Origin: Spirogloea muscicola
Lineage: Eukaryota > Streptophyta > Zygnematophyceae > Spirogloeales > Spirogloeaceae
Length of the DNA: 49,410 nt
Assembly: GCA_009602725.1 (NCBI GenBank)
Contig: WELB01000147.1
Coordinates: 162,710 to 212,119 of the forward strand
Direction of reading: 5' to 3'
How positions within the stretch are numbered: position 1 is the first letter of the stretch; each line of letters begins with the position of its first letter. Of the stretch, positions 1-49,410 are shown in pieces. Under the pieces are notes generated by a model that made no database searches, was not told the DNA's origin, and saw only the letters and a list, made by a program, of their open reading frames with translations. Position numbers and translations under genes: made by a program.

Positions 1-1320
1 CGGCCTACATGGGTAGCTGGGCTCACGTGGCAGCCCCAATGAGCCAGAGGTTCCTCGTGGACGGCCAGCGCGTCCTGGAGCGGGTGGCAGCTGAGGTGGA
101 GATCGGTCAGCTGCCTTTTCAGGTTGCCCTCCGCTCTGCCCGCGACGGGCTCCTGGCAGTCCACCCCCGCATGTCGGAACAGGCTGTTCCTTTCATCCAC
201 CTCGCCCACACCCCAGACCAGCGTGCCCAGGCACGCTTCTCGGCGTTGGTTGAACAAGCGGCCTCCGACCAGGTGGTTGAGCTTCTCCCCCCGGCTGACC
301 TGCGAGGGCGCGCCCGACTGCTCTCAGCCTCCTCCCCTGGGGCGGCGGCGTGGCTATCGGCGCTTCCACTCCACGCGGCGCTCACAATGCCTGACGAGGT
401 CTTCCGGACGGCGGTCCACCGGCTCTTGGGCCTCCTTCCCCCCTGCCTCGTGGGCGTCCCTCAATGCGAGTGCGGTGCCCGACACGATGATCCTGCGGAG
501 CTGGCCGCCCACATGCTCCGTTGCGCCCATGGGGGGGAGCGGACCGCTTCCCATGACCTCCTGCTCGACGGTATGCAGGGGGTGTTTTCGGAGGCGGGCT
601 TCAAGGTTGCGGTAGAGAACTCCTCAATCATGCCCATTCAGCTGGGCGCGGACGGCCAGCCCCATACGCGACGCGCTGACCTGGTCGCCATCCCTCCCGG
701 CGGCGGTCCCCGCATCATCGCTGATGTGGTGACAACAGACTGCATCGACTCCGCCAACCCCACCAGATCAGCGTCGTTTGCAGGGCACGCGGTCGGCCAG
801 GCGGCCCGCAGCAAGGAGCGAAAATACGCTGATCACCCGGTGGGGGATGAATTCGCGGCCCTGGCGATGGATGTACACGGGGCTTTCGGCAGCCGCTGGC
901 TGGATCTCATTCAGCGGCTTGCTCGCCAGGCCATTGACCGGCGGCCGGGTCTGCCAGGGGCGATGCCCGGCTTCAACGCTGCCGGGTCGCTCGCACAAGT
1001 CTTCCGCATGCGCCTGGCCGTATCGCTTCAACGCTCCCTTGCCCACGCCGTCCATACGCGCGCAGGCCGTGCTATGGCCGCCGCCTCCGGGTCTCGGCGG
1101 AGCGCCTCTTTCCCTGCAGCGAGCTACTCAGACCTGATGTTGCTCACTCGTGGGTACTGAGCTTTCCTCTGCATCGTTTCTGTGTTCTGCAGTATGTTGT
1201 AGTGTAGTCCTTTCTCCGGCTCCTCTTGCTTTGGCTTTGGACATTGTCCATTCTTTTTTGGGCTGGCTTGGCCAGCCCCTCTTTTCTATGGGCGCGCTTT
1301 TCTCTGTATCCCCTACCTTC
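1..1320 (+). mobile_element. RLE-type non-LTR retrotransposon, family A, copy A1 (5' end outside window)
   Basis: The 3' part of a non-LTR retrotransposon: the end of the polyprotein, then a 3' UTR of about 150 bases ending in the tail hairpin at 1259-1295. It matches the family A copy at 4890-5710 in the same orientation, so two A copies lie head-to-tail. The endonuclease region of this copy has no frameshift, unlike all the others in the window, so it is the least decayed. Elements of this class move by target-primed reverse transcription, which explains the many 5'-truncated relatives downstream. The 5' boundary cannot be seen. Confidence 0.85.
3..1160 (+). CDS. Retrotransposon polyprotein, C-terminal region: zinc knuckle and restriction-like endonuclease
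   Basis: Partial ORF of about 385 codons, open from the window edge; the ATG at 9 is internal, since the frame reads through it in the complete copy near 4890. Counting from that Met, residues 1-150 are the conserved post-RT region. Residues 153-172 form a knuckle C-x-C-x12-H-x3-C, followed by R178-x3-HD at 182-183. D224 of 'RRADL' and D239 of 'ADVV' are 14 residues apart and fit the PD-x12-14-D nuclease core of R2/RLE elements, with Ala in place of Pro. Such nucleases nick the target to prime reverse transcription. The protein ends in a basic stretch and SDLMLLTRGY, shared with other copies. A translated search against R2, NeSL, Utopia and Dualen proteins would settle the clade. Confidence 0.85.
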   Translation, partial: AYMGSWAHVAAPMSQRFLVDGQRVLERVAAEVEIGQLPFQVALRSARDGLLAVHPRMSEQAVPFIHLAHTPDQRAQARFSALVEQAASDQVVELLPPADLRGRARLLSASSPGAAAWLSALPLHAALTMPDEVFRTAVHRLLGLLPPCLVGVPQCECGARHDDPAELAAHMLRCAHGGERTASHDLLLDGMQGVFSEAGFKVAVENSSIMPIQLGADGQPHTRRADLVAIPPGGGPRIIADVVTTDCIDSANPTRSASFAGHAVGQAARSKERKYADHPVGDEFAALAMDVHGAFGSRWLDLIQRLARQAIDRRPGLPGAMPGFNAAGSLAQVFRMRLAVSLQRSLAHAVHTRAGRAMAAASGSRRSASFPAASYSDLMLLTRGY

Positions 1321-1365
1321 TGGCTCCCCCGTTCCTCCATAGCCTTCAGGCCCTGTAGTAGAGAA

Positions 1366-1471
1366 GGGCTCGCCCATTGAGTATAGGGGCTGGGAAAAGC
1401 CAGCCCAGAAAAGAATGAACAAAGGACGAGAAGGGGCCAGGGGAAGTATGAAGAACAACAAGCACAGAAAA
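1366..1471 (-). mobile_element. Family B 3' UTR/tail, solo fragment
   Basis: Reverse complement of the family B 3' UTR as seen after the stop at 11373: GGGCTCGCCCATTGAG, a spacer, then the hairpin GGGGCTGG...CCAGCCC, then the AAAGAATGAACAAAG block and the AGAAGGGGCC block. No coding sequence remains. It lies tail-to-tail with copy A1. Confidence 0.75.
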
Positions 1472-1478
1472 GCTGTAG

Positions 1479-1580
1479 CTGCTCAGCTCGTAGTTTGGCC
1501 CCTTCGAACCTTGTCAATTCTTTTCGGGCTGGCTTCTCACAGCCCTTGCCCCCATTTGGGAGAGCCACTTCTTCTTCTTC
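1479..1580 (+). mobile_element. Family D 3' UTR/tail, solo fragment
   Basis: Matches the 3' UTR after the family D ORF at about 32590-32690: TAGTTTGGCCCCTTCGAACC, then TTGTCAATTCTTTTCGGGCTGG, a TCTCA loop, CAGCCC, TTGCCCCCAT and GGGAGAGCCACTTCTTC. No coding part is left. Confidence 0.75.
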
Positions 1581-1680
1581 TGGCTCGGTGCCTCTGGGTC
1601 TTGTGTCCTGCATGCGATTGTCCATGTCCCTCCAGCGCTCCCAAGCGCTTGCTTTGCACCGCCGCGCCGGGCTTGCAGCA

Positions 1681-1795
1681 TTGTTCATTCTTCTTTGGGC
1701 TGGCTTTGCCAGCCCCTCCTCCATGGGCGAGCACTTTCTTTTTGGGCTGGCTTTTCAGACCCTATTCTCAATGGGCGAGCCCTTCCCTGGCAGCA
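1681..1795 (+). mobile_element. Two tandem tails (A-type then B-type) inserted in copy C1
   Basis: TTGTTCATTCTTC, hairpin GGGCTGGC-TTT-GCCAGCCC and ATGGGCGAGCAC (A-type) are followed directly by GGGCTGGCTTTTCAGACCC, TATTCTCAATGGGCGAGCCC (B-type). The host reads ...TTGCAG before and ...TGGCAG after the insertion, an imperfect target duplication. The uninterrupted paralogous site is at about 27526 (-). Confidence 0.65.
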
Positions 1796-1812
1796 GCCTC
1801 TGGCTCGCACAG

Positions 1813-1840
1813 CTGGGAAGAAGTGGCTCTCCCAATGGGG
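1813..1840 (-). mobile_element. 28-bp tail-only insertion with 6-bp target duplication
   Basis: Antisense copy of the last bases of a D-type tail (CCCCATTGGGAGAGCCAC plus CTTCTTCCCAG in sense). It is flanked by GCACAG at 1807-1812 and 1841-1846. In other family C copies this position reads uninterrupted, GCGCAGCGGGG (near 5880, -). It looks like reverse transcription that stopped within 30 bases of the 3' end. Confidence 0.6.
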
Positions 1841-2008
1841 GCACAGCGGGGTAGCTCTTCCTCCCCTCAGCTCATCTGACTTCCCACTGCCGACCCGGGG
1901 GAAGTAAGAGCGCCCGTCTACCTAGCCTGTGGCTAGGTAGACTGTGGCTCCGCCATGAACACCTGTATGCATCTGGCTGGCTTTCACAGCCGCTCGTTTA
2001 ATATCGGC

Positions 2009-5000
2009 AGCCGCATTCATTCTGTGAGTGGGGCTCTACGTCAACGCGCTTCCCCTCGCCGCAGCCCGGAGTACCTTCAGGCGAAGCACCTTCGCGAGGC
2101 GGTCAGGGCGCCTCGTCCCAGGATGAAGACGAGGCGGCCGCCCCCCGCCGCGCCTCCGCCTCCAGCTCCGTCGCCGCATCCCATCGTCCTCGCTACTTCC
2201 TGCCTCCACTTCGTATGCAGGCCCTCTCCGCCGCCGTCGTCGCCGCCCTTCCCTTTCCATTCGCCACCGCCTTCATCCGCATCGCCTTTACCGCCCCCCA
2301 CATCCCCGCCGCCGCCGCCACCACCGTCGGCGGAGCCTGAGGGCGTGCTGTGCCCCCGATGTCCGAACTTATGCAAGAACGCCAGAGGTCTCGCAATTCA
2401 CACGTACTCCTGCCTGAAGCGCGTCGGCCTCACCGACGCGGCGTCTGCTGCGGCAGTTGCGACTTGCGGCCCCATCGTCTCTGTCCAGGCCGTCCCTGCT
2501 CTGGAGCAAAGCGCGGAGGAGCATCTATCGCCTCCCGCCCGAGAGACGTGTCGGGCACCCGCTATATCGACTCTGCCCTTGACTGTGAAGGGCTGCCGGA
2601 GGTGAACCCACTCCCTCCATCGGATCCCATGTCTCCCGGGCATAGTGCTGCTCCTGATGTTCCTATGCGGGCGTCTCCTGCAACAGAGGGGCCGCAACCG
2701 CAGTGATCCGGGGCGCCGCCGCCCCCGCCGCCGCTGCCTCCACCAACGCCCCCTCTTCCGTCGCCGCCGCCTTCCCGGCCGCCCTTCATCCCGCCTCCCC
2801 GTCACCCCCGCCTCCGTCCTCCTCCTCGCCCCCCCCCGCCTCCACCATCCCCACCGCATCCACCATCGCCGTGTCCGTCACCTTCACCGCTGTCGCCGCC
2901 ACCCCGCCCGCCCGCGCCGCTGCTGTGCCAGTACTGCCGATGGACCTGCCACTCCCGGTCCGGCTTGACCGGCCACGAGCACGCCTGCGCGCTAAACGGC
3001 AACTGTGCAGAGCAGGCTCGGAGCGCAGCGGCCGCCAGTGGCCGCCGCGGTCAACCAGGCAGGCCAGTCCCCCCCGCGCCTTCCCCTCCCACGCCTCAAC
3101 ATTGGCAGTGGCTGGCCGGCCTCGACCTGGCAGCCATCCACCGCCAGGTGGCCCTTCCGCTCGTCCGCCATGTCCCCTGCTGGGTGCGACCGCCCATTCG
3201 TCGCGCGCTCCGCCCGGCGATGCAGAGGATTGCCAGGGACCACCCGGACGAGGCGGCTTGGAAGCAGTTTCTCCTCTTTCCCCGGCTGCTCGGGCGTGCC
3301 CCCCACGAATGCCGCTGGCAGGGCCAGCAGCCCCTTCTGGAGCGCATCCAATTGTTCGAAAGCGGACATTGGGAGGAGCTTCTTGCTCGCCATGATGCAG
3401 CAGTGGCGGCCTTGGCAGCAAACCGAGGTGACGCGCCGGTCGCACCAGACAGGGCCGCCAACGTCCGCCGGGGTCTGCTCTTTGGTCACGCGGGCGAGTT
3501 GTCCAGGGCGGTCCAGGCCCTGGACCACTCGGTGCTGGCGCCCACCAATGCTGCCACAGGGCGGCCCTGGAGTCCTTGCACCCTGCGGCTCGCACCCCCC
3601 TGCCCCCGTGGCTGGCCACCTTCGCACCGCCGGAGGAGGTGGTCCTCGAAGCCGACGCCCTGCGGAAGGCCCTGCAGAGCAGCCGCGGCGCGGCCGCTGG
3701 AGGTCCTTCCCACATGCTTACCGAGCACATCCGGGAAATCTTCCTGGAAGGCGACCCGGCCAACTTCCAGGCGCTCCACCGGGTGTACCTGCTCCACGCT
3801 CGCGACCAGTCCCGGCCAGCATTCGCGGCATCCTGTGCACCAGTACACTGCTGGCGCAGAGCAAGGCTGGTGGGGGGGTCAGGCCCATTGCCATTGGTGA
3901 GGTGCTCTACCGCCTGGTGGGGTGCGCGCTTTGGCAACAGCACGCAGGGCAGGCCCAGGCACACCTGGCGCCCCAACAGTTTGGTGCGGGGCTGCGGAGC
4001 GGCAGTGAGACGGTCGTGCACGGCGTACGGGCCGCCCTGGACCTGCATCCCGAGTGGGTGGCCATGGTGGTCGATGTCCGCAAGGCCTTCAACAGCGTTG
4101 ATCGTGATGTCATCGCGGAGGAGTTGAGAGAGGCCTTCCCCAGCCTTCTACCCTTATTCAGGCTGGGGCACGGTCAGCCATGCGAGCTGCAGAGGCGGGC
4201 GGGGGGTGGTGAGGTGGAGACCCTCCACTCCACTAGGGGCGCGCGCCAAGGGGATCCACTGGCGGGGTTTTACTATGCGTTGTCACATCACTGTGCGCTC
4301 CAGGCCATGGTCGCGGTTCACCCTGGCGTCCTCGTGCCGACATACGCTGATGACACCACGCTGGTAGGGAAGCCAGAGGACGTCGCAGCAGCCTTTGCCA
4401 CCCTCCAAGTGCAGCTGAGCGCGATCGGCCTGGACATTCTGGCGGACAGATGCAGCGCCTGGTCCCCTCTGGACCTGCCAGCCCACCTGCGCCTGCCCGT
4501 GGGCTGCCAGACGCCAGCCGGGGGCCTCACCCTCCTTGGCGTCCCCCTAGGCGCACCTGCCTTTGTGACGGAGCAGCTGCAGGCGCGGCTGCAGGAACAC
4601 CTCCGGCCGGCGGACCATCTTCACACGCTGCAGGACATGCAGCTGGCGACCACTATGCTGACCCGTTGCATCGCGCAGCGGCCACACTATCTGGCCCCCA
4701 CCATCCCTCCCTCACCGGTGGTGAAGGCAGCGTATGCAGCATTTGACTCCGGCATCCTGGGTCCGCGGCCACCCTCGCAGCACCCTGCGTTCCTCACCTC
4801 ACCAGCTGCGCTGCTGCAGGCTAGCCTGCAGCAGCGGCCGGCCGGCCGCGGCGGTTTGGGATGCCGTTCAGTTGCCCAAGCCTGCGAGGCGGCCTACATG
4901 GGCAGCTGGGCTCAGGTTGCAGCCCCCATGTGCCAGAGATCCGTCGTCCACGGCCAGCGTGCCCTGGAGCGGGCGGCAGCCGAAGTGGAGATCGGCCAGC

Positions 5001-5712
5001 TGCCCTTTCAGGTTGCCCTCCACTCTGCCCGCGACGGGCTCCTGGCAGTCCACCCCAACATGTCGGAGCAGGCCGTCCCTTTCGTCCACCTCGCTTTTTC
5101 CCCTGACCTGCGTGCCCAGGCACGCTTCGCGGCGCTGGTTGAAAAAGCGGCCTCTGACCAGGTGGTGGAGCTTCTCCCTCCGTCTGACCTTCGCGGGCAC
5201 GCCCGGCTTCTCTCAGCCTCCTCCCCTGGGGCGGCGGCGTGGTTATCGGTGCTCCCACTTTATGCGGCGCTCACCATGCCCGATGAGGTCTTCAGGACGG
5301 CGGTCCACCGGCTCTTGGGCCTCCTCCCTCCCTGCCTCGTGGGCGTTACTCAGTGCGAGTGTGGTGCCCGTCACGCCAATCCTGCTGGCTGCGCATATGC
5401 TCCATTGCGCGCACGGGGGCGAGCGGACCGGTTTCCACGATCTCCTGCGAGGTGGCATGCAGGGGGTGTTCATGGAGGCGGGCTTCAAGGTGGCTGTGGA
5501 AAACACATTAATAATGCCCATCCAGCTGGGCGCGGACTGCCAGCCCCATACTTGACGCGCCGACCTGGTCGCTATTCGGCCCGGCGGCGGTCCCCGCATC
5601 ATCGCCGATGTGGTGACAACTGACTGCATTGACTCCGCCAATCCCACCAGATCCGCGTCGTTTGCAGGGCACGCGGTCAGCCTGGCGGCCCGGGGCAAGG
5701 ATCGCAAATACA
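2009..5712 (+). pseudogene. RLE-type retrotransposon, family A, near full-length copy A2 (frameshifted)
   Basis: The most complete copy. In order: a Pro-rich N-terminal region; two zinc fingers with identical spacing C-x2-C-x12-H-x3-C at 2351-2413 and 2926-2988; a basic linker; and a reverse transcriptase with VDVRKAFNSVD (catalytic Asp codon 4073-4075), RGARQGDPLAG and YADDTT (4343-4360). The long post-RT region then runs into the CxC knuckle at about 5356. Breaks: the two fingers are in different frames; frame changes near 3560 and 3800; a short deletion near 5390 inside the knuckle; and a stop at 5553-5555 where A1 has an Arg codon just before the ADL nuclease motif. The copy ends abruptly after DRKY at about 5710, where the antisense family C element begins. 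It cannot encode a complete protein but could serve as a family reference. Confidence 0.85.
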
Positions 5713-8700
5713 TGATGGATGCTGCTGCTGATTAAAGAAGAGCGGCTGTGAAAGCCAGCCAGATGCATACAGGTATTCTTGACGGAGTCACAGGCTAGGC
5801 AGACAGGGCGCTCTTAGTACCCCCGGGTCAGCAGTAGGAAGTCAGATGAGCTGAGGGGAGGAAGAGCAACCCCGCTGCGCAAGCCAGAGGCTACTGCAAG
5901 GGCGCGACCGACGCGGCGGTGCAAAGCAAGCGCTTGGGAGCGCTGGAGGGACATAGACAATCGCATGCGGTAGCAGGACACAAGACCCAAAGGCACCGAG
6001 CCTCCAGGAAGTGCTGCACCCTATTCCCGGCGCCGCTGTTCAGCTTGCGATGCCAGCAGCGAAAGTAACGAGGACCACCGACCCCCGTAACACCCCTGGA
6101 TGTCCATGGCCAGGGTAAAAGGTATCACCTGCCGGGTGGTCCTTGTACTTGTGCAACTTCTTCTGTTCGGCCACCTTCACAGCATAGCTGGTCTCAGAAT
6201 TTATGGGGCCCTTCTTCCGGAAGCTGTCGGTGAGGACGACGTCCATGAGGAGCCGCTTGCCACCTCCCAGGGGACGCCAATCAGATCGACACGCCTCGTC
6301 CGAAGGACCCCATCGCGGAGTTGGACGGGCATCACCCCGGTGCTCTCCAATGCCACTGATGTCCCGCCTCCTTGACGATGCCATACATTGCATCTTATAG
6401 GAGGCTGTGGGAGCCCGTGCGCTCACTGCCTTTGGCACACCTGAGCATGTGTGGTCACCCATGAGCAATGCATCATGCTCAATAAGCCCACATTCACATT
6501 GGGTCACCCCTGCCAAGCACAGAGATGGTAAGCCAAGACGGCGGCGCATAGCATCGCAAAACAAAGCATTTTCCATCCGCAAGCCCGCATGCAAAGGCAA
6601 AGCGCGGAGCCACTCAGACGCTTCCAGAGACGAAACAGATAGGAGCAGAGCCTGGCCTCGAGCATCTCCTTGGAGGAGACTCCGGAGATGCTCCAGAGGT
6701 TGCTAGTCTGCAGCACGCATAAACCACGATTGAGCCTCAACATCAGAAACGTCAGCCCAGGCAGCAAAGCTAACAGGCTCATTTACCAGAAGCGGGTATT
6801 CGGCAAAGAGGTCCTGTTGGCATGCTTTGAGAGTCACTTGGAAAGGCAGACTCCCCTGAACCACGTTACTGGTGCGAATCGTCAATACACGTTGTTGCCA
6901 AAGGAGGAATAGTCCAGATATGGACGAAGCCACTGAGCCCAGCAGCCAAGGTACGCTGGTCTGCACAAGCGGACCAAGGGGCGACAACCAAGCCCACCGT
7001 GACGTATGGGCAGCGTACATTGCACCAGTGCTGCTGGGGACTGCTCTAGGGAGTGGGTGAGCAATCATGTCAGCAAGGCATCATTGGAGCTTGACATCTA
7101 TGGATGCATAGACCTCAGCCATGGTAACTGAAGGTGGGACCGTTCTTAGGAGGTGACGTGGCCGCTGTGCCACACTCCTGGTCAAAATGGCCACTGCCAA
7201 CTGAGAGTCCCCGAGGGTGGGGAGCTCTGGCAGGACCTGCATATATCCTTGGAGACGAGCAAGGACAGCACCCTTTGAGAAAGACGGGTCCCCTGTGGGC
7301 ACTCCCAAGATCCTCAAGCCACCCCTCTGGAGTCTGACAAGATGTAGGAACAAGGGAAGGAGGGAAAGAGGGATGCCATTGGGGGACCAGGCAGAGCACT
7401 TGGCAGTACTTATCCCAAGCCCGATGAGCTGGAGCTAGTGCTGAAGCGTGCCGAAAGCTTGCAGCACCTCCTGTGGGGGGCCGAGGAGCGTAGTATCATC
7501 TGCATAACTCGGGAGGAGAACGCCAGGGAGAGCGCTCGCCGTGTTGCGCAAAGCACGGTGATGCGCCAGAGCGAAGAGAAAACCACCCATGGGATCACCT
7601 TGCCATGTCCCCGTCTTTGACTGCAGAACAGCCAAAGAACTCCCGGCCCCCCACCACAATGCAGATGGCGAGCCATACATGCATCGGAAGTGAGGGAGGA
7701 GGGTGGGGTGGGAAAGTACTGCCTTAGCTCATTGGCAATAAGCTGCCGGTCCACGGAGTTGAAAGCATTACGCACGTCCACGCTCAAGGCCAGCCAATGG
7801 GGGTTGACATCCATTGCTGCTCGTACCCCGGTGCACCAGGGTCTCAGCGCCAGCACGCATCCCAGCTCCAAACTGGTGGGGATGGAAGTGCGCCTGGGCA
7901 TTGTCCTGGATCTGCATGATTAGGGTGCGCCCCACAGGGCGCGCCAGAGCCTCCCCCATCGAGATAGGACGCAGTCCGCCGTTATCCTTCTGCAAAGCAA
8001 TGAGATTACTTGTGCAAAGGACTGCGCCTACACGATGTGTGAGGTGTCCACGCGCAACATGGTGGGCGACCCTATGCAACAGGTCGAACTCCTCCAAGTC
8101 GTCCTCCCCATACAACTCCCGCAAGTGCTCAAAGAGCATGCCAGATGGACCCCTTGCGGTTGCCTTGCGGCTGCTCACAAGTGCCCGACGGAAGACAGCC
8201 GGGTCCAAGTCCACTGGTTTGAGCAGGCGTAAAGCTCTCCATCCATGTATCAAAATCACGCGGGGCCGGAGGATGGAGCTGCTGTAGTGCGGCCAGGGTT
8301 GCCGCATCATGCGGTGCTGGCGGGGAGGGCTCCAAGGCTTGGGCAGCCCTGGCAAGGTCGCCGGCTCGCCCGAATCGGATGGCACGTCGCTTGCCCGCCT
8401 CCTTGATATCAGATTCCGACGTGGTGGGCCGATAGTTGGCTTGCCCGAGTTGCGCAGCCGCTTGGAGCTTTGCAAGTAGCAGCTGCCACGCCCCCCTTCA
8501 AAAAGGTGAGGACGCAGCAGCAGCTCCTTGCGACCTGCCTTCCCCTGCGGCAGGCGACCAAGCAAAAGTCGCAGAAACAACGCAAACACAGCCCATGCAG
8601 CCTCATCCTCGCTGTCACGAGCCAGACGTGTCAGGAGGGGCCGAAGGGCTCGCCGTATGTGAGGCCAGGCCCAATACGGGATGTGTCGTAGGAGCTGCGC

Positions 8701-9655
8701 GTTGGTCGTCCGCAGGATCTCGGAGACGTCCACGCTCTCTGCCCACCGCCAGTGTTCTGCCGAAGGCCCTGGTGGTGGTGTTGGCATCGCCCCTCTTGAA
8801 GGGGCTCTGCGAGCCCGAGCGGTGGCGGATGCCTCTGCCTGCTGCGCCTGTCTGTTAGCAGAACGCACGCAGGTCCGCTCGTGCGTGCTCAGACCCGCCT
8901 TGGTGGCACAGAGCCGCCGGCAGAGCCGGCAGCGGAGCTCCACAGGCGGGCAAGAGGTTGCCTCCGCAGGGGGCCGGAGGTCCTCTTGGCCCTGCTCCCC
9001 TTCCCCAGATGCAGCTGGTACAGCGGCATCGCCAGCCACGGGCCCGTCAGCATCACTTGTGCCACTACCACCACTCACCGAACCCATGGCGACAACCACT
9101 TCCAAGCGCCGCCTGGCTCCTCCGCTGCGGCGACCTCCCCTCCAAGATGCAGGGGGGTTTGCGGAAGCCGCGTGCCCTGCAGACGCGGGAGAGGTGCACG
9201 GCGTTGGTTGTGGGTGGGGTTCGAAGCCCGTAAGTAGAGCAGCATGAGAAGCAGTGGGAGAGGATCCTGGGGGAGGGGGTCCTGTGCCCCTCTCCATGTT
9301 GTCCTCCTCCACAGCAATCTCGGATGGTGTATGGGCCGTGGTCAGGACAGCCGCCTCGTCCATCCCTGGGCCTGGTGGGGCCCAGGATGAGCGCGTAGCG
9401 CAGCAGCTTCTGGAGCTCCGGTGCACTGCTCTGGCCGCCAGTGCGCTTACCTCCCCGGCACAAGTGAGCCGAGAGTTAGAACGCAGCCGACCGAGCCAGC
9501 TTGTGAGCTGGGCAGCCGGACCCATATCCCCCGCACGAGGCTGTGCAAGCTGCCTAGGTGCTGTATCCTCCCTCGCCACCGCTGTGGCCGCCGCGGCGCA
9601 CGGCGTGGCATGAGGGACCCCGCCAGCTGGGGGCCGCGCTGCGGACGGCACTCTG
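5713..9655 (-). pseudogene. RLE-type retrotransposon, family C, near full-length copy C2 (multiple frameshifts)
   Basis: Antisense element read from about 9650 down to 5713. It has a low-complexity N-terminus, a zinc finger CRLC...H-x3-C (about 8870-8940) with the same spacing as family A, and RT pieces GGLRPISMGEA, QFGAGMRAG, VDVRNAFNSVDR, MGGFLFAL and YADDTTLLG (about 7510). Post-RT pieces run to 6700, then a CECG...H...C knuckle near 6490, KRLLMDVVLTD and a C-terminus ending SSDFLLLTRGY at 5814. The homologous blocks are scattered over all three frames, so there are at least five frameshifts. The 3' tail (GGCTGGCTTTCACAGCCGCT in sense) lies at 5735-5765. Its 3' end cuts off copy A2 and its 5' end abuts the truncated copy B1, head to head. 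Confidence 0.8.
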
Positions 9656-11510
9656 CGCTGCGAGCTCCGACTCTGCCCACCTTCGCTGATGACACCACCA
9701 TGTCGGCCCTCCGGAAGACGCGGCAGCGGCCTTCGTCACCTTCGAGCGGCAGCTGGCCACCCTCGGCCTGTCCACCCGGGCGTCGAAGTGCGCGGCTTGG
9801 TCCCCCTGCGGCCTCCCACCCACCCTGGCGCTGCCCCCCCGGATGCCTGACTCCCGCAAACGGCTTCACCCTCCTGGGGGTCCCCATCGGCGCGCCGTCG
9901 TTCGTGGAGGGGCAGCTGCGAGCCCGCCTCGAGGAGCACCTCCAGCCTGCGGCCCGGCTCCCCGAGCTGCAGGATATGCAGCTGGCTCTGGCCATGTTGA
10001 CCAAGGCCATTGCGCCACGACCCCAGTATCTGACGCGGGCCACCCCGCCGTCCCCAGGGGCGCTGGCGGCGTACGAGGGTTTCGACGCAGGCATGGTGAC
10101 GAGCCTGGCGGCCCTGGTCCGCCACCAGGGCTTCCCCCAATCGCCTGCCGCTCTTCACCAGGCGACGCTACCCCTCAGATACGGTGGTCTCGGCTTGCGC
10201 CCGTTCGTCCGTTCCTGCCGGGCAGCATACCTCGGCAGCTGGGCGCAGACAGCCGCCTCCGTGGCCCAGCGTTTCTTGGTCCACGGCCAGCGTGCGCTGG
10301 AGCAGGCGGTGGTGGAGGTAGACACGGGTGTGCTGCCTTTCCAGGCGTCGCTACGCTCCGCCCACCAGCAGCTGCTCGCGGTGCACCCAGACCTGGCGGG
10401 CCAGGCGGTCTCCTTTGCGCACCTCGCGCACACCGCCGACCTGCGCGTCCAAGCGCGCTTCGCAGCCGCAATGGACAAGGCAGCCTTCACCACCACCTTG
10501 CTCCAGCTCCCGGAGGCCGACCTGTGCGGGCGCGCGCGATTCCAGTCGGCCTCCTCCCCGGGGGCCGCGGCGTGGCTCCAGGCCCTCCCCCTCAATGAAG
10601 CCCTCACACTCCCGGATGAGGTGTTCCGCAGTGCCGTCCACCGGCTCCTGGGCCTGCCGCCGCCATGTCCCCAGGGTGTGCAACAGTGTGAATGTGGCGA
10701 GCGAGGGGCCGAGCCTGGGGAGCTGGCCGCTCATGTTCTGCGCTGTTCCCACGGCGGAGAGCAGACAGCGGCCCACGACCATCTCCGGGATGCGATGCAT
10801 GGCATCCTTGTGGAGGCTGGCTTCTCGGTGGCAGCCGAGAACTCTACCGTCATGCCGCTCCAGCAACGGGCCGACGGTCTCCACGCTCGTCGCGTGGACC
10901 TTGTGGCCACCCCATCAGCAGGCGGGCCACGTCTTCTCCTGGACGTGGTGACCACTGACTCCTATGACCGCTCACATCCAACCCAGTGTGCCACCAACGC
11001 TGGGTATGCGGTAGCCTGCGCCGCTCGGGCCAAGGAGCTTAATTACGCAGATCACCCGCGGGAAGACGAGTTCTTCCCGCTCGCCATCGATACGCACGTG
11101 GGCGCTGGGCGCTCGGTGGCTCGAGCTGCTCAACCAGCTCTCACGTCACGCCATTGTCCGCCGCTTCCATGGGGAGCCGGTGGACGCCCATGCAGCAGGG
11201 TCGCTAGCGCAGGTGTACCGCATGCGCTTGGCCGTCTCGCTGCAGAGGTCTATGGCCCGCGCGCTGCACCTGCGTGCAGGCAGAGCCCTCGCTGCTGCCT
11301 CTGGCTCTGGCCAGGGACCCGCTTCCAGGAACCCAGTCTCTCTGATCTGAGGCTGCTTAGCAGGGGTTACTGAGTGCTTCGTAGCTGCTTCGTTTCTTTT
11401 TAGTGCTTGTTGTTCTTCGTACTTCCCCTGGCCCCTTCTCGTCCTTTGTTCATTCTTTTCTGGGCTGGCTTTTTCCAGCCCCTATCCTCAAGGGGCGAGC
11501 CCTTCTCCGA
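9656..11510 (+). pseudogene. RLE-type retrotransposon, family B, copy B1, truncated inside the RT
   Basis: Starts abruptly at the RT catalytic motif FADDTT (9682) and, after a frame change near 9800, reads through the post-RT region (GFTLLGVPIGAPSF; LPLRYGGLGLRPF). The knuckle C-x-C-x12-H-x3-C lies at about 10691-10743. The nuclease core RRVDLVA...LLLDVVTTD follows at about 10890-10960. An extra base near 11098 shifts the frame at the point where copy 31564-31860 reads GARWLELLNQ; a compensating loss restores it, so the ORF still closes with SDLRLLSRGY at 11373. The 3' UTR carries the TTCATTCTTTTCTGGGCTGG block and a complete B-type tail (about 11460-11505). Truncation at a catalytic motif is chance, as expected from aborted reverse transcription. 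Confidence 0.8.
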
Positions 11511-11875
11511 GGAGCGCGCCGCGCAGGTGCGCGCCGTGCCTTCGCAGGCGGCGGCATGCGCGCCCGGCGGCGCTCAGGCGCTCGGCCGAATGCGCCTGGC
11601 GGTATCGTTTCAACGCTCCCTTGCCTACGCCGTCCACACGCGAGCAGACCGTGCTATGGCCGCCGCTACTGGGTCTCGGCGGAGTGCCTCTTTTCCTGCA
11701 GCGAGCTACTCAGACTCGATGTTGTCTCGGGGGTACTGAGCTTCCCTCTGCATCGTCGTGGGGTTTGTAGTGTAGTCCTTTCTAGGCTCCTCTTTGGCTT
11801 TGGACATTTGTCCACTATTTTTGGGCTGGCTTTGCCAGCCCCTCTTCTCTATGGGCGAGCACTTTCTTTCTTCTT
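11511..11875 (+). mobile_element. Family A copy A3, 5'-truncated, directly downstream of the B1 tail
   Basis: Begins just after the B1 tail and encodes only the last ~55 codons (ALGRMRLAVSFQRSLAY ... SASFPAASYSDSML, stop near 11737). The A-type 3' UTR follows, with hairpin GGGCTGGC-TTT-GCCAGCCC and ATGGGCGAGCAC at 11822-11860. It is one of several cases of a truncated copy starting right behind another copy's tail in the same orientation. Confidence 0.75.
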
Positions 11876-11879
11876 CTGT

Positions 11880-12200
11880 GAGCCAGCTCTATAGCTGCAG
11901 CGATCTGCCTTTCGTCAGGAGAATTGCTTTCCGGCTGCTAGTCTTTCACGAGAAAATCGCCCAAAATTTAAGAAGGTGGCTGGGAAAGGCCAGCCCAGAA
12001 AGAATGGGACAAGGTCCAAGAAATTGCTCGCCCATGGAGAAGAGGGGCTGGCAAAGCCAGCCCAAAAAGAGTGGACAAATCCCAAAGAGCAGCGCTTCCA
12101 CATTGACTGGTGGCTGGGACCATTGACTGGTGGCCGAGAGAGGCCAGCCCAAAAGAATGGACAAGGTCTGGAGGGGCCGAATGGCGTATAAAGCGAGATA
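11880..12200 (-). repeat. Cluster of antisense tails (A-, E-type) and a C-terminal scrap
   Basis: Three antisense hairpin modules: 11975-12010 (GGCTGGGAAAGGCCAGCCCA), 12027-12065 (CTCGCCCATGGAG...GGGGCTGGC...GCCAGCCC) and 12130-12175 (GAGAGAGGCCAGCCC then AAAAGAATGGACAAGG). The duplicated ATTGACTGGTGGC at 12106-12133 marks an E-type tail. A short sense scrap at 11910-11945 resembles the FRQ..FPAASL end of D or E elements. No gene is visible. Confidence 0.6.
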
Positions 12201-12202
12201 CT

Positions 12203-12765
12203 AATTGCTAAGCCGGCAGCAAGGGGCCTTTCGTTACCCGCGAATTAGTAAGTGCAAGTCGAGTAAGTTGCAGGCGGATAGACGTCACCCTGACGGAAAC
12301 CGGAGGCAGCAGCCAAGGCGCGGCCTGCACGCAAGTGGACAGCGAAGGCAAGGGACCTCTGCAAGGAAATGGCCAAGCGCATCCGGAAAACTTGAGCTAG
12401 GAACCCGGCGGCATTGAAGCCAGGCTGCTCGCTCTGCTGCCCTTGGCGGCGGGCCACCGCAAGCCGCGCAAGGTGCTGGAGCAGGTCAAGCCATCGCGTC
12501 CCTAACGCCCCGTGGACGTCGACGGCAAGCGGGACGACCTCGTCCCCCCACGGGATGATCCGCGTACTTCCGCTCCTTGACGCCCGCCGCTTGGCGGACT
12601 GCATAGCCCGCCTCCTCCGACGAGCAAAGAGCCAAAAAAAGAAGCAAGCGCGGCCAGATAACCGGTGGCTGGGAGAGGCCAGCCCGAAGGAATGGACAAG
12701 GTCTGAAGGAGCCGAAATGCTAAGGACTGAGACAGCAGCAAGCGGACTCTCAGTCAGAACCAAAG
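12203..12765 (-). mobile_element. Family E copy, 5'-truncated, with an upstream tail
   Basis: Antisense ORF piece with WGDEVVPLAVDVHGALGTRW, then FNAAGFLAQVFRMRLAISLQ, then HLRAGRALAAASGFRQG near 12290. These are the late nuclease-domain and C-terminal blocks of the clan. On its 5' side (12640-12710) is an antisense E-type tail (GGGAGAGGCCAGCCC as written on +), so again a truncated copy follows a tail. The C-terminal end is degenerate. Confidence 0.65.
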
Positions 12766-12799
12766 AAGGTGCCGAAAAGAAAAGCTACACAGCTAGACA

Positions 12800-13165
12800 C
12801 GAGACGACGCAGAGGAAAGCTCAGTACCTACGGGTGAGCAGCAGAAGAGCCGAAATACGACAGGCGCTTAAACTACAGCTATGCACGAGACTACAGCGGA
12901 GGGGAGCTTAGTAATAGCGGTTTAGCTGCAGCAAATGGAAAAGAGGCACTGCGACGAGACCCAGAGGTAGCAGCAACAGGACGGCCTGCCCACAAGTGCA
13001 CGGCGTGAGCCAGGGAGCCTTCAAGGAGACAGAGAGCCGCATGCGGCATACCTGGGCAAGCGACCCGGCAGCGGTGAAGCCGGGCAGCTCCCTTTGCCAT
13101 CTAGTATCCAGGCATCGGTTAGCGACCTTCATGTTTTGACCCGTAATTTCTGAGCGGGTCAATCT
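12800..13165 (-). mobile_element. Nested C-terminal relics of two RLE copies
   Basis: Antisense pieces: 12905-13110 encodes FTAAGSLAQVCRMRLSVSL and then degenerates; 12820-12850 holds another C-terminal end with a family A-like UTR start (GAGCTTTCCTCTGCGTCG in sense). Both are strongly decayed. Confidence 0.5.
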
Positions 13166-13189
13166 ACAGTAGGTTATGTAGGTCTTAAG

Positions 13190-13870
13190 ATGTGCTTGCC
13201 TTTGTACTTGGCCATTTGGCCTTCGTTTGTTTCAAATATACGAAAGTTTATTTCCGGACCCCTGCCGACGTCTTTCTAAGTGCCATTCTTGGGGTGGGCC
13301 CCTCACAGCCACTGCTCTTATTTCAAACGCGCTTTCAGCTTTTCTGATTTGCGGCTCCTCACTCGTCGTTACTGATTGATTCATCTTACTGCGCAAGCTC
13401 TGAGACAGCGCTTTTGGCCCCTTCGGACTTTGTCAAATACTTTCGGGCTGGCTGTTCACAGCCCTTGCCCCCTTCGAGAGAACCACTTTCTTCCCGGTCC
13501 CTTCAGTCCGGTAGAGCCACTTATTCCCGGGCGCCCTTCGCTGAAAGCTATGTGGCCACTTGAGTGTGTGCGTCGGCGCATTGTCGGCGCTTTCTTTGGC
13601 CCCTCGGACTTTTTCCAATCTTTGCTCTGGGCTGGCCTCTCACAGCGACCGCCCTCTACCGAAGTGTCTTCTCTTTCTTTTCTTTTCTGGGCTGGCCACT
13701 CACAGCCATCGCCCTCTACTAGAAGCGCCCTTATCTCGCTAGTCCGCTGAACTGGTGACTGTGGGTCTTCACCGGTTTGACTCGCCTCCTTGTACACTCT
13801 TTTGAGCTAGCCTCTCACAGCCCTCGCCCCCTTGGAAGAACCCCTTTCTTTGTTGCGGCTACTAACTAGA
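13190..13870 (+). repeat. Array of four to five tail modules without coding sequence
   Basis: Sense modules near 13440, 13627, 13688 and 13811, each a GGGCTGGC or GAGCTAGC arm, a TCTCA/CTCA loop and a CAGCC arm. They are followed by GCCCCCTT..GAGAG or GCCCTCTAC..GAAG and pyrimidine runs, and preceded by TTGGCCCCTTCGGAC-like blocks. Nothing between them encodes the polyprotein. This looks like repeated insertion of very short 3' ends. Confidence 0.6.
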
Positions 13871-13904
13871 GGTTACCAAGTCATATCCTACATGGTCCTT
13901 GCTT

Positions 13905-14190
13905 AGAACAGCTCTCCCAATTTACGGCAATGACTGTGAGAAGCCAGTCCAACAAGGTTGAACAAGGTTCACAGGACCGAAAGAATGTGCTCTCTCAAAG
14001 GGGGCAAGGGCTCTGATTAGCCAGCCCGAATTTACTAACATTTTACAAAGGAAGGCGCCAAAACCACATAGCTGTGCACACAGCTATGCAAGAGACTACT
14101 GCGAATGGGAGTTTGGTAACCTCGAGTCAGCAGCAAGTCGGATTACCTTGCAGCTGAAAAAGAGGCACCCGACGAGACCCAGAAGCAGCT
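13905..14190 (-). mobile_element. Family F 3' end with two antisense tails
   Basis: Sense reading from 14190 down: GGGTCTCGTCGGGTGCCTC (SRR.. block), the end of the ORF near 14120, an F-type UTR (TAGTCTCTTGCATAGCTG), and tails at about 14015-14040 and 13925-13960. Similar F copies lie near 15500, 23300 and 38150. Confidence 0.55.
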
Positions 14191-14209
14191 GCCATGTCAT
14201 GTCTTTTAG

Positions 14210-14375
14210 TTTTTTCCGGTCCTTTTGGACCTTGTCAAATCCTTTCGTGCTGGCTGTTCACAGCCGCGCCCACCTTGAGAGAGCCACTTTCTTTCTTCTC
14301 CAAACTTTTCCACCTTTCACTTATCCTGATCTGGACTTGCTAAGTAGAGGTTACTGAGACGCTTCTTGCCGACGT
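14210..14375 (+). mobile_element. Tail followed by a minimal C-terminal relic
   Basis: TTTTGGACCTTGTCAAATCC and a hairpin (GCTGGCTGTTCACAGCC) at 14240-14300 lead straight into the last codons of another copy, ending DLDLLSRGY at about 14357. It is the tail-then-truncated-copy arrangement in miniature. Confidence 0.5.
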
Positions 14376-14390
14376 CTTGGAGACTATTAA

Positions 14391-14549
14391 CCTGCTTTTT
14401 GCGCCATCCGGCCCTTTCAGACCGTGTCCATGCCTTTGGGCTGGTCTCTCACAAAAGAATCAGCTCTAGTTGAAATTGGCAGTGGCTGTGAGAGGCCAAC
14501 CCAAAGGAATGGGCAAGGTCTGAAAGGGCCGGATGGCGCAATAAGCAGG
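14391..14549 (+). repeat. Inverted repeat with ~62-bp arms (foldback of two E-like tails)
   Basis: Left arm 14391-14452 and right arm 14488-14549 are near-perfect inverted copies, for example GCGCCATCCGGCCCTTTCAG against CTGAAAGGGCCGGATGGCGC, around a 35-base centre. Each arm is a 3' UTR with its own GGGCTGG/CCAACCC hairpin. It may be a twin insertion or a foldback element. Confidence 0.75.
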
Positions 14550-15190
14550 ACACTGTAGCGGATCGGGCTAACCGACAGTTAGTAGATAGCGCTTAGCGGA
14601 TGATGTAATGGACAATGCTTATATCGGACGGATGTCGCACCCTAGGGGGGTACCCTGTCCGCCCTGGACCTCTTGCCCGTTGCAATACTAGTTTCCAAGA
14701 CGTCCGTAAGTGGGCTCTCAACACCCTACTGTCAGCAAGTGCAAGTAAGAGTAGCTAGAGGGCGGAAAAGCGACTCACAGCAATTGCCGTGAACTGGAAG
14801 AGCTGATCTCCTTCAGGGCTGGCTTTCACAGCACTCGCCCTTCTCGCGCTTTTCTGGCTTTAGGCTGGCCTTTCCCAGCCCCTACCCTCTGTGGGCGAGC
14901 AATCTCTCTTTTCTGGCCCTTTTTGTTCAACCTTTTATTCGGCTGGCTTCACAGCCATCGCCCTCTTCTGGAAGAGTCTGTCTTCTTTGGAAGAGCTTTT
15001 GTTTGGAAAAGTTTACTTCTTTCTTTCGTCCTTGCCTCTCTGATTACCAAGCAGCTCTTTGAAGGAGGAATGCAGTGTGTGTCAGAGTGATGTATTTCGA
15101 GGCGAGGGCTTTGAAAAGCCGGCCCACAACACATCGAAGAAGGTCCGCAGAAGTTGTACTTGTAAAGGGGCGGGGGCTGCAATGGGCCAG
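14550..15190. repeat. Region of degenerate tails, no gene seen
   Basis: 14550-14800 contains nothing recognisable. Sense tails follow at about 14818 (GGCTGGCTTTCACAGC), 14866 (AGGCTGGCCTTTCCCAGCCC with GTGGGCGAGC) and 14940 (GGCTGGCTTCACAGCC). Antisense scraps lie near 15105-15125 and 15178-15195. Small ORFs here have no family features. Confidence 0.5.
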
Positions 15191-15215
15191 CCCCAATGTC
15201 TGACAAGGTCCAAGC

Positions 15216-15428
15216 AAGGCGCTCTCATGTCAAGTTCGTGTTGCGCAGCTCAAGCAGAGGGTTCGGGTTCGGTTCAGTTACCTGGCTACTATATCAGTGA
15301 CATCGTCTGCACGCATTGGTCCTTGGGCTGACCATCTACAGCCCCTGCCATATATTGGAAGAGCTGTTGTGTTGAAGAGAGTTTTGCAGGCGTGCAAAGC
15401 AAATCGGCCTGCCCACCCAGCTGGTCCC
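15216..15428 (+). repeat. Relic of the LRR-kinase 3' flank, third copy, with a tail inserted
   Basis: Aligns to the sequence just downstream of both LRR-kinase genes (22984-23152 and 37165-37330): AGGCGCTCTCATGTC, GCAGCTCAAGCAGAGGGT, TCTGCACGCA.TGGTC, TTTTGCAGGCGTGCAA and CACCCAGCTGGTC in the same order. Relative to those copies it has an extra ~50 bases at about 15325-15377, a degenerate tail (GGGCTGACCATCTACAGCCC). No kinase sequence remains upstream, so a further receptor-kinase copy was probably lost here. Confidence 0.7.
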
Positions 15429-15469
15429 TCAATATTCTTGGTTCTTATGTATCTCTTCCCAGTGGAAGT

Positions 15470-15905
15470 AAGGAGCTCTTCTAAGGGGGGTGGGGGCTAT
15501 GCAAAGCGAGCGCAGAATCAACGAACAAGTTCCGACGGGGCGAAAGGCGCCAGACCACACAACTATGCAAGAGACTACAGCGAATGAGAGCTCAGCACCC
15601 CCCCGTCAGCAGCCGCAAATTGGAGTCACTTGCAGCTGGGAAGGAGGCAACCCGACGAGACTCAGAAGTATCAGCCAAAGCGCGGCCTGCCCGCAAGTGC
15701 ATTGCGTGAGCCCGGGAAAGTTTTGAAGGAGATGGACAGCCACATGCAGAACACCTGGGCATGCGACGCTGCGACTTCGAAGCCGGGCAGCTCACCTTGC
15801 TGTCCTGCTGGCGATCGATTCCAGCCGTGCAAGTCGCTGCAGAAGATCCAGCCAACGACTGCCAGACGCCCCGTGCAGGACCTTCGCCAGCACCACAACC
15901 TCATC
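15470..15905 (-). mobile_element. Family F copy, 5'-truncated
   Basis: Antisense C-terminal coding stretch (HAMHLRAGRAL, SRRVASFPAASDSNLRLL) closing near 15592, then the F-type UTR with TAGTCTCTTGCATAGTTGTG in sense. The tail at about 15480-15510 is degenerate. The coding part stops upstream near 15900. Confidence 0.6.
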
Positions 15906-16019
15906 ACTGGCAGGGGATCTGCAAATCTGCGCTCTTTCCTGCTAGCAGCCTTGCCAACCCGCGCCCTGCTTCCGTCGCCGATACGATGAGGTTGCTCTAC
16001 AGCTGCAGCTTACTCCGAC

Positions 16020-16480
16020 TTGGCAGCTGGCCCGGCTTACTAAGCTCCCAGACGTAGTCTCTTGGATGGCTGTGTGAAATGGCGCCTTGCGGCGCCTTTG
16101 GACCTTTGTTCTTTCCTTCTGGGCTGATTATTCACAGCCCCGCCACTTTGGTGGTCGTTGGAGTCGGCAGTCAAAACGTCCGCGATGCGAGGACCACCTT
16201 TGAGTTGGATGGCGACCAGGTCAGCACGCCGTGTATCAAAACGACTGTCAGGCCCCAGCTGGATTGGCATGACAGACGTCTTCTTAAAGGCCACGGTGTA
16301 GCCGGCCTCCAAAAACACGCCAAATATGCGTCCCGCATGAGGTCGTGAGACCCGGTCCGCTCATTTGATATCAGCACCCGCATCCTTCCCGTGTGCACAG
16401 CGAAGCATGTGCGCAGCCAACTCCCTAGCGTCGGCGTTGGGTACTCCGCACACAAACTGCACCACACTGACGAGGCAGGG
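16020..16480 (-). mobile_element. RLE nuclease fragment joined to an F-type tail
   Basis: Antisense pieces in shifting frames: a decayed knuckle region near 16400, RTGSHDLMRDA, FLEAGYTVAFKKTSVMPIQL and RRADLVAIQLKGG (about 16200-16290), matching A1 residues 178-230. The text then breaks into an F-like UTR with a tail (GGGCTGATTATTCACAGCCC as read on +, 16116). It lies head-to-head with the next element. Confidence 0.65.
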
Positions 16481-17240
16481 CAGGTGAAGGCCCAGGAGCC
16501 GGTGGACAGCCGTTCGGAAGACAGCGTCCGGCATGCTCAGCGCAGAGTAGATGGGGAGCGCTTTCAGTTAGGCACGGGTACACGGTGGCGCTGGAAAACA
16601 CGTCCATCAGAAGGCTGATGAACTCCACTCTCGGCGGGTCAATCTGGTGGCCACCACCACGGGAGTCGGCCCGCGCGTCATCGCCGACGTGGTCACCACA
16701 GATGTGGTTAACCGCTCCAACCCGGGGCTCTGCCTCGAAGGCTGGACATGCAGCTGCGGACGCCTCTTGTGGTAAAGCGGCTGAGTACGCGGACCACCCG
16801 GATGGGGACGAGTCGTCCCACTGACCGTCAATGTGCACGAGCTTCCGGGACTCAGCGGCTAGCCCGGCTTGTGGAACGCGCTGTGTCCCGCAGGAGAGGT
16901 AAGCAGACCAACTTCAACGCCGCTGGACCGCTAGCTCAGGTCTTTCGCATGCGCCTGTCCATTTCACTTCAGCGCTCCATGGCCCACGCCTTGCATCTGC
17001 GTGCTTGCCGTGCTCTGGCTGCAGCCTCTGGCTGTCGTCATGGGGATTGCATTCCGGGTGCTATTCTTTCTGATTTGCGGCTCCTCACTAGAGATTACTA
17101 AGTAAACATCCTACTGGGAAAGTGTTGCGAAAGCGCTTCTGGCGCACTCGGAGTTTGTCCATTCTTTTCGGGCTGGCTATTCACAGCCCTTGCCCCCTTT
17201 GGGAGAGCCGCTTTCTTTCTTTCACAAGATGTTTTTCTTA
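16481..17240 (+). mobile_element. Family F-like RLE copy, frameshifted
   Basis: Starts near the knuckle/nuclease region: YTVALENTSI in one frame, RVNLVATTTGVGPRVIADVV at about 16640-16700, then ADHPDGDE. A shift follows, then NAAGPLAQVFRMRLSISLQR, HLRACRALAAASGCR and SDLRLLTRDY with its stop at 17099-17101. The 3' UTR carries TTTGTCCATTCTTTTCGGGC and a complete D/F-type tail at 17168-17215. Confidence 0.7.
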
Positions 17241-18055
17241 CTTTTGGGAGGACCTCTTGTACTTTGCGTTGGTGTTTAATTTCTGATACCTCCCTCTTCG
17301 ATTGTTTGTCCTTCTTTCAAATAGTGTACGCGCTGGATTTGCCTCCCTTCTGATTTCATGGGCAGCGCGTGCTCTCTCTCGCGCATATTTTAGCGCTTTT
17401 CTGGCCCCTTCTGTAATGAACCAGCCATTTGGTTAAGCCACATGGCTCTGTTGGGTTACATGACCGGCTATTTGGGACAAGTGGGCCCGCCAGGTGGCGG
17501 GCTGGCTTGCCGGGCAAGTGGCCCGCCCGTCCAGAAATTATACCCTCGCCAGGTTCCACCCTGCCAAGGGGGGACCTTGCGCCCGCCCGCAAGGGCAGGC
17601 CTTGGGGCGACCCGCTCACACCCCTGGAGGGGGGGGTGGCACGGGGAAGCACGAAGAGCCTTGGAGGCTGAGGCTCGGGGGAGTTCGAGCCGGTGAAGCC
17701 CAGGAGCAGCCTTGCCGCTGCTCGCCGCTGCAGCCGCCGCCGCACCTTGCTGCGGGGCCTGCTGCGCCGGCCTGCGCCCAGGAGGTGGAGTCGCCGCCGG
17801 ACGGCACCGCCGGACGGCGGCGCCACGGGGCCTGTCTTCCGCTGCGCCTATGCGCTAGTGCTTTGCCTGTGTAGTGGGTTGGTCCCTAAACCCCTACAGC
17901 CGAACTCAAGAGGGACTGCTCACCCTAACTGCGTGTGTAGGCGAGGTTCCTTACACCTTCCAACTTCGTTCTTTTCCTGGGCGCCACTCACAGCTATCGC
18001 TTTCTACTGGAAGGAAGCGTCATTGTTTCTTCAGCGAGCACTTTCAGGAAACCTT
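17241..18055. other. No gene recognised; GC-rich non-retroelement block
   Basis: 17400-17870 is very GC-rich and shows none of the retroelement motifs; its overlapping ORFs lack recognisable domains or a clear coding frame. A degenerate tail (CTGGGCGCCACTCACAGC) lies at about 17978. I see no supported gene. Confidence 0.4.
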
Positions 18056-18059
18056 CACA

Positions 18060-18715
18060 ACAGTTGGTGCCGGCGGGACCGCGAGATAGAAAAACGAACG
18101 CTTCCAGGAGAGGCCTGTGGCTGTGAGAGGCCAGCCCAGAAAAAAGCATGAACAACGTTCGAAGGGGCCAGAGAAAGAAGAAGTGCGCGTCCATAGAGAA
18201 AAGGGGCTGGCAATGCCCAAAAAGAATGGACAATGTCCAAAGCCAAAGAAAGAGGAGCCGGAAAAAGGACTACACTACAAAACACTGCAGAACACATAGA
18301 CGATGCAGAGGGAAGCTCAGTACCCACGCGTGAGCAACATCAGGTCTGAGTAGCTCGCTGCAGGGAAAGAGGCACCCGGCCGAGACCCAGAGGCGGCGGG
18401 TGGGCAAGGGAGCGTTGAAGCGATACGGCCAGGCGCAGCGGAAGACTTGTGCGAGCGAACCGGCGGCGTTGAAGCCGGGCATCGCCCCTGGCAGACCCGG
18501 CCAGAGAAAGCGCTGAAGCACAGGCAATCAAGTAGCTACAAAACACTCAGTAGGGGGAAGGGCTCGCCCATAGAAAAAGAGGGGCTAGCAAAGCCAGCCC
18601 AGAAAAGAATGGACATTATCCGCAGGCCTCAAACGCCACAAAACAGTGCCACGTAACCCCTGTTGAGCAGGCGCAGGTCGGAGTACAGAGAAGATCCGCA
18701 AGAGCAGAGTCGACA
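18060..18715 (-). mobile_element. Antisense family A copies and tails in series
   Basis: In sense order: an ORF end SDLRLLNRGY (about 18710-18657); an A-type tail (18620-18560); a truncated A copy beginning at GLPGAMPGFNAAGS (about 18500) and ending near 18340; its UTR and tail (18240-18195); then a tail of the CACAG/CTGGAAGC type (18150-18085). This is another tail, truncated copy, tail series. Confidence 0.65.
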
Positions 18716-18719
18716 TGGC

Positions 18720-19243
18720 AGATTCCAAGTCACCGCGTGTCCCGAAAAGACGCGAGTCGGCGGGGGCAGTCCAGGCCGGTCTAGGGGACGCGCACGTGCA
18801 GTCGCCGAAAGTGCTGTGGCGCCCGGCCAGGGGGCAAATCCGAGAATTGGAAGATCAACCGGCTGAGTGACCAGAGCAGGATCTAAGGATGTGCCATTAC
18901 AAGCGGCCGGCCGGGGTGCCGGCATCGGAGGCCCACGTTTCCCGCCGCATCCCGCGGCGGCTCGCACGCCGCGCCGCCGCCGCCGCCGCCGGTCGTCCGC
19001 AGGCTGGCCGAGGGATGATGGCCGCCCGAGNCTGCCCACCGCGCTTGACAGCCGCCGCTGGAACGCTCTACCCAGGCTTGGCCCGGCGCTGCTCACGCCG
19101 CTCCCGCCTACGGGCGCCGCCGAGCTCGCGCTGCAAGCGGCTGTGCTTGCGGCGAGGCAGCCCCTCAGATGACCTTTCATCTTGCTGGGAAAATTGTCTG
19201 TTAAGGTCGCCGCGGCCGGTCGTCGAGCTGACGCTGCGTCGGC
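18720..19243 (+). promoter_or_regulatory. 5' flank of the LRR-kinase pseudogene
   Basis: Partly similar to 32880-33411 upstream of the intact gene, which suggests a shared promoter and leader exon. It is very GC-rich, with one unresolved base at 19031. No TATA box or start codon could be chosen with confidence; a signal-peptide exon is expected here but was not resolved. Confidence 0.3.
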
Positions 19244-22200
19244 GGCTTGGCTGGCAGTGGTGGCGCGGGGGATGAGGCGGCGCTGCTGGCCTTCAAGAAC
19301 GGCGTGCGCGACCCCCGTGGCGTCCTCGCCGGCTGGGCAGCCGGCGGCGCCGGGCCCTGTGGCAACGGCAGCGGCGGCGCCTGCGTGGGCGTCAGGTGCC
19401 GCGGCGGCCGCGTCACGGAGCTGGACCTCCAGGCGTCCGAGCTGTCGGGCGGCGTCTCCGGCGCGCTCGGCGGCCTGGCGGCACTGGAGCAGCTCAACCT
19501 CGGCGCCAATGCCCTGTCGGGGCCCATCCCACCGGAGCTTGGCGACCTGGCGGCTCTGGAGCAGCTCGTGCTGTTTAACAACAGCCTCGGCGGGGCCATC
19601 CCGCCGGTGCTGGGCCGCCTGCGGCACCTCAGCTTCGTGGGCCTCGCCTACAACACCCTCTCCGGCGCCGTGCCGGCGGCACTCTGCAATGCCTCGGCGC
19701 TGGTCCTGTTGGATCTGGGTTATAATAACCTCACTGGCAGCCTCCCACCATGCCTCACCAATGGGTCGCTGCCGACGCTTCTCTACCTCCTGCTTGGCTT
19801 GAACGACATCGGCGGCCGTGTCCCCGACACCACTGGCGTGCCGGCCCTGAGGTCGCTGGACCTCTCATTTGATGCTTTCGTGGGCCCAATCCCACAAAGC
19901 ATTTGCAAGTGCGGCGTCCTGCAGAACCTGTACCTTCACTACAACAGGCTGACCGGCAACATCCCAGCGTGCCTCGGCGGCCTGCCCTTGCTCCAGTATC
20001 TGTGGCTCAACGACAACTAGCTCACAGGCAGCATTCCGCCAACAATCGGCAATTTGTCGACGCTCACCCTCCTCAGCCTCTACAGCAACCGCCTGACTGG
20101 CAGCATTCCGCCACAGCTTGGCCAACTCTCGGCGCTGACCACCCTGCGGCTGGACAACAATCAGCTCACGGGTAGCATTCCAACAATGGGGCGCTTAATC
20201 GTCTCCAGATTATGTACCTCTTCAAGAATAAGCTCACAGGGGCGATCCCGGCAGCCCTCGGCTGCCTGGTTGCGCTGCAGCGCCTCGATGTCTCCACCAA
20301 TCGGCTCACCGGGAGCATCCCAACAAGCTTCAGTGATCTGCGGTCGTTGCAATTCCTCACCCTGGCTGCGAACGAGCTGACGGGTCCAGTACCTCGGGAG
20401 CTTGGAAAGCTGCAAAATCTGCAGGCCATAGAAGCCACCAGCAACCGACTCGGCGGGGGCATCCCGCATGAGCTCGGAGCTCTGAAGCAGTTGCGGTATC
20501 TCTCTTTCAGGAACAACGCCCTGAGCGGCTTGATCCCGCCGGAGCTTGCAAACTGCTCGCACCTTAGCTCACTGTACCTCAACAGCAACCGACTGTCTGG
20601 CATCATCCCAGCGGCGCTTGCACGCCTCCCAGTCCTGTCTGTACTTGATCTTAGCAACAACATGCTCTCTGGCAGCCTGCCCTCCGAGCTGCTGGCCGGG
20701 CCCAGCTTGGTGGTGATGGACCTCTCTGGCAACTTGCTCGCAGATGTCATCCCCGCCAGTAGTGGCCTCTACAACACGCTGTACAGCCTGAACCTGTCTG
20801 GCAATGCTTTCAGCGGGCTGCTCCCACCTGACCTCAGCAATGTTACCAGCCTGCAGTACCTCCAGCTCGACAACAATCAAGTGAGCTCCAGCCCTGCAAT
20901 GCACGTATGCCGACAAAGCTGTTGTGCTTCCTCCAGTGAGCTTCAATATCCTTGGCTTCCTTGCTAACAACACCTGAGCAAGCTCCTGTGTACCTCCCGC
21001 AGCTGTCGGGCACAGTGCCAGCAAGCCTCAGTGGCCTGGTGAATCTACGGAGCCTGTCGCTGCATGCCAACAGACTCTTTGGCCCCATCCCGGCGACTCT
21101 TGGCCAGCTGCCCATTCTGCAGGCCCTTGACCTTTCCACCAACGAGCTGGATGGGGCAATTCCTAGCGCTCTTGGCAACATCGCCACGCTGACCTACTTC
21201 AACGTCTCCTACAACAACCTCAGCGGTGCCGTGCCCACTGTGGGCGCCTTCGCGGCCTTCAAGGCCACCAGCTATGCTGGAAATGCGGGCCTGTGCGGGG
21301 GACCTCTGCTGCCATGTGCCCCCATGAAGTCCGAATCTTCAAGCATCTCCACAGGGGCAGTTGTCGGCATTGCCATTGGTGCAGCAGCAGCAGTGGCGGT
21401 GGCACTGGCCCTTGTTGTCCTCAAGCGGAAGCACGGTCGCAATGAGGCGTTTTCGTTCACACATCGCCAACATTGGTTGTGGACGCCCAGTACATTCCGG
21501 CAGTCACAGAGCAGCTCGGGTGGGCTCCATAGGAGCTCGTACAGGACAGGCTTGGTGGTCTTCCATGGCCAGGGCAAGAGCCATTTTACCATAGACGACC
21601 TTCTTACTGCCACGGACAACTTCAGTGAGGCACACCTCATTGGTTGTGGCGGGTTCCGCTCTGTGTACAAGTAGACTCTACCTCCTTATTGTGAATGTAC
21701 CCTGCAGGAAAGCTTTGAACTTTAATGAATATCATTGTCCAAGTTCCCGAGGTTGACTTTTGACTCTCTGCCTGAAGTTGAGGCAAACACCTCGTGACCC
21801 CTCATTATTGCAGGGCGATCCTGCAGTTGGGCCTGGCGCTGGCTGTCAAAAAACTGGTGACGGGTGCAGGGCAGGGGCACAAGAAATTTCTGGCGGAGGT
21901 GGAGACACTTGGCGGCATCAAACACATAAACTTGGTGTCGATGCGAGGCTACTATGCCGGCTCTGGCACATCGGCCACCGTAGAGCTCGTCATCATATAC
22001 GACTTCATGAGTGGCGGCAGCCTGGAGGACGCGCTCGGCAGAGTGACCCCCTGGCTGACCATGATGGAGCCCTGGACGTTCCGCTGCAGAGTCGCACAAG
22101 GTGCTGCTCGCGGTATCAGGTGGGCAGCTGTCTCAGGGATTTCACTTCCGACATCTACATTTTTTTTACATCAAGAAAGACTTCCCCAGCTTTCAGTATC

Positions 22201-22935
22201 TCTGCACTTTCCTACTGCAGGCATCAGTGACACCTCGACAACCTTCCACAGGTACTTGCACGAGGAGTGCACACCTAGAGTGGTGCACCGTGACATCAAG
22301 CCGGCAAACATCCTGCTCACTGACGAGGGCGAGGCTTGTGTGGCCGACTTTGGCCTCGCCAAGCTTTTCAATCTGACAGACACGCACATGAGCACGGCAG
22401 TGGCTGGTGAGGCGAAGTGCTACCTGCTTTCATTGACCTTCCATCACGCTAATACCAACTTGCACACTCTGACTTCTTGAGTGCAGCTGCATGCTCAAGC
22501 GTTCTCGTTGCTTGAAGTACAGGTACGATCGGGTACGTTGCTCCAGAATAGGCCTCGAGCGGCCAGGTGAATGAGAAGACTGACGTCTTCAGCTTTGGTA
22601 TCGTGCTGCTGCGACTTGTTACTGGTTGCAAGCCCACGGACTCGCGGTTTGGGCAAGCTGAGGGCGATGGGAGCTTGATGCACTGGGTCAACCGCCTGCT
22701 GCGGGAGGGAGCGCCCCTGACTGCCTTTCTCGACCCCGTGCTACTACCGCTCGTGGCAGCCAATGGAGTTGTCCCTTTGGCTGGGTTGCAGGGCGGTGAG
22801 CTAGCAGACGAGATGTTCGGCATGCTCAAGGTGGGGCTGGCGTGCACCCGGCAGGCCCCTTCCTCGCGACCATCAATGGGCCAAGTCGTCCAGCTCCTGG
22901 AGGACCTACGTAGCTTTGGGGCTCAGCTGGCCTGA
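19244..22935 (+). pseudogene. LRR receptor-like kinase pseudogene (copy 1)
   Basis: Same five-exon plan as the intact copy at 33412-37114: LRR exon to 20880, exon 2 21003-21670, exon 3 21814-22119, exon 4 22252-22406, exon 5 22523-22935. Exons 2-5 have exactly the same lengths in both copies. Lesions seen directly: TAG at 20018-20020 where copy 2 has an Arg codon; a 4-bp deletion near 20186 that shifts the frame inside an LRR; and TAG at 22549-22551 that turns APEY of kinase subdomain VIII into a stop. The glycine loop reads GCGGFRSVYK instead of [21 protein letters not shown] and DFGLAK are still present, so decay is recent relative to the duplication. Each lesion alone would abolish a full kinase, so no full-length receptor is expected. 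Confidence 0.85.
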
Positions 22936-23152
22936 CCTCCGCTGTGCCGCATTCTCAGAAGGATGGACGTGGCCCCTCCAGCGAGGCGCTCTCATGTCGT
23001 CAAACTCGTGTAGCGCTGCTCAACCAGAGGGTAGGGTCGGTTGCCTGGCTACTGTATCAGTGACGTTGCCTGCACGTAGTGGTCTTTGAGGAGATTGTTG
23101 CAGGCATGCGACGCAAGTCGGCCTGCAACCCAGCTGGTCATGCCTTCCCTTG
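22936..23152 (+). repeat. 3' flank of LRR-kinase copy 1 (part 1), duplicated at 37115-37345
   Basis: Homologous to the sequence after copy 2: GACGTGGCCCCTCCAGCG, CTCTCATGT.GTCAAACTCGTG, then CCCAGCTGGTC.TGCCTTC. Homology stops at about 23152 and resumes at 30594, with about 7.4 kb of inserted repeats between. Confidence 0.7.
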
Positions 23153-23199
23153 TTTATATGATTCAAATTTCTCCCCCCACCCCCCACCCCCCCCAAAAG

Positions 23200-23470
23200 A
23201 AGTAAAGCACTTTCAAAAGGGGCAAGGGCTCTGAGAAGCTGTGAAAAGCTAGCCCAGAAAGATGAACAAGGTCCGAAGGGCCAGAAGGCGCCAAATCACA
23301 CAGCTATGCAAGAGACTACAGCGGGACGAAGCTTAGTACCCCCGAGTCAGCAGCCGCACATCAGAGGAATTTGCAGCTGGAAAGAGGCACCCCGACGAGA
23401 CCCAGAAGTAGCAGCCAAAGCGCGGCCTGTCCGCGAGTGCACTGCGTGGGCCTGAAAACGTTGGAAGGAG
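23200..23470 (-). mobile_element. Family F 3' end, 5'-truncated
   Basis: Antisense: SRR..SFPAA(N)-like coding end near 23400-23335, UTR with TAGTCTCTTGCATAGCTG (23300-23330), GTTCATCTTTCTGGGCTAGC and a hairpin ending near 23225. Just upstream on + (23170-23195) is a C-rich run. Confidence 0.55.
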
Positions 23471-24587
23471 ATTGTAGCGTTCGGTCCCCAACAGGCAGGT
23501 TAGAGCCGAATGCGTCCTATTTAGGATGAGTGCTTGGAATTAAGGGAAACTACCCGCCAGGAGGAAGCACTCCGACACAGCGGAAGACTTGCCCTGTAGC
23601 GCTGCCGCTAGGCAGCAGCTCCACCTTCGGGTCACGCGCTGCAGACTTGCCTCCAGCGAGACGCCGCCAAGGTCTCCAAGCGAGCCAGCAACGAGCCGCG
23701 CGGGGCAGCGATCTACAGCAGCAGGCAGCCGCAGGGCTGCGCCTCTCTTAGAGCTTCACCGAATCCCCGGCCTCCGGTCGGGTCTTGCTCTCTCTGCTCC
23801 GTGCTGTCGTGCTTCTCCGTGCCACCCTACCTCCATGGGGTCGCCCCAAGGCTCGCCCGCGAGGAGTGTGCTTGACAAGGTAACCACGGGCTGTCTCCAG
23901 CAGGCGCCATGACGCCGAGCATGGCCGCAGCAAAAGCATGCCCCCAGGCATGGCCGAGGCCGGGCATGTGACGTCCTGATCCCTATACACGCAGTTAGGG
24001 GTTATTACGTCCTTATTAAGTTCGGACCTTAGGAGTCCAGGAATTTCCCCCTAATAGTGGAGCGCCAACGCACACGGTGCACTCAAGTGCATCACATAGC
24101 ACAGCGGAAGTCTTACCCTGAGGCGCCGCCAGAAGGCGGCGACTCTGCAGAGGGTCTGGGATTAGTAGCTGGCCTCAGATGGTGCGCAACCGTGGCACTT
24201 CCGGAGAGCCGGCGATGTCCGCAGCGACAGGCTGCGACGACGGGCTGGGCAGCAGACGGCAGCAGCAGAGCTGGGGCGGCGGCAACGGCAGCAGGCAAGC
24301 AGGGCTATGCCTCTCGCTGGGCGTCACTGGTCCGACTAAATGTCCGGCCTCGGCCTACTACTTCAAGCATTCCACCTGCCACCCATCCCCGGAGGGTGTG
24401 ACGAGGGTATCCCCAAGGTCCGGCCGCCGGAGGGGCGCACCCGAAAAATGGGGATACGACTGGCGCGGGGGGCTCTAGCCCCCAAGGTCCGGCCCCTGGC
24501 AGAGCGGACCCGCACAATGAGGATACGGGGGGGCGTGCCGCGCGTACTGCGGGGCTGCGCCGTTTGGCTCGTTCAGACGGGCAGCAC
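23471..24587. other. No gene recognised
   Basis: Contains two similar short blocks, ACAGCGGAAGACTTGCCCTG (23577) and a close variant at about 24099, which hint at a further repeat family. CATGGCC-rich sequence occurs near 23910. No ORF has recognisable domains. Confidence 0.35.
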
Positions 24588-24820
24588 GTTACAGGAAGAA
24601 GAAGAAGTGGCTCTCCCAATGGGGGCAAGGGCTGTGAGAAGCCAGCCCGAAAAGAATTGACAAGGTTCGAAGGGGCCAAACTACGAGCTAAGCAGCGACT
24701 GCGGGGCCTGAAGAGGCTATGGCAGAACGGGGGAGGATGGACCACTCAGTAGTTACGAGTGAGGAGCCTCACATCCGACAGACTAGCTGCCGGTAAACTA
24801 TCCCCCCCCCCCGTTACAGG
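24588..24820 (-). mobile_element. Minimal family D insertion (217 bp) with 8-bp target duplication
   Basis: Antisense insert 24596-24812 flanked by GTTACAGG at 24588-24595 and 24813-24820. In sense it holds only the last ~15 codons (AASLSDVRLLTRNY, stop), the D-type 3' UTR and the tail ending GGGAGAGCCACTTCTTCTTC. The duplication fixes the exact 3' terminus of the element and shows that truncated copies integrate as units. Confidence 0.8.
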
Positions 24821-25135
24821 GCATGGCCGAGCATGGCCCCGCGGCCCAACATGCCGCCGGGGGCGTCCGGGCCCACGCATGCGGCCGACCATGTCTGGGC
24901 CGAGCATGACGGGCGCATGCGCGTGCGACGCCACCTGGACGACCCTGGACGGAACGACAACAGCACGAGTGCCAGGGCGGTTCGGGCCGTTTGGCACGGA
25001 CGGTGAAACGGGCGCGGGTCCAAACGGCTGGGGGCCAACTAGCCGGAACCAAGGCAGCGCTAATGCAGATGTGGAGTGGATTGGGCGTCTGCCAAGAACT
25101 GTCTGATACAAGGGTGGAGCCCTCCATATGGGAGG
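24821..25135. other. GC-rich block without recognisable gene
   Basis: Dense in GCATGGCC/GCATGC motifs that resemble 23905-23970. Overlapping ORFs on both strands have no domain signature. Confidence 0.35.
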
Positions 25136-25139
25136 GTGG

Positions 25140-25540
25140 AGCCCTCTATATTTCTTTTCTGGGCTGGCTTTTTCCAGCCCCTATCCTCAATGGGCGAGCC
25201 CTTCTCTCTATATTAGCGCTTCCCCTGGCCCCCGTCTCGTACTTGGTTCGTTCTTTTTTGGGCTGGCTTTTCCAGCCCCTACCCTCGGCGGAGTGCCTCT
25301 TTCCCAGCAGCGAGCTACTCAGACCTGATGTTGCTCACTCGTGGGTACTCCTTCGCATCGTCTACGTGTTTTTGCAGTGTTTCGTACTGAAGTCCTTTTT
25401 CCAGCTCCTCTTTCTTTGGCTTTGGACATTGTCCATTCTTTTTAGGGCTGGCTTTGCCAGCCCTCTGCTCTATGTGCGAGCACTTCTCTCTATCCTCAAT
25501 GGGCGAGCCCTTTCTTCTTCTATACGGGAGAGCCCCTGCG
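25140..25540 (+). mobile_element. Two family B tails in series; the second is split by a family A copy
   Basis: An intact B-type tail lies at 25158-25203 (GGGCTGGCTTTTTCCAGCCC, then TATCCTCAATGGGCGAGCCC). A second B-type UTR follows, whose tail is cut after the hairpin at 25286 and resumes at 25492 with ATCCTCAATGGGCGAGCCC. The 205 bases between (25287-25491) are a 5'-truncated family A copy: SASFPAA(S)..SDLMLLTRGY end, UTR and A-type tail. Confidence 0.75.
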
Positions 25541-26335
25541 GCAGATGTCCTACAGCTATGCAGCCAGCTGGTCGTGGCAGTGCCTAGGCCACGTGTCTAC
25601 AATGGACACGTGGACCACAAAGTGTCGCAACGTGGATCATGACGTGTCTACACGTGGCGCCTATGCGTGTACTACCTGGCACTCAATTATCGTCTGTCGT
25701 GCAAGCCGATGCATTGTCGATACTTCTACTTCTGACCGTCACCTATTAGGCTACTAATGTCGCCAAGCAACGTTACCGTTACAATGGCCAATATGAGCGA
25801 GGAATCTTTTGAGATGTGCGAAGGCGACCAAGTCTTCAATGATAAGATGAGCTGGTACAGGTACATACAGTACAGCAGTTACCCAGGGTTTTCTTCAAAG
25901 ATGTGAAGCTGCGCCTCTTAGAGTGGCCTTCTACTAGCTCAGTAGATAGAGCTGTATTGCAAAGGATAGAGGGCAACACTCTGCTTGTTGTAACCATGGC
26001 AGACATGGAGAATGTTAGACTAAAGATACCAAAGATTTTATTTGCAATTTTGCAAGCTTAACTAGACCTAGAATAGTATGGGCTTCCATGCATGCAGCAG
26101 GTATTAACAAGCCTAAGACATACATACACCAGCAAAACAACGACATCACGCAATTTTATGATAGAACAGACAGTATTGCAAGGTCTTTTGGGTGGATTGT
26201 ATTTAACACATTCAATTTTACCTACAATGCAACGAATTGTGATGGCACCCACTATGGATTGGGTGTAAACTTCCTAAAACCACAGCTGCTATTTAATCTG
26301 TTAAAAGAGCTCTTCCTTGTTCTTCCTACTTATGT
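25541..26335. other. AT-rich segment, no gene assigned; possibly organelle-derived
   Basis: From about 25760 the base composition is clearly more AT-rich than the surroundings and continues without a visible break into the mitochondrial rRNA fragment, so it may be part of the same insertion. A + strand ORF from 26088 to 26522 runs through it into the rRNA and is therefore not a real gene. At 25576-25615 there is a hairpin with CCACGTGTC/GACACGTGG arms. Confidence 0.4.
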
Positions 26336-26394
26336 ACCGCCTACGTGCCCTTTACGCCCAGTCATTCCGAACAACACTCGCCCACCTCGTTTCG

Positions 26395-26427
<33 letters not shown>

Positions 26428-26498
26428 CTTCTACGAGTCTTGTCATAATCTATTCCTCGATGAAAGAGTCTTACGAGCTATGTTGCCCTTCTTCACTC
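26336..26498 (-). rRNA. Fragment of mitochondrial small-subunit rRNA (nuclear insertion)
   Basis: The reverse complement contains the universal 530-loop region: CTAACTCCGTGCCAGCAGCC, then GCGGCG, GGAATGACTGGGCGTAAAGG and GCACGTAGGCGGT, preceded by GAAGAAGGGCAAC and AAGACTCTTTC. From memory of the family, GGCGTAAAGGGCACGTAGGC and GAAGAAGCCCCGGC are typical of plant-type mitochondrial SSU rRNA rather than chloroplast 16S. Only about 160 bases are present, so it cannot function as an rRNA gene and is best explained as a NUMT. A search against algal organelle genomes would confirm the source. Confidence 0.8.
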
Positions 26499-26569
26499 AA
26501 AAGAACACCATGTAAGTGCTAACAACACTGTTTGGCGCTCACAAACCTGACGACGAGATAATCAAAGCG

Positions 26570-26680
26570 GCTGTAAAGAAGAAGTGGTGGCTCGCCCAAT
26601 GGGGGCAAGGGTTGTGAAAAGCTAGCCCTAGAAGAATGACAAGGTGTGAAGGGGCCAGATGACGGAGGGGCCTTAAGCGC
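26570..26680 (-). repeat. Solo antisense tail, D-type
   Basis: GGCTCGCCCAATGGGGGCAA, then GGTTGTGAAAAGCTAGCCC and AGAATGACAAGG as written on +. There is no coding part. Confidence 0.6.
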
Positions 26681-26754
26681 AATGTCAGAACAAAGTTTTC
26701 CTGGGCTGTGCGCTCTTGTACCTGCTCCTGTACCTGTCCCTGTGTGTTGTACAC

Positions 26755-27035
26755 AGCGTTCTCAGAGTCTGCATTCCTCCAGTGGCCGTCTCTTTGCAGC
26801 GGTCCCTAGCTTTTGCGGTCCACTTGCGCGCAGGCCGCGCTCTGGCGGCGGCCTCCGGCTTCCGTCAGGGCGACGTCTTTCCGCCTGCTAGCTACTCAGA
26901 CTTGCATCTACTGACGAGAGGTTACTGAGAGTTCGCTTACTGCTGTCTCAGTCCTTAGCACTCCGACTCCTTCAGACCTTGTCCATTCTTTTGGGCTGGC
27001 CTCTCCCAGCCACCAGTTGATCTGGCCGCGCTTGC
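26755..27035 (+). mobile_element. Family E copy, 5'-truncated
   Basis: Encodes only VAVSLQRSLAFAVHLRAGRA, LAAASGFRQG and YSDLHLLTRGY (stop 26926-26928). The UTR follows, with TTGTCCATTCTTTTGGGCTGG, CCTCTCCCAGCCACCAG and ATCTGGCCGCGCTTGCT, which defines the E-type tail. The same tail end recurs near 12650 (-) and at 37640. Confidence 0.75.
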
Positions 27036-27224
27036 TCCAGTCGAGCTCCTCCAATGGACGTTTGCCCGATGGGTGCCCGAGGCCTCCCTTAACCAGGGGA
27101 GACTCTCAAGGCCCAATGAGGCGGGCGGGATGGTCACCCACCCCGACCCGCCGACTCACCATATTATAATATCCAACAAGAACGGGTGTAGGATGGACCA
27201 CTCAGTAGCTACGAGTATAGAAGC

Positions 27225-28075
27225 TGTAAAAGCCAGCCAGGTGTAAAAGCTACGCCGTAAAAGCCAGCCATGTGCATGCAGAGGGAATTCATGACTATAT
27301 TAGCGGAGCCACAGCTAGGCAGACAGGGCGCTCTTAGTGACCTCGTGTCAGCAGAAGGAAGTCAGATAAGCTGAGGGGAGAGAAAAACGCTTCCAGGAGA
27401 GGGCGGTGGCTGGGAGAGGCCAGCCCAGAGAAAAGAATGAACAAAGTTTGAAAGGGCCAAGGAAAATGCTAGGAGGGGAGGAAGAGCAACCCCGATGCGC
27501 AAGCCAGAGGCTGCTGCAAGGGCGCGACCGGCTTGGCGGTGCAGAGCAAGCGCTTGGGACCGCTGTAAGAACATAGACAGACGCATGCGGTAGCAGGACA
27601 CAAGACCCAAAGGCACCGAGCTTCCAAAAACTGCTGCACCCTGTTTGCGGCGCCACTGGTCAGCTTGAGAGAGGCCAGCAGCGAAAGTAACGAGGACGAG
27701 TAACGAGGATCCCCGTAACACCCGTGGATGTCCAGGCCAGGGGGTAAGAGGTATCGCCAGCCGGGTGGTCCTTGTACTAATGTAACTTCTTGTGTTCTGC
27801 CACTTTCACGGCATAGCCGGTCTCAGAAAGTATGGGGCCTCTCCTTTGTAAGGTGTCGGTAAGGACGACGTCCATGAGGAGCCGCTTGCCACCTCCGTGG
27901 GGGACGCCCACCAGATCGACACGCCTCGTCCGAGGGACCCGGTTGCGAAGTTGGACGGGCATCACCCCGGTGCTTCCCAACACCATTTGATATCCCGCCT
28001 CCTTGACGCTGCCATACATCGCGTAATGTAGGAGGTTGTGGGAGCCCGTGCGGTCACTGCCCTTAGCACATTGAT
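27225..28075 (-). mobile_element. Family C copy C3, nuclease region to 3' end, interrupted
   Basis: In sense: DRTGSHNLLHYAMYGSVKEA, RTRRVDLVGVPHGGGKRLLM and DVVLTD with SETGYAVKVAEHKKLH (28075-27777), matching C2 at about 6490-6150. The C-terminal block LGLVSCYRMRLSM..LQRSQA follows, with an LRIGVALPPL end near 27480 and the family C tail region near 27230-27300. A 92-bp insertion at 27381-27472 interrupts it. The copy begins just behind an antisense A-type tail (28080-28110). Confidence 0.7.
27381..27472 (-). mobile_element. 92-bp tail-only insertion with 8-bp target duplication
   Basis: Flanked by GAGGGGAG at 27373-27380 and 27473-27480. The sense content is part of a 3' UTR (TTTGTTCATTCTTTTCTCTG), a hairpin GGCTGGCCTCTCCCAGCC and an end CTCCTGGAAGCGTTTTTCT. 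The uninterrupted equivalent site in copy C2 is at about 5850-5862, giving a filled/empty comparison. Confidence 0.75.
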
Positions 28076-28345
28076 GAAAGAAATTGCTCGCCCATAGAAA
28101 AAGAGGGGCTTGCAGAGCCAGCCGAGAAAAGAATGGACAATATCCGAAGGCCCAAAAGGCCCCAAAACGGTGCCGAAACAGAAAAACTACAAACCAGGAC
28201 ACAAAATAATGCAGATGGATGCTCAGTATCCACGAATGAGCAACAGCAAATCAGATTAACTCGAAGCAGGAAAAGCGGCACTCAGCAGAGACCCTGAGGC
28301 AGCAGCCATAGCGCGGCCGGCGCGCGTGTGGAGCCGAGCCTGGCC
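28076..28345 (-). mobile_element. Family A copy, 5'-truncated
   Basis: In sense: a coding end with AMAAASGSLLSAAFPASS-like residues (28320-28250), LLLIRGY near 28215, the A-type UTR and the tail at 28130-28085 (TCGGCTGGCTCTGCAAGCCC, ATGGGCGAGCAA). Confidence 0.6.
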
Positions 28346-28439
28346 TCGAGCGTGTGCATAGCGAAGCTCGTGCCCAGCCGACTCCTTGGCGGCATTGCGT
28401 GCACTCACACTGCACCACACCGACGAGGCGGTAGTTCCT

Positions 28440-28680
28440 GAGAGCTTCGTAGCTGCGTAGTTTCTTTTGTGCTTCTTTTTCTTAGTGCTTCCCCTGGGCC
28501 CCTTCTCGTCCTTTGTTCATTCTATTTTGGGCTGGCTTTTTCCAGCCCCTATCCTCAATTCTTTCCAGCCCCTTGTTAATTCTTTTCGGGCTGGCTTCTC
28601 ACAGCCCTTGCCCCCATCGGGAGAGCCACTTCTATCCTCAAGGGGGCGAGCCCTTCTTCTTTGTAACCCCGTGTCAGTAG
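28440..28680 (+). mobile_element. Family B 3' UTR/tail split by a nested tail
   Basis: B-type UTR (CTTCCCCTGGGCCCCTTCTC, TTTGTTCATTCTATTTTGGG), hairpin CTGGCTTTTTCCAGCC and CCTATCCTCAA to 28558. It is interrupted by 28559-28633 and resumes at 28634 with ATCCTCAAGGGGGCGAGCCC. Confidence 0.75.
28559..28633 (+). mobile_element. 75-bp D-type tail insertion with 8-bp target duplication
   Basis: TTAATTCTTTTCGGGCTGG, a TCTCA loop, CAGCCCTTGCCCCCAT and CGGGAGAGCCACTTCT, flanked by ATCCTCAA at 28551-28558 and 28634-28641. It contains no coding sequence. Confidence 0.8.
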
Positions 28681-29090
28681 ACCCCCGTCTAGGGAAGGAG
28701 CTCCACAGCCTGGTCGAAAGCCGCCTTCTCCACCGACGCCATGTATCGCGCCTGAGCACGCAGGTCGGGGGTGTGGGCGAGGTGCGTGAACGGGACTGCC
28801 CGCTGTGTCAGCGCCTGCTCCAGAGGCCGACTGCCGTGCTAATTAGTCGCTGAGACAGGGAAGCGGCGACCTGCCCAGGTACGCAGCCTCGCAGACGCGG
28901 CAAGTGGGCGGCGGCCAAAGCCGCCGCGGCTGACTGACAGGGAAGCCTGCTGCATAGCAGCTGGCATGTTGTGGAAGGCCGGGTGCTGGACAAGAGACGC
29001 CGCACTTGCGAGGATACCGGCGTCGAAGGACGCGTACGCCTGCCGGGAAGGGTGGAAGGGCTCAGGCCACATTCTGCGTGTTGACGTCAA
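28680..29090 (-). pseudogene. RLE retrotransposon, post-RT fragment (3' half of a split element)
   Basis: Sense reading from 29085: WPEPFHPSRQAYASFDAGIL, then SLVQHPAFHNMPAAMQQASL, GGFGRRPL, and further down YIASVEKAAFDQAVELLP-like residues near 28680. This matches A2 from 'APTIPPSPVVKAAYAAFD' onward. It continues the element whose RT part lies at 30160-30593 on the same strand. The copia relic sits between the halves. Confidence 0.7.
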
Positions 29091-30157
29091 CTCCAAATGA
29101 GAACCCTCTCACTCGATGTTGTCTCATCAACTTGAGATCACCTCCATATGAATGACCCAACCTGCGATGCCACAACTTCAAAGTGTGTTGCTCTCTGCTG
29201 TCAACCTGCCACGCTGCATCGTTGCTCTATGACACAGACCCCTCCGAGCAGCCAGTATAATTCGCCACTCTTATCCCCCATAGCCACCACCTCCTCATTC
29301 CTATGGTAGATCCTGCACTCCTGTGGATGAAAGGCAAGTTGCATACCTGTAGCCACACATCATCATCAGGTTTTGCATCCGTTCAGAATCTCCACTGAGA
29401 GCAGGTCCCTGGCCAATGAGGTACATAGAGAACGTCCTCTAGTGTGATTCTTTTCAGTTTTTCACATGGTATCAGAGGACTGATCCTTGGCATTGACAGA
29501 TCTGAAAGAACTACACTAGAGGACGTTCTCTATGTACCTCACTTGGCCAGGAATCTGCTCTCATGGACACTCTGAACAGCCAGAGTATGCAACTTGTCTT
29601 TCATCCACCGGAGCGCAGGATCCTCTCTGGGAATAAGAGGTGGTGGTTTTGGGGGAAGGGAGTGGCGGATTATGCTGGCTGGTCGGAGAGGTCTGTGTCC
29701 CAGAGCAACGATGCAATGTGGCAGTGAAGGAGAGAGCAACACTCTGAGATTGTGGCATCGCAGGTTGTCTGAATGAGGGTAATCTCAAGTTGATGGCAAG
29801 GATCATTCCTCTTATACCATTCAGAGATTGAGAGGATGACACTGCCATAACGGCAACTCCAAAGTCGTCAAGAGCAGCTTCAAAGGCAGCAGCACTCCTC
29901 AACACCACCGCACCCCGCCTAGTCCAGCTTGCCACCTTTTAATCGCCACCGCAATTGTCGGGGTCGGCATCATTGCCGTCGCCACTGCAGACGCTGCTGC
30001 TCTTGGTCTCACTGCTGCCGCTGAAGCTGCTCTTGCCGACTTTGAAGTTGCCATCACGGCAGTGTCGTGGCAGTGTCAGTTAACCCTCGTTGGAATGAGG
30101 GTAATGAAGTCGATAAAATGACATCGATTGAGAGGGTTCTCATCTGGAGTCAACGCC
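29091..30157. mobile_element. Palindromic Ty1/copia relic
   Basis: Two copies of the same copia segment in inverted orientation. The right arm (+) encodes TTLEDVLYVPHLARNLLS (29515-29565) and LRLWHRRL (29738-29762). The left arm (-) encodes VLYVPH and LKLWHRRLGHSYGGDLKLMR (about 29190-29110). VLYVP..L..NLLS and LWH.RLGH are hallmarks of the Pol region just before integrase. Inner arms 29418-29445 and 29513-29540 are perfect inverted repeats. The 67-base centre holds TGGTATCAGAG (29467-29477), the usual initiator-Met primer site of plant copia elements, directly after ...CACA. Outer ends (29091-29150 and 30100-30157) are also inverted copies (GAGAACCCTCTCA.TCGATG). It has many stops and is not functional. 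Confidence 0.7.
29836..30078. mobile_element. 243-bp foldback/MITE-like element in the copia right arm
   Basis: Begins TGACACTGCCA and ends TGGCAGTGTCA. Inner inverted repeats of more than 50 bases follow (29836-29890 against about 30012-30072), for example AGAGCAGCTTC against GAAGCTGCTCT. It interrupts the alignment between the two copia arms, so it inserted after the palindrome formed. No coding capacity and no obvious target duplication were found. Confidence 0.6.
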
Positions 30158-30159
30158 AA

Positions 30160-30593
30160 CACTGCGGCCGCTGTGCAATGCACCTCGTGAGCATGGCGGC
30201 CGCCAGCTGCAAGTTTCCAGCTCATGGAGGCGGTCCGCTACCGGAGGTGTTTTTGCCGTGCCTGCAGCTGTTTCACCACAAAGGCTGGTGAGCCTGAGGG
30301 TACCCTAAGAAGGGTGAAGCCCCCCTGCAGGTGTCTAATGATTGGAGGGCAGGCGCAGGAGGACTGGCAGGCCCTGTCGAGACAAGGCACTGCATTTCTG
30401 CGCAGGAATGACAGGCCGATCTCTCCCAGCTGCCCTTGGAGGGTGGCGAAGGCGGACACGACCCCGTCTGAATGCCCCACCAGCGTGGTGTCGTCCGCAT
30501 AAGTGGGCACAAGGACGCCAGGGCGTGCTGTGGCCGTTGCCTCCAGCGCGCGGTCGTGAGCAGAGCGTAGGAGAAAACCAAAACACGCCAGCG
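30160..30593 (-). pseudogene. RLE retrotransposon, RT fragment (5' half of a split element)
   Basis: In sense: LLRSAHDRALEATATARPGVLVP-like residues in shifting frames, then PTYADDTTLVG (30510-30480), GGFTLLRVPSGSPAFVVKQL and AMLTRCIAQRPQC ending at about 30165. The RT catalytic YADD is intact in this fragment. The upstream boundary at about 30593 abuts the duplicated kinase 3' flank. Confidence 0.75.
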
Positions 30594-31200
30594 GTGTCTT
30601 GTCTTCCGTGTGGCCTGGTCTCGGCTTCTACTGAGCAGAAGGATGGGGTACCAGTTGCCGCATAGAGCCGGCGACAAGGGTTCATGGGAACAGCCATGCC
30701 AGCCTTGGGCGTGGGGTTTGGGCAGTGGCCTCCGACGGACGCAAGCTTGGCCTCGAAGCTCCCAATTTAGCCAGCTGCGAGCTCCCTCGGCGTTGGGCCG
30801 GTCGCACGAGGTCCGCACCGAGGCCAGGCCGGCGGCGGGGCCGCCGCGGAGTGCATCACCGGCCGCTGGCAGAGGCTACACCTAACCCTAAACCTGGACC
30901 CAAAACCCACTCCTGCGCCAGGAGGGACGGCGGGCTGGGGTCCAGCCGGGCTCCCCCGCCCGGCTGCAACCTCGGCCAGCCGCGCCTCCCTCCTCGCCCC
31001 CTTCCTTCTCTCCCTCCTCCCCCTCCCCTCCCTCCCTCCCTCCTTGCATCTGGCTGGCTTTCACAGCCGCTCTTTTAATATCAGCTCGGGCGCACGCGAG
31101 TCATGGCGGGGCGTGACGGGGTGCCCAGCGTCACTTCTGAGCCGCCTGACGCCGGCGTCGATGACGCAGGCCGCGCACCTGGCGAGGTCGGAGTTGGCTG
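30594..31200 (+). repeat. Duplicated 3' flank of the LRR kinase, part 2, plus segment X
   Basis: 30594-30880 aligns with 37333-37545 (TCTCGGCTTC...GAGCAG.AGGATGG, GGTTCATGGGAACA.CC, CTCCGACGGACG.AAGCTT). 30932-31170 aligns with 38239-38428 (CTGGGGTCCAGCC, CTCGGCCAGCC, GGCGGGGCGTGACG, GACGCCGGCG). Together with 22936-23152 this is the displaced downstream flank of kinase copy 1. A start-like ATGGCGGGGCGTGACG at 31103 mirrors 38348. 30990-31040 is a long CT-rich tract. Confidence 0.65.
31044..31082 (+). mobile_element. ~38-bp family C tail-only insertion, empty site preserved at 38325
   Basis: TGCATCTGGCTGGCTTTCAC, AGCCGCTC and TTTTAATAT sit between CCTCCCTCCCTC and CAGCTCGGGCG. The duplicate at 38310-38335 reads straight from CCTCCCTCCCTC into AGCTCGGGCG without the insert. 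No clear target duplication can be defined because of the CT repeats. Confidence 0.7.
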
Positions 31201-31239
31201 TCAATGGCGCGGTGTGTAATTTGTAGGGTCGACTTACCG

Positions 31240-31563
31240 GAAACAAGGGCTCGCCCATTGCGGATAGGGGCTGGGAAAAGGCAGCCCAAAAAGAGAGAAG
31301 GGCTCGCCCATTGAGGATAGGGGCTGGAAAAACCACCCCAAGAAAGAATGAACAAAGTACGAGAAGGGGCCAGGGGAAGCACTAAGAAAGACAAGCACAA
31401 GAAGGAACTAAGCAGCTACGAAGCACTCAGTACCCCTGCTAAGAACCCCAGCTAAGAGGGCTAAGCAGCCGCAGGCCAAAGAAACTTGGCTCCTGGTAGC
31501 GGGTCCCCTTGGCCAGAGGCAAAGGCAGCAGCGAGGGGGCTCATCCGGCACGCAGGCAGGTGC
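31240..31563 (-). mobile_element. Family B copy, 5'-truncated, with doubled tail
   Basis: In sense: a coding scrap around 31560-31440 (AAASGQG..ending near the LLSRG site), the B UTR (TGCTTAGTTCC, CTTCCCCTGGCCCCTTCTCG, TTCATTCTTTCTTGGGG), and two B-type tails in series at 31355-31305 and 31295-31245. It lies head-to-head with the next B copy. Confidence 0.6.
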
Positions 31564-31985
31564 AGCAGGTGCTTGCCATCGATTCGCATGGGGCGCCGGG
31601 CGCTCGGTGGCTCGAGCTGCTCAACCAGCTCTCACGCCACGCCATTGTCCGCCGCTTCCATAGGGAGCCGGTGAACTCCCACGCAGCAGGGTCGCTAGCG
31701 CAGGTGTACCGCATGCGCTTGGCCGTCTTGCTGCAGAGGTCTATGGCCCGCACGCTGCACCTGCGTGCAGGCAGAGCCCTCGCTGCTGCCTCTGGCTCTG
31801 GCCAAGGGACCCGCTTCCAGGAACCCAGTCTCTCTGACCTGAGGCTGCTTAGCAGGGGTTACTGAGTGCTTCGTAGCTGCTTCGTTTCTTTTTTGTGCTT
31901 GTTGTTCTTCGTACTTCCCCTGGCCCCTTCTCGTCCTTTTTTGGGCTGGCTCTTTCCAGCCCCTATCCTCAATGGGCGAGCCCTT
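31564..31985 (+). mobile_element. Family B copy, 5'-truncated
   Basis: Encodes HGAPGARWLELLNQLSRHAI, VRRF, SHAAGSLAQVYRMRLAV, RAGRALAAASGSGQG and SDLRLLSRGY with its stop at 31863-31865, nearly identical to the 3' end of B1. The UTR has TGCTTGTTGTTCTTCGTAC and a B-type tail at 31943-31985 with the ATCCTCAA site uninterrupted. Confidence 0.75.
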
Positions 31986-32820
31986 TGTTCGTGGAGGGAG
32001 GTGGGCCCCTCCCTCCCGTTGGGCGGCGGCACGCGCATCATCGCTGATGTGTTCACCTCTGATGTGGTCGACCGCTCCAACCGGGTGCTCTCTGCCCCGT
32101 GGGCTAGCCACGCTGCGGCGAAGGCCGCTCGCAGCAAGGCGACCAAAAATGCCGACCACTCGGCTGCAGATGAGTTCGTACCCCTGGCCGTGGACGTGCA
32201 CGGGGCTCTCGGGTCCCAGTGGCTCGACCTGCTGGCCAGGCTTGCGCGGCGCGCTGTGTCCCGCAAGCTCGGTGAGCCGGCTGACTTTAACGCCGCTGGC
32301 TCGTGGGCGATTGTCCGTCTCCCTTCAGCGGTCCATGGCCCACGCCTTGCATCTGCGTGCGGGCCGTGCTCTCGCTGCGGCCTCCGGCTTTCGTCAGGGG
32401 GATAGTTTTCCGGCAGCTAGTCTGTCGGATGTGAGGCTCCTCACTCGTAACCACTGAGTGGTCTATCCTCCCCCGTTCTGACATAGCATCTTCAGGCCCC
32501 TTCGTAGCTGCTGAGTGCTTTTCAGGCTTTTGTAACTACTAAGTGGTCCATCCTCCCCCGTTCTGCCATAGCCTCTTCAGGCCCCGCAGTCGCTGCTTAG
32601 CTCGTAGTTTGGCCCCTTCGAACCTTGTCAATTCTTTTCGGGCTGGCTTCTCACAGCCCTTGCCCCCATTGGGAGAGCCACTTCTTCTTTTTAGGCCCCT
32701 CCATCATTTGGCCCCTTCGACCCTTTTGTCAGTTCTCTTTCGGGCTGGCTGTTCACAGCCCTTGCCCCCATCGGGAGTACCACTTCTCCCGTTGGCGCCG
32801 CGCCCACGCGCCCCCCCGCC
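31986..32820 (+). mobile_element. Family D copy, 5'-truncated behind a B tail, followed by two tails
   Basis: Starts in the nuclease core directly after the B tail: GGGTRIIADVFTSDVVDRSN, then AADEFVPLAVDVHGALGSQW, LDLLARLARRAVSRK. After a deletion around 32300 come HALHLRAGRALAAASGFRQG and SDVRLLTRNH (stop 32455-32457). The UTR contains a partial direct duplication (TGGTC.ATCCTCCCCCGTTCTG at 32459 and 32543). Two D-type tails follow at 32638-32690 and 32738-32795. Confidence 0.75.
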
Positions 32821-33411
32821 GTGTCCCCCTCTCCCCCTTCCGGACGTGCGGAATCGCCACGTGGCACACATTTGAGTCCCCACATCAAGCAGTAGCGGAT
32901 ACGGCTAAGGCAGTGGGGGCGCGCGCACGGGCAGTCCGTGCAACTGCAGAGGCCAGGAACATGGAACAGTACGCGCATTGGCAGATTCTTTGGGGCTGAG
33001 AGGCCGATTAAAAATATATGGGTCGTACCGACACCCCCGGCCGGGTGGCGGGATCGGCCGCCAGGCGGCCCGCAACACCCGCCGCATCTCGTGGCAGCCC
33101 GCGCGCCGCGAAGCCCGGCGCGCCCGCGGCCGCCGNCGCGCCGGCCTGCTGCAGCGCCGCCGCAGGGTGAGCCCGCCGCCGCCGCTGCGCTTGCCGGCTG
33201 CTGTCGCCGCCTCGCTCCAAATTTGTGGCCCGGCGCTGGCCCACGCCGAGGCTCCCGCCCACGGAGCTAGCGTTGCAGGCGGTAGCGCCTGTGGCGGCAG
33301 CTCGTAGACGAGTCATCATCCCGCCTGCTGATACTGGCGCTCCTCTGTGGCCGTCGCGTCCCGTCGTCGAGCTGACGCTGCGGCGGCGGCTTAACCGGCA
33401 GCCGTGGCGCG
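32821..33411 (+). promoter_or_regulatory. 5' flank of the intact LRR-kinase gene
   Basis: Corresponds in part to 18720-19243. GC-rich, with one unresolved base at 33136. The frame of the LRR exon is closed by TGA at 33373-33375 without an ATG, so the signal-peptide exon must lie further upstream behind an intron. A stretch coding LLILALLCG near 33335-33365 in another frame is a possible hydrophobic core. A CAG at about 33402 may be the acceptor. Confidence 0.3.
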
Positions 33412-36400
33412 GCGGATGAGGCGGCGCTGCTGGCCTTCAAGGACGGCGTGCGCGACCCCCATGGCGTCCTCGCCGGCTGGGTAGCCGGCGGCGCTGGGCC
33501 CTGCGGCAAAGGCAACATCTCCTGGGTGGGCGTCAGGTGCAGCGGCGGCCGCGTCACGGTGCTGGACCTCGAGGCGTTCGGGCTGTCCGGCGGCGTCTCC
33601 GGCGCGCTCGGCGGCCTGGCGGCATTGGAGCAGCTCAACCTCGGCGGCAATGCCCTGTCGGGGCCCATCCCGCCGTCGCTCGGCGACCTGGCGGCGTTGG
33701 AGCAGCTCGTGCTGTACAACAACAGCCTCAGCGGCGCCATCCCGGCTTCGCTGGGCCGCCTGCGGCGCCTCAACCTCCTGGGCCTTGCCTACAACTCCCT
33801 CTCCGGCGCCGTGCCGGCGGCAGTCTGCACTGCCTCGGCCATGGTAATTCTGGATGTGAGCTACAACCGCCTCACTGGTAGCCTCCCGCCATGCCTCACC
33901 AATGGGTCGCTGCCGACGCTCTTCTTCCTCCTGCTAAGCTATAACAACCTCGGCGGCCGCGTCCTCGACACCACTGGCGTGCCAGCCCTGAGGCAGCTGG
34001 ACATCTCATACAATTCCTTGGTGGGCCCAATCCCACACAGCATTTGCAAGTGCAGCCTCCTGCAGGACCTGAGCCTTCTCAATAACAGGCTGACCGGCAG
34101 CATCCCAGCATGCCTCGGCGGCCTGCCCTTGCTCCGGACACTGTGGCTCAGCGGCAATCGGCTCACAGGCAGCATCCCGCCGACGTTCGGAAATTTGTCG
34201 ATGCTCACATTGCTCGCCCTTCATAGCAACCACCTGACGGGCAACATTCCGCCAGAGCTCGGCCAGCTCTCGGCGATGACCACCCTGCGGCTGTACAATA
34301 ACCGGCTCACAGGCAGCATCCCAGCAAGCCTTGGGGCGCTTCACCATCTCCAGATCATGTACCTCTTCAATAATGACCTCACAGGGGCGATCCCGGCAGC
34401 ACTTGGCAGCCTGGTCGCGCTGCAGCGCCTCGATGTCTCCACCAATCGGCTCACTAAGAGCATCCCAGCAAGCTTCAGTGGTCTGCGGTCGCTGCAAGAC
34501 CTCATCCTGGCTGGAAATGAGCTGACGGGTCCAATACCTTGGGAGCTTGGAACACTGCACAATCTGCAGTCCATAGAAGCCACTGGCAACCAATTTGGGG
34601 GGGGCATCCCGCGTGAGCTCGGAGCTCTGCAGCAGTTGCAGTATCTCTCCTTCAGCAACAACAACCTGAGCGGCCTGATCCCGCCGGAGCTTGCCAACTG
34701 CTCGCGCCTCACCTCACTGTACCTCAGCAACAACCAACTGTCTGGCACCATCCCAGCTGTGCTTGCACGCCTCCCAATTCTGTCTGTACTTGATCTCAGC
34801 AACAACACGCTCTCTGGCAGCCTGCCCTCCGAGCTGCTGGCCGGGCCCAGCCTGGTGGTGCTGGACCTCTCTGGCAACTTGCTCGGAGGCATCATCCCCG
34901 CCGGTAGTGGCCTTTACAGCACGTTGTACAGCCTGAACCTGTCTGGCAATGCTTTCAGCGGGCTGCTCCCGGCCGACCTCAGCAATATCACCAGCCTGCA
35001 GTACCTCCAGCTCGACAACAATCAAGTGAGCTCCAGCCCTGCAATGCACGTATGCCCATAAAGCTGTTGTGCTGCCTCCAGTGAGCTTCAATGTCCTCGG
35101 CTCTCGCTAATAATTTCCTTAAAGTATGAACAAGAGGGCTCAGCAAGCTCCTGTGTACCTCCCGCAGCTGTCGGGCACAGTGCCAGCAAGCCTTAGTGGC
35201 CTGGTGAATTTGCGGAGCCTGTCGCTGCATGCCAACAGATTTTTTGGCCCCATCCCGGCGACTCTTGGCCAGCTGCCCATTCTGCAGGCCCTTGACCTTT
35301 CCACCAACGAGCTGGATGGGGCAATTCCTAGCGCTCTTGGCAACATCGCCACGCTGACCTACTTCAACGTCTCCTACAACAACCTCAGCGGTGCCGTGCC
35401 CACTGTGGGCGCCTTCGCGGCCTTCAAGGCCACCAGCTATGCTGGAAATGCGGGCCTGTGCGGGGAACCTCTGCTGCCATGTGCCCCCATGAAGTCCGAA
35501 TCTTCAAGCATCTCCACAGGGGCAGTTGTCGGCATTGCCATTGGTGCAGCAGCAGCTGTGGCGGTGGCACTGGCCCTTGTTGTCCTCAAGCGAAAGCACG
35601 GTCGCAATGAGGCGTTTTCGTTCACACATCTCCAAGATTGGTTGTGGACGTCTGGTACATTCCGGAAGTCTGACGGCAGCTCGGGCGGGCTCCATGGGAG
35701 CTCATACAGGACAGGCCTGGTGCTCTTCCTTGGTCAGGGCAAAAGCAATTTCACCATGGACGACCTCCTTACTGCCACAGACAACTTCAGTGAGGCACAC
35801 CTTATTGGTCGTGGCGGGTTCGGCTCCGTGTACAAGTAAGCTCTTATCTTGGAGATCCTCATTGTGAATGTACACTGCAGGAAGGCTTTGAGCTTTAGGG
35901 GATGTCCTCATCCAAGTTCCTGAGGTTGACATTTGACTCTCTGCCTGAAGTTGAGGCAAACACCTCGTGACAATTCATCATTGCAGGGCGATCCTGCCGT
36001 CGGGCCTGGCGCTGGCTATTAAAAAGCTGGTGACGGGCGCAGGGCAGGGGCACAAGGAGTTTCTGGCGGAGGTGGAGACGCTTGGCGGCATCAAACACAT
36101 AAACTTGGTGTCGCTGCGAGGCTACTATGCCAGCTCTGGCACATCGGCCACCGTTGAGCTTCTGATCATATATGACTTCATGAGTGGCGGCAGCCTGGAG
36201 GATGCGCTCGGCAGAGTGACCCCCTGGCGGACCATGATGGAGCCCTGGACGTTCCGCTGCAGAGTCGCACTAGGTGCTGCTCGCGGTATCAGGTGGGCAG
36301 CTGTTCCAGGGATGTCACTTCCGACATCTACTACATCTAATTCACTGTCAAGAAAAACACTCCCCCAGCTTTAGTATCTCTGCACCTCCCTACTGCAGGC

Positions 36401-37114
36401 ATCAGTGACAATTTAACATCCTTCCACAGGTACTTGCACGAGGAGTGCACACCTAGAGTGGTGCACCGTGACATCAAGCCAGCAAATATCCTGCTCGGTG
36501 AAGAGGGCGAGGCTCGTGTCGCCGACTTTGGCCTCGCCAAGCATTTCGATCTGACAGACACACACATGAGCACGGCAGTGGCTGGTGAGATCTAGTGCCA
36601 CCTGCTCCCGCTGACATGCTATTATGCTAAGACCAACTTACACACACTGGCTTCCTTGAGTGCAGCTGCACTCTCAAGCGTTTTCATTGCTGCAAATCCA
36701 GGTACGATCGGGTACCTTGCTCCAGAATATGCCTCGAGCGGGCAGGTGAACGAGAAGACCGACGTCTACAGCTTCGGTATTGTGCTGCTGCGACTTGTTA
36801 CTGGGTGCAAGCCCACTGACTCGCGGTTTGGGCAAGCAGAGGGCGATGGCAGCTTGGTGCACTGGATCAATCGCCTGCTGCGGGAGGGAGCGCCCCTGAC
36901 TGCCTTTCTCGACCCCGTGCTACTGCCGCTCGTGGCAGCCAATGGGCTCATCCCTGAGGCTGGGCCGCAGGGCGGTAAGCTAGCAGACGAGATGTTCGGC
37001 ATGCTCAAGGTGGGGCTGGCGTGCACCCGGCAGGCTCCTTTCTCGCGACCATCAATGGGCCAGGTTGTCCAGCTTCTGGAGGACCTCCGCAGCTTTGGGG
37101 CTCGGCCGGCCTGA
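33412..37114 (+). CDS. LRR receptor-like serine/threonine kinase, plant RLK/Pelle type (copy 2, intact in visible exons)
   Basis: Predicted single-pass plasma-membrane receptor kinase. Exons: ~33412-35025, 35168-35835, 35987-36292, 36430-36584, 36702-37114; all introns GT-AG, 117-151 bp, and phases agree. More than 1,050 residues: an N-cap [13 protein letters not shown], about 24 plant-specific LRRs (LxxLxLxxNxLxGxIPxxLG), a C-cap [14 protein letters not shown], a transmembrane helix (35522-35587) and a kinase domain. Kinase motifs: [10 protein letters not shown], the Lys of AIKK (36021), HRD (36464-36472) of [14 protein letters not shown] (36524) and APEYASSGQ. It is thus an RD kinase with all catalytic residues. 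The first exon and signal peptide are unresolved, so the start is provisional. The ligand is unknown; the ectodomain resembles plant LRR XI/XII-type receptors. The window gives no hint of its partner. A tandem paralogue at 19244-22935 is dead. Confidence 0.88.
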
Positions 37115-37620
37115 CCTCGGCCGTGCCGCTATCTCAATAGGATAGACGTGGCCCCTCCAGCGTGGCGCTCTCATGTAGTCAAACTCGTGCAGCGCAGCTC
37201 AAGCAGAGGGTACTGGTTCGGTTCGGCCTGGCACTACATCAGTGAGGTCATCTGCACGCAGTGGTCTCTGAAGGCAGTTTTGCAGGCGTGCAACACATGT
37301 TGGCCTGCACACCCAGCTGGTCGTGCCTTCGGTGTTGCCTGATCTCGGCTTCGATTGAGCAGCAGGATGGTACCGGATGCCGCAAAAACCGACGACTCTG
37401 GTTCATGGGAACAACCGTGCCAGCGATGAGCAGTGGGCTCCGACGGACGAAAGCTTCGAGGCAATCCTGCCCCTCGAGGGCGTGGGACCGGGGAGAGCCA
37501 GGCCAGCTGCGAACTGGGGGGCACCGAGTCCAGGCCGACTGCGGGGGCCGCCGTTGGGCAGCGGCGCGGGCCGCAGCAGAGACGGCGGGGCCGGCAGCGC
37601 TAGGAGGGCCGACGAGAGAA
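37115..37620 (+). repeat. 3' flank of LRR-kinase copy 2 (contiguous reference for the duplicated flank)
   Basis: Uninterrupted version of the flank that in copy 1 is split between 22936-23152 and 30594-30880, and of which a relic lies at 15216-15428. No ORF with domains. Homology ends near 37620, where an E-type tail scrap begins. Confidence 0.65.
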
Positions 37621-38238
37621 GGGAGCTCTCTCACAGCCACCATTTAATCTGGCCGCGCTTGCTTTCTCACAAGGAGGCGGTGAGCTGTGAAAGAGAGGAA
37701 GACTCTTCCACTAGTGGGCGATGCCTGCAATTCGCCAGCCCAGAAAGGACATTGAACGGAGTTCGAAAAGGCCAGAAAAGGATTGGAGCACACAGCGAAT
37801 AAATCGGCCTTTGGGTGCTCAATGTCCCCTGTTGAGCAGCCGCAGGTCAGAGAAACAAGTCTCCAGGTAGCGGGTCCCTGGCTATAGTCAGAGGCTGCAG
37901 CCAAAGCCGACCGGCACGCAGATGCAACACGTGTGCCATTGACCGCCGCAGCAGTACTGACCGGCGCATGCGATACACCTTTTCCCAGCCCCTTTCCTCA
38001 ATGGGCGAGCCCTTCTCTACCTGGGCGAGCGAGGCTGCCGCGTTGAGATCGGCCTGCTCCCCTCAGTGACGTCGGGATACAGCGCTGCACGCTAGCCGTG
38101 TGAAACGACAGCCCAGAATCAACGAACAAGGACCTCAAAGTCGAAGGCGCCAGCACCACACAGCCATGTAAGAGACTACAGCGCATGGGAGCTCGGTGGC
38201 CCCTAGCCAGCAGCCGAGTCGGAGTGACATGCAGCCTG
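37621..38238. mobile_element. Mosaic of retroelement tails and C-terminal scraps
   Basis: An E-type tail end (CTCACAGCCACCA..TCTGGCCGCGCTTGCTT) at 37630-37665. An antisense tail and UTR at 37705-37800, and an antisense C-terminal scrap at 37825-37900. A sense B-type tail at 37980-38015 (CCCAGCCCCTTTCCTCAATG). An antisense F end with CACACAGCCATGTAAGAGAC at 38155-38230. This block is absent between the corresponding flank segments of copy 1. Confidence 0.55.
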
Positions 38239-38428
38239 GGCCTGGGGTCCAGCCTGGGAGCGGGTCTCTCCGCCCAGCTCCTTGGCACCTCGGCCAGCCC
38301 GCGCATTCCTCCTCCCTCCCTCCCTCAGCTCGGGCGGGACGCCAGCCATGGCGGGGCGTGACGCCGCGCCCGGCGTCACCCCGCGCACGTGCCCGCGCGG
38401 GCGCCGCCGGCCTGACGCCGGCGCTGAC
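38239..38428 (+). repeat. Segment X, duplicated at 30932-31170; possible 5' end of the next gene
   Basis: Contains the empty insertion site at about 38325 and an ATG at 38348 (MAGRDAAPGVTP..). It runs into the assembly gap, so its relation to the gene after the gap is open. Confidence 0.45.
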
Positions 38429-38936
38429 NNNNNNNNNNNNNNNNNNNNNNNNNNNNNNNNNNNNNNNNNNNNNNNNNNNNNNNNNNNNNNNNNNNNNNNN
38501 NNNNNNNNNNNNNNNNNNNNNNNNNNNNNNNNNNNNNNNNNNNNNNNNNNNNNNNNNNNNNNNNNNNNNNNNNNNNNNNNNNNNNNNNNNNNNNNNNNNN
38601 NNNNNNNNNNNNNNNNNNNNNNNNNNNNNNNNNNNNNNNNNNNNNNNNNNNNNNNNNNNNNNNNNNNNNNNNNNNNNNNNNNNNNNNNNNNNNNNNNNNN
38701 NNNNNNNNNNNNNNNNNNNNNNNNNNNNNNNNNNNNNNNNNNNNNNNNNNNNNNNNNNNNNNNNNNNNNNNNNNNNNNNNNNNNNNNNNNNNNNNNNNNN
38801 NNNNNNNNNNNNNNNNNNNNNNNNNNNNNNNNNNNNNNNNNNNNNNNNNNNNNNNNNNNNNNNNNNNNNNNNNNNNNNNNNNNNNNNNNNNNNNNNNNNN
38901 NNNNNNNNNNNNNNNNNNNNNNNNNNNNNNNNNNNN
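38429..38936. other. Assembly gap (508 N)
   Basis: Run of N. ORFs that read through it are artefacts. Confidence 0.99.
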
Positions 38937-39859
38937 CGGGCCGGCCGCCGGGCGCGAGGCCGGCGCCTGAGCAAGGCGCGCAGGGCGGGCAGGGCCGGAG
39001 GATGCGGCAGGGCCCGCTGCGGCGAGCCCGGGCTCGTCCTGGTGCTCGCGTCCTCTGGGCAGCCGCAGATCGCCCGCCTGCCGCCGATCGAGGCCTTCCT
39101 GCAAGCCTACTACAACAACGACTCGCTCCTCCGCAAGCTGCAGCAGCAGCGCAGCAGCAAGGATGCGTCCGCTGCCACCATGCTGGGCGCCGCCTGCAGC
39201 ACCTCCACACTGCCGCTGCTGGTGCCCGCGTCCTCCTCCAAGGTGGCATACGTGAGCGTCCGCATCACCAACCGTGAGGCTGGACGTGCTCTCGGGCGCT
39301 CCAGGAGTGCGCGGGAGCAGCTTCTGGCTGCTGTTCAGGATGGCGTGCGCAAGTCTTGGGACGCCTTCTATGACCGCCTGTTTGTGGACGACGTTGTCAT
39401 GGTTGCCGACGAAGCTGATGATCTGTTCGAGGAGAGTCGAGTTTCCGGTGAGGACACATTCCTGAGTGCATGGACTTCTTTTTGCTGCTGGCCCCGCTTT
39501 ACATAAAAGCAGGTGCATGTCCTTATAGGTGCTGGAGATCCATTATCCCGTAGGCCATCTGGTGCTGCTTTGGCAAAAGCCTGCATGCGCGAGTTGTAGT
39601 GATCAATCTCTGATGTTGCTACACTGTTGCTTGTGCTTGCTCAGCGGCTCTTGTGGCGGCCCTGGCTTGGATCCTGATACTCGTCTTGGAGTACCTGCCG
39701 TTTGAATACAAGTCGAAGAACATCGTACATGTGGCGCGGCGGTGGCTTATTGCAGCCGGCTCACTTCTGAGCCGGCTTGTCTTCTTCGCAGGCATTGTCT
39801 TTGATATCATCTTCTCAGCTAGCAGCGACAATGAATACATATTTTTCGGTAGCTTATAA
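38937..39859 (+). CDS. Hypothetical membrane protein, 5' part lost in gap
   Basis: Function not recognised. After the gap an open frame with natural codon choice reads PPIEAFLQAYYNNDSLLRKL...VAYVSVRITNREAGRALGR...DGVRKSWDAFYDRLFVDDVV...EADDLFEES to a strong donor (exon end 39447, GTGAGG). A middle exon probably spans 39529-39592. The last exon is 39645-39859 (acceptor CTCAG) with two hydrophobic stretches, ALVAALAWILILVLEYL and SLLSRLVFFAGIVFDIIF, and stop TAA at 39857-39859. Phases do not all agree with the strongest donor: either the upstream exon ends at a weaker donor (CGA|GTTTCC, before 39442) or the middle exon is read differently. The protein is probably membrane-bound with the termini close to the bilayer. 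RNA data would fix the joins. Confidence 0.55.
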
Positions 39860-41161
39860 ATAGTGAGCTGTTGAGCAACATATTCTACTATTTTTTAATG
39901 GCCCTGGACCCAAGGTCCTTGCCAGGCTTCTTATGTATTGGCTGTACTGCATAGAACTGTCACCATTTTCAAGCAAGTGGTGATGGTCGATGTCTTCATT
40001 GTGATTAAGCAAGCAATGATGATTTTCTTCCTGATTGTATACTGTACTTTTACCTCGCGCTCGTGTCTGAGGGTTGTGACATGCAATGGTTACTAACATG
40101 ACGTCATACTCCCTATGATGCTAGTTTTAGCAGTCACTGACAGTTGGTCTTGATGATATCTGTCTGTACACTGGCTTCTATTGATATCTAAGATAGATTT
40201 GTGTATCATACCACGCACTACTTTCTACAAGTCACCCCTCCCCCACCTTTTGTAGATGCGGTTGATTTGATGGCCAATCAGGATTCGCCTGAATACCGTG
40301 TAATTTTCTCGGTGTTGCAATATCTTACACATGGGTGAGATGATGAGTTGTGGGGGGGTCTGTTGAGCTACTCTCCTTTGCAAGAATCTTGTTCAGCACA
40401 ATATCACATCTTAGAATGTGCTCTACCCTTCTCAGAAGCGTGTTTGCCAATGCGCTTGTGCTCACTACATGGTAATGGTTTGCAATAGCATTTTGACATC
40501 AGCTTGATTTCTGGTGTTGATACTTGCAAGTCATACAGTGTTCGTCATGCAATCTCTACTGTTACATGTGGCTGGGTCCACCGCAGTATCCATAAATAGT
40601 CTACATGCAGATGAGGAAATAAGGGGGGGTCTTAGGAAGGGGTACATGTCCTTAGAAGCATGACAATTCAAATCTTGATACCGGAGTATCCTGCTCTTTG
40701 TATTCAGAAAAAATACTTCTGCGTGGCTGGTGAATGTCCTGATGGCTTCAAACAATTGACTAGAACCGAAACAGGTGGAGTAGCAACAGAAGGCAGAAAT
40801 ACTTTAGCTCGTGGATCACGCATTTGAGGTGCAATGGGCAGCTGCATAGCTATCTGCGTAGCTATCTGGTGAGGCTTTATTGCTGCAGTATCCAGGATAG
40901 ATTAGGAGTTGACCAACATGAGACGCATGAGGTTGGCATGTCAGAAGACGTCAGGCGGATCAACTCCAGGCCTGACAGAGTTTGAGTTGCAGCATACTTA
41001 CTGAGTCTTTTTAATAAATGCTTCATGTGATCTGTCAGAGATCCCGGGATGTACTAATGTTCATGCTCTGAGGACGCCTGTGCTAGTGCTGCTCAAAGTA
41101 ACTGTTTGATGGCGCTGACCTTGCCCTGCGTGTCCCAAGTATTATAAATGGGATGGGCCGA
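39860..41161. other. Intergenic, AT-richer, no gene seen
   Basis: Convergent interval between the hypothetical gene (+) and the cupredoxin gene (-). Only short unconvincing ORFs; no retroelement tails. It probably holds both 3' UTRs. Confidence 0.6.
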
Positions 41162-42511
41162 TCAGATGTACAAGGAAACCTGCATGACCAAGCCGGCCAG
41201 TAAAATGATCCCCACGCTTGTCGCACTGAAGCCCGAGGGAATGATGCTTGTGGCAGCAGAGGGAGGCGGTGGCGAGGTTGCCATGGGTGGCGACGTGGAT
41301 GCAGCTGGAGGTGGGGAGGAGGAAGCTGGGGGGGGCGACGCCGCAGCAACGGCCTTAGGGGGAGGTGAAGCTGCATCCGGTGGAGGGGAGGCGGCTGATG
41401 GTGGAGGTGCTTCAACGACTGGCGGGGGCGATGCAGCGACTGGAGGTGGGGAAGTGGTGGTCGCGGTGGGCGCAGGGGCGGCTGACAGAAGACAGCAGCA
41501 TTGGGCAGGAGCGGGTCAAGTCACAGTGCGTTGCCATGCATGAAACAAAGGGTTCGGTGAGCCCCGCTCGAGTGATGCGGGCAGGAGAGGAGGAACGAGT
41601 AGGCCTCTCTGGTGTGTCATGCAGCACGAGAGCGTCTAGCAAGCCATTACTGGTCGATGCACCGGAGCTGCATGTACGAGCATGTAGTGGACTCACGTCG
41701 ATCAGATTGGCTAGATGGTGCACAAGCACACACCCCGAGGCACAAACAGAGGCGACTTACCACCGGTCACTGTGATGGTTCCAATCATCTGGCTCGAGTG
41801 GATGAAGCAGTGGTAGGGGAACGTCCCCGCATCTCTGAACGTGAAGTTGAAGGTGAACCCCTGATTTGCTACAAACTGGCTGTCTGCCCCCTGGCCAGTG
41901 AACAAGCCGTTGGCGGCCCCGCTGGTGTCCCCTGCACGCTCCAGGGCAATGGGCAAATCAGAACGCGTCCTCACTCGCAGACGCGCGTCTTGCAGGTCCT
42001 CCGCCCTGCAGGATGCTCGATGGCAGAATCCGGCTGCAGTCGGCTTAGCGATGATCAGGCCATAGTCTAGCATCAGCAAGGTCACGACTTGCGAGCAGGA
42101 ACAGGGCCCGGGCAGCGCTTCGGCTGTGCCGTTAGCAGTGTCTGGAGTGAGCCTGTATGCACGAACCCTGGACGGCATGGGGCTTGTTGTCAGCCCACAT
42201 CCACGTCACAGTCTCCCCGGCGGTGATCGTCGGGCTGGCATCGGACTGGGACACGCCGAGGAACCACGGGACTGTGACGTCCGCGTCTGCAGCCAGGGAC
42301 GCTCACGGGTCAGTCCTGCTGCAGAGGAGCCCCGGCGATCCGCCAGTGGCGGCTCCAGGGCAGAAGGCCTCCGGCGTTCTTTCCCACCGCTTGGGCATTG
42401 TGACAAGCGAGCCCTGGTAAAAGGCGAGGCTACGAGCGGACCTGCCGGCGGGGCGGCGGCGAGAGCGGCGGCGAGCACGGCGAGCAGCGCGGCGGCGCGG
42501 GGCCTGGCCAT
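41162..42511 (-). CDS. Secreted cupredoxin with SPPP-rich stalk and hydrophobic C-terminus (likely GPI-anchored)
   Basis: Type I copper protein of the plastocyanin/azurin-like superfamily, predicted extracellular. Exons (minus strand, 5' to 3'): 42511-42442, 42286-42167, 41931-41761, 41481-41162. All junctions are GT-AG and in phase, giving 226 residues. Residues 1-23 form an Ala/Leu signal peptide. The cupredoxin domain (about 24-121) carries His60 of NKPHAVQ and Cys105, His108 and Met112 of YHCFIHSSQM, a complete His-Cys-His-Met copper site. Residues 122-195 are Ala/Ser/Pro-rich with at least eight SPPP blocks, as in hydroxyproline-rich wall glycoproteins. The protein ends in a hydrophobic helix with no basic tail, as in GPI-anchored proteins. 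Electron transfer or copper binding at the cell surface is likely; the partner is unknown. The donor of exon 1 (GTCCGC) and that of exon 2 (GTTCGT) are weak but keep the frame. Confidence 0.85.
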
Positions 42512-44536
42512 CGTGGCGGCGGCGAGGGCTCGCGCCTTGGGGGACGGCCGGGGCGGGCAACGGCGGAGCCGGAGGAAGGAGGGTGGGAGGGGGCACGGGC
42601 TCTCGGGGCTGCAAGGGGGGCTCCCCCCCCTTCTAATCTACATGGCTCATGCCGGTCTCTCCCCATCCTCTTGGCCCCGTCCTCTCCCAGGACTCGTTCC
42701 TCCCATGTACGCCGACCATACTGGTCTCTCGCGGCCATGCGCATTCATTCCCCTCCGGGCTTAAGGCCTCTCAATGCCATCGCCTGGCAGTGGAAGAGCT
42801 GTTTCCTCGCCTCCCCCCCGGAGAGGGGAGCAGAGGCGAAGGAGCGGGCAGGGCCTGCCCCGGGGGGGCGCGGTCAGCGGGTCAGCGGGGTCAGCGGGGC
42901 CCCACGTGCTCGCCACGTCGGACCGTCGAGCCACGCGGCCTGCTAGCAGTGGTTGGACAACCCACGTGACGGAGGGGGAGCCAGCCGCAGGGCCCGGCGC
43001 GCGTGCGCGGGCTTGTCGGGACGCGGGCCGGAAGCCGCGGGGGGGCGCGCCCTAGGTCCCCGCTACGCGACAGAACGGCCCCCACGGCCGGAGCCGTCGA
43101 TGCGCGGCATCGACGGCCGCACAAGCAGCCAGGCCACCGGCGCTGTGCCGCGTGGGGGTCTGGATGCCCTGTCCGTTTGTCGCCGGGGCTGACCCGAAAA
43201 CGACAAGCGGGCCTGGACGGACGGCCGGCGCGGCTCCCCGGCGCCCCCCTTCCTCCCTCCGTCCTCCGCTGTCGTACTTGGGCCACTCAAGTGAAGCACT
43301 TATTGATTTCACACTAATGTATTCTTTAAGGCTGTTCACAACCTTAGCTGGTGGCCCAAGAGCTTGTCAATTGCCGTCTGGTATTCGGGCATCTGTTGGC
43401 GACCTCTATGCGCTGCCTCGTGGTTACTGAGCGGCTCAGCCTATCGGCAGGTGATGTACATCAGTCAATGTGCCTGCCTTTGTACTTGGCCACACTAGGC
43501 CCTCCTATCACTCGATGCACATTCCATTCCCCCCCAACCCCGTTTGGAAGAGCTCACTTCCTCGTTATGAGAACAGCCTAGAACAGCTTTCCTCCCATTC
43601 CTCGTCCCTCCTTCCCCCCCTCCCTCGCCAGCTCCCCGCCCGGCGGCTGATCGCGCATCGCTTGGATGCACAGGAGCTTAGCCTTCCAAGAAGCAGGCGG
43701 CGGCTGTGACCCATGGGAGCTGTGAAAGCCAGTTCCGGGACGTCTCGCCCCCGCTCGCGCTCAATGTCGGCGGCAGCCCGACCGTGGCTGACCGCCCCGG
43801 GCCAGGCGCCTGTCCTTCTACCCCCCGTCATGGCTGCCCGCGCGCCCCCTGCCCTCCCCTGGCCTCAGTACTGGCCTCAATGCTCAGTAGACACTCCACT
43901 TGCGCTGGTCTCTTGCTCGTCGGGTCGGCTGCTGCTTGTTGCCGGCCTGCCTCTGAGAAGGCGCCCCGCGACGCCGAGACGAGCTGCCGAGGTGTGACTG
44001 GTCCGCGGCAAAGCCTCGGACAAGCGAGCCAGCCCTTGAGCCGGAGTGGAAGACGAGGCAAGAGCTTGGTGCAGGAGGGCGGAGCGTCACAACAATCCTG
44101 CCCGATGCTGGGAGGACCTCCTCCATCTACAGGACACAGCTTTTCCCCACCCGGTCTGGTCGATGCAGGCCCTTGCACAACCTCTGCAAGCGGCAGTGCT
44201 GGTGGCGTATGCTGCCTCCATTTCCTGCTGCTGTTCCTACTATACCTGGACGCACCCCTGTTCCAGGAGCAGCTTGAAATGCTTGCTTTTGGACCGGCCG
44301 GGCTGCTGGTGCACATGAGCGTGGCGTCCTGGCAATGGTGGCCGGTTCTGCAGCCCAGGGCGTCCACGCAAAGGCCAAGGCACCAGTGCGCTCGCTCGAC
44401 TGCAACTCTTGTCACAAGTACAAGCGCATATTCCTCTAAGCGTTGCATGCTATGGCAGCAAGCATTTTCCGCTCAGAGCAAGCTCAGCGCCAGTGCAACG
44501 ACAATCTAGAGCTGAGCTGAATGCCCGAGCACTGGC
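42512..44536. other. Intergenic, no supported gene
   Basis: 42512-43310 is very GC-rich and should contain the promoter of the cupredoxin gene; no motif could be assigned. At 43320-43440 a frame ending GDLYALPRGY and stop resembles the clan's C-terminus, and CTTGCCTTTGTACTTGGCCA-like sequence follows at 43470 as at 13195, so an old retroelement end is possible. 43600-44530 has overlapping ORFs on both strands without domains; part is probably the 3' UTR of the tRNA synthetase. Confidence 0.45.
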
Positions 44537-47500
44537 TCACTTAGCAGCAGCCTTTGATGAGGATTCCTTCAACGTCACAGTGCGATTGAAGACAAGCCTG
44601 TCTTCCTCTGAGTCTTGATCGACGCAGAAATAACCTGCATGTGCACCGGCAAATGGATCATCTATCACCTGCCAGGCACCACAGGCTGCAACACCTCGAT
44701 CTTGCAACAAGACGTTCACGTTTTTTACGAAACACTGTTGCATGGACGATCGATGTGACGCATCAGCTGGCCCTTACCTATTCTTTCAAACTGGAACTTG
44801 GCTCCAGCCTTAGCACCTGCCATGCTCGGGACAGCCATGGCTCCACTTATAACCACTCTGGAGCTTTGGTTGAGGTCGCAGAGGAAGTGCTCCTTCTCAT
44901 TCGGATTCTGCAAGGCCAACACCACAGACTTGCAAAGGCAGGTGAAAAAAATGCAGTGTCACTGTTGAGGATAAACACATCGCATCCCATCGCCAATGGA
45001 AGTGATTTCAGTAGTAATCGCATGAAGCTGGGGCGAAATTGACTTGCTCAATGAATGACAGCGCACCTCAGAAAGAAATAGTTTCTCCAAGAGCCGAACC
45101 TCCACACGAAGCGGCTCCACACCTGCAGCAGGTTCTGCAACCCAGTGGATGACACCCTGTCCAGCCAGCAACCAAGGGCTTATTCAAGTAGTCCTCCTTA
45201 AGTCCAGTGCCTTGGCTTGGTACAATTGAAGCCACGTACAGCTTTCTTCGACTGGGTAGCAACAAGCAGCGGACCTTAGGTTTGGTGCTCTTGGCAGGAT
45301 CATATTCAGCATGCAGCTCCTTGACGCTACTTCCATCATCCCTCATCACAACTTCCACACACCTGATTGGATAAGCATACCTGCAGCCTCAAGGCAGAAT
45401 TTCTGTGACTAGTGTGAAGCCCACAATTACTGCAAGTATTCATCTTGCATAGGAATGCCCGTCGTGACAGAGCAACCAATTCGCATTGTGCGAGCATTTT
45501 ACCAGATTGAAGCTCAGCATCTGCACACAAAAAGCATGCCTGCATGCGACCTGACTGCAGGTCATAGACAGGACCAGCAGAGAAATATAAGTGGGTGGGG
45601 AGTCGCACCGTAGCATCACTATCTTGCCCGGAGCAAGTCCATAGAAGCCTTTGGAGTCCTCCAATCGGAAATCAGTAGACTCAATGTACAGTGTCCTTGA
45701 GAATGGAACCTGAAGGGCGGACAACATACACTTGCCCAAATGTCACTTACCTTGAAAGCTACCCTGTGCAGGTCCACTTACAACAGGGGAAATCGGTACC
45801 TGCGGCTATGTGGCTGTATTGCACCTGATTGTTAATATGATCGTCACTTATTGACCATGACACACCCTCGCATTGAAGGAAAGTACATGAAAGTGTGAAG
45901 TCATGACAATGAGGAACAGAGTACGAACAATGACCTTATAGTGCGTGCTGGCGTCGCCGTCCTTCGCATCTGGCCAGAGCTTGGCATCAAGCTCCTCAAC
46001 CCTTCCTTCCTCCAGATTTGTTATTATAACCTATGAACCAGCAACCAAAATTCTGCTATTTCAGAGCAGAATATATAAATGACAGCTTTAGCAGGCCAGG
46101 AGGCTACCATAACCATTCAGACGAGCACTCCACATCTCAAGTCAGCTCCCAGAAGATGCACTTACCTTGAGGGGCGAAAGTACCACCATTGATCGAGGAG
46201 CGTTGCGGTTGAGATCGTCCCGCATGAAGTGCTCTAGGAGCTCGAGTCTGATCATGTTGTCGCTGACCTAGCAAGCCCCCCTCACGATCGCCGTTACCTC
46301 AAACTCAAGGGGCTGTCGAGCAGAACTGAGCAAACGAGCATTGCATTCACAACAATGCATTGGCAAGCATGCTGACAGTCGAGCTTAGCCTAATTATCTT
46401 TGAACGTCTGGAAGCTTCCGCAAGCAGTAGTGGCCACATTGCAAGGACCTGCGTGTGATCCCAACAGCTCGGCAGAAGACATTGATGGCCTCCGGTGAGG
46501 CTCCCCTCCTCCTTAGTCCAGCGAGGGTCATGAGGCGAGGGTCGTCCCAGCCGTCAACGTGCTTCTCTGTCACCAGTCGATTCAACTGTGGACATCTCTG
46601 GCAAACACTCCGTCAGTATCACAACAGCTACAGACTCGGCAAGACCTACAGAGGGACCATGGAACTTGTAAGTCATTGTAGTGTCGGATGTGCAAATGTT
46701 TTGATTGCCCTGTCCTCTGAAGTTGCACTTCAGTTGCAAGTCAAGGTCCACATGCTGTCAGACTGCAAAGGAGGGCAGCGCAATTAAGGACATGTCCAAC
46801 CTGTGCAGTGGCTTGAGAACTAACATCGAGAACTGGCAATGGGCTCATGTGATGCAAGCGGGTGGGTCTCAGACCACTAGTAACACAACCACACCAGGTA
46901 GATGTAAGCAACTCATGCCTTGCGCTTGGAGAGGACAGTGTGCGTAATGTTAAGGCGCGCATACTCCCAGACGTGCGGGTGGTACAGGTCCAAGCACTCA
47001 AGCAGCCAGTAATACGACGCGCGCCGCGACTCAAATTCCAGCGTGCAGAGCTGCACAAATAACGACGAGCGCAGCCAGAGGTTGTTTGGTCTCAAGTCAT
47101 AAGATGGCCCGGATATTGTGAGGGTTTTGATAGTCAAAGTACGCGCCATACTTAAGGTTGCAAGCCCCATCAGGGACCAAGCTTGCCCATCTACTTGCAG
47201 CAAATTAAGTACGAAAATTTAGCGAGAGACGGACCGAGTGCGTGATGTTCTCCAGGGAGTCGACCAAGCAGTGTGTGTAGTCGTAGCTCGGGTAGATGCA
47301 CCAAGCGTCGCCTGCGTGCGGATGCCTTGTGAACTGCAATTCGAGCTCCACAAGTGGGTCACTTGAGATGACCACTGCTCACTCCCACACGTGGAGATGC
47401 TGAGACAAGCGCAGTGGCAGGCAGACCAACCTTGATACGGTATGCGATAAGGTCCCACATGTTGGGGTTGTCATTGCCCACGTCCTGGCGCATGCGCAGC

Positions 47501-49295
47501 GTTGCGGCGCCCTCGTCGACCAGGCCCCGCCGCATCTCATCGAACAGTCGCAGCGACTCGGCGGCCGGCCGGTCGCGCCATGGGCTGCCCTCCTTGCGCT
47601 CCCGGAATGACCGCACCTCTTCCGATGTTTGGTGGTCGACGTATGCGTAGCCTCTCTCGATCAGCCGAAGTGCAAGGTTGTAAAGCTCCTGGAAGTAGTC
47701 GCTGCTGTAGGTGACCTGCGCAAGTAGATAGTGCGCAATGAGACACTCCGATTTTCTTCTGCTTCTTCTCAGGGCTTAGAATTTATAGGGGTGGAGCTAT
47801 ATGTCCTTATGCAGGTGCTGTTGTGGAGGAAAGAGCAGGGCACACAGCCTCACATCCACTTCTGTGCAGCAAGAGTGTCCTTGAGTACCTTGTATGGCTG
47901 CCACCCGAGCCAGCTGACAATCTCCTGGATGTGGTCAATGTACTCCTGCTTCTCCGCCTCCGGGTTGGTGTCGTCGAACCTGCGCCGCAAGACAGATAGT
48001 GATCAGTCATATGCTTACACCACTGGCCTGGGCCTGCAAGCGAGCCGCAGAGGCAAGGAGGGCGGGTATAGGCAGAGGACAATTTCAAGCCATTGTCTTC
48101 AGTGAAGGTCTCAATCTCAACAGTCCGAAGATTAGAGAGTGGGGCACCTGAGGTAGCAGCGGCCGGCATGTTCCTTGGCCAGCCCGAAGTCAACGTTCAT
48201 GGCCTGTGCGAGTAACAAGAAACCTCCTTCAGGACTCAAAGGTTAGCCGCCGTGCACCCGTCCTAAGATATTCCTTATAACCTGCTCAATTTCACTTCGT
48301 ATCTGCCAACTCGCCCTTAGTGTGCGTTCCAAACTCTACGTAGAAGTATCACCGTCCTCCCTGCAGGCGAAGAGGACAACCTTTGCGTGGCCTATGTGGA
48401 GATAGCCATTGGGCTCCGGCGGGAAGCGCGTCACGAACGCGCCGCCAGTCGCCGCAAGGTGGGCCTCGAGACGCTCGCGCGAGTTGCGCGGCCGCCACAC
48501 GCCACCCCCCGCACTCTTGCTGAAGAAGATCTCGGTGTGAACCTGGCTCGGCCGCGAGCACGTGGGAGGGGGAGGCAAGGTGACGAGAGCAAGAGCGACG
48601 AGGACTGAGTCGTTGCTCGTCCCCGGCCCCACCTACCAGATCCTGGACTCTACCTATAGATGTCCGAGGCTGGGCGTTACATTAAGATTCTCGGACGGCC
48701 TGGGGAAAATGGCGTAGGGGTCCGCTTCCTCGGGCGTCACCGACGCTGCCGCCGTGGCAGGCTCGGCAGCGGCAGCCGCGGCCTCCTGCACGGCAGACCC
48801 TTGGGCATCAGTGCCAGGGACGAGGGAGTTGGGCGGTGGAGGCGACAGAGGAGCAGGTGGGGCCACAGGCCTCGGGCTTGGTCGGCTTCTTCTCCTTCTT
48901 CTTTTTTGCGGGCTTCTCGTCGTCCTCCACTGTGCGCGGGCCCAACAGGTCCGCCAGCTGCCCGTCAAGCTCCGCCTGCAGGGGCAAAGAGCGCAGAGTT
49001 GCGGCGCCGGCAACAAGGTGGCCTGACAGGATGCAGCAGCAGCCGGGAAAGGGAGGCAGCAAGCGGCGAGGCCATTCGAGGCCAACAAGAGGTCTGCAGG
49101 GGCAGGAGCAGCAAGGGCGGGTGGGAACCAAGGAGGAGGGAGGGTAAGGAGGAGGGAGGGTGGGAGGAGGGAGGACAAAAGACGCAGGGGTACCAAGCCT
49201 TGGCAGCTACATGAAAGTGGCGAGGCAGCCCACCTTGGCGAGCTTGCCATCCGCCCAAGGCTGCAGCTGCCGCACCTGACCCAGCAGCACACCAA
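44537..49295 (-). CDS. QARS: Glutaminyl-tRNA synthetase, eukaryotic type (5' end beyond window)
   Basis: Class I synthetase that charges tRNA-Gln in the cytosol. Seventeen exons (minus strand): 49295-49234, 48975-48867, 48799-48681, 48542-48381, 48203-48148, 47979-47889, 47715-47431, 47333-47235, 47050-46919, 46585-46449, 46262-46166, 46030-45935, 45709-45609, 45380-45275, 45156-45067, 44907-44778, 44634-44537, all in phase; about 655 residues visible. Motifs: N-terminal domain [10 protein letters not shown]; a Lys-rich linker; [16 protein letters not shown] (HIGH signature); [38 protein letters not shown]; and LSKRKLNRL (KMSKS equivalent). The C-terminal anticodon-binding barrels follow ([21 protein letters not shown]) with FVCVDxDS-like GYFCVDQDS near the end. 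The 48867/48799 intron is the least certain. The 46918-46586 intron starts with GC. The start codon and first N-terminal exon(s) are missing. Confidence 0.93.
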
Positions 49296-49410
49296 CTGCA
49301 GTCGGAGATACCAAGCGGCCAGGTCATGCGGATGCGTCTAGCAGAGTCAACAAAAAGCACAAGAGTGAGAGCAATAGAGATGGTGTGAGGAGGGGCCCCG
49401 CGGGGGGGGG

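Follow-up and report, generated by a model that had tools for sequence, protein, structure and literature searches.

Four related families of LINE copies in the alga Spirogloea muscicola, here called A, B, C and D and mostly truncated at the 5' end, have inserted again and again at the same few nucleotides of one another's 3' ends. Hot spots, inserts, target duplications at many of these inserts, recursive insertion, a bias towards duplications beginning with CT and an excess of nesting are all established here. We consider it fairly probable (roughly 0.6) that they arise from target-primed LINE insertion with a probable restriction-like endonuclease, in which short sites resembling the elements' own 3' ends are favoured and nested stacks result. 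The window, that is, the whole stretch of DNA analysed, comprises 49,410 nt (assembly GCA_009602725.1, contig WELB01000147.1, positions 162,710-212,119, forward strand).

Two insertions at one point of two B tails

Copies of families A-D terminate with a hairpin plus a tail of pyrimidines such as CTTCT or CTTTCTTCTT. The 3' end is common to 20 B loci, and lengths vary among the B copies with detected ends, as expected for 5' truncation. Such truncated copies with a constant 3' end, a reverse transcriptase domain and target-site duplications together identify the clan as LINEs. A sequence-only reading of the window had proposed that a family A copy and a D-type tail interrupt B tails at the same nucleotide. 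Direct reading of the letters confirmed this: the A copy (right flank from 25492) and the D tail (right flank from 28634) each lie in a different B tail, and both tails are broken at CCCCT/ATCCTCAA. The features concerned are as follows.

25151..25205, + strand: B1, a short 5'-truncated B copy with an uninterrupted tail (boundaries by eye)
25213..25286, + strand: B2, a second B copy directly behind B1; left part of the first host tail, with hairpin 25260-25278 followed by CCCCTACCCTC up to 25286
25287..25491, + strand: family A insert, 205 bp, with terminal TTCTCTCT
25492..25517, + strand: right part of the host B2 tail, starting ATCCTCAATGGGCGAGCCC
28434..28558, + strand: left part of the second host B copy, with hairpin 28529-28548, CCCCT and ATCCTCAA (28551-28558)
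28559..28633, + strand: D-tail insert of 75 bp, with 97% identity to D at insert positions 13-75
28634..28661, + strand: right part of the second host B tail, with ATCCTCAA repeated (28634-28641), then GGGGGCGAGCCC

The first insert is 84-86% identical to the best other A copies over ~190-200 of its 205 nt, and its duplication is imperfect (CTACCCTC versus CTATCCTC). By eye, TCTATA stands both ahead of B2 and after the B2 tail, which continues at 25492; CTCTATA flanks B1 on either side (25144-25150, preceded by GGAGCC, and 25206-25212). At the second insert the perfect 8-bp duplication that had been described was borne out (28551-28558 = 28634-28641), and inclusion of the CT ahead of it, for which the D tail is another possible source, brings it to 10 bp. 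No match to the D copies was obtained for the insert's initial 12 nt (TTCTTTCCAGCC). Two details of the earlier description required correction. The right flanks had been given as (T/G)GGGCGAGCCC at both events, but the second carries one G more after 28641, and in the intact tails the start of ATCCTCAA is at 25183 and 31965 rather than at 25189 and 31968. Intact-type B tails are additionally found in the window at 11484 (+) and 31318 (-).

The two events are independent. Different inserts lie in different host copies, whose B parts (25205-25271 and 28474-28540) are 85% identical, which rules out the idea that both are copies of a single nested insertion.

Hot spots across the genome

The first genome search used the uninterrupted B 3' end as its query; a further uninterrupted tail lies behind the B reading frame.

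31858..31992, + strand: uninterrupted B 3' UTR and tail, the query of the first genome search
11462..11503, + strand: uninterrupted B tail behind the B reading frame

Among the matches listed, we fetched and read all 80 junction places that fall within one stretch of 13 nt in the B tail. Three junctions, identical to others in the 60 nt upstream, were marked as repeats; L047 and L083 were restored since their further flanks differ, and L050, whose upstream tails match those of L039, was excluded. A clan tail end was recognised at 41 junctions, and 38 of the 77 remaining rows, which lacked one, were left out of this set. Judged by their letters alone, rows with TTCTCAATGGGC were taken to be intact tails with a point mutation and were excluded. 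One of the retained junctions, L042, reads ATGCTCAA and may belong to a different group from the one in which it was counted, namely (CT)/ATCC instead of (C)TCAA.

The 41 clan-tailed junctions are concentrated at (CT)/ATCC (21), at CTCAA/TCAA (16) and at TCC between the two (4), and none falls at the remaining positions of the 13-nt stretch. CT steps occur in this stretch only at the two main insertion sites. The genome-wide excess at CCCCT/ATCCTCAA anticipated from the window is thus present: a uniform null over 13 positions gives p=2.4e-13 for a count of at least 21 among 41 at a single position. Several families use this hot spot, as had also been suggested: pooled over all junction points of the stretch, the 39 inserts typed by script comprise 23 A, 12 D, 3 B and 1 C. 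One locus, L034, is recursive, with D inside a B copy that is itself inserted at the CCCCT/ATCCTCAA point of another B.

These counts bear on two alternatives in which the tails are not targeted. The view that insertion is near random and that tail hits reflect copy survival and clustering in gene-poor, repeat-rich regions has in its favour that B copies cluster: 17 neighbour pairs lie within 1 kb versus 2.6 expected (100 B tails among the matches listed). Clan DNA is also found within the next 100 bp of 35/60 B tails, compared with 61/600 random 100-mers (the 60 were drawn from the first 68 B-tail places among the matches listed; 8, mostly second members of close pairs, were skipped). Clustering may explain this general several-fold excess of nesting. 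It cannot account for 21/41 junctions at one nucleotide or for CT at the start of 20/39 duplications (see below), and near-random insertion is contradicted at the nucleotide level; we regard it as very improbable as a full account. Junctions could likewise arise without insertion if tails recombined, underwent gene conversion or switched templates, given the short blocks common to all tails and the 38/77 rows in which no such end was recognised (point mutants, small duplications, variant tails, other families and gaps). Against this, the left B-tail flank and a duplication around the insert were recovered at L030, L031, L034, L041, L045, L049 and L052, as in the window, with no left flank found within the ~1 kb fetched for most of the 41. 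We judge this explanation improbable.

The earlier reading had attributed the shared site to a sequence-specific clan endonuclease that recognises the tails themselves (hairpin, ATCCTCAA and GGGCGAG) and thereby builds arrays. The hot spot is indeed sharp and common to families A-D, and raw matches number 161 for forward inserts versus 43 for reverse (mutants included; the reverse matches were counted but unread). A junction test with ACTTCTATCCTCAA gave 2 matches only and did not discriminate tail from non-tail sites. The B 3' UTR, used as a control stretch (18 loci were read, with L185 and L198 taken as one and L196 assigned by eye), has a hot spot of its own at TG/CTTAGC, with 5 distinct clan-tailed events there and 3-4 elsewhere among 677 copies. 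Per-copy occupancy of this site does not differ from that of the tail site (5/677 versus ~34/3174, scaled; p=0.53). In the D tail, 69 distinct places divide into 21 at (C)CTTGCC, 22 at CATTGGG and 26 others (match letters only, with few flanks fetched). The two D-tail sites lie at homologous places, as a tail-recognising enzyme might produce. The UTR and D-tail hot spots rule out the B-tail point as a uniquely hit site. With several hot spots, an indistinguishable UTR occupancy and 26/47 mapped duplications at which no clan match spans the insertion point, an enzyme specific for clan tails is unlikely. What survives of the proposed sequence-specific targeting is a preference for certain sequences; specificity for tails is not supported.

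Sequence preference and nested growth

Target duplications of at least 7 nt, the cut-off used, numbered 47 distinct cases from 278 tails, with a mode of 8 nt and 41/47 within 7-10 nt; a decoy scan gave 7 hits, so that about 15% of the duplications may be due to chance. Removal of seven typed tail motifs left 39 duplications. CT begins 20/39 of these versus 10-17% expected from simulations of the same procedure (p about 1e-6). A clan match spans the point in 14 of the 39; CT begins 16/25 of those without such a match and 4/7 of those without any clan match nearby. Only 7/39 sites lack a clan match within 70 bp, a nearness partly inflated by a library that holds the same loci, and the preference in plain single-copy DNA therefore rests on few cases. 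The insertion sites do have a real sequence preference. Because the CT at the start of a duplication may come from the element's tail, the exact position of the nick cannot be placed.

A matrix was built from the 39 duplications and scored against 105,843 random positions. The elements' own 3' end, GAGCC/CTTCT, scores above all but 2 of them. The D site CAGCC/CTTGCC ranks in the top 0.3% and the CCCCT/ATCCTCAA site in the top 1.2-1.7%. Random positions equal or exceed the score of the UTR site in 8% of cases and that of the second D-tail site in 11%, a weak fit, and for the second B-tail site the figure is 19-21%. The motif is therefore incomplete, since it leaves these sites, including the one that receives 16/41 B-tail events, ill-fitted; the unexplained second B site is a point in favour of a tail-recognising enzyme. 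The data cannot separate recognition by an enzyme from priming microhomology with the element's 3' end.

Our preferred reading, target-primed insertion at short favoured sites, would proceed as follows. Members of families A-D would integrate through target-primed reverse transcription, duplicating a short piece of the target, and would tend towards sites that read G/C followed by CT. The nicked strand would leave a primer ending in AG, which may pair with CU near the 3' end of the RNA. Such sites occur within the clan's own ends: B has CAGCCC/CTATCC, D has CAGCC/CTTGCC, and the terminus reads GAGCC/CTTCT. Because tails and 3' ends contain them, one nucleotide of a tail would be hit repeatedly. 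Every insertion would supply a new site, so that nested stacks could build up, and stacking would be furthered by a several-fold bias of insertions in general towards positions within or next to clan DNA. The idea that arrays build themselves is supported in so far as the site is restored by insertion and stacks of a recursive kind are present (L034; window 25144-25535); a tail-specific enzyme as their cause is not supported. These results suggest that the match of the target to the element's own 3' end, together with the general nesting bias, explains a large part of the effect and that no enzyme dedicated to recognising tails need be assumed for it.

A stronger form of this reading, which we hold only tentatively and consider rather doubtful, is that the clan targets its own 3' end for integration (preferred site roughly AGCC/CTTY), as a self-addressing LINE system common to several families. 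Because the terminus matches the preferred site almost perfectly, each insertion would recreate a preferred site for every relative, and head-to-tail nests would grow without an external target.

Coding regions and related elements

The reading frames that bear on the class of enzyme are listed below.

9391..11373, + strand: C-terminal part of B-family ORF2 with RT motif FADD, C-C-H-C cluster and endonuclease-like C-terminus (motifs by eye)
10678..11109, + strand: candidate restriction-like endonuclease domain of B
3..1157, + strand: C-terminal ORF2 of a copy with an A tail behind it at 1260; 54% identity to B
2996..5623, + strand: clan ORF2 with reverse transcriptase domain (PF00078, E 3.6e-11)

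Part of the B reading frame is 59% identical to the ORF2 at 2996..5623 across about 300 aa. The C-terminal part of the B frame shows, by eye, the C-C-H-C cluster and a conserved RRxDLV...DVVTTD. Two low-confidence models of the putative endonuclease (mean pLDDT 50 and 57) have the order helix, strands, helix, strand, which fits a PD-(D/E)XK-like fold; in the second model the first strand is split into two pieces. Fold matches were weak (CinB, Z 7.5; EcoRV, about 5; R2 chain, 4.5). Foldseek returned nothing at E 0.001 or better, with TDP2, a different nuclease fold, in its top rows, and sequence searches of the Protein Data Bank, phmmer among them, gave no match. The clan endonuclease is probably of the restriction-like (R2-group) kind.

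Among the entries listed in our literature searches, none showed a description of this clan. Centromeres of some algae are proposed to contain nested LINE clusters, and the way in which one copy locates another can be addressed here at the single-nucleotide level. R2-group LINEs (R2, R4, NeSL/Utopia, HERO, CRE) often have a target preference, according to portions of PMC4640811 and PMC3636483, and as in the group described there the clan's RT appears to be followed by a C-C-H-C cluster and a candidate PD-(D/E)XK-like domain. Recognisable duplications are rare at Utopia junctions in the part of PMC4640811 that treats them. Unlike the R2 group, the clan has a loose preference and duplications mostly of 7-10 bp. 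The telomeric LINEs GilM and GilT of Giardia form head-to-tail subtelomeric arrays and have a restriction-like endonuclease; the clan resembles them in its head-to-tail arrays and differs in that its nests mix several families. RandI/Dualen of Chlamydomonas are algal LINEs with short-repeat tails (PMC3747384, in part), and Dualen carries both a restriction-like domain and an APE endonuclease (PMC4640811, in part). No APE-family endonuclease, such as that of Dualen or the one expected of a Zepp-like element, turned up in those clan ORFs that were scanned, all of which have incomplete N-termini.

Zepp and Zepp-like LINEs of Chlorella, Coccomyxa and Chlamydomonas insert into existing copies and form arrays mostly of 5'-truncated 3' ends, as excerpts of PMC8226300 describe. 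The Spirogloea clan likewise inserts into existing copies, with 41 junctions inside B tails in addition to the nesting excess, and builds nested stacks of 5'-truncated LINEs. Zepp is listed as an L1-clade element with (A)n tails (PMC3747384, in part), whereas the clan's tails consist of a hairpin and CTT-type pyrimidines in place of poly(A), and its C-terminus looks restriction-like. In Coccomyxa, Zepp occurs as one cluster per chromosome (PMC8226300, in part); unlike it, the clan forms small nests along two contigs among the matches listed.

Two insertions at one point of family B tails

Re-reading of the window bore out two insertions with one common breakpoint (CCCCT/ATCC type) in the 3' tails of family B copies, at 25492 (event 1) and 28634 (event 2). 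Because both the host copies and the inserts differ, the two events are separate and independent. The 8-bp duplication of event 2 is perfect and the duplication of event 1 is imperfect. Copies are stacked around event 1, where by eye B1 is followed by B2 and the A copy lies inside the B2 tail.

Features around the common breakpoint
25151-25205: B1, short B copy after GGAGCC, with CTCTATA on both sides (by eye; the duplication was also recovered in the tail-duplication scan)
Directly behind B1: start of B2, second B copy; TCTATA repeats behind the B2 tail (by eye)
25492: event 1; B hairpin, CCCCTACCCTC, family A copy of 205 bp (25287-25491), then ATCCTCAATGGGCGAGCCC
28634: event 2; B hairpin, CCCCT, ATCCTCAA, insert of 75 bp, then ATCCTCAA and GGGGGCGAGCCC

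Positions 13-75 of the event 2 insert match the D tail at 97%. Its first 12 nt (28559-28570, TTCTTTCCAGCC) are without a match in D copies and resemble the right arm of the B hairpin; template switching is a possible source of this 5' end. Two D copies in opposite orientation (24596-24756 and 32532-32692), 99% complementary over 161 nt, are young and flank the insertions.

The genome search covered 153 Mb in 471 contigs. Twenty B copies fetched from it have one 3' end in common, and those with detected ends vary in length; B copies are therefore 5'-truncated LINE copies. The consensus sequences of families A to D, the clan, have a related coding end and a hairpin tail. In the window, PF00078 (reverse transcriptase) was detected in a clan open reading frame at E 3.6e-11; part of the B reading frame is 59% identical to this open reading frame over about 300 residues. 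Exact genome copies numbered 3337 for CCAGCCCCTATCCTCAA and 3174 for TCAATGGGCGAGCC. Another clan member, E (7768-9735, minus strand, and near 5761), has an N-terminal cysteine/histidine cluster and reverse transcriptase motifs in broken frames, both seen by eye; its tail differs (CTGGCTGGCTTTCACAGCCGCTC) and also occurs near 1974 and 31051 on the plus strand. At the B 3' end (31920-31990 and 11440-11505) a predicted outer stem with GGGCGAG may enclose the hairpin (z -1.8 and -3.0), and the best predicted fold of 25139-25206 is unlike that of these two.

A hot spot in the B tail and in a control stretch

Junctions were searched genome-wide as TTCT, in which many of these elements end, placed 0-12 bases ahead of TCAATGGGCGAGCC. 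The search gave 161 matches; the 100 listed correspond to 80 distinct places, all of which were fetched and read. Among the matches listed, 41 distinct places have a recognisable clan tail end directly before the junction: 21 at the common breakpoint, 16 at CTCAA/TCAA (one possibly a mutated case of the former), four at TCC and none elsewhere. The predicted genome-wide excess was thus found among the matches listed (p=2.4e-13 for at least 21 of 41 at one position if all 13 positions are equally likely). The form of the search slightly favours points closer to TCAA, so this bias runs against the common breakpoint. Within the B-tail search window, CT steps occur nowhere but at these two sites. 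Of 39 inserts typed by script, 23 were A, 12 D, three B and one C. Several fetched loci have a left flank in the B tail together with a duplication (e.g. L030 and L034, with ATCCTCAAT, and L049, L041 and L052); for most of the 41 junctions the left flank was not found within the fetched stretch. L034 is recursive, with a D tail in a B copy that itself lies at the common breakpoint of another B tail. We conclude that the B-tail hot spot is real, sharp and shared. At the second hot spot, on the CCTC/AATGGG side (e.g. loci L073, L077 and L083), the duplication is short or absent. At L053 a reverse-orientation D copy seems to adjoin the other side of the common breakpoint (ATCCTCAAT then AGAAGAAGTGG), and the opposite strand may be used there too.

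According to the sequence-only reading, the clan's own tails would be the target of a sequence-specific endonuclease. Such tail specificity was not supported by a test in which a control stretch of the B 3' UTR was occupied about equally. This control has 677 exact copies in the genome and gave 22 matches at 18 loci, whose flanks contain five distinct clan-tailed events at TG/CTTAGC and three to four at other sites. Scaled from the 100 of 161 matches listed, about 34 of 3174 copies are occupied at the common breakpoint, which did not differ from the 5 of 677 at the UTR site (p=0.53; five is a small number). In the D tail, 69 distinct matches sorted by letters fell into (C)CTTGCC (21), CATTGGG (22) and others (26).

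Target preference and general nesting

A duplication scan (cut-off 7 nt) covered 316 tail instances in all fetched sequence, with a 5' boundary in 278. It returned 47 distinct duplications of at least 7 nt (mode 8; seven hits in a decoy scan), 26 without a clan match spanning the point. Removal of seven typed tail motifs left 39, of which 14 are still in clan sequence. The duplication starts with CT in 20 of the 39, and in 32 a G or C occupies position -1. A CT start was seen in 16 of 25 when the 14 were set aside and in four of the seven without a clan match within 70 bp; simulations of the same procedure on random targets gave 10-17%. In a matrix built from the 39 duplications, only 2 of 105,843 random positions reach the score of the element's own end, AGCC/CTTCT; the D-tail site ranks in the top 0.3% and the common breakpoint in the top 1.2-1.7%. 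The matrix fails to account for the second B-tail site, whose score is reached by 19-21% of random positions, and is weak at the UTR site (8%) and at the second D site (11%). The ranks indicate that the motif accounts for the common breakpoint, yet is incomplete.

Clan DNA was present in the next 100 bp of 35 of 60 B tails (from the first 68 listed) versus 61 of 600 random 100-mers, and the 100 listed B tails formed 17 neighbour pairs within 1 kb versus 2.6 expected. A random sample of 53 kb had 4508 G/C-CT sites and 17 clan tails; given an occupancy of about 1%, the common breakpoint is therefore used about three times as often as the upper average of such sites. General nesting covers this excess without a tail-specific enzyme. 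The most economical account of the hot spot combines the general nesting bias with a preference for a short target that the elements' own 3' ends match; it does not cover the second hot spot of the same tail.

Zepp nests into existing copies and so forms arrays of 3' ends (PMC8226300). The clan resembles it in both respects, but its tails are not poly(A) and thus do not fit that description. The nesting behaviour itself is already known; the form seen here is new.

Endonuclease class and other features

The B and A C-termini have in common a C-C-H-C cluster and RRxDLV...DVVTTD. Two low-confidence structure models gave the order helix, strands, helix, strand, the same as that published for the R2 endonuclease (PMC3636483). 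Structural alignment on a second look placed CinB (Z 7.5), EcoRV (about 5) and R2 residues 895-1100 (4.5) among unrelated folds; Foldseek with the endonuclease models returned nothing significant and favoured TDP2. From the C-terminal motifs and these low-confidence models, the clan enzyme is a candidate that is probably restriction-like. Among five LINE clades with a restriction-like enzyme, four are described as mostly target-specific (PMC4640811).

The window also contains long leucine-rich-repeat reading frames (20212-20964 and 33448-35058). A 120-nt piece matching bacterial-type small-subunit rRNA (26380-26499, minus strand; RF00177, 66.3 bits, model 402-535) lies in a repeat-rich stretch and is probably organellar.
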